A DNA stretch of 64,000 nt from Microbispora sp. NBC_01189 (GTDB lineage Bacteria > Actinomycetota > Actinomycetes > Streptosporangiales > Streptosporangiaceae): assembly GCF_036010665.1 (NCBI RefSeq), contig NZ_CP108581.1, positions 5,947,501 through 6,011,500 of the forward strand, written 5' to 3'. Positions within the stretch are counted from its first letter, which is position 1; every line of letters starts with the position of its first letter. The notes beneath the pieces were generated by a model. The model did not search any database. It was not told the DNA's origin and saw nothing but the letters and a program-made list of their open reading frames with translations. The translations under genes were made by a program, and so were the position numbers. Below, one piece after another: positions 1 through 64,000 of this stretch.

Positions 1-2316
1 AAGGTCGTGCTCCAGGTCCCAAACGACCGCGGGCAGTGCTGCCACGTCGGCGGCGACATCGACTTCGACGCGGCGGGCAACCTATACCTCACCACAGGTG
101 ACGACACCAACCCGTTCGATTCCGCCGGGTACGCGCCCCTGGACGAGCGGACCGACCGCAACCCGCAGTTCGACGCGCAGCGGTCCTCGGGCAACACCAA
201 CGACCTGCGGGGCAAGCTCCTGCGGATCCACCCGGAGGCCAACGGCACCTACACCATCCCGTCGGGGAACCTGTTCGCCCCCGGGACGGCGAAGACCCGG
301 CCCGAGATCTACGCCATGGGCTTCCGCAACCCGTTCCGCATGTCGGTCGACAAGGCCACGGGCATCGTCTACCTGGGCGACTACGGCCCCGACGCCGGAG
401 GCACCGACGCCACTCGCGGTCCCGGCGGGCAGGTCGAGTTCAACCGGATCACCGGTCCGGGCAACTACGGCTGGCCGTACTGCACCGGCACCAACACCGC
501 GTCCGAGACCTACGGCGAGTGGACCTTCCCCAGCGGTCCCTCCCTCGGCAAGTACAACTGCGCGGGCGGCCCGGCCAACAACTCCTTCCGGAACACCGGC
601 CTGACCACGCTGCCCGCGGCCAAGCCGAGCTGGATCAAGTACGGCGGTGATTCGGGTTCCCCGCCGGAGTTCGGCAGCGGCTCGGAGTCGCCGATGGGCG
701 GCCCGGTCTACCGGTACAACGCCTCGCTCAACTCCAGCGTCAAGTTCCCGCAGTCGCTCGACGGCAGGTTCTTCGCGGGGGAGTACGGCCGTAAGTGGAT
801 CAAGGCGATCGAGGTCAAGGCCGACGGCACGTACGGTGACATCGGGGCGTTCCCCTGGACCGGCACGCAGGTCATGGACATGGCCTTCGGCCCCGACGGT
901 GCGTTGTATGTGCTCGACTACGGCACGGGCAGCAACAACCAGGCCCTCTGGAGAGTCGAGTACATCGGAGGGACCAACCGCAACCCGATCGCGAAGGCGT
1001 CGGCCGACAAGACGTCCGGACCGGCTCCGCTTGCGGTGACGTTCTCCTCGGCGGGCAGTTCCGACCCCGAGGGCGGCGCGCTGACCTACTCATGGAACTT
1101 CGGCGACGGCACCACCTCCACCGCGGCCAACCCGAGCAAGACCTACACCACCAAGGGCACCTACACGGCCACGCTCACCGTCAGGGACCCCCAGGGGCTG
1201 ACCGGGTCCGCGAACGTCATCATCACCGTGGGCAACACCGCGCCGACGGTGGCGCTGGCCCAGCCGGGGGACGGCCAGCTGTTCTCCTTCGGTGACACCG
1301 TGCCCTTCCAGGTCAACGTGAGCGACCCGGAGGACGGCACGATCGACTGCTCGAAGGTGACGGTTACCTACTTCCTCGGCCACGACAGCCACCGACACCA
1401 GATCACCTCGAAGACCGGCTGCACGGGCTCCATCGCGGTGCCGGTCGACGGTGAGCACGACACCGCGGCGAATATCTACGGTGTCTTCGAGGCGTCCTAC
1501 ACCGACAAGGGCGGCCTGACCTCCACCAGTGCCCGCACACTCCAGCCGCGGCACCGGCAGGCCGAGCACTTCTCGGCGCAGTCGGGCATCCAGCTCGCCG
1601 ACCACACCTCGGCGGAGGGCGCCAAGACGGTGGGCTACATCGACAACGGCGACTGGATCTCCTTCACGCCGTACAACCTGAGTAATGCCACCAGCATGAC
1701 GGCCAGGGTCTCCTCGGCGGGCTCCGGCGGCACGCTCGAGGTGCGGGCCGGGTCGGCGACCGGCACACTGCTGGGATCGGCGGCCGTCGCGAGCACCGGC
1801 AGCTGGGACACCTTCGTCAATGTCACCGTGCCCATCAGCAACGCGCCGAGCGGCACGACCACGCTCTACCTGGTGTTCAAGGGCGGTTCGGGCAACCTGT
1901 TCGACCTCGACGCCTTCACCTTCAACACCGGCACCAGCCAGACGGTCGAGGGCGAGGCGTACACGTCGCAGTCCGGCGTGCAGCCGGCCGGCCATGCGGG
2001 GGCCAGCGGCGGTTACACGCTCGGCTACATCGACAACGGTGACTGGGCCGCGTACTCACAGGTGAACACCCAGGGCGCGAAGAACTTCTCGGCCCGGGTG
2101 TCCTCGGGCGGCGCCGGCGGGACCATCCAGATCCGCTCGGGGTCGCAGACGGGGACCGTGCTGGGTTCGGTCAACGTGGCCAGCACCGGGAGCTGGGACA
2201 CCTTCACGACGGTCTCGACGACGCTGACCGGTTCGGCATCCGGAACCCTGTTCCTCACCTTCACCGGCGGCACGGGCTCCCTGCTCGACGTCGACACCTT
2301 CACCATCACTCGTTAG
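1..2316 (+). CDS. Secreted glucose/sorbosone dehydrogenase-type protein with PKD and two CBM6 domains (5' partial)
   Basis: The reading frame is open from the first base, so the N-terminus lies outside the window; the GTG at 7 is only the first start codon visible. Bases 1 to about 975 encode the C-terminal half of a PQQ-type glucose/sorbosone dehydrogenase beta-propeller, with the family phrases DLRGKLLRIHP, PEIYAMGFRNPF and FGPDGALYVLDYG. A PKD domain follows (about 978-1235, core YSWNFGDG), then an Ig-like stretch with three cysteines, and two CBM6-like carbohydrate-binding modules (about 1561-1923 and 1942-2313, each with GYIDNGDW). The dehydrogenase part is homologous to the central part of the protein at 14779-19098, which has a ThuA domain in front, so the missing N-terminus may carry ThuA too (inference). 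It is probably secreted and bound to polysaccharide. The next gene begins 90 bases downstream. Confidence 0.85.
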   Translation, partial: KVVLQVPNDRGQCCHVGGDIDFDAAGNLYLTTGDDTNPFDSAGYAPLDERTDRNPQFDAQRSSGNTNDLRGKLLRIHPEANGTYTIPSGNLFAPGTAKTRPEIYAMGFRNPFRMSVDKATGIVYLGDYGPDAGGTDATRGPGGQVEFNRITGPGNYGWPYCTGTNTASETYGEWTFPSGPSLGKYNCAGGPANNSFRNTGLTTLPAAKPSWIKYGGDSGSPPEFGSGSESPMGGPVYRYNASLNSSVKFPQSLDGRFFAGEYGRKWIKAIEVKADGTYGDIGAFPWTGTQVMDMAFGPDGALYVLDYGTGSNNQALWRVEYIGGTNRNPIAKASADKTSGPAPLAVTFSSAGSSDPEGGALTYSWNFGDGTTSTAANPSKTYTTKGTYTATLTVRDPQGLTGSANVIITVGNTAPTVALAQPGDGQLFSFGDTVPFQVNVSDPEDGTIDCSKVTVTYFLGHDSHRHQITSKTGCTGSIAVPVDGEHDTAANIYGVFEASYTDKGGLTSTSARTLQPRHRQAEHFSAQSGIQLADHTSAEGAKTVGYIDNGDWISFTPYNLSNATSMTARVSSAGSGGTLEVRAGSATGTLLGSAAVASTGSWDTFVNVTVPISNAPSGTTTLYLVFKGGSGNLFDLDAFTFNTGTSQTVEGEAYTSQSGVQPAGHAGASGGYTLGYIDNGDWAAYSQVNTQGAKNFSARVSSGGAGGTIQIRSGSQTGTVLGSVNVASTGSWDTFTTVSTTLTGSASGTLFLTFTGGTGSLLDVDTFTITR

Positions 2317-2406
2317 CGGCAGGCCGCGGTGCGGAGGCCGTCAGGCGTCCGCACCGCCGCCTGGCACGCCAGGACGAACGGCGTGCCGCACACGGAAGGA
2401 CCGGCC

Positions 2407-3972
2407 ATGCTCACAGTCTTACGTAAGGTGTTCCGGAACGCCGTGTTCCGGTGCGGCGTGGCGGCTGCCGCCACGCTCACCGCGACCGTGTCACTCCCCA
2501 CGGCCGCACAGGCGGCCGACCCGGCCTACAAGGTGCTCGTCTTCTCCAAAACGGCTGGCTTCCGGCACGACTCGATCCCGGCGGGCATCCAGGCGATCCG
2601 CGACCTGGGTGCCGCGAACAACTTCACCGTCACCGCCACCGAGGACTCGACGGCCTTCACCACGGCCAACCTCGCCCAGTTCAAGGCGGTGGTCTTCCTC
2701 AGCACCACCGGGGACGTGCTCAACGACGCCCAGCAGACCGCCTTCGCCTCCTACGTCGACGGGGGCGGCGGCTACGTCGGCGTCCACGCCGCCGCTGACA
2801 CCGAGTACGACTGGCCGTACTACGGGCAGCTGGTGGGTGCCTGGTTCAACAGTCACCCGGCGATCCAGCAGGCGAACATAAAGACCGAGGACGCCACGCA
2901 TCCCGCGACCACCGGCCTGCCGGCGACGTGGACGCGGACCGACGAGTGGTACAACTACCGCACCAACCCCCGGTCCACCACCCACGTGCTGCAGAGCCTG
3001 GACGAGACCAGCTACAGCGGCGGGAACATGGGCGACCACCCGATCACCTGGTGCCACCCGCAGGCCTCCGGACGGTCGTTCTACACCGGCCTCGGCCACA
3101 CAATCGCGTCCTACTCGGAGGCGAACTTCCGCGGTCTGCTGCTCGGCGGCATCAGGTACGCCGCGGGCATGGTGCAGGCCAACTGCGCTCCCCCCGGCAA
3201 CGGCGGCGGCGGCACGATCGAGGCCGAGTCCTACACCTCGCAGTCAGGCATCCAGCAGGCGTCCCACACGACCGCCAGCGGCGGCAAGACGGTCGGCTAC
3301 ATCGACAACGGCGACTGGGTCGGCTACTCCTCGGTCAGCACGGCAGGCGCGACCGGGTTCACCGCCCGCGTCTCGTCCGCCGGAGCGGGCGGCACCATCC
3401 AGGTGCGGTCCGGCTCGCAGACCGGGACCCTGCTGGGCTCGGTCACCGTCCCGGTGACCGGGAACTGGGACACCTTCACGACCGTGTCCACCACGCTGAG
3501 CGGGTCGGCTTCCGGGCCGCTGTTCCTGGTCTTCACCGGGGGAGCCGGTAACCTGTTCGACCTGGACACGTTCTCACTGACCAACTCCGCCGCGACCACG
3601 GTGGAGGCGGAGTCGTACACGTCGCAGTCGGGCGTGCAGCAGGCGAACCACACCACGGCGAGCGGCGGCAAGACGGTCGGCTACATCGACAACGGCGACT
3701 GGGTCGGCTACTCCTCCGTCAGCACCCAGGGGGCGAAAGGCTTCTCCGCGCGGGTCTCCTCCGCGGGAGCCGGTGGCACCATCCAGGTGCGGTCCGGCTC
3801 GCAGACCGGGACCCTGCTGGGCTCGGTCACCGTCCCGGTGACCGGGAACTGGGACACCTTCACGACCGTGTCCACCACGCTGAGCGGGTCGGCTTCCGGG
3901 CCGCTGTTCCTGGTCTTCACCGGGGGAGCGGGCTCCCTGTTCGACGTCGACACCATCACCATCACCAAGTAA
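2407..3972 (+). CDS. Secreted ThuA-domain protein with two CBM6 modules
   Basis: 521 residues. ATG 2407 is chosen because GGAAGGA ends 6 bases upstream and it opens a classical signal peptide (hydrophobic run ending TAAQA, about residue 37). An in-frame extension to 2329 lacks these features. Residues about 38-265 form a ThuA-like domain (class I amidotransferase-like fold; VLVFSKTAGFRHDSIPAGI, GGGYVGVHAAADTEYDWPYY, GRSFYTGLGH), a family linked to sugar metabolism but of uncertain chemistry. Residues about 271-391 and 398-521 are CBM6-type modules with GYIDNGDWVGYSS, nearly identical to each other. It follows the preceding dehydrogenase gene closely and probably shares its transcript; the 18-bp hairpin just downstream ends the unit. 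Extracellular, cell-wall- or glycan-associated; substrate unknown. Confidence 0.85.
   Translation: MLTVLRKVFRNAVFRCGVAAAATLTATVSLPTAAQAADPAYKVLVFSKTAGFRHDSIPAGIQAIRDLGAANNFTVTATEDSTAFTTANLAQFKAVVFLSTTGDVLNDAQQTAFASYVDGGGGYVGVHAAADTEYDWPYYGQLVGAWFNSHPAIQQANIKTEDATHPATTGLPATWTRTDEWYNYRTNPRSTTHVLQSLDETSYSGGNMGDHPITWCHPQASGRSFYTGLGHTIASYSEANFRGLLLGGIRYAAGMVQANCAPPGNGGGGTIEAESYTSQSGIQQASHTTASGGKTVGYIDNGDWVGYSSVSTAGATGFTARVSSAGAGGTIQVRSGSQTGTLLGSVTVPVTGNWDTFTTVSTTLSGSASGPLFLVFTGGAGNLFDLDTFSLTNSAATTVEAESYTSQSGVQQANHTTASGGKTVGYIDNGDWVGYSSVSTQGAKGFSARVSSAGAGGTIQVRSGSQTGTLLGSVTVPVTGNWDTFTTVSTTLSGSASGPLFLVFTGGAGSLFDVDTITITK
3391..3929 (+). repeat. Perfect 155-bp direct repeat inside the CBM6 modules
   Basis: Bases 3391-3545 and 3775-3929 are identical, offset by 384 bases (128 codons). 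They encode the same C-terminal two-thirds of the two CBM6 modules of the ThuA-CBM6 gene. Identity at synonymous positions indicates recent duplication or gene conversion rather than protein-level selection. Confidence 0.9.
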
Positions 3973-3977
3973 CCGAA

Positions 3978-4017
3978 CCGGTGGTGCCCGTCCGAGGCAT
4001 CGGACGGGCACCACCGG
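3978..4017. terminator. Perfect 18-bp hairpin, likely bidirectional terminator
   Basis: Arms 3978-3995 and 4000-4017 pair perfectly around a 4-base loop (GGCA). The hairpin sits 5 bases after the ThuA-CBM6 stop codon and just before the stop of the leftward ACC-deaminase remnant, so it could terminate both converging transcripts. There is no strong T-tract, as is common in high-GC actinomycetes. Confidence 0.75.
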
Positions 4018-4033
4018 CCCACCGCCAGAGCGG

Positions 4034-4198
4034 TCAGCGGAGGACGCCGCTGTAGGCGTTGAGAGCGGGCTGGCCGCCGAGGTGGGCGTACAGCACGTTG
4101 GCCCCCTTGGGGATGTCGCCGTCGCGGACGAGGTCGATCAGCCCGGCCATGGACTTGCCCTCGTGGACGGGGTCGAGGATGAACGCCCTCCTGGCCGC
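4034..4198 (-). pseudogene. ACC deaminase / D-cysteine desulfhydrase C-terminal remnant
   Basis: Read leftward, the frame ending at TGA 4034-4036 encodes about 55 residues. It includes [19 protein letters not shown] and [15 protein letters not shown], which are signature C-terminal segments of the PLP-dependent 1-aminocyclopropane-1-carboxylate deaminase / D-cysteine desulfhydrase family. The intact enzymes are about 330 residues; the catalytic lysine and the rest of the fold are missing, and to the right the similarity stops near 4198. This is a 5'-truncated fossil. Assignment to the family is firm; which of the two activities it had cannot be told. Confidence 0.75.
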
Positions 4199-4412
4199 CG
4201 GTAACGCGCCGTCAATAGGGCGGCGTGCGTGGGGCCGGTAACGCTCACCGCGACCGGTCAGCCTCGTGCCTTTACATCCGGTGGTGAGCCGCCCGCAGGC
4301 GCCCGGCCTTTCCTGGGCCTTGACCCAAGTGCCTTGAATCCAGGGGCGTACGTGCAGTTCGTTCGATACGACGGCACTGGTCAGGGCCGCCTACGTGTCC
4401 AGCGTCGTGTGA

Positions 4413-4757
4413 AGCGCCGCGCGATCCGAGGCGGAAGGCGAACGCGCCCACCAGAACAGCCCGAAGGCGACTCAAGGCGACTGCCCTATCACCGTCAGCA
4501 TCTCCACCAACCTCACCGTGTCGCCGGTTGTCCGCTATCTGCTGGTGGCGTGGTCGGACGTGAACTCCCGGACACCGCTGCGGTGGATCCAGGTCGGCGT
4601 CAATAACGGAACCGCATCCCTCGCCCTCAACGCGGGTAAGGTGGCGACGCTGATGGCCATCCGGGTGGACACGTTGCCCGTCTCGGTGGACGCCTCCAGC
4701 GGTGGCTTCGACACGTCGGTGGACTGGTCCGCCTCCCTCCCCCCCAAGGTCCCCTAA
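4413..4757 (+). pseudogene. Unrecognised fragment, possibly the C-terminus of a secreted domain
   Basis: An open frame runs from after a TGA at 4410-4412 to the stop at 4757. It has no convincing ATG/GTG with a ribosome binding site; the GTG at 4518 is the first start codon. The translation has regular beta-strand-like alternation (DCPITVSISTNL, PLRWIQVGVNNGTASLAL, TLPVSVDASSG), suggesting the end of a beta-sandwich protein. I do not recognise the family. Bases 4200-4412 upstream hold nothing I can identify. Given the decayed surroundings it is best read as a remnant. Confidence 0.3.
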
Positions 4758-4768
4758 TTCCTGTCGCT

Positions 4769-4928
4769 AGGTGGTGTTCGACAAATCATGGCCCTGCTAT
4801 GTGGCCCAGGCGGCGCCTCGCTGCGTTCTCGTCGTCGCCCATAGCTCCGGCTATGGGTTCCTCCTCGGCCTTGCGATGCGTCCACCTGGATCCCCGCTCG
4901 CGACCGGCAGCATTTGTCAGACACCCCT
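4769..4928. mobile_element. MITE-like element, about 160 bp, with terminal inverted repeats
   Basis: The left end AGGTGGTGTTCGACAAAT (4769-4786) and the reverse complement of the right end (4912-4928, AGGGGTGTCTGACAAAT) match at most positions. Inside, the two halves are loosely complementary around a central hairpin CCCATAG-CTCCGG-CTATGGG (4838-4857). It contains no ORF of its own. This is the layout of a non-autonomous miniature inverted-repeat element, or of a mobile intergenic palindrome. Its right end lies 12 bases before the ATG of the next gene, abutting its ribosome binding site. I see no other copy in this window, so mobility is inferred from structure only. Confidence 0.5.
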
Positions 4929-4940
4929 GGGAAGGCCGTT

Positions 4941-5276
4941 ATGAGACGCCATGACACTCGACGCATGGCGGCCTCCCGCGCGGCCCTCCGTCTCGCGGGG
5001 CCGCCCCTGTTCCTTCTCTGCTCGTGCACGCCCCTCGCCAGCGAATTCATCCAGGTGGTGAACGGAACGGGCGAGGTGATCACAGTGTCCCTGCAAGGAC
5101 ACCCGCGCCCATTCGCCATGCTGACTCCGAACGCGGTCACGAGCTTCTACCCGCTGGACGAGCAGTGCGATCGGCCGCGTCCGGAGGACGCGATGGTCGC
5201 ACGTACGGAAAGCGGCACGACCTACACGTACGGCCCTCCCCTGTGCCGGGGTAAGACCTGGAACGTCGGCCGCTGA
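4941..5276 (+). CDS. Small putative lipoprotein
   Basis: 111 residues from ATG 4941, which is preceded by GGGAAGG at 4929-4935. The N-terminus is arginine-rich, then hydrophobic, ending FLLCSC. This is a plausible though atypical lipobox, with lipidation at the last cysteine and Cys at -2. The mature part has two further cysteines and no domain I recognise (IQVVNGTGEVITVSLQG; TTYTYGPPLC). An upstream in-frame start at 4914 would lie inside the MITE-like element. It is the only apparently intact small gene in the decayed 4-6.8 kb stretch. Membrane-anchored, function unknown. Confidence 0.5.
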   Translation: MRRHDTRRMAASRAALRLAGPPLFLLCSCTPLASEFIQVVNGTGEVITVSLQGHPRPFAMLTPNAVTSFYPLDEQCDRPRPEDAMVARTESGTTYTYGPPLCRGKTWNVGR

Positions 5277-5295
5277 CCACCGACCGGCCAGGGCG

Positions 5296-5712
5296 TCAGA
5301 TCAGGTTGTCCTCGACGGCCAGGCCGAACTCGCCCTTGCCGTACATCGCGAGGGCCCGATCGACGTCATTGGCCACGTGGACGCTGCCCGCGTGGGCGTC
5401 CCGCCAGGCCCGCTCGATCGGGTCGCCCCAGCTAAGGGAGGTGCCCCCGGCCGTCTTGGCAGGATGTCGATCGCCTCCAGCGCCTGCTCGGTGGCGCGCA
5501 CCTGGTCTCTGCGTAACCACAGGCGCAGCTCGGCCGGGGATCGTCTCGCCCCGCACCGCGTGCTCGTACACCTCCCGCACGTTGCGGTCGGTCTGCAGGA
5601 TCGCCGTGTCGATCTCCGACGCCGCAATGGGCCACCGCCACCTGCGCGAACTGGTCCTCGGCGAGCCGCCGTCCAGGCTGAGCCGTACGCGGTCGCGCAT
5701 CGCGGTCACGTA
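5296..5712 (-). pseudogene. Frameshifted remnant of an HsaA-like flavin-dependent monooxygenase (acyl-CoA dehydrogenase fold)
   Basis: No single frame is intact. Moving leftward, the readable segments are AMRDRVRLSLDGG; in another frame LAEDQFAQVAVA; back to ASEIDTAILQTDRNVREVYEHA; in another frame AELRLWLRRDQVRATEQALE; and then DPIERAWRDAHAGSVHVAND ending at TGA 5296-5298. This order matches the C-terminal helical domain of the 3-hydroxy-9,10-seconandrostatriene-dione / 4-hydroxyphenylacetate hydroxylase family (acyl-CoA dehydrogenase fold). At least three indels are needed, and the N-terminal two-thirds is absent. A non-functional fossil. Confidence 0.65.
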
Positions 5713-5789
5713 CGACGGGTCTATACGATCAACGGTCTAACTTCGGAGACGTAAGGGACTCAGGTTTCTCCAGAAGGAGACACCCCCCG

Positions 5790-6211
5790 ATGAGTGAAAC
5801 GACGATCGGCGAGACGGCTGAACCGGCGGCCGGATCGGCACCGGCGTCGCCGCCATCGGCGCCGGCTACAAGGAGCGCTACTTCACCGCCGCCGACCTCG
5901 TCGAGACCCTCTTCCGCGGCATGGCCGACAACTCTGTCGGCCGGGTCATCGACGACCTGCTCCGTAACGACCTGGTCATCATCGACGAAGTAGGCTTCGC
6001 CCCACTCGACGACACCGGCGCCCAACTGCTGTTCCGGTTTGCCGCCGCCTACGAACGCCGCGCGCTGGGCATCGGCTCGCACTGGCCCTTCGACCAGTGG
6101 GGCCCGCTTCCTGCCCGAGCACACCACCGCCGTTCAGCCTGGTCGACCGGCTGCTCCACCACAGCATCGTCGTGGTCGCCGAAGGCGAGTCCTTCCGCAT
6201 GAAACCTGACT
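5790..6211 (+). pseudogene. IS21-family IstB-like ATPase remnant fused to a foreign start
   Basis: ATG 5790 has a strong ribosome binding site (AGAAGGAG about 11-18 bases upstream) and opens MSETTIGETAEPAAG. From about 5837, in a shifted frame, IstB sequence appears: AGYKERYFTAADLVETLFRG, LVIIDEVGFAPLDD (Walker B region) and YERRALGIGSHWPFDQWG. Two one-base insertions near 6108 and 6133 then break it, and the end (SIVVVAEGESFRMK) is read in a third alignment. The P-loop part is missing. It is a decayed transposition helper gene with no partner IstA in the window. Confidence 0.7.
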
Positions 6212-6315
6212 TGGCTCACATCTCAAGATCACCGTTGAATGCAAGGCGCTGACCTCGCGGTTTCCCGTCGGGAACGGCGAAAAGTGCGCACTAAGTCGAT
6301 CATGTCTCTACCCTG

Positions 6316-6384
6316 GTGGCCGTGTCTGCGTACGTGCGGACGGTGAACGAAGACGGCCTCAGGCGCCCGGGCGGTGCAGTTGCC
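6316..6384 (+). pseudogene. IS1634-like transposase N-terminal scrap
   Basis: From GTG 6316 the frame reads VAVSAYVRTV. After one shifted base the alternative frame reads TKTASGARAVQL. Together these resemble the start of IS1634-family transposases (AYVRTV-KTASGA-AVQ). Only about 23 codons survive, with a frameshift, and the downstream sequence is unrelated. The surrounding bases 6212-6530 otherwise hold nothing I can assign. Confidence 0.45.
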
Positions 6385-6560
6385 TCGCCTCTGTCGAAGC
6401 CGGAGCGCTTCAGTCTGAACACCGGCGGGGGCGCCCGGGAGAGCCGAGGGTGACGAGGCCTTTCGAGTGACTAACTGAGTGACCACGCACCCGGACGTGT
6501 GCGGATGCTGACGGACTAGCAGGGATTGTTTTCCCAGCTCAGGGTAGCTTTAGTGCCGCA

Positions 6561-6624
6561 CGGATGGACCAGTTGGGTTGCCCGGGGGTCAAGGGGTCGT
6601 GGGTTCGAATCCCGCCGTCCCGAC
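6561..6624 (+). tRNA. Degenerate tRNA-Pro-like sequence (intact 3' half, broken 5' half)
   Basis: Bases 6584-6624 look like the 3' half of a tRNA: GGGGGTCAAGG resembling the anticodon arm of tRNA-Pro(GGG), a T-arm with stem GTGGG/CCCGC around loop TTCGAAT (6599-6615), the 3' acceptor strand CGTCCCG (6616-6622) and discriminator A. The expected 5' acceptor strand CGGGACG is not found. The preceding bases (CGGATGG...CAGTTGGG) are D-arm-like but too short for a normal fold. A hairpin terminator follows. It is not a functional tRNA as it stands; it could be a decayed gene or an integration-site remnant. Identity as proline is tentative. Confidence 0.4.
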
Positions 6625-6640
6625 ACTGTTCTAGCAGGTC

Positions 6641-6680
6641 GGAGCCACAGTTCCCAAGATCGGGGATTGTGGCTTTTCTG
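6641..6680 (+). terminator. Hairpin with T-run after the tRNA-like sequence
   Basis: AGCCACA (6643-6649) pairs with TGTGGCT (about 6669-6675), which is followed by TTTC. This has the arrangement of a factor-independent terminator expected directly after a tRNA gene, and supports the view that a real tRNA transcription unit once stood here. Confidence 0.5.
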
Positions 6681-6787
6681 GATGGACGCCGCCGAGGACG
6701 ACGACCTGTCCTACCTGCGCTCCTTCACCAACGGGCTCCGCCGCGACTTGGATGCCGTCGTCGCCTCACCCTGCCCCGCAGCTACTG
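6670..6787 (+). pseudogene. ISL3-like transposase fragment
   Basis: The frame containing LSYLRSFTNGLRRDLDAVVA, continued after a one-base shift by LTLPRSY and a stop, matches the ISL3-family transposase motif LR-FTNGLRRD-DAV-AGLTLP that precedes the last catalytic segment. Only about 38 codons remain. It is one of four IS or tRNA remnants packed into 1 kb. Confidence 0.55.
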
Positions 6788-6806
6788 AGCACACACGGTC
6801 ACGGAC

Positions 6807-6852
6807 AGCGCTCCCGCGGTTCCCCGCCATGGCGGTGAACCGCGGGAGCGCT
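6807..6852. terminator. 16-bp perfect hairpin ending the sugar ABC operon
   Basis: Arms 6807-6822 and 6837-6852 are perfectly complementary, with a small inner hairpin CGCCATGGCG in the loop. The hairpin lies 2 bases beyond the stop codon of the isomerase gene, at the 3' end of the leftward operon. Confidence 0.8.
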
Positions 6853-6854
6853 GG

Positions 6855-7694
6855 CTACAGCGACCTGAGGAAGGCCAGACCGTCCACGGCGAGGGAGTCC
6901 TGGCTCGGTGCGAGCGGACGCCAGACGGAGGCCGCGGTGGCGATCGTCTGGTTGTGGGCGGTGAAGGACTCGATGACGAGGGGGCCCGCATAGCCCGCTT
7001 CACGCAGGGCCTGGGTGAAGGCGGGCCAGTCGAAGCGGTCGGCGCCCGGTGTGCCCCGATCAGTTCCGCAGACCTGCACATGCGCGATCCGGCCCGCCGC
7101 GGCACGTACGGCTTGCGCCGGATCTTTCTCTTCGATGTTCATGTGATAGACGTCGAGGGCCAGGCCGCATCCGTCGGGCAAGGCATCGAGGGCCTGCTCG
7201 ACGGTGTTGAGGATGCTGGTCTCGTACCGGTTGAGCGGCTCGACCGCGACCGCCACGCCGCGCTCGCCCGCGTAGTCGACCACGGGTTCCAGGTTGTTCC
7301 GGAGCTCCGTGTAGATCGCCCGGCGCTCGTCGTCCGACATCCGCCAGGTCCTGCCGACGGAGGCGTAGGCGGGCCCGCCGATCACCGGCGAGCCCACGGC
7401 CACCGCCACGTCGACGCAGTGCCGCAGGTAGTCCTGCGTCTCCTCGACGACTCCAGGCGCGGTCGCCACGAGCTCCCGCCCCGGCGGCATGACCAGCACC
7501 ACCGATGCCTTCAGCCCGTGCTCGGCCAGCAGTGCCGCGGCCTTGTGAGGATCCCAGTCGCCGGGCCGCTCCACCGGCAGCTCGATCACGTCGAACCCCC
7601 AGGCCGCGACACGGGGCACCAGAGATGCGAGGTCGCCGTCGGTCGGCGGCGACACCCACACCCAGGTGTTCACTCCGAGAGGGAACCCGCTCAC
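6855..7694 (-). CDS. Sugar phosphate isomerase/epimerase family protein (TIM barrel)
   Basis: 279 residues. It is an AP-endonuclease-2-like TIM barrel of the D-tagatose/D-psicose 3-epimerase and hydroxypyruvate isomerase superfamily. Family features visible are GVNTWVW at the N-terminus, GFDVIELPVE, VAVEPLNRYETSILNT with the metal-binding Glu, LALDVYHMNIEE with the metal-binding Asp/His, HVQVCGTDRGTPG and LVIESF with the last metal-binding Glu. It is the last gene of the leftward operon; its start (ATG 7694) overlaps the stop of the binding-protein gene by 4 bases, so translation is probably coupled. In context it should isomerise the imported sugar, but the substrate cannot be named. Cytoplasmic. 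Confidence 0.85.
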   Translation of the reverse strand: MSGFPLGVNTWVWVSPPTDGDLASLVPRVAAWGFDVIELPVERPGDWDPHKAAALLAEHGLKASVVLVMPPGRELVATAPGVVEETQDYLRHCVDVAVAVGSPVIGGPAYASVGRTWRMSDDERRAIYTELRNNLEPVVDYAGERGVAVAVEPLNRYETSILNTVEQALDALPDGCGLALDVYHMNIEEKDPAQAVRAAAGRIAHVQVCGTDRGTPGADRFDWPAFTQALREAGYAGPLVIESFTAHNQTIATAASVWRPLAPSQDSLAVDGLAFLRSL

Positions 7695-8920
7695 CCCTTC
7701 TTACCGCCCCACTTCTCGGGGAATCCCGGCATGTCCTCACAGCCGCACAGCGCGTAGTGCAGCGGCGGCATGTTCGGCTGCAGGTACCGGTCGAGGTTCT
7801 CGGACGTGATCTTGGGCTGCGGAAGGTTCCACACCTTCGGCACCTCCTGGCCCTTGAGGACCTTCAACGCGGCGATGATCGGTGTGCGCCACTGGTAGGT
7901 GGGGTAGGTGGGCGCGACGGCGGTGAGATCACCTTCCTTCCACTTCTGCAGGAAGTCCTGCTGGTCCTCACCGTTGATCGGCGGAACCGGCAGTCCGGCG
8001 TCCTCAAAGGCCTCGATCGCGGCCACCGCGGTCGCGCCGGCGTCCATCCAGACGCCATCGATCTTGCCGTAGCGCTGGATGTAGTCGCTGACGATGCCCT
8101 TGGTCTTGGCCGCGTCGCCGTCGGTGAACTCGACGCCGACCACCTCGACCTGGCTCTGGTCGAAGGCGGCCTTCGCCGCCGACCAGCGGGTCTCCAGGAC
8201 GTCCACACCGGGCAGGATGCGCAGCGCGAGCACCTTTCCACCGGCGGGGACCTTCTCGATCAGGAACTCGGCCGCGTCGGCACCGAACGCGTAGCCGCCG
8301 ATCGGCTTGATGAACGTCACCGGGCAGTCGGTCTCCACACCGCGGTCGAAGACGATGACTGGGACCTTGGCGCAGGCACCCTTGACGGCCGGGGTGAGCG
8401 TCGCCGTCGTGTTCGGCGAGACGATCAACGCATCGCACCCCTTGGCCTGCAGCTCGGCGATGTCAGAGATCTGCTTGTCGTCCTTGCCCTCGGCGTCGAG
8501 GGCGGTGAGCTTGGAGATCTCCTTGTGCAACGCCACCTCGGCCTGCATGGTCTTCCAGCCGACCTGCCGCCAGGGGTTGTCGACCGCCGCGTTGGAGAAG
8601 CACAGGTGGTACGGCCCGTCCTTCTTGTGCTTGGCGGTGGAGACCATCTGCGGCGCGATGGCCTGCTCCCAGGGCTTGTCCGCCGGTCCCTCCGCGGTCT
8701 GCGAGCGCATCGCGAGCTGGGCGTCGTGGTCGGCCTGGACGAAGAACTCGGACTGCTCACCGGTCCCCGAGGCCGGCGCCGTCGACTCGGCCGCGGTCGG
8801 CGCCGTGCTGGCGGCCGCGTCGGCGGCCGTGGTGGTGCTGGGCTTGTCGCTGGTGCAGCCGCCGACGGCGAGCACCGTCAGAGCCGCAACGGCGAGGGTG
8901 AGCGGTCTATGACGCGACAT
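7691..8920 (-). CDS. Sugar ABC transporter substrate-binding lipoprotein
   Basis: 409 residues. The N-terminus has an Arg-containing start, a hydrophobic stretch and the lipobox LAVGGC, followed by a Thr/Ala-rich linker, so it is anchored outside the membrane. The body is a periplasmic-binding-protein type 1 fold (RbsB-like): YHLCFSNAAVDNPWRQVGW, ALIVSPNTTATLTPAV, VPVIVFDRGV, GVWMDAGATAVAAIEAF. The C-terminal part is longer than RbsB and ends in a region with CGCEDMPGFPEKWGGKKG. Start ATG 8918-8920 has AAAAGGAG upstream, lying within the end of the permease gene (14-base overlap). It is the fourth transport gene of the operon. Ligand unknown; probably a pentose, hexose or polyol. Confidence 0.88.
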   Translation of the reverse strand: MSRHRPLTLAVAALTVLAVGGCTSDKPSTTTAADAAASTAPTAAESTAPASGTGEQSEFFVQADHDAQLAMRSQTAEGPADKPWEQAIAPQMVSTAKHKKDGPYHLCFSNAAVDNPWRQVGWKTMQAEVALHKEISKLTALDAEGKDDKQISDIAELQAKGCDALIVSPNTTATLTPAVKGACAKVPVIVFDRGVETDCPVTFIKPIGGYAFGADAAEFLIEKVPAGGKVLALRILPGVDVLETRWSAAKAAFDQSQVEVVGVEFTDGDAAKTKGIVSDYIQRYGKIDGVWMDAGATAVAAIEAFEDAGLPVPPINGEDQQDFLQKWKEGDLTAVAPTYPTYQWRTPIIAALKVLKGQEVPKVWNLPQPKITSENLDRYLQPNMPPLHYALCGCEDMPGFPEKWGGKKG

Positions 8921-9848
8921 GGGCGTCTCCTTTTATTTTCGGGGGATTGAGGAAGGGAAGACGGATGGCCCCGGCCGCTACGGCGGCGATGATGACGACG
9001 CCCTGCACGGTGTACTCCAGCGCCCCGGAGATGCCGTAGAGGTTGAGCAGGGTGAACAAGGCCTCCAGGGTGAAGGCCCCGGCCATCGCGGCGACAACCG
9101 TGCCGCGGCCGCCGCCGAGGACGACGCCGCCCAGGACGACTGCGGTGATCGCCTGGAACTCCAGTCCCTGGCCGACCTGGGCGGACACTCCGGCGAACCC
9201 ACCGAGCAGGATTCCGGCCACTGCGGCGGACAGGCCGGAGAGGGTGAACGCGATGATCTTCACCCGGGTGACCCGTACGCCGGACAGGGCGGCCGCGCGC
9301 TCGTTGTCGCCGGTGGCGATGAGCGTCCTACCGAAGTTCGCCCGCATCAGCAGCACTGCCGCCACGGCGACGACCACGACGATGAGCACGGCCCATCCGG
9401 TCTCTCTGCCGAATACGCGGAAGGCTGGGGAGAGTGCGCCGCGCGGTGCGCCGCCCGTCCACAGGAAGACCGCGCCGGACAGCACGAGCATCATGCCGAG
9501 CGTGGTGATGAACGACGGCACGCGGAGGAGGGTCGTCACCACACCGTTGACCAGACCGACGAACAGGCCGAGAACGATCAGCAGGGCCAGAACCGGCCAG
9601 GTCGCCGCCTCGTCCCCATCGATCAAGCGGGCGGCGACGACCACCTCGACGGTGATCAGCGATCCGACCGACAGGTCGAACTCGCCGGAGACGATCACCA
9701 GGTACTGCCCGGCGGCGAGGATGACCAGGGGCGCGGCGCGCCTGACGAAGGAGAGGAACCCGGCGGGCTCGAGGAAGAACGGGTTGGCGATCGCGATGGC
9801 GGCCAGCAGCACCGCCAGCACCGCGAGGATCGGCAGCGTACGCTTCAC
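8907..9848 (-). CDS. Sugar ABC transporter permease (RbsC-like) 2
   Basis: 313 residues from GTG 9846-9848, preceded by GGAAGGAGG; a longer open frame upstream is just a shadow of the previous gene. It is a polytopic BPD_transp_2 family permease with about 8-10 hydrophobic segments. Typical motifs are GQYLVIVSGEFDLSVGS, LVNGVVTTLLRVPSFITTLG and AITAVVLGGVVLGGGRGTVV. GTGA overlap with the upstream permease indicates coupling. It pairs with the other permease as a heterodimeric channel energised by the ATPase encoded first. Confidence 0.9.
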   Translation of the reverse strand: MKRTLPILAVLAVLLAAIAIANPFFLEPAGFLSFVRRAAPLVILAAGQYLVIVSGEFDLSVGSLITVEVVVAARLIDGDEAATWPVLALLIVLGLFVGLVNGVVTTLLRVPSFITTLGMMLVLSGAVFLWTGGAPRGALSPAFRVFGRETGWAVLIVVVVAVAAVLLMRANFGRTLIATGDNERAAALSGVRVTRVKIIAFTLSGLSAAVAGILLGGFAGVSAQVGQGLEFQAITAVVLGGVVLGGGRGTVVAAMAGAFTLEALFTLLNLYGISGALEYTVQGVVIIAAVAAGAIRLPFLNPPKIKGDAHVAS

Positions 9849-10843
9849 GTCCGCCTCCTTCCGACCAGGCCCGTACGCCGGGCGTAGACGGCGACGGCGA
9901 CAATGATCACCACGCCCCGCACGACGTCCTTGAAGAAGGAGTTCACTTCCAGCTGGTTGAACACACTGTCCAGGACGGCGAGCAACAGCACGCCACCCAC
10001 GGTGCCCGCGACTCCGCCTCTGCCCCCGGCCAGCGCGGTGCCGCCGAGGACGACGGCGGCGATGGACTCGAGGTCGTATCCACCGTCGGTGCCCACGGTC
10101 GGGGCTCCGGCGCCGAGCCTGCCGGCCAGCAGCAGTCCCGCGATTCCGGCACAGAGCGAGCACAGCACGTGCGCGATGATGATCACCCGATCGGTGCGGA
10201 TGCCGGACAACCTGGCGACCTCGACGTCACCGCCGACGGCGTAGACGCGGTAGCCGTATTTGGTCCGGCTGAGCAGGAACCAGGCGACGAGCGCGACCGC
10301 GGCCCAGAGCAACGCCGAGACGGGCACCGGGCCCAACCGGTCGTAGCCGAGGCTCTGGAAGGACTCCGGCACCCGGCCGGCCGGGCCGCTGTAGAGGTGG
10401 CTCAGGATTCCCTTGATGATCAGTGCGACGCCGAGCGTGGCGATGAACGCGTGCACTCGCAGCTTAGTGATCACCAGACCGTTGACCAGCCCGACCAGCG
10501 CGCTCACTCCCACGACGGCGCCGACCGCGAGCACGATGTTGGAGTCCTGGCCCGCCATGGTCACCGCCGCGACCAGCGAGGTGAGGCTGATCAGGTAGGC
10601 GACCGACAGGTCGAGGGATCCCGCCAGGATGGCCAGCGTCTGGCCTACCGCGACGATCCCGAGCGCCGCTGAGCGCTGCTGCACCCCGACGACGGTCTCC
10701 ATGGTGAGGAACTGACCCCCGTCCACGGCGACCAGCGCCCAGCCCACGAGGATCACGCCGGCCAGTGCCAGGAAGACGACACTCGTGGGGTTGACCAGCG
10801 CCGCGAACCCGGCCCTGCGGTCGGAAAGCACGTTCTGGGTCAT
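9845..10843 (-). CDS. Sugar ABC transporter permease (RbsC-like) 1
   Basis: 332 residues, BPD_transp_2 family. Recognisable segments are GQTLAILAGSLDLSVAYLIS, LVNGLVITKLRVHAFIATLG, GIRTDRVIIIAHVLCSL and SIAAVVLGGTALAGGRGGVA. Multiple hydrophobic helices; inner membrane. Its ATG overlaps the ATPase stop codon (ATGA at 10840-10843), and its own stop overlaps the next permease start. It differs enough from permease 2 to be a second subunit rather than a recent duplicate. Confidence 0.9.
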   Translation of the reverse strand: MTQNVLSDRRAGFAALVNPTSVVFLALAGVILVGWALVAVDGGQFLTMETVVGVQQRSAALGIVAVGQTLAILAGSLDLSVAYLISLTSLVAAVTMAGQDSNIVLAVGAVVGVSALVGLVNGLVITKLRVHAFIATLGVALIIKGILSHLYSGPAGRVPESFQSLGYDRLGPVPVSALLWAAVALVAWFLLSRTKYGYRVYAVGGDVEVARLSGIRTDRVIIIAHVLCSLCAGIAGLLLAGRLGAGAPTVGTDGGYDLESIAAVVLGGTALAGGRGGVAGTVGGVLLLAVLDSVFNQLEVNSFFKDVVRGVVIIVAVAVYARRTGLVGRRRT

Positions 10844-12285
10844 GGGGACACCTCGCCCGCGGCCAGGCTCATGATGGCCTCCTCTGAGGAGCCGGCGGGA
10901 AGGGTGCCCATGATGCGGCCCTCGCGGAGCACGACGATGCGGTCGCTCATGCCGATCAGCTCGGGCAGCTCTGAGGAGATCATCATGATCGCGATACCGT
11001 CTTCGGCCAGCTCGCGCATCAGGTCGTGGATGGCCGCCTTGGCGCCCACGTCGACGCCACGGGTGGGCTCGTCAAGCAGGAGCACCTTCGGGGCGACGGT
11101 CATCCACTTGGCGAGCACGACCTTCTGCTGGTTGCCGCCGGACAGGTAGCGAACCTCCTGCTCCTCGCGGGGCGGCCTGAGCCGTACCCGCTCCAGCAGT
11201 TCACCCACCCTGCCGCGGCGACCACGACGGCCCATCGCACGGGTCACGAGAAGGGCGTTGTCGCGCACCGACTGGCGCAGGGCCAGGCCCTCGCTCTTGC
11301 GGTCCTCGGTCACCAGGCCGATTCCGGCGCGGATTCCCTCCCGGACCGAGTGCGGGCGCACCGGCGTCATCTCGCCCCGGGTGAACGGCTCGGCACCGAA
11401 CAAGGCCTTGGCCAGCTCCGATCGGCCGGATCCCTGGAGCCCGGCGATGCCGACGATCTCTCCCGCGTTCAGCTTCAGGTCGATGTCGTGCAGCCGGCCG
11501 TTGCCGCCGCCGGTGACCTGGAGCCGTGTCTCCCCAACCGAGGTGGAGCGTGCCGGGAAGTAACCGCTCAGATCGCGCCCGACCATGAGGCGGACCAGAT
11601 CCTCGGAGGTGACGTCCTCGGTGGCGACCGTGGTGACCAGCCTGCCGTCCTTGATGACCGTCACGTGATCGCTGAGGTCGAACACCTCGCGCAGCCGGTG
11701 GGAGATGTAAAGCACGGCGATGCCTCGTTCCTGCAATCGCCGCACCAGCCGGTAGAGCAGTTCGACCTCGTGCTCGGCGAGTGCGGCAGTGGGCTCGTCC
11801 ATCACGACGATCCGGGCATCGAGCGACAGCGCCTTGACGATCTCTACGACCTGCTGCTGAGCGACCGACAGGCGCTTGACCGGCTGTCGGGGGCCGAAGG
11901 AGTCCTCACCCAGCTCGGCGAGCAGCCGGGCGGTCGCGGTGTCCATCGCGGTCCGGTCGACCAAGCCGTGCCGTATCGGTTCCCGGCCGAGGAAGACGTT
12001 CTCGGACACGGTCCGCTCGGGCAGCAGGTTGAACTCCTGGTAGATGATCGCCACGCCGGCGCGCTGAGCGTCCAGCGGATGGCCGAACGACACGCGCCGG
12101 CCGTCGATCTTGATCGTTCCCTCGTCCGGTGCGTGCACTCCGGCGAGGATCTTCATGAGCGTGGACTTGCCCGCTCCGTTCTCCCCCACGATCGCGTGGA
12201 CCTCGCCCGCCGCGATCGCAAGGTCGACGCCGGATAACACCCGCACGCCGAAGAAGCTCTTGCCGATGCCCGTCATGGCCAGCAT
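10840..12285 (-). CDS. Sugar ABC transporter ATPase with two nucleotide-binding domains (RbsA/MglA type)
   Basis: 481 residues. The first domain has Walker A GENGAGKST, Q-loop region YQEFNLLPERTVSENVFLGR, a signature of the form LSVAQQQ and Walker B VVMDEPTAAL. The second has the degenerate Walker A GLQGSGRSE, signature LSGGNQQKV and Walker B LLLDEPTRGVD. The asymmetry (one good, one degenerate site) is typical of the sugar CUT2 family. It is the first large gene of the leftward operon; ATG 12285 follows the stop codon of a short leader ORF by 5 bases, with GGAG overlapping that stop. Cytoplasmic motor for sugar import. Confidence 0.92.
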   Translation of the reverse strand: MLAMTGIGKSFFGVRVLSGVDLAIAAGEVHAIVGENGAGKSTLMKILAGVHAPDEGTIKIDGRRVSFGHPLDAQRAGVAIIYQEFNLLPERTVSENVFLGREPIRHGLVDRTAMDTATARLLAELGEDSFGPRQPVKRLSVAQQQVVEIVKALSLDARIVVMDEPTAALAEHEVELLYRLVRRLQERGIAVLYISHRLREVFDLSDHVTVIKDGRLVTTVATEDVTSEDLVRLMVGRDLSGYFPARSTSVGETRLQVTGGGNGRLHDIDLKLNAGEIVGIAGLQGSGRSELAKALFGAEPFTRGEMTPVRPHSVREGIRAGIGLVTEDRKSEGLALRQSVRDNALLVTRAMGRRGRRGRVGELLERVRLRPPREEQEVRYLSGGNQQKVVLAKWMTVAPKVLLLDEPTRGVDVGAKAAIHDLMRELAEDGIAIMMISSELPELIGMSDRIVVLREGRIMGTLPAGSSEEAIMSLAAGEVSP

Positions 12286-12290
12286 CGGGT

Positions 12291-12440
12291 CTACTCCGCA
12301 CCGGGAACGGAGGAGAGGAAGGCCGTGCGGATTCGCTTGGCGCGGTCACTCGCAGGGGTGAAGGAGGTAAAGGCCCGCCCGATGCCGTACTGCTGAACTC
12401 TCTGGATTCTCGGCCCGGGCACGCCGTTAATGCACGTCAT
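12291..12440 (-). CDS. Possible 49-codon leader ORF upstream of the ABC operon
   Basis: Read leftward, ATG 12438-12440 follows GGGAGC (about 6 bases of spacing) and opens 49 codons beginning MTCINGVPGPRIQ, ending at TAG 12291-12293. The stop lies 5 bases before the ATG of the ATPase gene, and the ATPase ribosome binding site GGAG overlaps it, an arrangement that favours translational coupling. It lies wholly in the predicted transcript. No family is recognised. It may be a small protein, a regulatory leader or chance. Confidence 0.35.
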   Translation of the reverse strand: MTCINGVPGPRIQRVQQYGIGRAFTSFTPASDRAKRIRTAFLSSVPGAE

Positions 12441-12506
12441 AAAATCGCTCCCAACGGCACCGTCTGCTTGTCAGAACTTCAGGTGTGCCGCTCGTATCGC
12501 CGTGAT

Positions 12507-12534
12507 CGTATAAGCGACTTATGACTTTGGTCAA
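12507..12534 (-). promoter_or_regulatory. Predicted promoter of the sugar ABC operon
   Basis: On the minus strand TTGACC (12529-12534) and TATACG (12507-12512) are separated by 16 bases, a good match to a vegetative actinomycete promoter. Transcription would start near 12500, about 60 bases before the leader ORF and about 215 before the ATPase start codon. Confidence 0.6.
12510..12522. promoter_or_regulatory. Likely repressor operator, ATAAG-CGA-CTTAT
   Basis: A 13-base palindrome (5-bp arms, 3-base centre) sits inside the spacer and -10 region of the leftward promoter and about 70 bases before the ROK regulator gene. Location and symmetry suggest the ROK repressor binds here, controlling the transporter operon and perhaps itself. 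This is inferred from position. Confidence 0.5.
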
Positions 12535-12588
12535 GCAAAAGACCCGTAGAATAAAGCATAAGGACAATTCGAGCATGAAGGAGTGCCG

Positions 12589-13764
12589 GTGACTCAGGGC
12601 ATGCCCAGCGGACCCGGAGCGGGAGCACTGCTCTCGATCCTGCGCGACGGGCGGGCGCGCACCCGCGCTGAGCTGGTCCAGCTCACTGGTCTGTCGAGGA
12701 GCGCGGTGTCCCAACGCATCGACGCTCTGCTGCACCAGCGCTTGATCCTGCCCGCCGAGGAGACGGCTCCGTCGGGCGGCAGGCCCGCCACCGCCTTCTC
12801 CTTCAACCGTGGGGCCCGCTTGGTGCTCTCCGCCGACCTCGACGTCACCCACGCCAGGGTCGCCGTCAGTGACCTCGGTGGCGCGGTCCTGGCAGAACGT
12901 GCCGCCGACCTGCCCATCGACCGCGGACCCGAGCCGACGCTGAGCTGGGTTCTCGACACCTTCCGCGAGTTGCTCGCCGAGTGCGGTCGCACTGTTTCGG
13001 ACGTATGCGGAGTCGGCGTCGGCCTCCCTGGCCCTGTGGACCACGAAAGCGGCACGGCGGTCAGCCCCCCGATCATGCCGGGCTGGGACGGCTTCCCCGT
13101 ACCTGACTGGCTCGGCGAGCGGCTCGGCGTTCCGGTGCTCGTCGACAACGACGTGAACATCATGACGCTGGGCGAGCATTGGGCCGCCTACCCCGGTGTC
13201 GCGCACCTCATCTTCGTGAAGGTCGGCACCGGCATCGGCTGCGGCATCATCGCCGGAGGCCGCCTGCATCGCGGCTCGCGGGGCGCGGCAGGGGATATCG
13301 GCCACATCCGCATATCCACCCTCGACCAGGTGCAGTGCCGCTGCGGCTACTTCGGCTGTCTGGAGGCCGTGGCCGGCGGCGCGGCCCTGGTCGCCCGCCT
13401 CCGCGACGTGGGGCATGATGTCGCCGACGGCCGGGACGTCGTCCGCCTGACCAAGGAAGGCAATCCCCAGGCCATCCGCCTCGTCCGGCAGGGCGGCAGA
13501 GAGGTCGGCAGCACGCTCGCCTCGATCGTCAACTTCTTCAACCCCACGATGATCGTGATCGGCGGCGACCTGGTCGAAGCCGGCGATCACCTTCTGGCAG
13601 GCGTCCGTGAAATGATCTACGGCCGCTCGTTGCCACTGGCCACCCAGAGTCTCAGCATCCGCGCCAGCAAGCTCGGTGACCGGGCGGGCGTTACCGGCGC
13701 CGCCGTGATGGTCATCGAGCGCATCCTGGCTCCAGAGACGGTCGATCAGACAGTTACCACCTAA
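12589..13764 (+). CDS. ROK-family transcriptional repressor
   Basis: 391 residues from GTG 12589, chosen because GAAGGAG ends 5 bases upstream. The N-terminal winged helix (about residues 5-65; RAELVQLTGLSRSAVSQRID) is followed by a ROK sugar-kinase-like domain: GVGVGLPGPVD, VLVDNDVNIMTLGEHW, FVKVGTGIGCGIIAGGRLHRG, then the zinc-binding signature GDIGHI and CRCGYFGCLEAVAGG. Such proteins repress sugar genes until the sugar or its phosphate binds. Divergent position next to the CUT2 operon, with a palindrome in the shared promoter region, strongly suggests it controls that operon. Confidence 0.9.
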   Translation: MTQGMPSGPGAGALLSILRDGRARTRAELVQLTGLSRSAVSQRIDALLHQRLILPAEETAPSGGRPATAFSFNRGARLVLSADLDVTHARVAVSDLGGAVLAERAADLPIDRGPEPTLSWVLDTFRELLAECGRTVSDVCGVGVGLPGPVDHESGTAVSPPIMPGWDGFPVPDWLGERLGVPVLVDNDVNIMTLGEHWAAYPGVAHLIFVKVGTGIGCGIIAGGRLHRGSRGAAGDIGHIRISTLDQVQCRCGYFGCLEAVAGGAALVARLRDVGHDVADGRDVVRLTKEGNPQAIRLVRQGGREVGSTLASIVNFFNPTMIVIGGDLVEAGDHLLAGVREMIYGRSLPLATQSLSIRASKLGDRAGVTGAAVMVIERILAPETVDQTVTT

Positions 13765-13902
13765 GTTCTGCCGAATCATGGCATATCTCTGGCCGATCGT
13801 CGGCAGAACCCGCTCCTAGGCTCCAGCAGGTTCGTCGTCTTCCTCGGCCCCTGAAAGCCAGAATTACGGCCCACAGACCCGTCCACGGCAACGGGGTGGG
13901 GT

Positions 13903-13932
13903 GGGCCACCCTTTTTCGGCGAAGGGTGGCCC
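13903..13932. terminator. Bidirectional hairpin terminator
   Basis: Arms GGGCCACCCTT (13903-13913) and AAGGGTGGCCC (13922-13932) with T-rich sequence on both sides lie between two converging genes, the ROK regulator ending at 13764 and the secreted protein ending at 13976. Confidence 0.75.
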
Positions 13933-13975
13933 GTTTCCTTTCTGGCCGTTTTCTTTCTGGCGTCCCGCCGCCGGC

Positions 13976-14605
13976 TCAGGACTGGTTGAACAGCGAAAGC
14001 GTCAGGGTCGAGTGGTATTCACCGGCGGCGACGTCTAGCGCAGTCCGCAGGGCGAGGTCGGCGTTGACCTTCGAGGTGCCGATCTCGTCAGCGGAGTTCG
14101 CGGCCGACACCAGCAGTTCCTGGCCCTGCAGACCCACGGCGGGCGCGCCGGTGCCGTCGGAGATGACGCTGGAGATCGGCTCGCCGGCCGCCACCGCACC
14201 GGTGGAGGAGCCGGTCAGCAGGCGCGGGGTCCATCCCAGGTACTGCGGGCCGATGGTCTTGGCAGGGTCGCCGGTCGCGGTGAACTGGCCGGCCTGGCCG
14301 ACGACCGCCCAGTACTCACCCGCGGGGATCTCCTCGGGCAGGCGGGTGTCGCTCACCGTGACCGTCGGCATCGTGCCGGTGAACTGGCGGGCGGCGGCGT
14401 CGGAGCCGTTCTCCTGCAGGGAGATCCCGTTGTTGTCGGCCACGGTCATCGACAGCTGACCGGGGGTGCGGATGGGCTCGATGTTCACCGACACATCGAT
14501 GCCGCCATCAGGGCCGTCGGCCGCCATCGCGGGACCGGCCACACCCGCAAGCGCAAGACCGAGCACCGACGCGGTCAGTATCTGGGCAGTTCTCGTGGTC
14601 TTCAC
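13976..14605 (-). CDS. Secreted protein of unknown function (WxL-like beta protein)
   Basis: 209 residues. It has a clear signal peptide (MKTTRTAQILTASVLGLALA, cleavage after AMAAD or nearby). The mature part is acidic and beta-rich, with a terminal strand pattern EYHSTLTLSLF that resembles actinobacterial WxL-like or fimbrial-type secreted proteins. No catalytic motif and no cysteine is seen in the mature chain. It lies downstream of the large ThuA protein gene, separated by a hairpin at 14639-14682, so it may be transcribed alone or by readthrough. Probably cell-surface or extracellular. Confidence 0.65.
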   Translation of the reverse strand: MKTTRTAQILTASVLGLALAGVAGPAMAADGPDGGIDVSVNIEPIRTPGQLSMTVADNNGISLQENGSDAAARQFTGTMPTVTVSDTRLPEEIPAGEYWAVVGQAGQFTATGDPAKTIGPQYLGWTPRLLTGSSTGAVAAGEPISSVISDGTGAPAVGLQGQELLVSAANSADEIGTSKVNADLALRTALDVAAGEYHSTLTLSLFNQS

Positions 14606-14638
14606 GTAATCGCTCCATTTATGGGGGGCATGGGGGGC

Positions 14639-14682
14639 GGGGCCGGCCGGTCGATCGTCCAGACGGCCGACCGGCCGGCCCC
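14639..14682. terminator. 15-bp perfect hairpin
   Basis: Arms 14639-14653 and 14668-14682 (GGGGCCGGCCGGTCG and its complement) lie between two leftward genes, 97 bases after the stop of the large ThuA gene. A second inverted repeat, GGTGGCC/GGCCACC, flanks a tandem GGTGCGTACACCG pair at about 14707-14755. Either could act as the terminator. Confidence 0.6.
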
Positions 14683-14778
14683 ATTTCAGTACGGCTCGTT
14701 CAGTAGGGCGGTGGCCCCGGTGCGTACACCGCTGGGTGCGTACACCGTGGCCACCGCCGGCCTGGTCCAGCTACAGCT

Positions 14779-17700
14779 CTAGCCGCAGCTGATCGCGTTG
14801 TAGCCGGCGTCGTAGGTCGAGGTGACCTGCTTGCCACCGATCGTCGCGGTCCCCTTGACAGTCACCTTGCCCGCGCCGATCTGCCCGGCCCGCGCGTTGA
14901 AGGACTGATAGGCCTGCTTGCCCGGGGCCACGTCGGCCACGGTCTTGGAACCGTGCGGGGTCGTCAACATCACGTCCGCCGGCACATCGCCGTCGTTGAC
15001 GGCCGTCACCGCCAGGTACGCCGACGTACCCACGCAGCGGGACGAAGCGGTCACGGTCAGCGGAACCCGCGGAGAGGAAATGGTCACCGTGAGGGTCTTG
15101 GCACCCTCGACGTTGCCCGCCTTGTCCGTCGAGCGGTAGGCCAGCGTGTGCGAGCCGTCGCCGGAGACGACGACCGGCCCGGTGTACGGCTTCCAGTCAC
15201 CGCCGTCCAGCTTGTACTCCGTCCGGTCGACCCCGCTGCCCTTGTCCTCATCGACGGCGGTCAGCGTGACCGTGACCGGACCGGTGAACGAGCCGCCCTC
15301 CGGCTGCGCCGGGTCGGTCGTCGCGGTCGTCACCGGCGGCGTCTTGTCGGCCGCGGCGACCGGGGTGAAGCGGAACCGCTGGTTGTCGGCGTTGTTGCAG
15401 GTCCACTGGATCACCTTGGCGCCGTCGGCCTTGGAGTTGCCGTCGATGTCGACGCACAGGCCGCTTACCGCCGGATTGACCTGGTAGGCATCTCCGAACT
15501 GGATGAGATAGAACCGCTGGTTGACCTGGTCCTTGTGTCCATCGGGATGGCAGGAGTACTGGACGAGCTGGGTGCCCGTCGCGGTCGAGCCGCTCGGCAC
15601 GTCAAGGCACTTGCCGCTCTTGACGTTCTTGAGCTGGTAGGCGCCCGCGGTGAAGGGAACGGCCTCCCACTGCTGCTCGGTGCCCTGCGTCGCGCCCATC
15701 TGGACGATCTTGGCATCGTCGGCGGTCGAGGCGTTCTGCGGCGTGACGTACTTGCCGCTGCTCTTGGAGGAGATGGTGTAGACACCCTTGGCCCCTCCTC
15801 CGACCGTGATCGTCGCGACCATGCCCGCCCACTGCTTGCCGTCGTAGCCGGAGTGGAGCCTGCAGATGACCGTCCAGGTCCCTTCCCGATCGAAGGTGTA
15901 TGAGACCGGCGGACCTCCCGGCGAGACGGCTCCCTTGGTGACCTCGAAGATGTCGCCGCCGTTCGGGTCCGGATTGCCGCCGGGCGGCACGAGCCAGACA
16001 TCGTGCGGCATCCCCGCGTCGGGCACGTTGAAGTGCCAGGTGACGGTGCCGCCGCGGGAGATCTCACAGTTATTGGGATTCCACCCCGTGCCCGTGGCGA
16101 AGACGTCGCACGTCGTGGGGAGCGTCCTGCCGCCGTCGATCACCGTGAAGACGGCGCTCTGTGACGCGGAGGTGTTCCCGGAGTAGTCGGTGGCCCGGTA
16201 GTCGACCGTGTACGCCTTCGGGTCCTTGAACAGGACCGGTGCGGCATAGGTGGTCCACGCTCCGCCGTTGACGCGGTACTCGACCTTCTCCACGCCGGCA
16301 CAGCCGACATCGGTGGCGTTGAGTTTGAGCGAGGCCGAGTCGATGTAGGCGTTCTGCTGGCTGGGGTGGGCCCGGCCCTCGATCTGGTGCGAGACCGTCG
16401 GCGCCTGGGTGTCCTCCGTGCACTTGCTGGAGGGCTTGAACTCGATCTTGACCAACTCCATCTTCGCTGTGGAGTTGAGCTGAGCGCGGCAGCAGCCGAA
16501 GGTCCAGCGCCCCATGTAGAGGGCGCCGTCGGGCCCGAACCTGGTCGGGATCACGAAGCTGCTGTTCGGCGTGCCGAAGTGGTTGACCGGCAGCCAGTCA
16601 TTGACCCGGAGCAACTGGTTGTTGTCCTGCCGCAGGCGCGCCTCCTTCCAGAACCCGTTGTCGGCGCCACGGTTGGTGATCAGCCACGAGCCGTCGTAGT
16701 AGGGCGGGAAGGCGCCGGGACCGTAGGTGTCCTTGTATCGGTAGACCGGGCCGGTGACCGGCTGCATGCCCCCGGCGCCCAGGTCGCCGAAGGCCATCAG
16801 ATCCTGACCGCCGGGGTTGCCGGGGTACTTGCGCCAGATCGTCGCTGGTTTCGCCGGGCCTGGGATTTCGTCGAGGCCCTGGAATGTGGGTTGCGAATTC
16901 TTACCGCCCGTCGGGGCCCAGGCGAGGTCGGCCGGGATCTTGTCGAGCGAGCAGTCGTACTGCTGACCGGTCGAGGAGTTGGTCTCGTAGTTCCAGCGCC
17001 ACGTGGTGTTGGTCTTCGCGTTGTCGCCGACGCAGAACGGCCAGCCCTGGAAGCCGGGCCCGTCGACCAGATCCCACTCACAGGTGCCGGCCGGGCTGCG
17101 GTTGGCCTGGTCCACCGTGTTGTCGTGGCAGTACTCGCCGACGACGACCGTACCCGGGTGGGCGGGGTCGGCGTGCACCGTGAACGGCTGCCGGAAGCCC
17201 ATGGCGTAGATCTCCGGTCGGGTCTTCGGGGTCCCCGGCGGGAACATGTTGCCCTTCGGAACCGTGTAGGTCTTGTCCAGGCCCGGGTCGGGGGCCTGCC
17301 CTGGGCCCGGAGCCGGGATGTCCTTGACCGGTTTGACGCGCAGGATCTTGCCGCGCAGGTCGGCGGTGTTGGCCGCCGTCTTGCGCGAGTCCCAGCGCTC
17401 GGAGGCGCGATGGTCCATCGGCGGGTAGGCGTTGTGGCCGGGCGCGTTCGGGGAGACGTCGTCGCCGACGCCGATGTAGAGGCTGCCTTCGGAGTCGAAC
17501 ACCAGGCTCGCACCGCCGACATGGCCGGGGCCGTTGTCGGTGGGGCCACCCGGGAAGCCTGAGGGGTTGCCCGAGATCTTCGCCTTGGGCACGCGCAGGA
17601 TCTCCCGCTCATCGTATGGATGTGCCGGATCCCCGCCTGCTTGTGCGGGCTCGAACGCGGTGCCGGTCTTGTTCAGCGTGAAGCGGCTGATCAGGTTGTA

Positions 17701-19098
17701 GCCGACCGCTATCTGGTTGCCCGTGGTCGGCCAGTCGGGGTTGCGCGGGGAATAGTAGACGTAGATGTCGCGCTTGCTCGGGTTCGATAGGTCGAAGCCC
17801 GGCTCCAGGCTCATCCCCAGTACGCCGTCCTCGGAGTTGCCGTGGTCGGCGCGGGTCGGGATCGTCGCGACCGTGGTCGAGTTGTTCGCCGGGCCGTTCG
17901 GATCGTGCATCTTCACGTAGCCCTGGGACTGGTAGCCCGTTGTGGGGCCGATCTCGGTCCAGTAGACCTTGCCGTCCGCCGCCACGTCGAGAGCGACCGG
18001 GCCGTTCGCATTGTCGACCAGGGTCGTGCGGGTGAAGTTCGACCACACGGTGCCTGAGCAGTCGGTCTTGTTCCCCTCGCCGGCGACCCAGCGCACCCCT
18101 CCGACGATCTGCTTGACCAGCGGGTTGTCGCCGCCGTTCTCGCTGTAACGCACGCCGAAGTGGCCCTGCGAGGTCACCCAGGTCCGGCCGTCATCGTAGG
18201 CCCGCGGGGTGCTGGTGCCGTCCTTGACCCTGTCGCCGTCGTAGAGCTTGCACCACGTCGTGGGGTGGTCCTGGCCCATTTTCTGGGTGCCGGTGTTGTA
18301 GGTGCGCTCGTCGAAGGTCTCGAGCACGTGGTGGGTGCCCCGGACGCTGCGGACGAAGTTGTAGTGCTCGTCGGCGAGCTGGTAGGTGTCGGCCAGGTCT
18401 TTGGTGGAGAGGTGGTTGTGGTCGGCAACCTGGACGGTTGCGGCGTTGCCGGTCGCCGACCCGTTCGAGTGGGCGGTCATCGTCGTGCCGATGACGCTGT
18501 CCGGCCCGCCGTCCCACCAGTCCCACACGGACACGCCGGCGCCGGCGTCGGTCATGTTGTGCACAGCCGCGATCCCGCCGCGGTTCTGGGTGAAGCGGAT
18601 CAACGCGTCGCGTTGTGCCTGGTCGAAGAGTGGTCCGGGCCGACCGCCGCCGGCGTACGACCACGATGCGTTCAGGAACAGGATCGCGTTGTATCGGGCC
18701 AGGTTATCGTCGGTGAAGATCCGGGGGTTCTTGTTCGGGTGGTTACAGTTGTTCGTGCCGCCACCGTTGTTGTCGCAGTCCTCCCAGTCGACCTCGTAGC
18801 CTGCGGCCTTGAGAGCGGCCTGCACCACTGGGCGGCCGTTGTCGATCGCCTCGGCGTGCCGGTACCCGGTCGTGCCGGTGTAGATGAGGACCCTCTCGCT
18901 GCCCTCCGCCCGGGCGGAAGCCGTAAGGAGGGCTTTACCAGCTTGCCCGGTGCTCGTCGCCGGGGCAGCAGCCGTCAGGTGGGTGCTCTCCGCTTGGGCG
19001 GCGGTCACAGGGGCGAGCATCTGAGCCCCCAGAGCGACCGCAGTCAGTGCGACTAAAGAACGCCTCACACTCCGCGCGGGCGGCGCGGCGTTCCGCAT
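14779..19098 (-). CDS. Giant secreted ThuA / PQQ-type dehydrogenase / cupredoxin / ricin-B protein
   Basis: 1439 residues from ATG 19096-19098, preceded by GAGGAAG; upstream in-frame codons to 19269 lack these signals. Order of domains: signal peptide (to about 36); ThuA-like (69-336; VLIYTGTTGYRHAEAI, GGIAAVHNMTDAG); glucose/sorbosone dehydrogenase propeller (346-889; LRGKILRVKPV, RPEIYAMGFRQPF, FGPDGALYMGRW); OmpL47-like beta domain (893-989); plastocyanin-like cupredoxin (996-1103) with the type-1 copper ligand order His (MPHDVW), Cys and His (VICRLHSG), Met (WAGMVA); ricin-B lectin-like (1104-1249; GKCLDVPSG); a second OmpL47-like domain (1251-1341); and a C-terminal Ig-like domain. This suggests an extracellular sugar oxidoreductase that passes electrons to its own copper domain while holding glycan. 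The substrate is unknown. Confidence 0.88.
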   Translation of the reverse strand: MRNAAPPARSVRRSLVALTAVALGAQMLAPVTAAQAESTHLTAAAPATSTGQAGKALLTASARAEGSERVLIYTGTTGYRHAEAIDNGRPVVQAALKAAGYEVDWEDCDNNGGGTNNCNHPNKNPRIFTDDNLARYNAILFLNASWSYAGGGRPGPLFDQAQRDALIRFTQNRGGIAAVHNMTDAGAGVSVWDWWDGGPDSVIGTTMTAHSNGSATGNAATVQVADHNHLSTKDLADTYQLADEHYNFVRSVRGTHHVLETFDERTYNTGTQKMGQDHPTTWCKLYDGDRVKDGTSTPRAYDDGRTWVTSQGHFGVRYSENGGDNPLVKQIVGGVRWVAGEGNKTDCSGTVWSNFTRTTLVDNANGPVALDVAADGKVYWTEIGPTTGYQSQGYVKMHDPNGPANNSTTVATIPTRADHGNSEDGVLGMSLEPGFDLSNPSKRDIYVYYSPRNPDWPTTGNQIAVGYNLISRFTLNKTGTAFEPAQAGGDPAHPYDEREILRVPKAKISGNPSGFPGGPTDNGPGHVGGASLVFDSEGSLYIGVGDDVSPNAPGHNAYPPMDHRASERWDSRKTAANTADLRGKILRVKPVKDIPAPGPGQAPDPGLDKTYTVPKGNMFPPGTPKTRPEIYAMGFRQPFTVHADPAHPGTVVVGEYCHDNTVDQANRSPAGTCEWDLVDGPGFQGWPFCVGDNAKTNTTWRWNYETNSSTGQQYDCSLDKIPADLAWAPTGGKNSQPTFQGLDEIPGPAKPATIWRKYPGNPGGQDLMAFGDLGAGGMQPVTGPVYRYKDTYGPGAFPPYYDGSWLITNRGADNGFWKEARLRQDNNQLLRVNDWLPVNHFGTPNSSFVIPTRFGPDGALYMGRWTFGCCRAQLNSTAKMELVKIEFKPSSKCTEDTQAPTVSHQIEGRAHPSQQNAYIDSASLKLNATDVGCAGVEKVEYRVNGGAWTTYAAPVLFKDPKAYTVDYRATDYSGNTSASQSAVFTVIDGGRTLPTTCDVFATGTGWNPNNCEISRGGTVTWHFNVPDAGMPHDVWLVPPGGNPDPNGGDIFEVTKGAVSPGGPPVSYTFDREGTWTVICRLHSGYDGKQWAGMVATITVGGGAKGVYTISSKSSGKYVTPQNASTADDAKIVQMGATQGTEQQWEAVPFTAGAYQLKNVKSGKCLDVPSGSTATGTQLVQYSCHPDGHKDQVNQRFYLIQFGDAYQVNPAVSGLCVDIDGNSKADGAKVIQWTCNNADNQRFRFTPVAAADKTPPVTTATTDPAQPEGGSFTGPVTVTLTAVDEDKGSGVDRTEYKLDGGDWKPYTGPVVVSGDGSHTLAYRSTDKAGNVEGAKTLTVTISSPRVPLTVTASSRCVGTSAYLAVTAVNDGDVPADVMLTTPHGSKTVADVAPGKQAYQSFNARAGQIGAGKVTVKGTATIGGKQVTSTYDAGYNAISCG

Positions 19099-19283
19099 AC
19101 CACTCACTTCCTCTCCCAATGCGGCGGCGACCAGCCCCGCGGCCGGAGCGATGTGGTTCGACCGCCTGAAGGTTAGACGTAGCGTGTGCGCCTTTTGTCT
19201 GGATGTCAAGGACTTTCGCCAGTGAATCGCCAAAGCTGGTACTAGTAGTGCCACCCTTTTGTTTACCAAAGACGTTAGTTGTC

Positions 19284-19312
19284 TTGATCGAGGCGGTTTC
19301 GTCCGCTAGCGT
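19284..19312 (+). promoter_or_regulatory. Promoter giving a probable leaderless transcript
   Basis: TTGATC (19284-19289) and TAGCGT (19307-19312) are separated by 17 bases, and the ATG at 19320 begins only 7 bases after the -10 box. This places the transcription start at or next to the start codon. No ribosome binding site is present. Leaderless mRNAs are common in actinobacteria. Bases 19099-19319 also hold the divergent promoter of the large ThuA gene, where TTGACA (minus strand, 19204-19209) is a possible -35 box. Confidence 0.5.
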
Positions 19313-19319
19313 CCCCGCT

Positions 19320-19724
19320 ATGAGCGGGCAGAGGGTTCACCGGCGGCTTCCCGGCGTCGCTGCGGCCACGGTTGCGATCGCCGTCGGAGCACTGGCTCTG
19401 ACCGGATGTAACGACGAGTCCGGGGAGGCGAAGACGCGGGGGCGCGACCTGACCGCCCTTCAATGCCCGATGGTGGAGACGGGACAGAATGGTGGCGTCA
19501 GCCAGTACAGGCCCGCGGAGAACGCCTTCGATACGGCGGAGCTGCTCGGGCTGGAGCTCGCTGAGGCGCGTGAGAAGGCGGCCCGTCACAACTGCGGAAT
19601 CATCGTTTCGCGCGAGGACGACAAGAGCCGGCCCGTGCCGATAGAGATCGACCCGACCAGGATCTACGTCTACGTCGCGGATGGCGTCGTCAGCTATATA
19701 GAGGGGGTCGGTGGTGGGCTCTAA
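19320..19724 (+). CDS. Small lipoprotein preceding an MMPL transporter
   Basis: 134 residues from ATG 19320. Signal sequence with lipobox ALTGC (hydrophobic run AAATVAIAVGALALTGC), so probably anchored to the outer face of the membrane. The mature part contains LLGLELAEAREKAARHNCGIIV, resembling the conserved core of actinobacterial proteins with a PASTA-like beta-helix unit, and ends YVADGVVSYIEGVGGGL. It overlaps the MMPL gene by 14 bases, so the two are probably coupled; it may be an accessory subunit of that transporter (inference). Confidence 0.7.
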   Translation: MSGQRVHRRLPGVAAATVAIAVGALALTGCNDESGEAKTRGRDLTALQCPMVETGQNGGVSQYRPAENAFDTAELLGLELAEAREKAARHNCGIIVSREDDKSRPVPIEIDPTRIYVYVADGVVSYIEGVGGGL

Positions 19725-21933
19725 GGTCGGCGACCCGATGCGACCTCTCACCAGGGCTTCCGTAATCTCCGCCGGTCGGCGGTCACGGTGGGTCGTGATC
19801 GCGGTGTGGCTTGCGCTCGCGATGCTCGCGGTGCCGCTACAAGCCAGGCTCGGCGAGCGGGCCGCCGACGAGAGCGAGACCTTCCTCGTCCGGGGATCGG
19901 AGTCGGCGACGGTCAAGCGGATCATCGACGAGCGGTTCCGGCGCGGCAGCGAGACAGCGGCGGTGATCGCCTACTTCCGCGAGAGTGGGATCACCGCGGA
20001 CGACGGACGGCGCGCCGACGCCGACGCCCTCGCGCTGTGCCGGTCCGGCGCGATCCCGAACTTGACGATGATCGCCACCCCGTACCAACGCGCGTGCGGC
20101 GAGACCGATCCGCTCGACATGAGCCCGGGCGCTTCGCTGCTCACCTCACCCGACGACACCGTCATCTTGAGCACGGTCCTGATGACCGACGACTCGACGC
20201 CCGACATCGAGCAGGCGGTCGCGGCAATCCGCGAGATAGTCCCGTCGGCCGCCGGCGACGAGAGCGGATTGAGGGCCTTCGTGACCGGCCGTGCCGGCTT
20301 CGAGGCCGATCGAAAAGCTGCGCTTAAAGGGATCAACGGGACCCTCTTGGCAGTCACGATCGCCGTGCTGCTGCTCCTGCTGCTCCTGACCTACCGCTCG
20401 CCGCTGGTTGCGCTGGTGCCGCTGGCCGTCGTCGCCCTCGCCTATCTCGTCACCGCCGGCCTCGCCTACGGCCTCGTCGCCGTTGGCCTCACCGAGGTCA
20501 GCGGCCAGACGACCGCGATCCTGATCGTGCTGATGTTCGGTGCGGGCACCGACTACTGTCTGCTGATCGTGGCGCGGTTTCGCGACGAGCTGCGCCGGGC
20601 GCGGGACGTCGAGGAGGCGATGGTCGCCGCCGCCCAGCGCACCGCCCCGGCGATTTTCTCCGCCGGAGCAATCGTCGTCGGCGCGATGCTGGTCCTCGCC
20701 CTTGCCGACTTCAACGCCATGCGCGAGATGGGCCCGATCCTCGCCCTCGGTGTCGCGATCATGGTCTGTGCCGGCCTGACCCTTCTGCCCGCGGTGCTCA
20801 CCGCCCTCGGACGACGGGCGTTCTGGCCCGCTGTTCCCCGCCTCGAGCCCGAGTCCGCACCTGCGGTCACGTTTTGGGGGCGCGTCGCGGGCCTCGTTCA
20901 CGCACGCCCGGGAGTGATCGCCGCGGCGGTCACCGCTCTCCTCGCCGCGGGCGCGCTGGCCGGCATCGGCGGGCGTCCGGCGCTCGACTTCTCCGAGTCC
21001 TTCCGCGAGGCGCCGGACTCGGTCCGCGGCCAGCAGGTGATCCGCGACCACTTCATCCCCGGCCGGGCGGCGCCGCTTCGCATCGTCGTAGCCCACGAGG
21101 TGGGCGGGAAGGTCCAGAGCGCTCTCACCGAAGGCACGCACACACCCGTCGCCGATATGCACGCGGTGGCCAGGTCGGTCGGGGCGGACGGCGACTCCCT
21201 GGGTGCGGAGGCCCAAGGCCGGCGAAGGTCCGCGACGGACTTGCTCATCTTCGACGCGGACCTGCGGATGGATCCGTTCTCGGAGCAGGCCACCGACGCC
21301 GTCCCGGTGCTGCGCGAGGTCGCTGGGCGCGCGGCCGACGGCCACACCGTCCTGATCGGCGGGACCGTGGCCGAGAACTACGATGCCCGCCAGGCACTCG
21401 AACGTGACACCAGGCTGATCGTCCCGGTCAGCCTTGCCCTGATCCTCGTCGTCCTCGCCGTGCTCCTGCGCGCGGTGGTGATGCCGCTCTACGTGATCGC
21501 GACCGTGGTCCTCTCCTTCGGCTTCGCCCTCGGTGTCGGTTCCCTCATCTTCACCCACATCCTCGGCCAGCCGGCCTCAGACCCAAATCTGCCGATGTAC
21601 GCGTTCATCTTCCTCGTCGCCCTGGGCGTCGACTACAACGTGTTTCTCCTCAGCCGGATCAGCGAGCGGCGTCGACAGCACGAGACCCGCCGCGCGGTGA
21701 CGGAGGCCCTTGAGCGGACGGGCGGCGTGATCACCTCCGCCGGCCTCGTGCTCGCCGCCACCTTCGCGACTTTGATGGTGCTTCCGATGGAGGCGCTGTT
21801 TCAGATCGGCTTTGTGGTCACCCTGGGCCTGCTCGCCGACACCTTCCTCGTCCGGGCCCTGCTCGTCCCCGCTCTCGCGGTGATGCTCGGCGAGCGAAAC
21901 TGGTGGCCGTCCAGGCGCCGGGCACGACGCTAG
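19711..21933 (+). CDS. MMPL-family RND transporter
   Basis: 740 residues. GTG 19711 or 19714 is favoured because GAGGGGG lies at 19701-19707; ATG 19738 has no such signal. Layout is typical of MMPL: an N-terminal helix (WVVIAVWLALAMLAVPL), an extracytoplasmic loop, a block of helices (LLAVTIAVLLLLLLLTYRSP; ILIVLMFGAGTDYCLLIVAR with the conserved GxxxDY), a second loop and a second block (LPMYAFIFLVALGVDYNVFLLSRI). The two Asp-Tyr pairs are the proton-relay motif. Exports lipids or hydrophobic compounds using the proton gradient; substrate unknown. The gene ends at a junction with a truncated peptidase gene. Confidence 0.9.
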   Translation: MVGSKVGDPMRPLTRASVISAGRRSRWVVIAVWLALAMLAVPLQARLGERAADESETFLVRGSESATVKRIIDERFRRGSETAAVIAYFRESGITADDGRRADADALALCRSGAIPNLTMIATPYQRACGETDPLDMSPGASLLTSPDDTVILSTVLMTDDSTPDIEQAVAAIREIVPSAAGDESGLRAFVTGRAGFEADRKAALKGINGTLLAVTIAVLLLLLLLTYRSPLVALVPLAVVALAYLVTAGLAYGLVAVGLTEVSGQTTAILIVLMFGAGTDYCLLIVARFRDELRRARDVEEAMVAAAQRTAPAIFSAGAIVVGAMLVLALADFNAMREMGPILALGVAIMVCAGLTLLPAVLTALGRRAFWPAVPRLEPESAPAVTFWGRVAGLVHARPGVIAAAVTALLAAGALAGIGGRPALDFSESFREAPDSVRGQQVIRDHFIPGRAAPLRIVVAHEVGGKVQSALTEGTHTPVADMHAVARSVGADGDSLGAEAQGRRRSATDLLIFDADLRMDPFSEQATDAVPVLREVAGRAADGHTVLIGGTVAENYDARQALERDTRLIVPVSLALILVVLAVLLRAVVMPLYVIATVVLSFGFALGVGSLIFTHILGQPASDPNLPMYAFIFLVALGVDYNVFLLSRISERRRQHETRRAVTEALERTGGVITSAGLVLAATFATLMVLPMEALFQIGFVVTLGLLADTFLVRALLVPALAVMLGERNWWPSRRRARR

Positions 21934-22481
21934 GGCACCACGCCACGCTCCTGCACGAGTTCGGGCACGCGCTGCACTTCACCGCGGGCACCCGGCACCC
22001 CGCCGACCTGTGGCGCACGCATCCGGCGCTGACCGAGGCGTTCGGCTTCACCCTGGAACAGGTCGTCCGGCGGCCGGACTGGCAGCGGCGCCACCTCGGC
22101 GTCACGGTCGGCGCCGAGGCCGTGGAGCGCCTAGCCTTCGCGCGTGAGCACGTCCGGCGCGTGGTGGCGGCCGGCCTCTGCTACGAGATGGCCGTGCACG
22201 ACGGCCATCCTGACCCGGCCGCAGAGTACGCGCGCTCGTACGAGCGGGAGTTCGGCGTCGCGGTGGACCGGGGGGCCGCGTGGGATCGGCTGCAGACCTA
22301 CCTGGAGGGCAAGCCCTGCTACCCGCTGCTGTATCACCAGGCGTTCGCGCTGCGCGAGACGCTGTGGGACCACCTGGCCGGCCGGGCGGGGGAGCGGTGG
22401 TACGCGGGCCCGGACTCCGGGCCGGCCCTGCGGGAGCTGTTCGAGAGGTTCGCCGAGGGCGACGGCGCCGAGGAGTGGCTG
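21903..22481 (+). pseudogene. M3-like gluzincin metallopeptidase, C-terminal fragment
   Basis: The open frame starts inside the end of the MMPL gene and runs directly into LLHEFGHALHF, the zinc-binding HExxH helix. A glutamate 22-23 residues later (PALTEAFGF) would be the third ligand, and the rest is helical (CYPLLYHQAFALRETLWDHL) as in M3-type oligopeptidases. The N-terminal several hundred residues of such enzymes are missing. After about 22481 the frame is antisense to pepN, so the natural C-terminus may also be lost. Probably a deletion joined the MMPL gene to this remnant. Confidence 0.65.
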
Positions 22482-24813
22482 TCACCCGGCGGCGTCGCGC
22501 TCGGACAGGTCCACGGCGAGGGCGAGCTCGGCCCTGGCCGCGCCGGTCAGCCTGACGAACCGGTCGTCGGCGGACAGGCCGTCGACCAGGCGGTCGATCA
22601 CGTTCAGCGTGCGCCGTGAGACCGACCAGGAGGGGAGCATCCGGACGGCGACCGTACGCGCCGGTTCCCGATCTCCCGCGGCGGCCGGCAGCGGTGGGAC
22701 GTCCTGCGCGTAGCGCCGCGCGAACGGCGCGAGCAGGTGATGATGCGCGGGGTGGGCGAAGCCGTCGGCCAGCGCGCGGACCTGCGCGACGCTCCCGCTG
22801 CGCAGGATGGTCGTCCACGCCTGCTCCTTGGCCTCCGCGGTGGGCACCGACGCCCTGAGCAGCTCGGCGAGCCGGTCTCCCACGACGGTGAAGGCGCCGC
22901 TGACGTCCTCCAGGGGCTCGCCATGCGCGACCATGGACCGGGCGAGTCTGCGGCGTAACGCGTCGTCCACGTCGATCGGGGCCGCTCCGTGGAACCATTT
23001 CCGCACCGTGCCGACGTGGCCGGCCGTCAGCGCCGCGTCCGTGACCGCCCGCGCCGCCGCCAGCCTCTGGTCCGCGTCGCCGTCCGGGGTGTCGACAATG
23101 TGCAGCAGGTGGTCCACGTACGACGGCCAGCCGTGGGCGCGGGCCCAGCCCTGCTCGGTGTAGGCCGTCAGCACGGTGGCGACCCGGACGAGCAGCCGCT
23201 GGAACACGCCGATCTGCGTCTCCGCCGTCAGCCCGCCCAGGACCATCGTCAGGAACCGCCGCGGCGGCAGCTCCCCGTGCCGGACCATGTCCCACGCCGC
23301 CGTCCAGCAGAGCGAGCGGGCCATGGGATCGGCCAGCCGGCCGATCCGGTGGACGACCGCCTCGGTGGAGCGCGGGTCCAGCACGATCCGGCAGTACGTC
23401 AGGTCGCCGTCGTTGGGCAGCACCAGCGCGCCGGACCGGCTGCCGACGAGCGCGTCCACGCTCGTGCGCGGGCCGTCGACGTCGAGTTCGTGCCTCCGTA
23501 CGCGGACGAGATCGCCGTGGCGGTCCTCCGCGTAGACGCCCACCGCGAGACGGTGCGGCCTTGGCGACCCGTCCTGGAGCAGGTCGAAACGCGTGAAGCA
23601 CCCGGCCTCGTCGACGTCGAAGTCGGCCCGCACCTCGGTGAGCCCGGCCGTCATCAGCCAGGCGTCCGTCCAGGCGGTCAGGTCCCGGCCGCCCGCCTTC
23701 TCCAGGGCGCCGAGCATCTCGGCCCGGCCGGCGGTGGCCGTAGGAGTGGTCCGCGAAGTAGCGCCGCATGCCCTCCAGGAACCCGTCGAGCCCCAGGCGC
23801 GCCACAAGCTGGCGCAGCACGCTCGCGCCCTTGTGGTAGGTCAGCGCGTCGAAGGCCGACCCGGTGGCGAACGCCTCGCTCAGCCACAGGTCGTCCCACC
23901 AGCGCAGCGTGACGAGGTCGCCGAACCACTGGTGGGAGATCTCGTGGAAGATCATCTCGTCCCGGCGGCGGTGCGCGTACCGGGTCACCGCGCGGTCGAA
24001 CACGAACGTCTCCGCGGCGAACACGCAGGCGGCGTTCTCCATGGCCCCGAAGTTGAACTCGGGGACGAAGCACAGGTCGAGCTTCCGGAACGGGTACGGC
24101 GTCGCGAAGGCCTCGGCGAAGAACGCCGTCCCCGCTCCGAGCCGCTCCAGCAGTACGGCCGGGTCGAGGTGCGCCGCCAGGGAACGCCGGGAGTGCACCC
24201 CCAGGGGCACTGCGCCCGCCTGGTCCGCCGTCCACGACGCCCACGGGCCGGCCGCGATCGCCACGACGTACGTGCTGATCGGCGGGGTCGGTGCGAACCT
24301 GCGAACGCCCGGGGTGCTGGAAAGCACGGGGGCGTTGGACAGGACGGTCCAGCCGTCGGGGGTGGTCACGCTGATCTGGAAGGGCGCCTTGAGGTCGGGC
24401 TGGTCGAAGCAGGCGAACACCCGGGGGGCGTGGCCGGGCTGCAGGTGGCTGTACACGTACACCTGCCGGTCGGCCGGGTCGGTGAACCGGTGCAGGCCCT
24501 CGCCACCGGTGGAGAAGTCGTAGTCCGCCTCCACGGTCAGCTCGTTGACGGCGGCCAGATCGGGCAGCGGAATCCGTCCCGCGCCGTCGTACTCGACCGG
24601 CCGCCCGTTGAGCACGGCGGAACGCACCCGCCGGGGCAGTGCGTCCGCCCAGCTGGAGGCACCCGGCCGGGCGCAGGTGAAGCGGACCGTGCTCCTGGAT
24701 CGGAACACCGGTTCCCAGGTCCGGCTCAGGTCGACGTGGAGGTCGTAGGACCGCACGCGCAGCAGGGCGCCACGCTCCGTCGCCTCGGCGTGGGTCAGCG
24801 GGGGACGCGGTAT
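22482..24813 (-). pseudogene. pepN: Aminopeptidase N gene, degenerate (lost start codon, internal deletion, frameshift)
   Basis: The product would be an M1 aminopeptidase. The first frame shows FNFGAMENAACV (substrate-binding GAMEN) and HEISHQWFGDLV...LWLSE with both zinc histidines and the glutamate 18 residues on. Three lesions are visible. (1) Behind a perfect GGAGG the expected start is ATA (24811-24813) in the frame that continues PRPPLTHAEATERGALLRV; the first surviving start is a GTG inside LRVRSYDL (24756). (2) About 50 residues usually between LWLNESFA and YAKGASVLRQL are missing in frame (LSEAFATGSAFDALTYHKGASVL). (3) One extra C near 23740 shifts the frame, and the remainder (AEMLGALEKAGGRDLTAWTD to the stop at 22482) is read in another frame. 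Non-functional as written. Confidence 0.85.
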
Positions 24814-24908
24814 GACGAGACCTCCTGCGCGGAAGGGTTGTCTAGACTCGTGGGTGATGCGGCCGGGTGACCCACGCCCGGGGCGCTTAGGGAGAGGACC
24901 CGATCGCC

Positions 24909-25187
24909 ATGGCCGAGCACGACGAGCCCGTGCTGCTGCCGCATGAGGACCTTCCCGTGGTCGAACCCGGTGTGCCGCGCCCGGCGAGGGTGACGGAGCC
25001 GATGACCAGGGAGCGGAGCATCACGCTCGCCGCGGGCTTCAAGGCGCTCGGCGACCCCGTACGGCTGCGACTGCTCTCCCTCGTCGCCTCTCATCTCGAC
25101 GGGGAGGCGTGCGTGTGCGACCTCGTCGGGGCGTTCGACCTCACCCAGCCGACCATCATCGCCCTGCCTTCCGTCGCCACGAGATAG
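24909..25187 (+). pseudogene. ArsR-family repressor, 3'-truncated
   Basis: 92 codons from ATG 24909. The sequence follows ArsR/SmtB repressors: FKALGDPVRLRLLSLVASH, then EACVCDLVGAFDLTQPTI. EACVCDL matches the CVCDL arsenite-sensing motif of ArsR. The recognition helix should continue SHHLKVL, but after QPTI the frame reads IALPSVATR and stops, so the DNA-contacting helix end and the wing are gone. A deletion apparently fused this gene to the region before the truncated GTPase gene. Once probably the repressor of the local arsenic genes. Confidence 0.75.
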
Positions 25188-25545
25188 GCGATCCGGCGGG
25201 CGGTCGGGTACTGATGCCGTCATTGCGGAAATGATGCGCGCGGCCGCTCAGCGCTCACTATGGTGAACGTTTCACGCCCGCCCCCCTCCTGGTTATCGTC
25301 GAACCGGAAAGGCTTGACCGCGCTCCGTACGTCGCTGCCGCTGGACGACACGGAGTCGGACATGTCCTACCTGTTCGGCAAGCAGTTACAGGAAGCCGAC
25401 GTGATCGCGCTCAACAAGATCGACCTGCTCGACGCGGCGGAAGCCGCCGCCGTCACCGCGGATCTGCGCGAGCGATATCCCACGGCCACCGTGCTCGGCT
25501 ACTCCGCCAAAACCGGCGAGGGGCTGGAACAGCTGGTGTCCCTCT

Positions 25546-25555
25546 GGCTGGGCGC
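25546..25555 (+). repeat. Target-site duplication, left copy (right copy 26676-26685)
   Basis: GGCTGGGCGC occurs immediately left (25546-25555) and right (26676-26685) of the IS ends, a 10-bp direct repeat created by transposition. Confidence 0.85.
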
Positions 25556-26675
25556 CAGGGCTACAGGAGTTCTCACATCGTGAGACCGAGAGCGATCAGC
25601 GGGTTGCGGAAGTCGTCCCGGGCCCAGCGGGTGCCTTCGGCGATGTTGGTGTGGTTGAGCAGGCGTAACGCGCCGATCGCGTAACAGCATGACGGCGAGG
25701 ATGGACGGGGCCGAGGCGGTACGGACCCGGCATCGGTCCTCGCCGAGTGTCACGTCCCGGAGGTAATGGTCTTTGTTTTCAATCGACCATTCGCCTCTGA
25801 CCAGTTCGGCCAGACGGCGTGGATCGGCCAGCTTCGCGGTCAGGTTGGTGACGCCCAGCACCGCCACACTCGTCAGCGGCTTCCAGCCCAGGTCATAGAC
25901 GTGGCGTTCGAGCAGGAAGACCTGCTTGACGTGCGGGAACCGGGTTCCGGCCGGGGCGGGCATGACCTGGATGGTACGGATATGAGAGCGTCGTCGGCCA
26001 ACTGCGCGCCAAGCCGGTGCTGGGCGGGTGGCCGCTGGTGGCGGTGCCGCGCTGGGTCTTGCCGTCGACGGTCATCGGGATCAACTCATCAGGGTCGTCA
26101 TACAGTTCCCGCAGTTGACTGGCCCGGTGCGCGGCGTAGGCGGCATCCACGCTCGCGGCGTTGACTTGGGCGATCGTCCGGCACACGGTGTCGGGATGCG
26201 GGGCCAGGAACTCACCGGTCCGCGGATCTCGCCGGGCCCCGAGATGTTCGAGGACCTCTTGGGGTGCGCGGGCGATCCAGTGTCTGATCGCCGCGTAGGG
26301 AGACCGCGCCGGACACGATCGCCGCCTGGACCAGCGCCAGCATCACCACCAGCGGATGCCGTCGCCCGCGCCGATCGCGGGGATCGGGGATCTGCGCCCA
26401 GACCTGACGAAGGTCGGCCATGTCCACGATCTCCTCGCCGCAGGATGAGCGTTCGTGCTGGTCAACGTCAATGACGATGGCGGTGATGGCAGACACGGCG
26501 GGCGGCATGGCAAAGTGCACGGACAACGAGGCTCCGGTAGATCGGGTTGGCGTGAGAACCGCCGTTCTACGGGGCCTTGTTGCATGTCAGACCCGCGCCA
26601 CGCCGTACGCGATCAAGCTGTAACCTGCCCCGAATCACCCAGCCGTCTCAGGATTCGAGAACTCCTGCAGCCCTG
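25556..26675. mobile_element. ISAs1-type insertion sequence, 1120 bp
   Basis: The left end CAGGGCTACAGGAGTTCTC (25556-25574) and the reverse complement of the right end (26657-26675, CAGGGCTGCAGGAGTTCTC) differ at one base. The element is flanked by a 10-bp target duplication. It carries one transposase gene in leftward orientation, now frameshifted. The intact duplication implies insertion without later rearrangement at this site. Confidence 0.85.
25573..26526 (-). pseudogene. ISAs1-family transposase, frameshifted
   Basis: Read leftward, the N-terminus shows LRQVWAQIPDPRDRRGRRHPL followed by VVMLALVQAAIVSG, the typical ISAs1 (DDE_Tnp_1-associated) start. The middle, in another frame, has ELIPMTVDGKTQRG, the first catalytic Asp region. 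The third part contains RGEWSIENKDHYLRDVTLGED, the region of the catalytic Glu. The end, NPLIALGLTM, stops at TGA 25573-25575. At least two or three indels separate these segments, so no full transposase is made unless a homologue acts in trans. Confidence 0.8.
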
Positions 26676-27220
26676 GGCTGGGCGCGGAGCCTGTCGGGCG
26701 CGGCCTCGACATCGACTATGACCGCTACGCCAACGCCGAGGCCGCGCTGGCGTGGCTGAACCTCAGCCTGGACGTGACGGCGGTGGCGGGCTTCGACCCG
26801 GACGCCTGGGCCCGTGCGCTTCTGGAACACCTGTCCGCGACCGCCGCCCGCAACGGCTGGATGATCGGCCACGTGAAGGTTAGCATCGAGTCCGCCGGTG
26901 ACCTGAGCAAGGTGAGCGTGACCGCCGGCGGTGCCGAGCCGACCGTGGACTCCGTTGCGAGGAGGACGTTCACCGGGGCAGAGGCACGGCTCAACGCCCG
27001 CGTCGCGTGCGAGCCCGCCGAGCTCGACGCCGCGGTGGCCGAGGCGGTCGAGGAGGTGTCCGCCGCCACCGGCACCTCGGCCGTGCAGAGCGCCGGCGTC
27101 CCGTCGTTCAGGCCCGGCTACCCGCGTCCCACCTACCGGATCCCCGCCGCGGCAGGATGAGGTGAAGCCGGGGGCGGCCAGGACTCCCGCCGCACCCGTC
27201 CGCGCGTGAAGGAGGCCGCC

Positions 27221-28468
27221 GTGGCCCACGAGGAGATCGTCGACCGCTACTCCAGGTTCGCCAGGACCGCGATGACCGGTCAGTCCGTCACCGGCCGCGA
27301 CTCCGCCTCCTTCGATACATCCGAGGGCTCCTTCGACGACGGCTGCTTCGGCGCCGCCGGCTACGAGGACACCGCCGCCCTGCCCGACGGTGCCCTGCGC
27401 GCCAGTCTGGGCTGCGGCAACCCGGTCGCCGTCGCCGATCTCCACGAGGGCGACGTCGTGCTCGACCTCGGCTCCGGCGGTGGAATCGACGTCCTGCTGT
27501 CCGCCCGCCGGGTCGGCCCCACCGGGAAGGTCTACGGCCTCGACGCCAGCCCCGACATGCTGAGTCTCGCCCGCGACAACGCCGCGCAGGCCGGAGCGAC
27601 CAACACCGAGTTCCTGCCCGGCACCATCGAGCACGTCCCCCTGCCCGACCGCACGGTCGACGTGATCATCTCCAACTGCGTCATCAACCTGTCCGACGAC
27701 AAGGCCGCCACCCTGGCCGAGGCGTTCCGCGTCCTGCGCCCCGGCGGCCGCTTCGGCGTCAGCGACGTCGTCACCGAGGACTCCGTCCCCGACCAGGACA
27801 CACGCCGCCGCACCGAGACCCGCATCGGCTGCACGGCCGGTTCCCTAACCGTCACCGAGTATCGCACCCTGCTCCTGAACGCCGGCTTCATCGGCATCAC
27901 CATCACCCTGACGGCCGACCACGGCGACGGCGTCCACTCGGCCATCGTCAAGGCCGCCAAGCCGCCCGTCACTCCCGGCTTCGAGATCCGCCCCATGCGG
28001 GCCGCGGACGCGGACCAGGTCCTGAACGTCTACCAGCTCGGCCTCGACACCGGCCACGCCAGCTTCGAGACCACCGCCCCGACGTGGGAGACGTTCAGTT
28101 CAGCCCGCCTCGGCTACCTGCGCTACGTCGTCGCCGACACCCGTACGGGCCGGGTGGTCGCCTGGGTGGCCGCCTCCCGCGTCTCCGCCCGTCCCGTCTA
28201 CGCGGGCGTCGTCGAACACAGCATCTACGTCCACCCCGATTACGGTTCCCGAGGCCTGGGCCGGGCCCTCCTGGACGCCTTCGTCGCCGCCAGCGAGGAC
28301 GCCGGCGTCTGGACCATCCAGTCCGGTGTGTTCCCCGAGAACACGGCCAGCCTGGCCCTGCACCAGGCGGCCGGCTTCCGCGTCCTCGGGACCCGCGAAC
28401 GTATCGGCCGCCATCACGGAGTCTGGCGCGACGTCCTCATGATCGAACGCCGCAGCCCCGCCATCTGA
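27221..28468 (+). CDS. ArsM-like arsenite methyltransferase fused to an ArsN/PAT-type GNAT acetyltransferase
   Basis: 415 residues. GTG 27221 is chosen because GAAGGAGG ends 6 bases upstream; the open frame also starts at 27206. Residues 1 to about 250 are an SAM methyltransferase with [20 protein letters not shown] (motif I) and the ArsM-type cysteines in [18 protein letters not shown] and IGCTAGSL. Residues about 255-415 are a GNAT domain ([35 protein letters not shown], the acetyl-CoA loop; [16 protein letters not shown]) of the phosphinothricin/arsinothricin acetyltransferase type. ArsM methylates As(III); ArsN1 acetylates arsinothricin. A fusion would combine detoxification of inorganic arsenic and of an arsenical antibiotic. 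It lies next to a truncated arsR. It is the only full-length gene in this decayed zone. Confidence 0.85.
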
Positions 28469-28470
28469 CG

Positions 28471-28575
28471 TCACTGGTGGCGCGGTTCGGCCTCCGTGGC
28501 AGGAGGAGTAGAGCGCAGCAGGCGCAGGACCGCCGCGCAGGCGAGGTAGGTCATCAGCGCGGCCCCGATCGAATA
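28471..28575 (-). pseudogene. C-terminal scrap of a membrane transporter
   Basis: Leftward, the frame ending at TGA 28471-28473 reads SIGAALMTYLACAAVLRLLR followed by a short polar tail (TEAEPRHQ). This is a last transmembrane helix with a cytoplasmic tail, as in MFS or other permeases. The similarity ends near 28575. It sits 2 bases after the ArsM-GNAT stop codon in opposite orientation. It may be the end of an arsenical exporter, but that is a guess from position. Bases 28576-28798 hold nothing I can identify. Confidence 0.4.
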
Positions 28576-28798
28576 CGAGATGCTTCACCCCAACACCCAG
28601 CCGGCATGACAGCCAACCAAGCCGACTCCTCGGAACCCGAGGCACATCACGGCCTCCACGAAACTCGGCGCGGTTCATCCATCCTCGTCATCCGCCCCTA
28701 CCTCCGGCTGGGCGGCCACATCATTGCCTGACGGGCCGACCAGGAAGGCGGGCCTCGCGACCCCTGGCGGAGAGCCCGCCGGAGGTCGCCGAGGCGAG

Positions 28799-29899
28799 CG
28801 TGGCGTCCGAGTTCACGGCTTGTCGGAGGGGCGGCACTGGGGCGCCTGCGCGGGCGGCCACGTCTACTCGCCGGCCCTCACCGACTTCACGATCATGGTG
28901 GACGAGGCGTCCCACATGTTCGTCACCGGCCCGGACGTCATCAAGACGGTGACCGGTGAGGACGTGTCCTTCGAGGAGCTGGGTGGCGCCCGCGTGCACA
29001 ACAGCCGCAGCGGCAACGCCCACTATCTCGCCGAGGACGAGGACGACGCGCTGGACTACGCCCGCGCGCTGCTGTCGTACCTGCCGTAGAACAACCTCGA
29101 CGACGCGACGGCCCTGGAGTTCCCGGCGGACCTGGAGATCGGCGAGGGCGATCGGGCCCTCGACACGCTGATCCCCGACTCGGCGAACCAGCCGTACGAC
29201 ATGCACGAGGTCATCGCCGCCCTGCTGGACGACGGCGAGTTCCTGGAGGTGCAGGCGTTGTTCGCGCCGAACATCGTGGTCGGCTTCGGCCGGGTCGAGG
29301 GACGGTCGGTGGGCGTCGTCGCGAACCAGCCGGCCAGTTTCGCCGGGACGCTCGACATCGCCGCGAGCGAGAAGGCCGCGCGGTTCGTGCGCACCTGCGA
29401 CGCGTTCGGCATCCCGGTGCTGACGCTCGTGGACGTGCCGGGCTTCCTCCCGGGCACCGACCAGGAGTGGAACGGCATCATCCGGCGCGGTGCCAAGCTG
29501 CTGTACGCCTACGCCGAGGCGACGGTGCCGCTCGTCGCGGTCATCACCCGCAAGGCGTACGGCGGGGCGTACGACGTCATGGGGTCCAAGCACCTCGGCG
29601 CGGACGTCAACCTGGCCTGGCCCACCGCCCAGATCGCCGTGATGGGCGCGCAGGGCGCGGTCAACATCCTGCACCGCAGGACGCTGGCCGCATCGGACGA
29701 CCCCGACGCACTGCGGGCCGAGCTGGTGCGTGAGTACGAGGACACCCTCGCCACGCCATACCTGGCGGCCGAACGCGGTTACGTCGATGCGGCGATCGCG
29801 CCCCGCGAGACCCGCAGGGAAGTCGTCCGCGCGTTGCGGATGCTGCGCGGCAAACGGGCCGCCCTGCTGCCCAAGAAGCACGGGAACATCCCGCTGTGA
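28799..29899 (+). pseudogene. Acyl-CoA carboxylase beta (carboxyltransferase) subunit, 5'-truncated with an internal amber codon
   Basis: The frame from about 28826 is clearly a propionyl/acetyl-CoA carboxylase beta chain: [40 protein letters not shown], then [53 protein letters not shown], ending KKHGNIPL. About 160 N-terminal residues are absent. At 29087-29089 a TAG interrupts ALLSYLP-stop-NNLDD, where homologues have a serine; TCG to TAG needs one change, and the frame is otherwise unbroken. The 3' part could restart at ATG 29201 but would lack half the active site. Stop at 29897-29899 overlaps the next gene. Confidence 0.85.
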
Positions 29900-30114
29900 C
29901 CGAGTTCCGGGTCATGAAGGGCGCTCCGTCGCCCGAGGAACTGGCCGCGCTGGCCGTGGCGCTGCTCGGGGTGCGGCGGCCCACCACACCCGCCGTACGG
30001 CCGATGCCTTGTGGCTGGCGCGATCTGGCGCGCCGGTCTGGGCTGCGCGGTCCCCTTGCGACCGGTTCCCAGGGGTGGCGTGAGTCGAGATGGAGCCTTG
30101 GAGGACGTCTGTGA
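29896..30114 (+). CDS. Acyl-CoA carboxylase epsilon subunit
   Basis: 72 residues from GTG 29896, which overlaps the beta-subunit stop by 4 bases. It shows the short actinobacterial AccE/PccE pattern: [20 protein letters not shown] near the N-terminus and a C-terminal [19 protein letters not shown] tail. Such peptides stabilise the alpha-beta carboxylase complex. The stop overlaps the start of the alpha-subunit remnant (GTGA at 30111-30114). It looks intact, yet both partner genes here are broken, so its role is doubtful unless partners are encoded elsewhere. Confidence 0.7.
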
Positions 30115-30446
30115 GCACGACCATGCGGAAGGTGCTGGTCGCCAACCGTGGTGAGATCGCCGTCCGGATCGCCCGGGCCTGCCGGGATGGCGGCCTGGCC
30201 AGCGTGGCGGTGTACGCCGACCAGGATCTGGACGCGCTGCACGCGCGGGTGCCGGACGAGGCGCACGCGCTGGGCGGGCAGAGCCCCGCGGAGACGTATC
30301 TGGACATCGCCAAGATCCCGGCGGTGGCCGCGAAGACCGGCGCGGACGCCGTCCATCCCGGCTACGGTTTCCTGGCCGAGAACGCGGACTTCGCCCAGGC
30401 CGTGCTCGACGCCGGCCTGATCTGGATCGGCCCGCCGCCCTTGTGA
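30111..30446 (+). pseudogene. Acyl-CoA carboxylase alpha (biotin carboxylase) subunit, N-terminal fragment
   Basis: From GTG 30111 (ribosome binding site GGAGG upstream) the frame reads [39 protein letters not shown] and [10 protein letters not shown], the standard first 110 residues of biotin carboxylase. It then ends abruptly at TGA instead of continuing with the ATP-grasp domain. Biotin carboxylase chains are about 450 to 660 residues, so roughly 80% is deleted, including all catalytic residues and any biotin domain. A 9-bp hairpin follows at 30452-30475. Confidence 0.85.
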
Positions 30447-30451
30447 TCCGA

Positions 30452-30475
30452 CGGGCAGGGTGTCGGCCCTGCCCG
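30452..30475. terminator. 9-bp GC hairpin
   Basis: CGGGCAGGG (30452-30460) pairs with CCCTGCCCG (30467-30475). It lies between the converging biotin-carboxylase remnant and nitroreductase gene. Confidence 0.5.
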
Positions 30476-30526
30476 CGCGACGCAACCCCGTTCACCGGGT
30501 CTCGTCACAGACGATGTCGCCCTCCC

Positions 30527-31483
30527 TCACTCACGCAGCTCCGCAGCCGGACGGCGGGGTGCGCGGGGGACCGCCGGGCCGTACCCGAGCCTCATGATCA
30601 TCTGGATGTGCCCGCGCCGGTGGTGGGGGTCGCTGCGGCGGCGCATGTCGCGCAGATCGAGCGGCTGGTTGAGGAACGAGGCAGAGATGCCGTGGACGGT
30701 CGCGGTCAATAGCAGGCGTTGCAACGCCTGGCCGGCGCGCAGCCAGTCGAGGGGGCCGTCGCCCGCCGTGGTGAGCACCGCCAGCTGGGGAAGGGCCTCG
30801 AAGTGGACCGGCCCACGCTCCCCGTGCGGTCCGAAGTCACGGACCGGCGCCGGGTCGTCGGCGCAGCCGGGCCCCTGCACGTAGGACGGCAGGCCCTCGC
30901 GACGGTTGCCGCTCATCGTCCACGCCCGCAGCTCGGCCTGGTAGTCGCCGTCCTTGGCCAGCTCGTCGTCGGCGATGGCGACGTACTCCAGCAGGTCCGC
31001 CGCGGCGTGCCGGCCGAGCAGGACCAGGCAGGCCCCCTCACAGGAGGCCGCGTGGCGCAGGTCGGCGAGCACCTGCTCGGGAACCCGCCGTTCGCCGAAC
31101 GGCTCCCGGTTGGTCCGGCGCAGGCCGATGCGGTCGTACAGCTCGCGCGTGCGCGCGGAAGCCGGCCGGTACGTCGACACGCGGACGGCGGCCAGGAGCC
31201 GCGGTTCCTCCGCGGTGTTCGGCAGCAGCCAGACCAGGGGCCGGTGACCGGCCGTCCGCACGGCGAGCCGGAGGTTGAACAGGGCCGCGCCACAGCTGAC
31301 GTGCAGCGAGCGCCCGCGGGGGTCGCTGACGCGCAGCCGCCGGTCGGGGTCGGCCAGCAGCTCGGCGAACTCCCCGCGGATCGCTTCGAGCCGCCAGGGC
31401 TGCGTGTTGAGCACCGAGGGCGCCTGCCCGGCGACGGTGAGCAGCCGGTGGAAAGCGCGTTCTGTGGCGAAGGGAGACATCAC
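30527..31483 (-). CDS. Acg-type nitroreductase-family protein
   Basis: 318 residues from GTG 31483 (AAGAAGG upstream; ATG 31480 is an alternative). Two half-domains of the nitroreductase fold can be seen, with APSVLNTQPWRLEA near the N-terminus, LHVSCGAALFNLRLAVRTAGH, LRRTNREPFGERRVP and a C-terminal LLTATVHGISASFLNQPLDL and MIMRLGYGP. This is the pattern of mycobacterial Acg and related FMN-binding proteins, members of the DosR dormancy regulon that appear to sequester FMN rather than reduce nitro compounds. It starts the oxygen-limitation island. I see no strong regulatory box in its own 120-base upstream region. Confidence 0.82.
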   Translation of the reverse strand: MMSPFATERAFHRLLTVAGQAPSVLNTQPWRLEAIRGEFAELLADPDRRLRVSDPRGRSLHVSCGAALFNLRLAVRTAGHRPLVWLLPNTAEEPRLLAAVRVSTYRPASARTRELYDRIGLRRTNREPFGERRVPEQVLADLRHAASCEGACLVLLGRHAAADLLEYVAIADDELAKDGDYQAELRAWTMSGNRREGLPSYVQGPGCADDPAPVRDFGPHGERGPVHFEALPQLAVLTTAGDGPLDWLRAGQALQRLLLTATVHGISASFLNQPLDLRDMRRRSDPHHRRGHIQMIMRLGYGPAVPRAPRRPAAELRE

Positions 31484-31606
31484 GGCGCACCTTCTTCATC
31501 GAGTCTTCTGTGGAGCCCGCGGTCGGCACCCTGAAACAGCGCGACCCAGGCTGGGCGATCAGCGCGACCGCGCGGACCCGCGGTGCGCGCTGGGCCCTCA
31601 GCCTGG

Positions 31607-31924
31607 CTAACGGGTCCGCTTCCGGAGCCGTGCCAGCTCGGTCCGGAGTCTGTCCTGCATCTCGGCGATGGCCCCGTCCATGGTCGCCGCGTCGGCGTGC
31701 GCGTGCAGCGGTTGGCCGTTGACGTCGAGCACCGCCCGCGCGGCGTAACGGTCCGGCGGGGCCAGCCCGGGCGAGTGCTTCAGCGTGACCCGGGCCGCGA
31801 GGATCGGCCTGCCCGTGAAGCGTGCCAGCGCCGCGACGCGCTCGCGCGCCTCGGTGATCGCCTCGGCGGGGACCTGCCCGCTCGTTTCCACCACAACCGC
31901 GTCGGAATCGAATGTCGTGTTCAC
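31607..31924 (-). CDS. HPF/RaiA-like ribosome-associated protein
   Basis: 105 residues. The chain has the beta-alpha-beta-beta-beta-alpha pattern of the S30AE/HPF N-terminal domain: VVVETSGQVPAEAITEARERV, AARVTLKHSPG, YAARAVLDVNGQPLHAHADA, AIAEMQDRLRTELARLRKR. It lacks the C-terminal dimerisation domain of long HPF. Such proteins bind idle ribosomes in stationary phase or hypoxia. Up to three DosR-like boxes lie just upstream of its start (31968-31980, 31982-31996, 32004-32017), supporting hypoxic induction. Cytoplasmic. Confidence 0.7.
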   Translation of the reverse strand: MNTTFDSDAVVVETSGQVPAEAITEARERVAALARFTGRPILAARVTLKHSPGLAPPDRYAARAVLDVNGQPLHAHADAATMDGAIAEMQDRLRTELARLRKRTR

Positions 31925-31967
31925 GCTGCCAGTTTCATGGCCGTGCCGGTCCGGCGGCAGGGCCTGT

Positions 31968-32017
31968 GGGACCGGCCGATGAGGACTTCCGTCGCCAGAT
32001 CGAGGGACTGATCACTC
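31968..32017. promoter_or_regulatory. Tandem DosR-like boxes upstream of the HPF-like gene
   Basis: GGGACCGGCCGAT (31968-31980), AGGACTTCCGTCGCC (31982-31996) and GGGACTGATCACTC (32004-32017) resemble the DosR consensus GGGACTTnnGgCCC to varying degrees and are closely spaced. They lie 44 to 93 bases before the leftward HPF-like start codon. Confidence 0.45.
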
Positions 32018-32221
32018 TTGCCGGGCTTCCCTCCCGCGGAGACCAGGCCGGCGAGGCCGTTGCGCTGCCCGGGCTTCCCGAACCGCCTGGAGCCGGTGCG
32101 ATCGCCGTCGGCGTGAGGCCTGTTCTCGCGTCTCGGGCACCCCGCCTTCCCGCCCCCGCGTCGCCGGGCCCGTGCGGACGCCGGGGGAGAGGGGCCGGAC
32201 CCGGCCGGCGACCGCCGATTC

Positions 32222-32252
32222 GATGACCTTGGTCCTTGGGGGCGGGGTCCTT
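32222..32252. promoter_or_regulatory. Two DosR-like boxes upstream of adhE
   Basis: In reverse orientation AAGGACCAAGGTCATC (32222-32237) and AAGGACCCCGCCCCC (32238-32252) lie head to tail, about 80-110 bases before the adhE start. The first closely matches the box in front of the formate-lyase gene (GGGACCAAAGTCATC). Confidence 0.5.
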
Positions 32253-32330
32253 GCGCAACGGTGCGGGCGCGCCGGCATCAGAAGGATGAAGGTGACAAGC
32301 TGGCCGACCGAGCCCCACGAGGTGATCCAG

Positions 32331-34967
32331 ATGACCGACTCCCCGACCGGAGCCGCCCTGCCCGCCGACGCGCACGCCGCGATCGACACTCTGGTGACCG
32401 GCGCGCTGAAGGCACTGACGGAGTACGAGTCCTTCACCCAGGAGCAGGTCGACCACATCGTCAAGAAGGCGTCCGTCGCCGCGCTGGACCGGCACGCCGC
32501 GCTCGCCCGCCTGGCGGTCGAGGAGACCGGCCGCGGCCTGTTCGAGGACAAGGCGGTCAAGAACATCTTCGCCTGCGAGCACGTGACCCACAGCATGGCC
32601 GGCCTCAAGACGGTCGGCGTGGTCTCCCGCGACGAGATCAGCGGCGTCGTCGAGATCGCCGATCCCGTCGGGGTGGTCTGCGGCGTCACGCCGGTCACCA
32701 ACCCGACCTCGACCACGATCTTCAAGGCGCTGCTGGCGCTGAAGACCCGCAATCCCATCGTGTTCGCGTTCCACCCCGCGGCCCAGCGCTGCAGCGCCGA
32801 GGCGGCCCGGATCGTCCGCGACGCCGCCGTCGCCGCCGGCGCGCCCGAGCACTGCGTCCAGTGGGTCGAGGAACCCTCGCTGGAGGCGACCGGCGCGCTG
32901 ATGCGCCACGAGGGGGTGTCGGTCATCCTCGCCACCGGCGGGAACGCCATGGTCAGGGCCGCGTACTCGGCCGGCAAGCCGGCTCTGGGCGTGGGGGCGG
33001 GCAACGTCCCCGCCTACATAGAGAGGACGGCCAAGCTGCGCCGGGCGGTGCACGACGTCGTGCTGTCCAAGACGTTCGACAACGGCATGATCTGCGCCTC
33101 CGAGCAGGCCGTCATCCTCGACGAGGAGGTCTACGACGCCGCGCTGGGCGAGTTCGCCCGGCTGCACGCCTACGTCGCGACGCCGGAGGAGAAGGCGAAG
33201 CTGGAGGAGTTCGTGTTCGGGGTGTCCGCGCGCGGCGCCTCCTGCTCCGAGGCGAGGCTCAACCCCGACGTGGTGGGGAGGGCTCCGCTCTGGATCGCCG
33301 AGCAGGCGGGTTTCGCGGTGCCGCCGGACACCTCCCTGATCCTCGTCCCGGTGGACGAGGTCGGCCCGAACGAGCCGCTGACCAGGGAGAAGCTCTGCCC
33401 GGTGCTCGCCGTGCTCCGCGCCCGCACCCGGGAGGAGGGCCTGATCCTCGCCGAGCGCATGGTCGAGTTCGACGGCCTCGGCCACAGCGCCGTCATCCAC
33501 ACCGAGGACGCCGCGCTCGCCGAGCGGTACGGCACCAGGGTCAAGGCGGTTCGGGTGATCTGGAACGCCCCCGCCTCCCAGGGCGGCATCGGCGACATGT
33601 ACAACGCGTTCCTGCCCTCGCTGACCCTGGGCTGCGGCAGCTACGGGCACAACTCGGTGTCGAACAACGTCTCAGCGGTCAACCTGATCAACATCAAGCG
33701 GATCGGGCGGCGCAACAACAACCTGCAGTGGTTCAAGGTCCCACCGAAGATCTACTTCGAGCCGAACGCGATCCGCTATCTGGCGGACATGCCGGACGTG
33801 CACCGCGTCACGATCGTCACCGACGCCGTGATGACCCGGCTGGGGTACGTCGACCGTGTCTCCGACGTGCTGCGGCGGCGCGGCGAGCGGGTGGCCCTGC
33901 AGATCATCGACGCCGTGGAGCCCGAGCCGAGCGTGGCGACCGTCGACAAGGGCGCCGACCTCATGCGCGCCTTCCGCCCCGACACGATCGTCGCTCTCGG
34001 CGGCGGCTCGGTGATGGACGCGGCCAAGGTGATGTGGCTGCGCTACGAGCACCCCGAGGTCGTCTTCGCGGACATGAAGGAGAAGTTCTTCGACGTCCGC
34101 AAGCGAGCCTTCCGCTTCCCCGCCCTGGGCGAGCGCGCCCGTCTGGTGTGCGTGCCGACCACCTCGGGCACGGGCGCCGAGGTCACGCCGTTCGCCGTGA
34201 TCAACGACACCGCGACGGGCAAGAAGTATCCGCTGGCCGACTACGCGCTGACCCCGAGCGTCGCGATCGTGGACCCGGTCCTCGCCGCCGACCTGCCCCG
34301 GGTGGTCACCGCCGACAGCGGCTTCGACGCCCTCACCCACGCCATCGAGTCGTACGTGTCGGTGTACGCCAACGACTTCACCGACGGCCCCGCCCTGCAC
34401 GCCATCCGGATCATCTTCCGGTATCTGGAGCGCGCGGTCACCCGCGGCGCCGCCGACCCGGAGGCCAGGGAGAAGATGCACAACGCCGGCACGATCGCCG
34501 GCATGGCCTTCGGCAACGCCTTCCTCGGGATCGTGCACGCCATGTCCCACACGCTCGGCGCCACGTTCCACGTGGCCCACGGGCGCACGAACGCCGTCCT
34601 GCTGCCGCACGTGATCCGCTACAACGGCACCGTCCCGTCGAAGCTGTCGGGGTGGCCCAAGTATGAGGACTACCGCGCTCCCGAGCGGTTCCAGGAGATC
34701 GCCCAGATGCTGGGCCTGCCCGCGGCCACGCCGGCCGAGGGGGTCGAGTCGCTCGCCGCGGCGGTCGAGCGCCTGCGCGACGCGGTCGGGATCGAGCGGT
34801 CGTTCCGGGACATCGGCGTCGACGAGAAGGCGTTCCTCGACGCGCTCCCGCAGCAGGCGCTCAACGCGTACGAGGACCAGTGCGCGCCGGCCAATCCCCG
34901 CATGCCGATGCTGGAGGACATGCAGGCGCTGATGCGGGCCGCCTACTACGGGCGTTCGCAGGAGTAG
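32331..34967 (+). CDS. adhE: Bifunctional acetaldehyde-CoA / alcohol dehydrogenase
   Basis: 878 residues. ATG 32331 is chosen because GAGGTG lies 7 bases upstream and it gives the normal family length; the longer frame from 32172 runs through the boxes. The N-terminal half is a CoA-acylating aldehyde dehydrogenase with the catalytic cysteine in NGMICASEQAVILD. The C-terminal half is an iron-dependent alcohol dehydrogenase (VALGGGSVMDAAKVMW; DALTHAIESYVSVYANDFTD; GNAFLGIVHAMSHTLGATFH, with the metal histidines). It reduces acetyl-CoA to ethanol with two NADH, typically under anaerobiosis, and fits with the formate-lyase genes nearby. Forms spirosomes in other bacteria. Cytoplasmic. Confidence 0.93.
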   Translation: MTDSPTGAALPADAHAAIDTLVTGALKALTEYESFTQEQVDHIVKKASVAALDRHAALARLAVEETGRGLFEDKAVKNIFACEHVTHSMAGLKTVGVVSRDEISGVVEIADPVGVVCGVTPVTNPTSTTIFKALLALKTRNPIVFAFHPAAQRCSAEAARIVRDAAVAAGAPEHCVQWVEEPSLEATGALMRHEGVSVILATGGNAMVRAAYSAGKPALGVGAGNVPAYIERTAKLRRAVHDVVLSKTFDNGMICASEQAVILDEEVYDAALGEFARLHAYVATPEEKAKLEEFVFGVSARGASCSEARLNPDVVGRAPLWIAEQAGFAVPPDTSLILVPVDEVGPNEPLTREKLCPVLAVLRARTREEGLILAERMVEFDGLGHSAVIHTEDAALAERYGTRVKAVRVIWNAPASQGGIGDMYNAFLPSLTLGCGSYGHNSVSNNVSAVNLINIKRIGRRNNNLQWFKVPPKIYFEPNAIRYLADMPDVHRVTIVTDAVMTRLGYVDRVSDVLRRRGERVALQIIDAVEPEPSVATVDKGADLMRAFRPDTIVALGGGSVMDAAKVMWLRYEHPEVVFADMKEKFFDVRKRAFRFPALGERARLVCVPTTSGTGAEVTPFAVINDTATGKKYPLADYALTPSVAIVDPVLAADLPRVVTADSGFDALTHAIESYVSVYANDFTDGPALHAIRIIFRYLERAVTRGAADPEAREKMHNAGTIAGMAFGNAFLGIVHAMSHTLGATFHVAHGRTNAVLLPHVIRYNGTVPSKLSGWPKYEDYRAPERFQEIAQMLGLPAATPAEGVESLAAAVERLRDAVGIERSFRDIGVDEKAFLDALPQQALNAYEDQCAPANPRMPMLEDMQALMRAAYYGRSQE

Positions 34968-35010
34968 CGGCCCCTCTCCGGTGTGTGCGTACACCGCGAG
35001 GGCTTAGCGT

Positions 35011-35658
35011 ATGGGCATGATTCGTGTGTTCCTGGTGGACGACCACGAGGTGGTCCGTATGGGTGTCGCGGCGCTGCTGGAGGCCGAGGACGACATCGAG
35101 GTCATCGGCGAGGCGGGGACGGCCGAGTCGGCCGTGGCCCGCATCCCCGCGCTGCGGCCCGATGTGGCGGTGCTCGACGTACGCCTGCCCGACGGCAACG
35201 GCGTGGACGTCTGCCGGGAGGTGCGCTCGAAGGTGCCCGGCCTGGCCTGCCTGATGCTGACCTCCTACGCCGACGACGAGGCGCTGTTCAACGCGGTCAT
35301 GGCCGGCGCGGCCGGCTACGTGCTCAAGCAGATCCACGGCTCGGACCTGGTCGGCGCGGTGCGCACGGTGGCCGCCGGGCAGTCGCTGCTCGACCCGCAG
35401 ACCACGGCCGCCATGCTGCACCGGCTGCGCGACCAGGCCACGAAGAAGGACCCGCTGGCCGCCCTGTCGGACCAGGAGCGGCAGATCCTTGAGTTGATCG
35501 GCGAGGGCCTGACCAACCGCCAGATCGGCGAGCGGATGTTCCTGGCCGAGAAGACGGTCAAGAACTACGTGTCCACCCTGCTGAGCAAGCTCGACATGCA
35601 GCGCCGCACCCAGGCCGCCGCGCTCGCCGCCCGCCTCAAGGCCGAACACCAACAGTGA
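35011..35658 (+). CDS. DosR/DevR-like response regulator (NarL family)
   Basis: 215 residues from ATG 35011 (GAGGG at 34999-35003; ATG 35017 is possible). The receiver domain has the acidic cluster in FLVDDHE, phospho-acceptor Asp in [13 protein letters not shown], the conserved Thr/Ser in LMLTSYADD and Lys in YVLKQI. The C-terminal LuxR-type helix-turn-helix reads [26 protein letters not shown], and the following [24 protein letters not shown] is very close to the DosR recognition region. It converges with a DosS-like kinase gene and is the probable reader of the GGGAC boxes in this island. Confidence 0.88.
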
Positions 35659-35773
35659 CGTAGCGCAGACCTGCCGAACGATGTCACTGTCACCGCGGTC
35701 AAGCTCGACAGACGCATCAGGGAACGTACCGCAACAGCGGAGGCCGGCGGCGTCCGCACGCGGCATGAGGTGA

Positions 35774-38308
<2,535 letters not shown>

Positions 38309-38322
38309 TCAGTGCGGACTGC

Positions 38323-38760
38323 CTGGGTGACCTGTTCGTGGTGCGCACCGCGGGCCACGTGATGGGCGCGGAGGTGCTGGGCAGCATCGAGTACGGGGTG
38401 GACGTGCTGGACTGCCCGCTGGTGGTTGTCCTCGGCCATGACTCGTGCGGCGCGGTGGGCGCCGCATGCGCCGCGCTGGAGGACGGGATGGCGCCGACCG
38501 GCTACGTCCGTGACGTCGTCGAGCGTGTGACGCCCAGCGTGCTCGCGGCGCGGGCGGCAGGTCGTGTGGAGGCCGACGAGATCCTGGCCGAGCACATACG
38601 GCACACCGTCGACTTGCTGTTGGACCGCTCTCGGGTGCTCGCCGAACGGGTCGGCGCCGGTCGGGCCGCCGTCGTGGGCCTGTGCTACCGCCTGGCCGAC
38701 GGCAGCGCCCAGGTGGTGGCGGCCCGCGGCCTCGAAGTCCCCGCCGGCTCCGCATCCTGA
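38323..38760 (+). pseudogene. Beta-carbonic anhydrase, N-terminally truncated
   Basis: The homologous part starts at LGDLFVVRTAGHV and continues LGSIEYGVDVL-CPLVVVLGHDSCGAV, then a helical C-terminus with VVGLCYRLADGSAQVV. HDSC carries the second zinc cysteine and the zinc histidine, but the preceding CxDSR segment with the first zinc ligand and catalytic Asp-Arg pair is absent. The sequence in its place is the promoter-like stretch with DosR-type boxes. The open frame back to GTG 38224 runs through that stretch and is unlikely to be translated as such. A deletion appears to have fused a hypoxic promoter to this gene body. Not a working enzyme. Confidence 0.75.
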
Positions 38761-38902
38761 CCGGGGCGAGAGGCTTCGCCATGGCTACCGGTTGAGCCGT
38801 CCTCGGCGTGACATTCGTCGTCCTGCCCCCGTCGTGGCGTCGTCCCCGCCGCCTGCGAGGAGGGCGGGATGGACGGCGTACGCCACCGATCCGCTGTGGG
38901 CG

Positions 38903-39226
38903 TCAAGGACGCCACCAACGACGGTGGACGGGACAGGACACGACCACGTGCGCCACCGCTGCTTCGCCGCAGACGGCCCGGTACGCCTCACGGGCGGTGG
39001 TGCGGATGCGTTCCGGGCATGCCGAGGTGGCGGGGCGGATGGACACGTAGACGTGCGCCATGCCGTCGACCTCCGCCAGGCGGACGTCGTCCACCACGTC
39101 GGTGAACGCCTTCTCCAAGGCCTCCCGCACCGCGAGCCGCGTGAGCGGACCCGTGGCCTGTTCCCGATCTTCCTTGTCGTTGCGTCGCCGGGGGATCAGA
39201 GGGGGTTCGGTGCTCAGGATCGTCAT
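38903..39226 (-). CDS. Small protein of unknown function with a DosR-like box in its promoter
   Basis: 107 residues from ATG 39224-39226 (GTGGAG just upstream). Sequence: a charged N-terminus (RRRNDKEDREQATG), an amphipathic helix AVREALEKAFTDVVDDVRLA, a beta strand MAHVYVSIRP, then CPERIRTTAREAYRAVCGEA and AHVVVSCPVHRRWW. Three cysteines. No family recognised; the alpha-beta-beta pattern could be a small ligand- or RNA-binding fold. A strong box GGGCCGAAGGTCCC lies 37 bases upstream, and the gene is placed just after the formate-lyase activase gene, so it belongs to the island. An open frame extending to 40024 is a shadow of the activase gene. Confidence 0.6.
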   Translation of the reverse strand: MTILSTEPPLIPRRRNDKEDREQATGPLTRLAVREALEKAFTDVVDDVRLAEVDGMAHVYVSIRPATSACPERIRTTAREAYRAVCGEAAVAHVVVSCPVHRRWWRP

Positions 39227-39262
39227 GGCTCCACCGTCTCGCCGGCCGCCCCTGCCCGGGGA

Positions 39263-39276
39263 GGGCCGAAGGTCCC
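39263..39276. promoter_or_regulatory. DosR-like box GGGCCGAAGGTCCC
   Basis: Reverse complement GGGACCTTCGGCCC, differing from the box at 38277 by one base. It lies 37 bases before the small leftward gene and 43 bases after the stop codon of the activase gene. Confidence 0.6.
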
Positions 39277-39318
39277 CGGACCACCCGACGGTCGTCGGCT
39301 TCCGAGAGGCGGCACGAG

Positions 39319-40104
39319 TCAGACGCTGGTGACGCCGTGCGCGGCGAACTGGGCGTGCACGCGCTCCAGCAGGGCCCGGTCCGGGGGCCTGACCTCGGCC
39401 AGGGGGAAGGCGAGCCCGAGCCGGGCGTACTTGCCGGCGGCCATGCGGTGGAAGGGCAGCACGTCGACCCGTTCGACGTTGCCGAGCGTCGCGACGAACC
39501 GGGCGAGGCCGTCGACGTTCTCCTCGGCGTCGGTGTGGCCGGGGACCAGGACGAACCGCACCCAGACCGGGCGGCCCAGGTCGGCCAGCCGGCGGGCGAA
39601 GCGCAGGGTCGGCTCCAGGTGTGCCCCGGTCAGCCGCCGGTAGCCCCCCGGGTCGTACGACTTGATGTCGAGCAGCACGAGGTCGGTGTCGGCCAGCAGC
39701 GCGTCGCTCGCGCGGTCGCCGAGGTATCCCGAGGTGTCCAGCGCGGTGTGCAGGCCGCTGTCGTGGCAGCGGCGCAGCAGCTCGCCGGTGAAGCGGGGCT
39801 GCAGCAGCGGTTCGCCGCCGCTGACCGTCACCCCGCCGCCGGCGACGGAGATGAAGCGGCGGTAGCGGTCCACCTCGGTCATGACCTCGTCCACGGTGAC
39901 CCCGCGGCCGTCGCGCATGCGCCAGGTCTCGGGGTTGTGGCAGTAGAGGCAGCGCAGCGGGCAGCCGCAGGTGAACACCACGAAGCGGGTGCCGGGACCG
40001 TCCACGCCGACCGACATGTCCCACGACTCGATGACGCCGGCGCCCGCCGCCGGCTCCGAAGCGCAGAGCTCGGCGGCGGCGTCCTCCAGCAGCCGGTCCC
40101 GCAT
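39319..40104 (-). CDS. pflA: Pyruvate formate-lyase activating enzyme
   Basis: 261 residues; ATG 40102-40104 overlaps the formate-lyase stop (TGATG arrangement), so the two are coupled. It is a radical SAM protein with the cluster motif CGCPLRCLYC (CxxxCxxC), followed by HNPETW as in PflA, then GGGVTVSGGEPLLQ (SAM-binding GGE), DTSGYLG, VLLDIKSYDP and VWVRFVLVPGHTD. The [4Fe-4S] enzyme cleaves SAM and abstracts hydrogen from the glycine of formate-lyase. Oxygen-sensitive, so it acts in hypoxic cells. Cytoplasmic. Confidence 0.92.
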   Translation of the reverse strand: MRDRLLEDAAAELCASEPAAGAGVIESWDMSVGVDGPGTRFVVFTCGCPLRCLYCHNPETWRMRDGRGVTVDEVMTEVDRYRRFISVAGGGVTVSGGEPLLQPRFTGELLRRCHDSGLHTALDTSGYLGDRASDALLADTDLVLLDIKSYDPGGYRRLTGAHLEPTLRFARRLADLGRPVWVRFVLVPGHTDAEENVDGLARFVATLGNVERVDVLPFHRMAAGKYARLGLAFPLAEVRPPDRALLERVHAQFAAHGVTSV

Positions 40105-42377
40105 CACAGCCGCCCGTGGAAGGTGCGGTCGATCACGTCCTGCTGCTGTTCGCGGGTGAGCCGGACGAAGTTCACGGCGTAGCCGGAGACCCGGATCGTG
40201 AGCTGCGGGTACTTCTCGGGATGGTCCATCGCGTCGATCAGCGTGGCCCGGTCGAGCACGTTGACGTTCATGTGGAAGCCGCCCGCGTCGAAGTAGCCGT
40301 CGAGCACGCCCACCAGGTCGGCGACCCGGTCGCCGGCCGTACGGCCCAGCCCCTCGGGGGTGACCGTGCTGGTCAGCGAGATGCCGTCCTGCGCCTGGTC
40401 GTAGGGGAGCTTGGCGACCGACAGCGCCGAGGCGACCAGGCCGTGCCGGTCGCGGCCGTTCATGGGGTTGGCGCCGGGGGCGAACGGCGTGCCGGCCCTG
40501 CGCCCGTCCGGGGTGTTGCCGGTGTGCTTGCCGTACACCACGTTGGAGGTGATGGTGAGCACCGACTGGGTGTGCTCGGCGCCCCGGTAGGACGGGTGGC
40601 GGCGGATCTTGTCCATGAACGACCGCACCAGGTTCACCGCGATGGCGTCGGCGCGGTCGTCGTTGTTGCCGTACGCCGGGTAGTCGCCCTCGACCACGTA
40701 GTCCACGGCCAGCCCGCTCGCGTCGCGGATCACCCGGACGGTCGCGTGCTTCACGGCCGACAGGCTGTCGGCGGCCACCGACAGGCCCGCGATGCCGCAG
40801 GCGAGGGTGCGCTTGACGGGGTAGTCGTGCAGCGCCATCTCGACGCGCTCGTAGGCGTACTTGTCGTGCATGTAGTGGATGACGTTGAGCGCGTTCACGT
40901 ACGTCTTGGCGAGCCAGTCCATCATCCGGTCGAACGCCGCCGCGACCTCCTCGTAGTCGAGCACGTCGCCGGTCACCGCCGGGTGGGCCGGGCCGATCTG
41001 CTCGCCGGTCATCTCGTCCCGCCCGCCGTTGATCGCGTACAGCAGGGCCTTGGCGAGGTTGACCCGCGCGCCGAAGAACTGCATCTGCCTGCCGACGGGG
41101 GCGGCCGAGACGCAGCAGGCGATGGCGGTGTCGTCGCCGTACGCCGGCCGCATCAGCTCGTCGCTCTCGTACTGGATGGAGCTGGTCTCGATGGACAGCC
41201 CGGCGCAGAAGCGCTTGAACGGCTCGGGCAGCCGCGGCGACCAGAGGACGGTCAGGTTCGGCTCCGGGGCCGGGCCGAGGTTGCGCAGCGTCTGCAGGTA
41301 GCGGTAGCTGGTGCGGGTGACCAGCGGCCTGCCGTCGGCGCCGATGCCGCCGATCGACTCGGTCACCCAGGTCGGGTCGCCGGAGAAGAGCTGGTCGTAC
41401 TCGGGGGTGCGCAGGAAGCGGACGATGCGCAGCTTGACGACGAAGTCGTCGACGAGCTCCTGGGCCTCCTGCTCGGTGAGCCGGCCTTCGGCGAGGTCCC
41501 GCTCCAGGTAGACGTCCACGAAGGTGGAGGTGCGGCCCAGCGACATCGCCGCGCCGTTCTGTTCCTTCACGGCGGCGAGGTAGGCGAAGTACAGCCACTG
41601 GATCGCCTCGTGGGCCGTCGCGGCGGGGTGGGAGATGTCGTGGCCGTAGGAGGCGGCCATGGTCTTCAGCTCGCCGAGCGCGCGGATCTGCTCGGCCAGT
41701 TCCTCCCGGTCGCGGATGACCGCGTCGGTGGAGAACTCCCCGTCGAGCGAGCGCAGTTCGGCCCGTTTGGCCTCGACCAGCCGGTCCACGCCGTAGAGGG
41801 CGACGCGCCGGTAGTCGCCGATGATGCGCCCGCGGCCGTACGCGTCGGGCAGGCCGGTGACGACCCCGGCGCGGCGGGCCGCCCGGATCTCGGGGGTGTA
41901 GGCGTCGAAGACGCCGTCGTTGTGCGTCTTGCGATATTTCGTGAAGATCTCCTTCACCTGCGGGCTGAGCGTGTACCCGTAGGCGGCGAGGCCGTTCTCC
42001 ACCATCCGAAGCCCGCCCGCCGGCATGATGGCCCGCTTCAGCGGGGCGTCGGTCTGCAGGCCGACGATCAGCTCCCGGCCCCGGTCGATGTAGCCGGGCC
42101 GGTGCGAGGTGATCGAGGAAGGGGTGGCGGTGTCCACGTCGTACACGCCGCGCCGGCGCTCCTCGGGGAACAGGTCCGACACCTCCGCCCACACCGCGCG
42201 GGTCCGCTCGGTCGGGCCGGCCAGGAACGACTCGTCGCCCTCGTGCGGCGTGTAGTTGGCCTGGATGAAGTCGCGCACGTCCACCCGCTCGCGCCAGGCC
42301 ATGCCGCGGAAGCCGCGCCACGCCTCATGCGCGGCTTGCCGCGCGGTCTCCTGTGCCCTGACCGCTGTGACCGTCAT
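40104..42377 (-). CDS. pflB: Pyruvate formate-lyase (glycyl radical enzyme)
   Basis: 757 residues from ATG 42375-42377, preceded by GAGAGGGG; a longer frame to 42410 lacks a good start. The adjacent active-site cysteines are in [20 protein letters not shown]. The glycyl-radical loop near the C-terminus reads [18 protein letters not shown], with the radical Gly in SGY. Other family blocks are [13 protein letters not shown] and [19 protein letters not shown]. It converts pyruvate and CoA to acetyl-CoA and formate without releasing electrons. Followed by its activase. A box GGGACCAAAGTCATC stands 85 bases upstream. PFL is not widespread among soil actinomycetes. Confidence 0.94.
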
Positions 42378-42461
42378 CGCCGTCCCCTCTCGCTCGTTCC
42401 GCCGCTTCAACTGTCGCCGCCGCCGTCGCCCTGCCTCTGCGAGCGGAGGTCATCGATCACG

Positions 42462-42476
42462 GGGACCAAAGTCATC
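42462..42476. promoter_or_regulatory. DosR-like box upstream of pflB
   Basis: GGGACCAAAGTCATC, matching the adhE-upstream box (GGACCAAGGTCATC) at 13 of 14 positions over the shared part. It lies 85 bases before the leftward pflB start. Confidence 0.6.
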
Positions 42477-42508
42477 CGGGGGGTGGAAGGGGACGGGCGG
42501 GGACCTTG

Positions 42509-44268
<1,760 letters not shown>

Positions 44269-44415
44269 CGGCCGGAGCAGCCGACGAGGCTCAGGACCGT
44301 ACAAGCCGTATCGAGACGTCTTTCCGTCCCCGCCTGCGTCCGCGGAGCTCTGCCCGCGCGGGCGCCGCGGGAGGACGCGGAAAGCCCGGTGAAAGACATC
44401 CCAGGAGCTTAGATG

Positions 44416-45423
44416 TCAAGCAGCGACCGATTCGGGGTGGCTGGACCACGCGGTGGCTTCGTCGTAGAGGGTTCCGGTCTTGAGGCACCCGTGCAGGATG
44501 CCGACGAGGCGGTTGGCGACCTGACGCAGCGCTGTGTTGTAGTCGGCGTCGCGGGCGCGTTGCCTGTCGTAGTAGGCGCGGGCGCCGGGAGAGAAACGGA
44601 TGGCGGCAGCTGCCTGGGTGATCAGGGCGTCGATCAGGCGGTCGTTGTGCACGAAGCGGGCGGCGATGACCTTCTTCTTGCCCGAGGCGCGGGTGATCGG
44701 GCTGGTGCCGGCGTGGTTCTTGCGGGCCTTGGCCGAGGTGTAGCGGTCGGGGTCGTCACCGAATTCTGCGAGCACCCGGGCGCCGAGGACCGCTCCCAGC
44801 CCGGGCTGGGAGCAGATGATCTCAGCGGCCGGGTGTCGGCCAAAATGCGCCTCGACCTCCTTGTGCAGGGCGGTGACCACCTCAGGCCGGCTCAACTGTT
44901 CGGTGCGCAGCGCGGCCTGGATGGGCGAGGCCTTGGCAGCCAGATCGCCTCGGCGGCCGGCGCGTTTGAGTGCCGACGCAGCGAGTGCCGCAGCCGTTGG
45001 GTATGGCGGGTACGTTCCCAGATCAGCGTCTTGTGCATCCGGGCCACGACCTTGACCGCCTCGGCTTGCGGGCTGTCGCCGGCCACCGGCCGCAGCTGGT
45101 GGGAGTCCGTGCGGAACGCTCAGCCGTTCCCGGTAGCGGGCGGCCTGCAGCGGGTTGACCGCATACACCGTGTACCCGGCGGCGACCAGCGCCGCCACCC
45201 ACGGCCCGCGGTCGGTCTCGATCCCGATGATCACCTCCGCCTCTTCGGCCTCCTCGCCAAGTTGCTCGCCGATCATGGCGTGCAGCCGGGTCATCCCTGC
45301 CACACCCTCCGGCAGCCGCGCCTTGGCCAGGCGCCGGCCCGAGGCGTCCATCAGCTCCACATCGTGGTGCGCCTCGGCCCAGTCATCTCCCACGAACAGT
45401 CGCAATGTCTCTCCCGGTTCCAA
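44416..45423 (-). pseudogene. IS110-family transposase, internally deleted
   Basis: The leftward frame starts RLFVGDDWAEAHHDVELMD (DEDD RuvC-like part; VIIGIETDRGPWVAALVAAG) and ends with the second IS110 domain (ICSQPGLGAVLGARVLAEFG; KNHAGTSPITRASGKKKVIA). Between them YRERLS jumps out of frame into sequence that, read in another frame, gives VRTDSHQLRPVAGD and AVKVVARMHKTLIWERTR; the conserved GAKSDxxDAxxLAD segment with a catalytic Asp is missing. A second shift restores the frame near LAAKASP. The product would be inactive. No clear element ends or target duplication are seen, as is usual for IS110. Confidence 0.82.
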
Positions 45424-45558
45424 CAGCGCTGGTCAGCAGCCTGCGGGAGAACCATCAGCGACCTAATGAAGCAGTGCTCACGCCGACAGCGGGCGGGCAC
45501 GACATCCCATCAGCGATCAACTCTCCCGGCCGACCGGCAAGGGCACGATCTTTCACCA

Positions 45559-45590
45559 GGACTCGGGGTCCAGGAGGGACAAGTGCTCAC
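45559..45590. promoter_or_regulatory. Putative DosR-like boxes upstream of the zinc alcohol dehydrogenase
   Basis: GGACTCGGGGTCC (45559-45571) and GGGACAAGTGCTCAC (45576-45590) lie 70-100 bases before the ATG. They match the island consensus less well than the boxes at 38277 or 39263. Confidence 0.35.
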
Positions 45591-45657
45591 TTACCGGCGG
45601 CTACCAGGCACCGAGTCTGCCGGATGGCGACTCGCTAACACTCATGAGGAGAAGGCA

Positions 45658-46668
45658 ATGCGTGCAGCGGTGGTCACCCGGTTCGACAACCCGATCGAGA
45701 TTCGTGACGTTCCGGTGCAGGAGCTGCGGCCCGGCCAGGTGCTGGTCCGCATCGAGGCAAGCGGACTGTGCCACACCGACATCCACGCCGCCCGCGGCGA
45801 CTGGCCGATCAAGCCGGCTCTGCCGTTCACGCCCGGACATGAGGGCATCGGCGTGATCGAGCAGGTTGGCGCCGGCGTCACCGGCCGGGCCGTGGGGGAG
45901 CGGGTTGCGGTCCCATGGCTGGGCTACGCCTGCGGCATCTGTGACTACTGTGTGAGCGGGCGCGAGACGCTCTGCGAGCACCAGCTGAACACGGGCTACA
46001 GCCTGAACGGCTGCCACGCCGAATACGTCGCCGCCTACGCCAGTCATGTGGTGCCCGTGCCCGAGGCCGTGAACTCGTTCGACGCCGCTCCTCTCACCTG
46101 CGCCGGGGTCACCACGTACAAGGCCGTCAAGGTCTCCGGGCTGCGCCCGGCCGAGCGCGCGGCGATCTTCGGCATCGGCGGGCTGGGGCATCTGGCGCAG
46201 CAGTACGCGCAGATCTTCGGCGCCGAGACCGTCGCGGTCGACGTGACGGGCGAAAAGCTCCTCCTCGCCGGTGAACTCGGCGCCACTCACGTCGTCAACG
46301 CCGCGGCCGACGACCCGGTGGCCGCGATTCGCGACCTGGGCGGTGCCGACGTGGCCGTCGTCCTGGCGGCCGACCCGCGCGTCCTGCAGCAGGCGCACGC
46401 GTCGCTGCGTCGGGGCGGACGCCTGGTGCTGGTCTCGCTGCCCCGGGACAACGCAATGTCCCTGCCCGTCTTCGAGACGGTGCTGGGCGGCATCAGCGTG
46501 ATCGGGTCCATCGTCGGCACCCGCGCCGACCTGGCAGAGGTCTTCCGCCTGCACGCCGCCGGCCGCACGACCGTGAAGTACGAGATCCGCAAACTCGACG
46601 ACATCAACCAGTCCTTCGAGGACATCCTCGCCGGCCGTATCCCCGCCCGGCTGGTCTTCGAGCTGTGA
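45658..46668 (+). CDS. Zinc-dependent alcohol dehydrogenase
   Basis: 336 residues from ATG 45658 with GAGGAGAAGG upstream. It is a medium-chain dehydrogenase: catalytic zinc ligands in SGLCHTDIHAARGDW and TPGHEGIGVIEQVG, structural zinc cysteines in CGICDYCVSGRETLC, and the NAD-binding loop GIGGLGHLAQQYA. It is closest in pattern to AdhP/AdhA ethanol-active enzymes. It would complete reduction of acetaldehyde to ethanol, or run in reverse, alongside AdhE. The preceding 230 bases hold possible DosR boxes and the 5' flank of the IS110 remnant. Confidence 0.92.
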   Translation: MRAAVVTRFDNPIEIRDVPVQELRPGQVLVRIEASGLCHTDIHAARGDWPIKPALPFTPGHEGIGVIEQVGAGVTGRAVGERVAVPWLGYACGICDYCVSGRETLCEHQLNTGYSLNGCHAEYVAAYASHVVPVPEAVNSFDAAPLTCAGVTTYKAVKVSGLRPAERAAIFGIGGLGHLAQQYAQIFGAETVAVDVTGEKLLLAGELGATHVVNAAADDPVAAIRDLGGADVAVVLAADPRVLQQAHASLRRGGRLVLVSLPRDNAMSLPVFETVLGGISVIGSIVGTRADLAEVFRLHAAGRTTVKYEIRKLDDINQSFEDILAGRIPARLVFEL

Positions 46669-46757
46669 GACGACCATGACCACCCTCGATTCCCGGCCCG
46701 TCCCTGCCGCCTCGCCGTCCTGGCCCACCTGACGCGGGCACTTCCCCGGCGACAGGC

Positions 46758-46773
46758 CACTCCGATCGGAGTG
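46758..46773. promoter_or_regulatory. 16-bp perfect palindrome CACTCCGATCGGAGTG
   Basis: It lies between the alcohol dehydrogenase and P-type ATPase genes. With no loop it is more like a protein-binding site than a terminator. Function unknown. Confidence 0.4.
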
Positions 46774-46805
46774 CCGGTCTCACGGTGAACGGTCTCCGGC
46801 GGCCT

Positions 46806-46839
46806 GGGCCGAAGGTCCTCCGGCGGGATGCCTTTGGCC
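46806..46839. promoter_or_regulatory. DosR-like box(es) upstream of the P-type ATPase
   Basis: GGGCCGAAGGTCCTC (46806-46820; reverse complement GAGGACCTTCGGCCC) matches the box at 39263 over 13 bases. A weaker second site, GGGATGCCTTTGGCC, is at 46825-46839. They are 40-70 bases before the ATG at 46879. Confidence 0.55.
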
Positions 46840-46878
46840 TGCGGCCTTCCCGTACAGCCGAATGATCTGCTTGGGGGC

Positions 46879-49395
46879 ATGGAGATCAGCGTGCGAGAGC
46901 CGGCCGGACTGAGCGCGGAGGCGGCATCGGAGCGGCTGGCCGAGTACGGGCCGAACGAGTTCCCGCAGCCGAGGCCGCCACGCCTGCCCGTCCGGGCCGC
47001 CCGCCAGCTCGCCGACCCCATGTCGATCCTGCTGCTGACAGCCGGACTGGTCACCCTGGTCGTCCTCGGCGAGGTTCCCGAGGGAGCGGCGATCTTGACC
47101 ATTCTCCTGGTCAACGTGGTCATCGGGGTGAGCCAGGAGACGAAGGCCGACCATGCCGTACGGGCGTTGCGCACCCTCACCGCGCCCATGGCCAAGGTCG
47201 TCCGCGACGGCGTCGTACGGAGGGTTCCCGCCGCCGAGGTCGTACCCGGCGATGTCGTGCAGGTCGCGGCCGGAGACCGCGTTCCCGCCGACGCGCGGCT
47301 GTCGCAGGCGAACGCCCTGGGCGTGGACGAGTCCATGCTCACCGGAGAGTCGCTGTCGTCCGACAAACGGGCCGCGGAAGCGGTCGGAGCCGGCGGCACG
47401 CTCGCCGACCGCCGTGACGAGTTGTTCGCCGGGACGCTCGTCGTCCGGGGTTCGGGGGTGGCCGAGGTGACCCGGACCGGCGCCCGCACCGAGATGGGGC
47501 GCATCGCCTCCGCGCTGGGCGGCGGCGTCAAGGGCCCGCTGGCGGTGGAACTCGCACAGGTGTCGCGGCGGATCGGCCTGGTCGCCGTCATGGCGGGTGC
47601 GGTGATGATCCTCATCGGACTCACCCGGGTCCAGCGGGGCGAGGCCACGCTCCTCGACATCATCCTGGCCGGGGTGGCGCTGGCCATCGCCGCCGTGCCG
47701 GAAAGCCTGGCCGCCGCCGTGACCACGGCACTGGCGCTCGGCTCACAGCGCATGGCGACGCTCGGTGTGATCGTCCGGCGGCTGCCGGCCATCGAGGCGC
47801 TCGGCGCGACCACCGTCATCGCCACGGACAAGACGGGAACGCTGACCACCGGGCATCTGACCGTGGCCGACCAGGTGGCGGTGTCCGGAAGCGACCTGTG
47901 GCGTGCCGCGCTGCGCTGCAACGACGCCCGCGACGGGCTCGGGGACGCGGTCGACGTGGCCCTCGCCGTGGCCGCCGAGCGGCACGGGACGAGGCTGCCG
48001 CCCGACGAGGAACGCCTGGCCGCCCGGCCGTTCGACGCCGAGACGAGGTCGATGGCCGTGATCACCGCGGCCGGCGAGGGCGTTCCTCTGCTGACGGTCA
48101 AGGGCGCCCCGGAGGTGGTGCTCGCCCGGTGCGTTCCCGGCCCGGAGACCGAGCGGCTGGCACGAGCGGTGCCCGGTCTGGCGGACCGGGGCCTGCGGGT
48201 GCTCACGCTCGCCGACAAGCACACTGACGACCTGGACGCCACAGGGCTGCGTCCGCTGGGCCTGGTCACGCTCAGCGACGAGATCCGGCCCTCGGCGGCG
48301 CGGGCGGTGGCGGACTGCCGCGCCGCCGGCATCCGCGTGGTGATGGTGACCGGCGACCACGCCGACACCGCCCGCGCCATCGCCGAGGAGGTGGGCATCG
48401 ACGCCGACCCTGTGGTGACGGGCGCCGAGCTCCAGACCCTCGGAGATTCGGACGGCGATCGTTCGAAGCGGTCCGCCCGGCTGCGCGAGGCGGCCGTGCT
48501 GGCCCGCGTCGACCCCGCCACCAAACTCGACCTCGTACGCGCCCTGCGTGCGGACGGCCAGGTCGTGGCGATGACCGGCGACGGCGTGAACGACGCCCCG
48601 GCGCTGCGCAACGCGGACGTGGGGGTGGCCATGGCCGGGGAGGAGGGAACGGACGTGGCCAGGGAGGCCGCCGCCGTCGTCGTCACCAACGGCGACCTCG
48701 GCACCATCGTCGCAGGGGTGCGCGAGGGACGCCGGCTCCGCCACAACGTCGCCTCGATGGTCGGATATCTGCTCACCGGCAACCTCGCGGAGATCCTGAT
48801 CGTCCTCACCGGCCTGATCGCCTGGCCGGATCTGGTCGTGCCGCTGCTTCCCGTGCAGTTGCTGTGGATCAACCTGGTGCTGGACGGCATCCCCGCCATC
48901 GCGCTCGGCGTCGACCGGCCCGCCGGCGACCCGCTGGCACTGCGCCCTTGCACCGGAGGTCTGCTCTCCTGGCCGGTCCTGACCCGGATCGCGCTGCGAG
49001 CGGTGGCCGTAGGCGCGCTCGTCTTCGCGGCCGTCGAGGTCGCCCGCCGCCTCGGCTGGAGCGAGGAACAGGTCCGCAGCCAGGCCGTTCTCGCGCTGGT
49101 CTTCGCCCGCTTGACCCTCGCCTACGTCGTCAGGGCCCGCCGCCGGACCTTCGAGCGCGGCTGGTGGCGGGGCCGTGCTGTAATGGTCGCGGTGACCGCC
49201 GCCGCGGCGCTGCAGGTGCTCGTGACGGTGATTCCGGCGCTGGGCGCGCCGCTCGCGCTGGTGCCTCTGCCACCCGCAGGCTGGGCGATGGCGCTGGGCG
49301 CCGCCGTACTCTCGGCCCTGGCGTGCGACATGGTGCGCTCCAACCGGAACGGCAGCGGCCATACGGTCCAGGGTCGGCCCCCACGCGGTGCGTAG
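46879..49395 (+). CDS. P-type cation-transporting ATPase (PII, CtpF-like)
   Basis: 838 residues from ATG 46879 (GGGGG upstream; the frame opens at 46828 but that would run through the regulatory boxes). Motifs: an N-terminal cation-ATPase domain (LSAEAASERLAEYGPNEFP), TGES in the actuator domain, PES in the fourth membrane helix (AIAAVPESLAAAVT), DKTGTLT phosphorylation site, VTGDHADTARAI and TGDGVNDAPALRNADVGVAM hinge, and C-terminal helices. This is the Ca2+/Na+-type PII group. In mycobacteria CtpF is DosR-controlled, and a matching box is present here. It probably exports cations under hypoxia; the ion cannot be named. Confidence 0.9.
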   Translation: MEISVREPAGLSAEAASERLAEYGPNEFPQPRPPRLPVRAARQLADPMSILLLTAGLVTLVVLGEVPEGAAILTILLVNVVIGVSQETKADHAVRALRTLTAPMAKVVRDGVVRRVPAAEVVPGDVVQVAAGDRVPADARLSQANALGVDESMLTGESLSSDKRAAEAVGAGGTLADRRDELFAGTLVVRGSGVAEVTRTGARTEMGRIASALGGGVKGPLAVELAQVSRRIGLVAVMAGAVMILIGLTRVQRGEATLLDIILAGVALAIAAVPESLAAAVTTALALGSQRMATLGVIVRRLPAIEALGATTVIATDKTGTLTTGHLTVADQVAVSGSDLWRAALRCNDARDGLGDAVDVALAVAAERHGTRLPPDEERLAARPFDAETRSMAVITAAGEGVPLLTVKGAPEVVLARCVPGPETERLARAVPGLADRGLRVLTLADKHTDDLDATGLRPLGLVTLSDEIRPSAARAVADCRAAGIRVVMVTGDHADTARAIAEEVGIDADPVVTGAELQTLGDSDGDRSKRSARLREAAVLARVDPATKLDLVRALRADGQVVAMTGDGVNDAPALRNADVGVAMAGEEGTDVAREAAAVVVTNGDLGTIVAGVREGRRLRHNVASMVGYLLTGNLAEILIVLTGLIAWPDLVVPLLPVQLLWINLVLDGIPAIALGVDRPAGDPLALRPCTGGLLSWPVLTRIALRAVAVGALVFAAVEVARRLGWSEEQVRSQAVLALVFARLTLAYVVRARRRTFERGWWRGRAVMVAVTAAAALQVLVTVIPALGAPLALVPLPPAGWAMALGAAVLSALACDMVRSNRNGSGHTVQGRPPRGA

Positions 49396-49490
49396 CCACC
49401 GGCAACCAGCCACGGCCTGACCTCGTGCGCAGTTGATCACACCGGAGTCATTGGGTGCCCGCCGCAGGCCCGGACGCGCCTCGCCTCATC

Positions 49491-49526
49491 GCGCTGTCAG
49501 GCAGGGCGGCGCTGTCAGGCAGGGCG
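49491..49526. repeat. Two tandem copies of an 18-bp unit at the end of the methyltransferase gene
   Basis: GCGCTGTCAGGCAGGGCG occurs at 49491-49508 and 49509-49526. The copy nearer the gene contains the stop codon (TCA on this strand at 49515-49517), and the other copy repeats it downstream. A small recent duplication. Confidence 0.85.
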
Positions 49527-50120
49527 GAGGAGGGCGACCAGGAAGCTCGAGTCATCCCTGAACGGGCGCAGGTCCCAGGTGGACAGCAGCAGGTCGGGTT
49601 CGAGCGCGCCGGCTGCCGCGTCCGCCAGGAACTCGCCGAACTCGTAACCGCGGCCGGCGCCAAAGCCGATCACGGCCCGGCCGCCGGGCGCGAGGTGCGC
49701 ACGGAAGCGCCGCAGCACCTCACGACGGGTGCTTGGCGCGAGGAACGTCATCACGTTCCCCGCGCAGACGACGGCGTCGAACGGCGTGGTGATGCCCTGC
49801 GAAGGAAGGTCGAGCTCGGCCAGGTCGCCGACCAGCCATCGCGGGCCGGGGTGGTCCTGCTCGGCGGCCTCGATCAGAGCCGGGTCGACGTCGACGCCGA
49901 CGACGTCGTGGCCGGCCTCGGCCAACGCACCGCCGACCCGGCCGGATCCGCAGCCGGCGTCGAGGATGCGGGCGTGGCGCGGCACCATGGCGTCCACGAG
50001 ACGGGCTTCCCCGGCGAGGTCGTCACCTGCGCGAGCCATGGAGCGGAAGCGCTCGATGAACCAGGTGGAGTGACCGGGGTCGGCGGCGACCTTCCGCATC
50101 CAGATGCTCTGTTCAGCCAT
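49515..50120 (-). CDS. Class I SAM-dependent methyltransferase
   Basis: 201 residues from ATG 50118-50120. Motif I ARILDAGCGSGRVGGALAEAG, acidic motif VVGVDVDPALIEAA, motif II FDAVVCAGNVMTFL and post-motif LAPGGRAVIGFGAGRGY define a Rossmann-type methyltransferase (Methyltransf_11/25 group). N-terminal MAEQSIWMRKVAADPGHSTW is typical of a small actinobacterial subfamily with unknown substrate. It stands alone, converging with the P-type ATPase gene. Cytoplasmic. Confidence 0.85.
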   Translation of the reverse strand: MAEQSIWMRKVAADPGHSTWFIERFRSMARAGDDLAGEARLVDAMVPRHARILDAGCGSGRVGGALAEAGHDVVGVDVDPALIEAAEQDHPGPRWLVGDLAELDLPSQGITTPFDAVVCAGNVMTFLAPSTRREVLRRFRAHLAPGGRAVIGFGAGRGYEFGEFLADAAAGALEPDLLLSTWDLRPFRDDSSFLVALLRPA

Positions 50121-50226
50121 GTCCGCATTCTCCCGGACTGGAGGAGGGTGATGGACGACCGCCGGACGGAGGAGGGCGTCAGCGGTTGGCCGAAGCCTTC
50201 GTCAGCAGGTTGAGGCTCTCGGTGCC

Positions 50227-50754
50227 TCACTGCCCAGTGGCGGGCCGCCAGGGCAGGTGCACCGGTTCGGCGGGGAGGTCGCCGGCGAGCAGCCGGGGCA
50301 GCAGCGCGCCGATGCCGACGGGGAAGACGAGGTCGGAGGTGGCCTGAAGCTCGTGGACGGTCCACCAGCGGTGCGCTGTGATCGCCTCGAGCTCGTGGGC
50401 CTCCAGGTCCAGGGGAGCCAGGGCCAGACTGTCGAGGCGGGTGAAGAAGAACGAGTCGACAGCGTGCAGGGTGAACTCGCCGAATCGGGCAGGACCGGAG
50501 GAGACGGCCACCACCGGACCCAGCCGCTGCGGAGCCAGGGTGTGACCGGTCTCCTCGAACAGTTCGCGCGCCGCCGCCTGAGCGAGGGTTTCCCGGTCTT
50601 CGACACCGCCGCCGGGCGTGGCCCAGAAGTGGGAGACGGGCAGATCGTCGGAGGCCCGGAAACGGAACAGCAGGAGCCGATCGTCGCGGTCGACCAGCAG
50701 AACACGGGCGCTGGCCCGCACGGCGGGGATGGTCACCCTGCCGATCCTAGGCAC
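50227..50754 (-). CDS. Nudix hydrolase
   Basis: 175 residues. The Nudix box is complete: GGGVEDRETLAQAAARELFEETGH, matching Gx5Ex7REUxEExGU. Before it are VLLVDRDDRLLLFRFR and FWATPGGG. The start is uncertain: GTG 50754 gives the full chain, GTG 50736 a shorter one with AGG near. It hydrolyses a nucleoside diphosphate linked to another group; substrate unknown. The 106-base gap to the methyltransferase gene holds no feature I can name. Bases 50755-51090 upstream also show no gene. Confidence 0.85.
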   Translation of the reverse strand: MPRIGRVTIPAVRASARVLLVDRDDRLLLFRFRASDDLPVSHFWATPGGGVEDRETLAQAAARELFEETGHTLAPQRLGPVVAVSSGPARFGEFTLHAVDSFFFTRLDSLALAPLDLEAHELEAITAHRWWTVHELQATSDLVFPVGIGALLPRLLAGDLPAEPVHLPWRPATGQ

Positions 50755-51094
50755 AGGCGGCGGAGCGAGGCAGGGGGAGGGAAACTGTCGCCGGAGCGTT
50801 TCCGAGCAGCCGCAGACGACTTACAGGGGGACTGGTTCGGTGACCGCCGTAGCGGTGTCCGGCAGCTGAAACTTTCAGCTTCCTGTTTCTCGATATTTCC
50901 GTGTTCCTATCCCTCGTAGGTACGAACACATGACGGGGGAATGGTGATCACGCCGCTGACGTGGAGCGGGAAGGAGTAGGACTCCTCCTGTGGGGATGGC
51001 GCTGATGAGGATGCCTGTGCGCCGACCCGGTGGCGATGTGGTGGGGGACGACTCCCGCGAATCGCGATGCTATGTTTCGCGCTGTATCCAGTTG

Positions 51095-51123
51095 TTGTTG
51101 CGTAATTGAGACTGCTCTACTTT
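51095..51123 (+). promoter_or_regulatory. Predicted promoter of the GH5 gene
   Basis: TTGTTG (51095-51100) and TACTTT (51118-51123) separated by 17 bases. The predicted transcript start is near 51130, about 150 bases before the start codon. A palindrome CGCGAATCGCG lies upstream at about 51057-51067. Confidence 0.5.
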
Positions 51124-51139
51124 CGCGTCTCGACGTATC

Positions 51140-51151
51140 CGAACCGGTTCG
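51140..51151. promoter_or_regulatory. LacI-type operator CGAACCGGTTCG
   Basis: A 12-base perfect palindrome with a central CG, as LacI-family sites have. It is centred about 22 bases after the -10 box, so a bound repressor would block the promoter. The LacI-family gene at 59843-60889 is the obvious candidate, but this is inference; no second copy is seen near that gene. Confidence 0.5.
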
Positions 51152-51278
51152 ACGGTAGTGGCACCCATGTTCCGCCGTGCATCGGCACGTCCTGATGCGG
51201 CTGCTGAGAGCAATCCCACGCAGCCAGCCTGCCGTCCGCCACGACAAGACCTGTGAAAGAAGACAAAGGAGGCCACTC

Positions 51279-53456
51279 TTGAATCTGCGGCTCTTACACA
51301 GAGCGCGGCTGTGGGTGAGCATGGTCGCCGGCGCCCTGGCCGTACTGCTGCCGGTGGGGGTGCTGACGGCCGTCAACGCCCAGGCGGCCGCGGGCTGCCG
51401 TGTGGCGTACGCGGTCACCTCTCAGTGGCCGGGCGGTTTCACCGCCGACGTGGGCATCACCAATCTCGGTGATCCGATCAACGGATGGAAGCTCACCTGG
51501 ACGTTCCCCTCGGGGCAGCAGGTCACCCAGCCGTGGAACAGCACGATCACCTCGTCGGGCGCGCAGGTCACCGCCGTCAACGTGAGCTGGAACGCGGCCA
51601 TCGCGACCAATGCGACGGTCTCCTTCGGCTTCAACGGGTCGTGGTCGAGCGCCAACACCGCGCCGAGCGTCTTCACGCTCAACGGCGTCGCGTGCACCGG
51701 GAACGTCGGCTCGCCGTCACCGAGCCCTTCGCCGTCGCCCAGCCCGTCGCGATCCCCCAGCCCCTCGCCGTCGGCGAGCCCGTCGCGATCCCCCTCGCCG
51801 TCTCCCTCGCCTTCGGCGTCGCCCAGCCCGTCGCCGTCTCCCTCGCCGTCGGCGTCTCCGCAGCCGGGCGACGCGATGGCCAGGGTGGCCGCCATGCAGC
51901 CCGGCTGGAACCTCGGCAACACCTTCGACGCGATCCCCGACGAGACATCATGGGGCAACCCGCCGACGACCCAGGCCATGCTGCACTACGTGCGGTCCCA
52001 GGGATACAACAGCATCCGGATCCCGATCACCTGGAGCAACCACCACGGCCCGGCGCCGGACTACACCCTCGACGCCGCCTGGCTGAGCCGCGTCCGCCAG
52101 GTGATCGACTGGTCCCTCGCCGAGGGCTTCTACGTGATGATCAACCTGCATCACGACTCCTGGCAGTGGATCAACGGGTACCCCGGCGACCGTACAACCG
52201 TGCTGAACCGGTACAACGCGCTGTGGCGGCAGCTCGCCGGCACGTTCCGTGACTACTCGCAGAAGCTGGTGTTCGAGAGCATCAACGAGCCGCAGTTCAC
52301 CGGCACCTCGGGTGACAGCGAGAGCGACCAGGTGCTGAACGAGCTCAACACCGCGTTCGTCCGCCAGGTGCGCGCGTCCGGCGGCGGCAACACCACCCGG
52401 CTGCTCGTGCTGCCCACCCTCTACACCAGCTCCGAGCAGGCCCGGCTGGACGCGTTGACGGGCACCTTCAACCAGCTGCGCGACCCCAACCTCGCCGCGA
52501 CGGTGCACTTCTACGGGTGGTGGCCGTTCAGCGCCAACATCGCCGGCGGCACCCGCTACGACAGCAACGTCGAAAGCGACCTGGTCGGCGGCTTCGACCG
52601 GGTGTACAACACGTTCGTGTCCCGCGGGATCCCCGTGATCATCGGAGAGTGGGCGCTGCTCGCCTACGACTACACCCGGCCCGGCATCATCGAACGCGGC
52701 GAGTTCCTGAAGTACATCGAGGCCGTCGGCTACAACGCCCGCATCCGCAAGCTCACCACCATGCTCTGGGACGCGGGCTCGTTCCTGGAGCGCAACGAGC
52801 TGCGATGGCGCGACCAGGGCATCTACGAGATGATGAAGGCCAGCTGGACCGTGAGATCCGGTACGGCCTCCTCCGACCAAGTGTATCTCCCGCGCAGCGG
52901 CACGATCACCGCCAGGTCGCTCACGCTCAACCTCAACGGCACCTCGTTCCAGGGCCTGCGGCAGGGCAGCACCAACCTCGCGAACGGCACGGACTACACC
53001 GTGTCCGGCACCACGCTGACGCTCACCGCGGCCGCCCTCACCCGGCTGGCCGGCAACCGAGCCTACGGCGTGAACGCCACCATCGAGGCCCGCTTCTCCC
53101 AGGGCGCGCCCTGGCAGATCAGCATCATCACCTCCGACCCGCCGACCCAGGCCGCCGCCACCGGCACGACCTCCTCGTTCTCCATCCCCACCCAGTTCCG
53201 CGGCGACCAGCTCGCCACGATGGAGGCCAAGTACGCCGACGGCAGCGCCGCCGGACCGGCCAACTGGACCTCGTACAAGGAGTTCTGGGCGAGCTTCCAG
53301 CCCGACTACACCGCGAACACGATCACCCTGAAACCCGAGTTCTTCGCCGAGGTCAACGACGGCCGCGTCACCCTCACCTTCCACTTCTGGAGTGGAACGA
53401 AGATCACCTACTACATCACCAAGTCCGGCACCAAGGTGACCGGCAGCACCACCTGA
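51279..53456 (+). CDS. Secreted GH5 endoglucanase with CBM2, X2 and C-terminal modules
   Basis: 725 residues from TTG 51279, chosen because AAGGAGG (51266-51272) sits 6 bases upstream and a normal signal peptide then begins (LRLLHRARLWVSMVAGALAV, cleavage near AQAAAG, about residue 31). Domains: CBM2 cellulose-binding module (31-140; CRVAYAVTSQWPGGFTADVG), a Ser-Pro linker of about 50 residues, GH5 catalytic domain (199-524; acid/base Glu in FESINEPQF, nucleophile Glu in PVIIGEWALLAYDY), a CBM_X2 domain (526-617; SGTASSDQVYLPRSG) and a C-terminal beta module (624-725). Hydrolyses beta-1,4-glucan or a related polysaccharide outside the cell. Confidence 0.92.
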   Translation: MNLRLLHRARLWVSMVAGALAVLLPVGVLTAVNAQAAAGCRVAYAVTSQWPGGFTADVGITNLGDPINGWKLTWTFPSGQQVTQPWNSTITSSGAQVTAVNVSWNAAIATNATVSFGFNGSWSSANTAPSVFTLNGVACTGNVGSPSPSPSPSPSPSRSPSPSPSASPSRSPSPSPSPSASPSPSPSPSPSASPQPGDAMARVAAMQPGWNLGNTFDAIPDETSWGNPPTTQAMLHYVRSQGYNSIRIPITWSNHHGPAPDYTLDAAWLSRVRQVIDWSLAEGFYVMINLHHDSWQWINGYPGDRTTVLNRYNALWRQLAGTFRDYSQKLVFESINEPQFTGTSGDSESDQVLNELNTAFVRQVRASGGGNTTRLLVLPTLYTSSEQARLDALTGTFNQLRDPNLAATVHFYGWWPFSANIAGGTRYDSNVESDLVGGFDRVYNTFVSRGIPVIIGEWALLAYDYTRPGIIERGEFLKYIEAVGYNARIRKLTTMLWDAGSFLERNELRWRDQGIYEMMKASWTVRSGTASSDQVYLPRSGTITARSLTLNLNGTSFQGLRQGSTNLANGTDYTVSGTTLTLTAAALTRLAGNRAYGVNATIEARFSQGAPWQISIITSDPPTQAAATGTTSSFSIPTQFRGDQLATMEAKYADGSAAGPANWTSYKEFWASFQPDYTANTITLKPEFFAEVNDGRVTLTFHFWSGTKITYYITKSGTKVTGSTT

Positions 53457-53471
53457 CCAACACACCGACGC

Positions 53472-53503
53472 GGGGTCGCGGCCACATCGGCCGCGGCCCC
53501 CGT
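53472..53503. terminator. GC-rich hairpin between GH5 and GH51-like genes
   Basis: GCGGCC (53478-53483) and GGCCGC (53489-53494) form an inner stem around ACATC, flanked by GCGGGG and CCCCCGT outer arms. It probably attenuates or ends the GH5 transcript. Confidence 0.55.
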
Positions 53504-53538
53504 CTCCGGTGCGGGCGAACTCCAGAAAGCGAGAACCA

Positions 53539-55641
53539 GTGGACCTGTCGTTTCTCCGCGGTCGCGGCCGGCGGCGCCGGCTCGCCATGGGCGCGGCTGT
53601 GGCACTCGCCGGTGCCGTCCTCACCAGCCCGGGCACCGTGGCCCAGGCGGCGACCCCGGCCGTCGAGGTCACCGTCAACGCCCGTGAGGGCCTCGGCACC
53701 GTGCCCGGCACCGCGTACGGCCTCAACCAGGCGGTGTGGGATGGAAACATGAACACCCCGGCGTCGGTGGACCTTCTCGGCAAGGCCGGCGTGCGGATGA
53801 TGCGGTATCCCGGCGGCTCGTACGGAGACGGCTTCCACTGGAAGACCAGCACCGTCTCCGGCGGCGGGTACGTCGCGCCGGGGACCGACTTCGACTCCTT
53901 CATGGGCACGGTCAAGGCCATCGACGCACAGGCGATCCTCATCGCGAACTACGGCTCCGGCACGGCCCAGGAGGCCGCCGACTGGGTGAAGTACGCCAAC
54001 GTCACCAAGGGGTACGGCGTCAAGTACTGGGAGATCGGCAACGAGATCTTCGGCAACGGTCACTACGGCGCCGACTGGGAGCTCGACTACCACGAAAGCA
54101 AGAGCCCGGCCACGTACGCGAACAACGTGGTGGAGTACGCCCGGGCGATGAAGGCGGTCGATCCCACGATCAAGATCGGGGCCGTGGTCACCGATCCGGG
54201 AAACTGGCCCGACGGCGTCGTCGGAGACGGGGACACCGCCGCCTGGAACCAGACGGTGCTGTCGATCGCGGGACCGTACATCGATTTCGCGATCATGCAT
54301 TACTACCCGAACCACACCACCGCCGCGGACGTCCTCCAGCAGGTGCGGCTGCTCCCCGGCGAGCTGGAGCAGGTGCGGCGGCAGATCGACCAGTACGCCG
54401 GCCGGAACGGCCCCAACATCGGCATCGCGCTGACCGAGACCTCCTCCAACTACCAGTCGGACACCCAGGTCGGCGGCCTGTTCACCGCGGACGTCTACTT
54501 CGCCGCGCTGGAGAACGGCGTCTTCACGGTGGACTACTGGGACACCCGCAACGGCATGGGCGATGTCACCACCGCGCCCGACGGGACGACGTCGTACGGT
54601 GACGGAGGCCTGCTGTCGAGCGGCAACTGCAACGGCGACAACGTCTGCGAACCACCGCTGAACACGCCGTTCGCGCCCTACTACGCGCTGCAGATGCTCA
54701 GCAGGGTGGCGCTGCCCGGTGACACGCTGGTCAGGGCCGCCTCCGACAACCGGCTCGTCACCGTGCACGCGGCCCGGAACGCCGACGGCGGCCTCAGCGT
54801 CGAACTGGTCAACCAGGACCCCGGCAACGCCTACACCGTCCACCTCGCCTACGACGGCTGGACCCCGAGCAACGCCACGCCGACCGTCCACACGCTCGGC
54901 TCCGGGTACACCGCGATCGCCACATCCACGCAGGGCACCGCGAGCACGCAGGTCGTCCCGCCGTACTCGATCGTGACGCTCAAGCTCACGCCGTCGGCCA
55001 CCAACCCGGTCAGCACCACGCTGACCGCGCCCGGCGGCCCGGTGGCGAGCGACGTCACCGCCGGCACCGCGACCATCTCCTGGCGGCCGTCCACCGGCGG
55101 CGCCGTCACCCGCTACGCCGTCTACCGGCAGTTCGGCACCAACAGCGTGCTGCTCGGTGAGTCGACCTCGACCTCGTTCACCGCACGGAACCTGGTCCCC
55201 GGCACCTCCTACACGCTGAACGTGCTCGCCACCGACCAGAAGGGCTATCTCTCGATGCCCTCGACGCCGGTCACCTTCGTCACGGGGACGCCGCGCGACA
55301 GCACCTGCGCCGTCACCTACACCCTCGCGACGGGCTGGGGCAGCGGTTTCGTGGCGAACATCAGCGTCACCAACACCGGTCCCACCCCCATCACTGGGTG
55401 GACACTGGCGTTCAGTTTCCCGGCCACGACCGAATCGGTCTCCGACAGCACCTGGAACGGCACCTTCTCGGCGAACGGCACCCACGTGGTCGTCACCCCG
55501 GTCAGCTCGAACACCTATCTCGCTCCGAACGCCGGCAACACCGTCAGCCTCGGGTTCGTCGGCAACCAGACCGGCGCCAACCCGCCGCCCGCCTCCTTCA
55601 CCCTGAACGGCACCGTCTGCTCCACGACCTACTCGTACTGA
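53539..55641 (+). CDS. Secreted GH51-like glycosidase (arabinofuranosidase-type) with FN3 and CBM2
   Basis: 700 residues from GTG 53539 (GCGAG upstream). Signal peptide ends near QAATPA. The TIM-barrel region (about 40-490) has MRYPGGSYGDGFHW, KYWEIGNEIFGNGHYG with the likely acid/base Glu, MHYYPNHTTAADVL, and IALTETSSNYQSDTQ with the likely nucleophile Glu, the pattern of clan GH-A enzymes often called alpha-L-arabinofuranosidase (GH51/GH39-like). An FN3 domain (493-584) and a C-terminal CBM2 (586-700; CAVTYTLATGWGSGFVANIS) follow. The exact family and substrate are uncertain. It follows the GH5 gene and may attack side chains of the same plant polymer. Confidence 0.8.
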   Translation: MDLSFLRGRGRRRRLAMGAAVALAGAVLTSPGTVAQAATPAVEVTVNAREGLGTVPGTAYGLNQAVWDGNMNTPASVDLLGKAGVRMMRYPGGSYGDGFHWKTSTVSGGGYVAPGTDFDSFMGTVKAIDAQAILIANYGSGTAQEAADWVKYANVTKGYGVKYWEIGNEIFGNGHYGADWELDYHESKSPATYANNVVEYARAMKAVDPTIKIGAVVTDPGNWPDGVVGDGDTAAWNQTVLSIAGPYIDFAIMHYYPNHTTAADVLQQVRLLPGELEQVRRQIDQYAGRNGPNIGIALTETSSNYQSDTQVGGLFTADVYFAALENGVFTVDYWDTRNGMGDVTTAPDGTTSYGDGGLLSSGNCNGDNVCEPPLNTPFAPYYALQMLSRVALPGDTLVRAASDNRLVTVHAARNADGGLSVELVNQDPGNAYTVHLAYDGWTPSNATPTVHTLGSGYTAIATSTQGTASTQVVPPYSIVTLKLTPSATNPVSTTLTAPGGPVASDVTAGTATISWRPSTGGAVTRYAVYRQFGTNSVLLGESTSTSFTARNLVPGTSYTLNVLATDQKGYLSMPSTPVTFVTGTPRDSTCAVTYTLATGWGSGFVANISVTNTGPTPITGWTLAFSFPATTESVSDSTWNGTFSANGTHVVVTPVSSNTYLAPNAGNTVSLGFVGNQTGANPPPASFTLNGTVCSTTYSY

Positions 55642-55647
55642 CCCGCC

Positions 55648-55675
55648 CGCGGTGCGGGCGGTCCGGCCCGCACCG
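55648..55675. terminator. 11-bp hairpin after the GH51-like gene
   Basis: GCGGTGCGGGC and GCCCGCACCGC pair around a short loop just beyond the stop codon. Further on, an inverted repeat CGATTCG-N7-CGAATCG at about 55723-55743 precedes the fucosidase gene and may be a regulatory site. Confidence 0.6.
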
Positions 55676-55761
55676 CCCGGTCGTACGAGGAACACGTGTC
55701 CTCCCCAGCTGTCCAAGATCGGCGATTCGCCATCATCGAATCGATACGACCAATCTCATGA

Positions 55762-59827
<4,066 letters not shown>

Positions 59828-59842
59828 GGTGACGGCGAGTGC

Positions 59843-60889
59843 TCAGCGCTTCGGGGGCGCTGTGCTCTCGCGGACGGTGAGGGTGGTCGCGATCTCCAGG
59901 CCGACCTGGGTGATCTCCTCGCCGCGCCCGAGGGCCAGCGCCAGCTCGGTCGCCGCGGCCGCCATCTCGTTCAACGGCTGGTGAACGGTGGTCAGCGGCG
60001 GGTCGACCCAGGCCACGACCGGCAGGTCGTCGAAACCCACCACGCTCAGGTCCTGGGGGATGGACAGCCCCGCCTCGCGGGCCGCCTGGTAGACGCCGAG
60101 CGCCTGCAGGTCGTTCGCGGTGAAGATCGCGCTCGGCCGGTCGGTCCGGGAGAGCAGGTCGCGCGCCGCGGCGTAGCCGTGCTCGTGGGTGAGCAGGGTG
60201 CGGACCACGAGGCCGGGATCGGCGGGCAGTTCGGCCTCGGCCAGCGCGGAGAGGTAGCCGGCCAGCCGGGCACGGCAGAACGGGTGATCCGGGCCACTGA
60301 TCATGGCGATCCGGCGGTGCCCCAGCTCGATCAGGTGCCGCGTCGCCGCCTGGCCGCCTCTCCAGTTGGTGGCACCCACGAACGGCACGTCGTCCGGCAG
60401 TTCGTCGATCGGGTCGAAGACGACGAACGGGATGCCCTTCGCGGTCAGCTGGTCACGCTCCGCCTGCGTCAGCTGCGCCACCGACAGGACGCACTGAGGG
60501 CGGCGTCCGACGGTGTCGTCGATAGACATGCCCACCGAGTCGTGGAGGCCGAACTCCGAGACCATGACTCCGACGCGGTTCTTGCGCGCCACCCGCTCGA
60601 CCCCACGGATGATCTCCACGGCCCACATGCTCTCAAGCTCGCGGAACACCAGTTCCACGATGTTGCTCCGGTTGCCGACGGGCTTGCGGTATCCGTACTG
60701 GTTGACGAGTTCCTCGATCCGGGCGCGCGTCTGGGCCGACACCCCCGAGCGCCCGTTGATCACCTTTGACACGGTGGGGATCGAGACCCCGGCGGACTCG
60801 GCGATGTAGGCGATGGTGACCGACCCCGGCCCGCCGCCCGTCGAGCTCTGCTCGTCGGCCGCGGGTCCGCCCGATCGGTTGTCCGTCAC
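59843..60889 (-). CDS. LacI-family transcriptional regulator
   Basis: 348 residues from GTG 60887-60889, preceded by GGGAAGG; the frame open to 60979 is not supported by a ribosome binding site. The LacI helix-turn-helix (about 23-75) reads VTIAYIAESAGVSIPTVSKVING, SGVSAQTRARIEEL. The effector domain is a type 1 periplasmic-binding-like fold (RRIAMISGPDHPFCRARLAGY; PSAIFTANDLQALGVYQAAR; LSVVGFDDLPVVAWVDPPLT). It lies between the fucosidase genes and the oligosaccharide transporter and probably controls both. A candidate operator is at 51140. Confidence 0.9.
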   Translation of the reverse strand: MTDNRSGGPAADEQSSTGGGPGSVTIAYIAESAGVSIPTVSKVINGRSGVSAQTRARIEELVNQYGYRKPVGNRSNIVELVFRELESMWAVEIIRGVERVARKNRVGVMVSEFGLHDSVGMSIDDTVGRRPQCVLSVAQLTQAERDQLTAKGIPFVVFDPIDELPDDVPFVGATNWRGGQAATRHLIELGHRRIAMISGPDHPFCRARLAGYLSALAEAELPADPGLVVRTLLTHEHGYAAARDLLSRTDRPSAIFTANDLQALGVYQAAREAGLSIPQDLSVVGFDDLPVVAWVDPPLTTVHQPLNEMAAAATELALALGRGEEITQVGLEIATTLTVRESTAPPKR

Positions 60890-60997
60890 GTTCGCCCTTC
60901 CCTCGTCGACGGCGCGCCCGTCACGCCGTCCGCCTGAGTAGACCGGCCTCGACGCGACGGTCTGGAGCCATTCTGGCACCCGTGGTGGCTGGGTGGT

Positions 60998-61945
60998 TCA
61001 CCCCTTGACGGCGCCTGTGAGAACCCCCGTGCGGAAGTGCCTCTGGACGAACGGGTAGACGACCAGGAGCGGCACCAGAGTCAGCACCACCACCGCCATC
61101 TGCGTCGACAGGGGAGCGGTCCGCGCGTACGCCATGCCGAAGCCCGCGTTGACCGATCCCGGCATCCCGGCCCCGCGGTTGACATAGGTGAGCAGCACGT
61201 ACTGCAGCGGCCACTTCTCGCTGTCGGTCGGCAGGTAGAGCATGACGGTGAAGAAGGAGTTCCAGTAGCCGACGGCGTAGAAGAGGGCGATCACCGCGGT
61301 CACCGCGCGCGAGGCCGGCAGGACCACCGACCAGAGGATCCGCCAGTCGCCCGCGCCGTCCATCCGCGCCGCGTCGACCAGTTCGGCGGAGGCCTTCGTG
61401 TAGAAGGAGCGGAGCACCAGGATGTTGAAGACCGAGACCGCGCCCGGGAGGACCAACGCCCACCACCGCCCGTAGCCGCCCAGCCCGGTAACCACCAGGA
61501 AGGTGGGGATCAGCCCGCCGCTGACGAACATCGTGACGATCAGCAGCGCCAGGATGAGGCGGTGCCCGGGCGAACCGGGCCGCGACAGTCCGTACGCGCA
61601 CAGGACCGAGACGACCATGGACAGCGCCGTGCCGGCGACCGTGATGCCGAGGCTGACCACCAGGGCGGTGCGTACGGTCGGGTCGGTCAGCATCTCCCGG
61701 TACGCCTGGAAGGAGAGGCCGTCCGGCCAGATCACGAGGCCGCCGGCCCGGTTCACGGCGCCGGGAGTGGACAGGCTGGTCACCACGACGATCCACAGCG
61801 GGACCAGCATGACCGCCAGCACCCCGCCGAGGGAGAGGCCCTTGGCGGACCGGCCCGCGACGGTCGGCCGCTCCTGCCAGGGCGGGCGCCGCGCTCGCGC
61901 CCGGGGCGCCGTCGCGGCGCCCGTGCCGCCTCCAACGGTGAACAC
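60998..61945 (-). CDS. Carbohydrate ABC transporter permease (MalG/LplC-like)
   Basis: 315 residues. GTG 61943-61945 is chosen because GGAGGTGA lies 5 bases upstream; GTG 61954, overlapping the previous stop as GTGA, is the alternative. Six hydrophobic segments with the EAA loop in LVDAARMDGAGDWRILWSVVLP. Starts of helices: LSLGGVLAVMLVPLWIVVVT and VRTALVVSLGITVAGTALSM. It closes the transporter operon. No ATPase gene is in the window; such systems usually share a housekeeping MsiK-type ATPase. Confidence 0.9.
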   Translation of the reverse strand: MFTVGGGTGAATAPRARARRPPWQERPTVAGRSAKGLSLGGVLAVMLVPLWIVVVTSLSTPGAVNRAGGLVIWPDGLSFQAYREMLTDPTVRTALVVSLGITVAGTALSMVVSVLCAYGLSRPGSPGHRLILALLIVTMFVSGGLIPTFLVVTGLGGYGRWWALVLPGAVSVFNILVLRSFYTKASAELVDAARMDGAGDWRILWSVVLPASRAVTAVIALFYAVGYWNSFFTVMLYLPTDSEKWPLQYVLLTYVNRGAGMPGSVNAGFGMAYARTAPLSTQMAVVVLTLVPLLVVYPFVQRHFRTGVLTGAVKG

Positions 61946-61950
61946 CTTGG

Positions 61951-62886
61951 TCACCTCCGGTACAACCCGTCCTCGCCGAAGGAATGCGCCAGCCTGTTGG
62001 CACCCCAGATGAGCAGGAGCGAGATCACGCTCTTGAAGAGCCCGGCCGCGGCACCCAGGCTGTAGTCGGCCGTGCCGATGCCGTAGTAGAAGGCATAGGT
62101 GTCCAGCACCTCCGCGGCCTCGTGGCCGACCGCGTCGCGCTGGACGAGGAACTGCTCGAAGCCGACCGAGAGCGCGCCGCCGAGGCGGAGCACCAGCATC
62201 AGCGTGATCACTCCGCGCAGGCCCGGAAGGGTGATGTGCCACATCCGCCGGAAGGGGCCGGCGCCGTCCACCGCCGCCGCCTCGTAGAGCCCGGGATCGA
62301 TGGCCGACAGGGCGGCCAGGAAGACGACGATCCCCCAGCCGGCCTCCTTCCAGACCACCTGGGAGGTGACCAGCAGCACGAAGGTGTCCGGATTGGTGGT
62401 GACGTCCCACGTCTGCAGGTCATGCGAGCGCAGGAACTGGTTGAGCACGCCCGCGCCCCCCAGCATCTGCTGAAATATCGTGATGACCAGCACCCACGAG
62501 AAGAAGTGCGGCAGGTAGACGACGGACTGGATGAAGGTGCGCACCCGCACGCTGAGCACCGAGTTGAGCAGGAGCGCCAGCGCGATCGGGATCGGGAAGA
62601 ACAGGACCAGCTGGACCAGGCCGAGGTAGAGCGTGTTCCGCAGCGCACCCCAGAACAGCGGGTCGGCGAACAGCCGGCGGAACTGGTCGAAGCCCGCCCA
62701 GTAGCTGTTCCCGACCCCGGCCGGCGGGTCGTAGTACTGGAACGCGGTGACAAGTCCGAACAGCGGGGCGTAGTTGAAGACCAGCAGCAGGACGGCCGCG
62801 GGAGCCACCATGATCAGCAGAGAGCGGTCGCGCCGCAGCCTGGTCCGCAGGCCCGGACGCTCCTGCCACGGGTGCGGTGCGCTCAC
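61951..62886 (-). CDS. Carbohydrate ABC transporter permease (LplB-like)
   Basis: 311 residues from GTG 62884-62886, which overlaps the stop of the binding-protein gene (GTGA). Six transmembrane segments; family phrases are YAPLFGLVTAFQYYDPPAGV, SVVYLPHFFSWVLVITIFQQ and the EAA loop YEAAAVDGAGPFRRMWHITL. This is the LplB type used for polysaccharide fragments. With the MalG-like partner it forms the channel. An open frame reaching further right is a shadow. Confidence 0.9.
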   Translation of the reverse strand: MSAPHPWQERPGLRTRLRRDRSLLIMVAPAAVLLLVFNYAPLFGLVTAFQYYDPPAGVGNSYWAGFDQFRRLFADPLFWGALRNTLYLGLVQLVLFFPIPIALALLLNSVLSVRVRTFIQSVVYLPHFFSWVLVITIFQQMLGGAGVLNQFLRSHDLQTWDVTTNPDTFVLLVTSQVVWKEAGWGIVVFLAALSAIDPGLYEAAAVDGAGPFRRMWHITLPGLRGVITLMLVLRLGGALSVGFEQFLVQRDAVGHEAAEVLDTYAFYYGIGTADYSLGAAAGLFKSVISLLLIWGANRLAHSFGEDGLYRR

Positions 62887-64000
62887 CGGCCCGGGCCGTA
62901 CTTGTCCAGCACGTTGTCGGTCATCCACTGCCTGAGCCGGTCGCCGCCGCCGCTGGTCTTCCAGGTGGAGACGGCGGCCCGGACCTCGGAGACCTCCGTT
63001 CTCCCGTGGTAGCAGTCCTTGACGGCGTCCTCCACGGCCTGCGCGGCACCGGCCGCCGACAGCGACCGGGGCAGGCCGATGTTCATGTTCCAGAAGACCG
63101 GCTTGTAGAGCGCCCTGACGTTGGCGGCCTGCCAGGCGGCGTGGTCCCGGGTGACGACGGAGGCGCCGGGGTTGCTGATCACGGCGGGCGGCGAGGCCAG
63201 GAACGGGAAGGTCATCGCCTGGACGAACTTCCTGCCGTCGTCGGTCGCGGCCGGAACCCCGTCCTTCATCGTGAAGTGGACGCCCTCGACCCCGAAGTTC
63301 ACCATCGTGTACTCGGCCGAACCGAAGGGGGCCGCCAGATAGTCGGCGACCGCCAGCAGTTCCTCGATCTGGTCCGGCCGCAGCCCGCTGTTGAGATAGC
63401 TGACGACGTTCGTGGAGGGTCCCATGGCGACGCGGGGCGCGCTCGTGCCGTCGGCGGCGAAGAAGTCGAAGGCGCCGCGGCGGTAGTCCTCGTCGGCGGC
63501 GGTGCCGGACTGGTGGTCGGCGACGCTCCAGGCGCCGGTGCCGCCCCCACTGATCAGCACCTTTCCCGAGTAGAAGCGGGTGGCGGCGTCCGTGTTCCGG
63601 CCGGCGACGGCGTCCGGATGCAGGTAGCCGGCCCGCGCCATGCGGTGGTGCCAGTCGAGCGCCTCGAAGAACTGCGGCATCTCGTACTTGTGGATCAGCC
63701 TGCCGTCCTGGACGTCCCACGTCAGGGGGACGTTCCAGGCGGGGAAGAGATAGGTCCACACGTCGTCGAAGGCCCAGACGCCGCGTCTGGCGTCCGTCAG
63801 CTCCTTGCCCAGGCTCATCAGGTCGTCGGCCGACCGCACCTGGCCGGGGGTGATTCCCTTCGCCTCCAGGAGGTCCCGGCGGTGGAAGACGGCGCCCGCG
63901 ACGACGAAGTCGCTGGAGAAGGAGGGGATGCCGAACAACCTGTCGCCCCACGCGCCGGTCTGCCAGGCGCCGGTCGGGATGGCGGCGAGGTTCGGATATC
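62883..64000 (-). CDS. Extracellular solute-binding protein of the oligosaccharide transporter (N-terminus beyond window)
   Basis: The frame is open to the right edge, giving about 371 C-terminal residues. Features fit family-1 extracellular solute-binding proteins of the LplA type: GIPSFSSDFVVAGAVFHRRD, VWAFDDVWTYLFPAWNVPLTW, EALDWHHRMARAGYLHPDA, SGLRPDQIEELLAVADYLAAP and a C-terminal LRQWMTDNVLDKYGPGR. The signal peptide and lipobox must lie outside. First gene of the leftward operon with the LplB- and MalG-like permeases; likely binds fucosylated or xylan-type oligosaccharides released by the neighbouring enzymes (inference). Confidence 0.88.
   Translation of the reverse strand, partial: YPNLAAIPTGAWQTGAWGDRLFGIPSFSSDFVVAGAVFHRRDLLEAKGITPGQVRSADDLMSLGKELTDARRGVWAFDDVWTYLFPAWNVPLTWDVQDGRLIHKYEMPQFFEALDWHHRMARAGYLHPDAVAGRNTDAATRFYSGKVLISGGGTGAWSVADHQSGTAADEDYRRGAFDFFAADGTSAPRVAMGPSTNVVSYLNSGLRPDQIEELLAVADYLAAPFGSAEYTMVNFGVEGVHFTMKDGVPAATDDGRKFVQAMTFPFLASPPAVISNPGASVVTRDHAAWQAANVRALYKPVFWNMNIGLPRSLSAAGAAQAVEDAVKDCYHGRTEVSEVRAAVSTWKTSGGGDRLRQWMTDNVLDKYGPGR

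What the first reader, a model, noticed from the sequence alone, without database searches (positions are those of the whole stretch)
30527..49395. A DosR-like oxygen-limitation island with shared GGGAC-type boxes
Nitroreductase (Acg type), HPF-like protein, AdhE, DosR-like regulator, DosS-like kinase, DoxX, pyruvate formate-lyase and activase, CBS-BON protein, zinc alcohol dehydrogenase and CtpF-like ATPase are packed in 19 kb. Near-palindromic boxes are found before HPF, adhE, doxX, the 107-residue protein, pflB and the ATPase, and weakly before the alcohol dehydrogenase. GGGACTTTCGGCCC (38277), GGGACCTTCGGCCC (39263, reverse), GAGGACCTTCGGCCC (46806, reverse) and GGGACCAAAGTCATC (42462) are clearly related. 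The layout suggests one regulon read by the local response regulator and including fermentation enzymes.
Basis: partly seen in the sequence, partly recalled or inferred. Interest (0 to 1): 0.7.

Follow-up and report, generated by a model that had tools for sequence, protein, structure and literature searches.

The report
Oxygen-limitation switch controlling fermentation genes
An actinobacterium carries a compact gene island in which a DosR-type low-oxygen regulator, known from dormancy in mycobacteria and Streptomyces, probably switches on fermentation enzymes (pyruvate formate-lyase and AdhE) through a conserved DNA box, and similar boxes sit before pyruvate formate-lyase genes in many other actinobacteria.

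Summary
The boxes are real. Matrices built only from other genomes, leaving out the gene tested, score four of five boxes above all 339,745 background positions (symmetric form), and the five are the best five sites of the 64-kb window. HPF rests on conservation alone. The boxes match the published OsdR site type; the local regulator keeps the DNA-contact residues of DosR, the kinase the haem-site His and Tyr of DosS. So this is a DosR/OsdR-type regulon whose unusual cargo is fermentation (PflB, PflA, AdhE). DosR-like boxes precede pflB in 28 of 43 actinobacterial loci against 2 of 37 others. I found no paper linking PFL to DosR/OsdR in the open-access library. The island here is reduced: a relative also has narK/narG-like, Hsp20, USP and hemerythrin genes in it. 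A second DosR, 97% identical, could read the same boxes, so 'local regulator' is unproven. Binding and induction by hypoxia are inferred.

The parts
30527..31483 (-). Acg-family FMN oxidoreductase (nitroreductase), downstream of HPF on the same strand, no own box
   Evidence: NF047509 above cutoff
31607..31924 (-). short HPF-like protein (Ribosomal_S30AE)
   Evidence: Pfam above cutoff
31981..31996 (.). HPF box GAGGACTTCCGTCGCC; weakest of the six by matrix
   Evidence: 14-base core identical in 5 of 5 aligned; score 9.7
32222..32237 (.). adhE box (reverse AAGGACCAAGGTCATC), about -108 from the likely ATG
   Evidence: 9 of 9 copies; leave-one-gene-out
32331..34967 (+). adhE, bifunctional acetaldehyde-CoA/alcohol dehydrogenase; start chosen where homologues begin
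   Evidence: NF010378 above cutoff
35011..35658 (+). DosR/DevR-type response regulator, 43 bp after adhE, no own box
35774..37489 (-). DosS/DosT-type kinase GAF-GAF-HisKA_3-HATPase
   Evidence: no Pfam or NCBIfam match; 74% identical gene at second locus
38276..38291 (.). box TGGGACTTTCGGCCCG before the doxX-like gene, about -130
   Evidence: 12 of 13 copies
38224..38760 (+). beta-carbonic anhydrase lacking the N-terminal part found in a relative
   Evidence: Pro_CA
38903..39226 (-). 107-aa orphan protein
   Evidence: 10 of 15 genus genomes, 1 weak of 22 others
39262..39277 (.). box of the 107-aa gene (reverse GGGGACCTTCGGCCCT), about -50
   Evidence: 7 of 7 plus 5 of 5 copies
39319..40104 (-). 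pflA, PFL-activating radical-SAM enzyme
   Evidence: TIGR02493 above cutoff
40104..42377 (-). pflB, pyruvate formate-lyase
   Evidence: TIGR01255 above cutoff; ACCVS and RVSGYAVNF read
42461..42476 (.). pflB box GGGGACCAAAGTCATC, about -98
   Evidence: 12 of 12 genus copies
42509..43315 (-). CBS-CBS-BON protein, no convincing box
43385..44268 (+). gap gene (GAPDH) with a 103-base gap relative to three relatives; frame broken
44416..45423 (-). IS110-type transposase
   Evidence: Pfam
45658..46668 (+). zinc-type alcohol dehydrogenase; upstream DNA unlike relatives, no box
46805..46820 (.). ATPase box (reverse GAGGACCTTCGGCCCA), about -73
   Evidence: 5 of 5 copies
46879..49395 (+). P-type cation ATPase (CtpF label not tested)

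Best explanation
The island is a DosR/OsdR-type oxygen-limitation regulon adapted for fermentation. When oxygen leaves the haem of the kinase's first GAF domain, the kinase phosphorylates DosR (the local copy, the copy at 2.76 Mb, or both). Phospho-DosR binds near-palindromic GGGACC-type boxes 50-131 bp before HPF(-nitroreductase), adhE(-dosR), doxX-like(-dosS), the 107-aa gene, pflB(-pflA) and the cation ATPase. PflB/PflA and AdhE then balance redox by making formate and ethanol, while HPF idles ribosomes. As adhE leads into dosR and the doxX-like gene into dosS, the switch would amplify itself. Shown by computation: gene content, box conservation, shared motif, conserved sensor and DNA-contact residues. 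Inferred: haem binding, phosphorylation, DNA binding, induction by hypoxia, operon structure, products.
For: Conserved boxes; leave-one-gene-out matrices; forward test, 5 of 5 unlinked 107-aa genes boxed at -51; match to published OsdR sites; equivalents of Asp54, Lys179, Lys182, Asn183 in the regulator; haem-site His and Tyr in 10 of 10 kinase copies; box before a narK-like gene in two related islands; pflB boxes across Actinobacteria 28 of 43 against 2 of 37 (independent published matrix 16 of 43 against 2 of 37).
Against: No binding or expression data. The published OsdR matrix shows no window-wide excess and ranks adhE, pflB and HPF boxes low. Sites in other genomes were picked with window-like cores, 2-3 mismatches allowed, so the matrices are not fully blind. 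Acrocarpospora (L001) has close PflB but no upstream box. With the genus matrix, pflB boxes do not track close DosR homologues (22/32 against 6/10, p=0.44).
Confidence: 0.8

Rival explanations
1. The boxes are DosR sites but are read mainly by the second DosRS pair near 2.76 Mb; the island pair is a redundant copy.
For: Second DosR 97% identical, own dosS and boxed doxX-like gene. In several relatives the island dosS is missing or fragmentary, and in G011 and G009 no island dosR was seen.
Against: In the window both island genes are intact and keep key residues.
Confidence: 0.3
2. Another oxygen or redox regulator (Rex or FNR type) controls adhE and pflB; the boxes matter little for them.
For: Rex controls such genes in other Gram-positives (abstract in listing). 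FNR-like matches exceed shuffles in the window: 15 against 2.84 expected.
Against: The one Rex-like match is at 58236, outside the island; the four FNR-like matches inside the island lie in coding sequence. Operator patterns were recalled.
Confidence: 0.07
3. The boxes are chance GC-rich palindromes.
For: Loose patterns are common; no window excess with the published matrix.
Against: Fixed-place conservation, leave-one-gene-out scores, forward test.
Confidence: 0.02

Closest known systems
OsdR/OsdK regulon of Streptomyces coelicolor (PMC5069765)
   Same: Same regulator/kinase type and box type (published sites include CGGGACCTTCGGCCCT and AGGGACCTTCGGCCCC); nitroreductase and pyridoxamine-oxidase-like targets; clustered round the regulator
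   Different: Its Table 1 has no PFL or AdhE, and 'formate' and 'fermentation' do not occur in its main text
DosR/DevR regulon of Mycobacterium tuberculosis (PMC4082495, passages; otherwise recalled)
   Same: Regulator matches over its length; kinase GAF-A domain matches DevS/DosT; Acg nitroreductase
   Different: Fermentation enzymes in place of the narK-, USP- and Hsp20-type genes, which a relative's island has
Anaerobic PFL/AdhE fermentation systems of other bacteria (recalled)
   Same: Enzymes PflB, PflA, AdhE
   Different: Apparently under a haem two-component dormancy system rather than FNR/ArcA or Rex

Membership tests
DosR/DevR/OsdR response regulators | receiver plus LuxR-type DNA-binding domain, best solved relative DevR over nearly full length | tested here: met
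   (272 bits, residues 3-211)
DosR/DevR/OsdR response regulators | phospho-Asp54 and contact residues Lys179, Lys182, Asn183 | tested here: met
   Asp56, Lys181, Lys184, Asn185 (roles from passages)
DosR/DevR/OsdR response regulators | binds the box when phosphorylated | not testable with these tools
   needs protein
DosS/DosT haem kinases | GAF-GAF-HisKA_3-HATPase with proximal His and distal Tyr | tested here: met
   His and Tyr, and DosT-like Gly, in 10 of 10 copies
DosS/DosT haem kinases | haem binding and gas response | not testable with these tools
   needs protein
OsdR/DosR regulon | several promoters with the palindromic box, clustered at the regulator | tested here: met
OsdR/DosR regulon | boxes score highly with the published OsdR matrix | tested here: inconclusive
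   doxX-like 10.0, 107-aa 15.6, ATPase 8.9 do; adhE 0.7, pflB 1.5, HPF low
OsdR/DosR regulon | classical members USP, Hsp20, narK in the island (recalled hallmark) | tested here: not met
   no room for them in the window where relative G012 has them
OsdR/DosR regulon | induction by hypoxia through the regulator | not testable with these tools
   needs expression data
Pyruvate formate-lyase system | PFL and activase above curated cutoffs; Cys-Cys and glycyl-radical motifs | tested here: met
   TIGR01255 and TIGR02493; motifs read by eye

The most novel reading that the evidence does not exclude
Pyruvate formate-lyase is a widely shared target of DosR/OsdR-type systems across Actinobacteria: the 'dormancy' regulon is at root an oxygen-gated fermentation switch, and mycobacteria carry a version that lacks the fermentation part.
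Probability: 0.4. Interest if true: 0.7.

Novelty: new variant of a known kind. Interest (0 to 1): 0.5.

Why it matters
DosR is studied as the dormancy switch of mycobacteria, and streptomycetes are described as unable to grow without oxygen despite many anaerobic genes, the 'anaerobic paradox' (passage of PMC5069765). If the same switch commands an oxygen-killed glycyl-radical enzyme plus AdhE, survival without oxygen may be fuelled by fermentation, which is directly testable by measuring formate and ethanol in dosR mutants. It also yields a set of candidate pflB promoters in other genera and a genus-specific orphan protein as a candidate new regulon member.

Tried and rejected
The M. tuberculosis 20-mer consensus (recalled) did not separate the boxes from background. 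The published OsdR matrix ranks only three of the six boxes well. A first genome pattern used a wrong 15-base spacing; its 92 matches (control 140) serve only as an off-spacing count. A loose 14-base pattern was too common. Rex and FNR operators (recalled patterns) gave no island promoter match. The pflB box tracks a close DosR homologue only with the published matrix. The 107-aa protein: Pfam FeS_assembly_P below cutoff in 3 of 7 members; single-sequence fold, pLDDT 71.8, no PDB match at E<=0.001, top hit an Fe-S assembly-associated protein at E=0.012; no function claimed. A dosR/dosS tree without printed support values puts the window DosR apart from its genome's second copy; not pursued.

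Rows dropped: tblastn hits under 62% identity (over 50% kept for HPF and the 107-aa protein); L001 and L002 left out of the alignments; one dosR row at a contig end (G005_C40) left out of the matrices; L023 not held, so not but. One search was given 22 of the 43 actinobacterial loci. The background was 17 stretches of 20 kb of the 7.37-Mb genome. One search examined 30 of the 31 matches.
Full report
WHAT IS THERE. The window is G000:C1:5947501-6011500 of a one-contig 7.37-Mb genome. Its PflB is closest to those of Acrocarpospora and Sphaerisporangium (84%), so the host is probably one of the Streptosporangiaceae (inference; it was not named). Genes from 30527 to 49395: Acg nitroreductase, HPF-like, adhE, dosR, dosS, doxX-like, truncated carbonic anhydrase, a 107-aa protein, pflA, pflB, CBS-BON, broken gap, IS110-type transposase, zinc alcohol dehydrogenase, P-type cation ATPase. 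The DoxX label is not confirmed by Pfam or NCBIfam; the CtpF label was not tested. PflB, PflA, AdhE and the Acg protein pass curated NCBIfam cutoffs.

THE BOXES. The four quoted boxes are at the stated places; two more lie before adhE (32222) and HPF (31981). In upstream regions of orthologues, window included, the pflB box is found in 12 of 12 copies, adhE 9 of 9, ATPase 5 of 5, 107-aa gene 7 of 7, doxX-like 12 of 13 (one degenerate; copies at the second locus and one from another genus included); the HPF core is identical in 5 of 5. Forward test: five copies of the 107-aa gene lie away from pflB in other genomes; 5 of 5 have the box at -51. Two of these five regions are near-identical, and in one (L209) the genus matrix prefers a further site at -178.

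MORE THAN CHANCE. For each gene a matrix was built from the other genes, using other genomes only. Background positions scoring as high as the window site, of 339,745: symmetric matrix 0 (107-aa), 0 (ATPase), 0 (pflB), 0 (adhE), 13 (doxX-like); plain matrix 0, 0, 14, 11, 93. With all genes in the matrix these five are the five best sites of the window. The HPF site was not in this test and scores 9.7. Training sites were found with window-like cores, so the test is not fully blind. A strict core pattern has 31 matches in the genome (reversed control 57), 4 in the island where an even spread would give 0.08 (by hand). Two others precede the second doxX-like gene and a pyridoxamine-oxidase-like gene. 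My simple frame caller put 24 of the 30 matches examined inside open frames, some of them over-extended. Against: no window-wide excess with the published OsdR matrix, and loose patterns are common.

THE PROTEINS. The regulator matches M. tuberculosis DevR over residues 3-211 (272 bits) with equivalents of Asp54, Lys179, Lys182 and Asn183 (roles from passages of PMC4082495). The kinase's first GAF domain matches DevS and DosT structures; His137 (haem ligand position), Tyr159 (distal position) and a DosT-like Gly are kept in 10 of 10 copies.

CONTEXT. Of 41 genomes, PflB occurs in 11 of 15 of the genus, 0 of 10 from other genera of the family, and 1 of 16 more distant ones (a 57-residue fragment). 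The island of relative G012 also holds hemerythrin, USP, Hsp20 and an MFS (narK-like) gene by Pfam and narGHJI-like genes (label by eye); a strong box precedes the narK-like gene in G012 and G004. The window genome gives only three weak NarG hits and one 53% relative of the Hsp20 elsewhere. A second dosR, 97% identical, with its own dosS and boxed doxX-like gene lies near 2.76 Mb. Of the 22 dosR loci listed, 11 have an own box between -30 and -46; the window copy and the second copy do not, and the window copy follows adhE by 43 bp.

BEYOND THE GENUS. Within 200 bp upstream of pflB, sites better than 95% of dinucleotide shuffles occur in 28 of 43 actinobacterial and 2 of 37 other loci (genus matrix), and 16 of 43 and 2 of 37 (published OsdR matrix); adhE, 9 of 11 and 6 of 11. 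Among 42 actinobacterial genomes split by presence of a close DosR homologue (58% identity or more, cutoff mine), boxes are 17/32 against 1/10 with the published matrix (Fisher p=0.017) and 22/32 against 6/10 with the genus matrix (p=0.44). So the link is broad but its dependence on DosR is not settled.

HOW IT LIKELY WORKS. Low oxygen activates the haem kinase, phospho-DosR binds the boxes, and fermentation (PflBA, AdhE), ribosome hibernation (HPF) and a cation ATPase are induced, with positive feedback since adhE leads into dosR and the doxX-like gene into dosS. Each biochemical step is inferred; which DosR copy acts is open.

PRIOR WORK. OsdR of S. coelicolor controls an overlapping regulon with the same box type (PMC5069765: outline, section 7 and passages seen); its Table 1 has no PFL or AdhE. 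Searches of the open-access library (listings only) showed no paper linking PFL to DosR/OsdR. Three papers hold both 'pyruvate formate' and 'DosR'; I saw only their listings. Subscription papers are not covered.

VERDICT. A real DosR/OsdR-type regulon with an unusual fermentative cargo: a new variant of a known kind, with a wider, testable claim about PFL in Actinobacteria.

Noticed in passing
38903-39226: The 107-aa protein is an orphan nearly confined to the genus (10 of 15 genomes; 1 weak of 22 others), also present in two genomes without PFL, and boxed in all 12 copies looked at.
   Followed up: partly
43385-44268: The gap gene lacks 103 bases present in three relatives, which breaks its frame; intact copies exist in relatives.
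   Followed up: partly
38224-38760: Carbonic anhydrase without the N-terminal part that relative G012 has (256 aa there); in this family that part holds zinc ligands (recalled). The doxX-like box lies inside this frame.
   Followed up: partly
28724-30446: Fragments of a carboxyltransferase and the N-terminal domain of a biotin carboxylase just left of the island, apparently broken genes.
   Followed up: no
L113 5006-8290 (about G000:C1:2760006-2763290): Second doxX-like/dosS/dosR locus, 81-92% identical in DNA to the window.
   Followed up: partly
L188 1499-1955 (about G000:C1:2792368): A pyridoxamine-oxidase-like gene (PF12900) with a strong box CGGGACCTTCGTCCCT about 35-50 bp upstream.
   Followed up: partly
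L113 5049 and window about 38232: A second palindrome (TGCCGTACGGCTC) 44 bp downstream of the doxX-like box in most genus copies, one base off in the window.
   Followed up: no
L134, L135, L138, L152, L153: In several relatives the island dosS is missing or in fragments while another dosRS locus or dosR copy exists in some of them.
   Followed up: no
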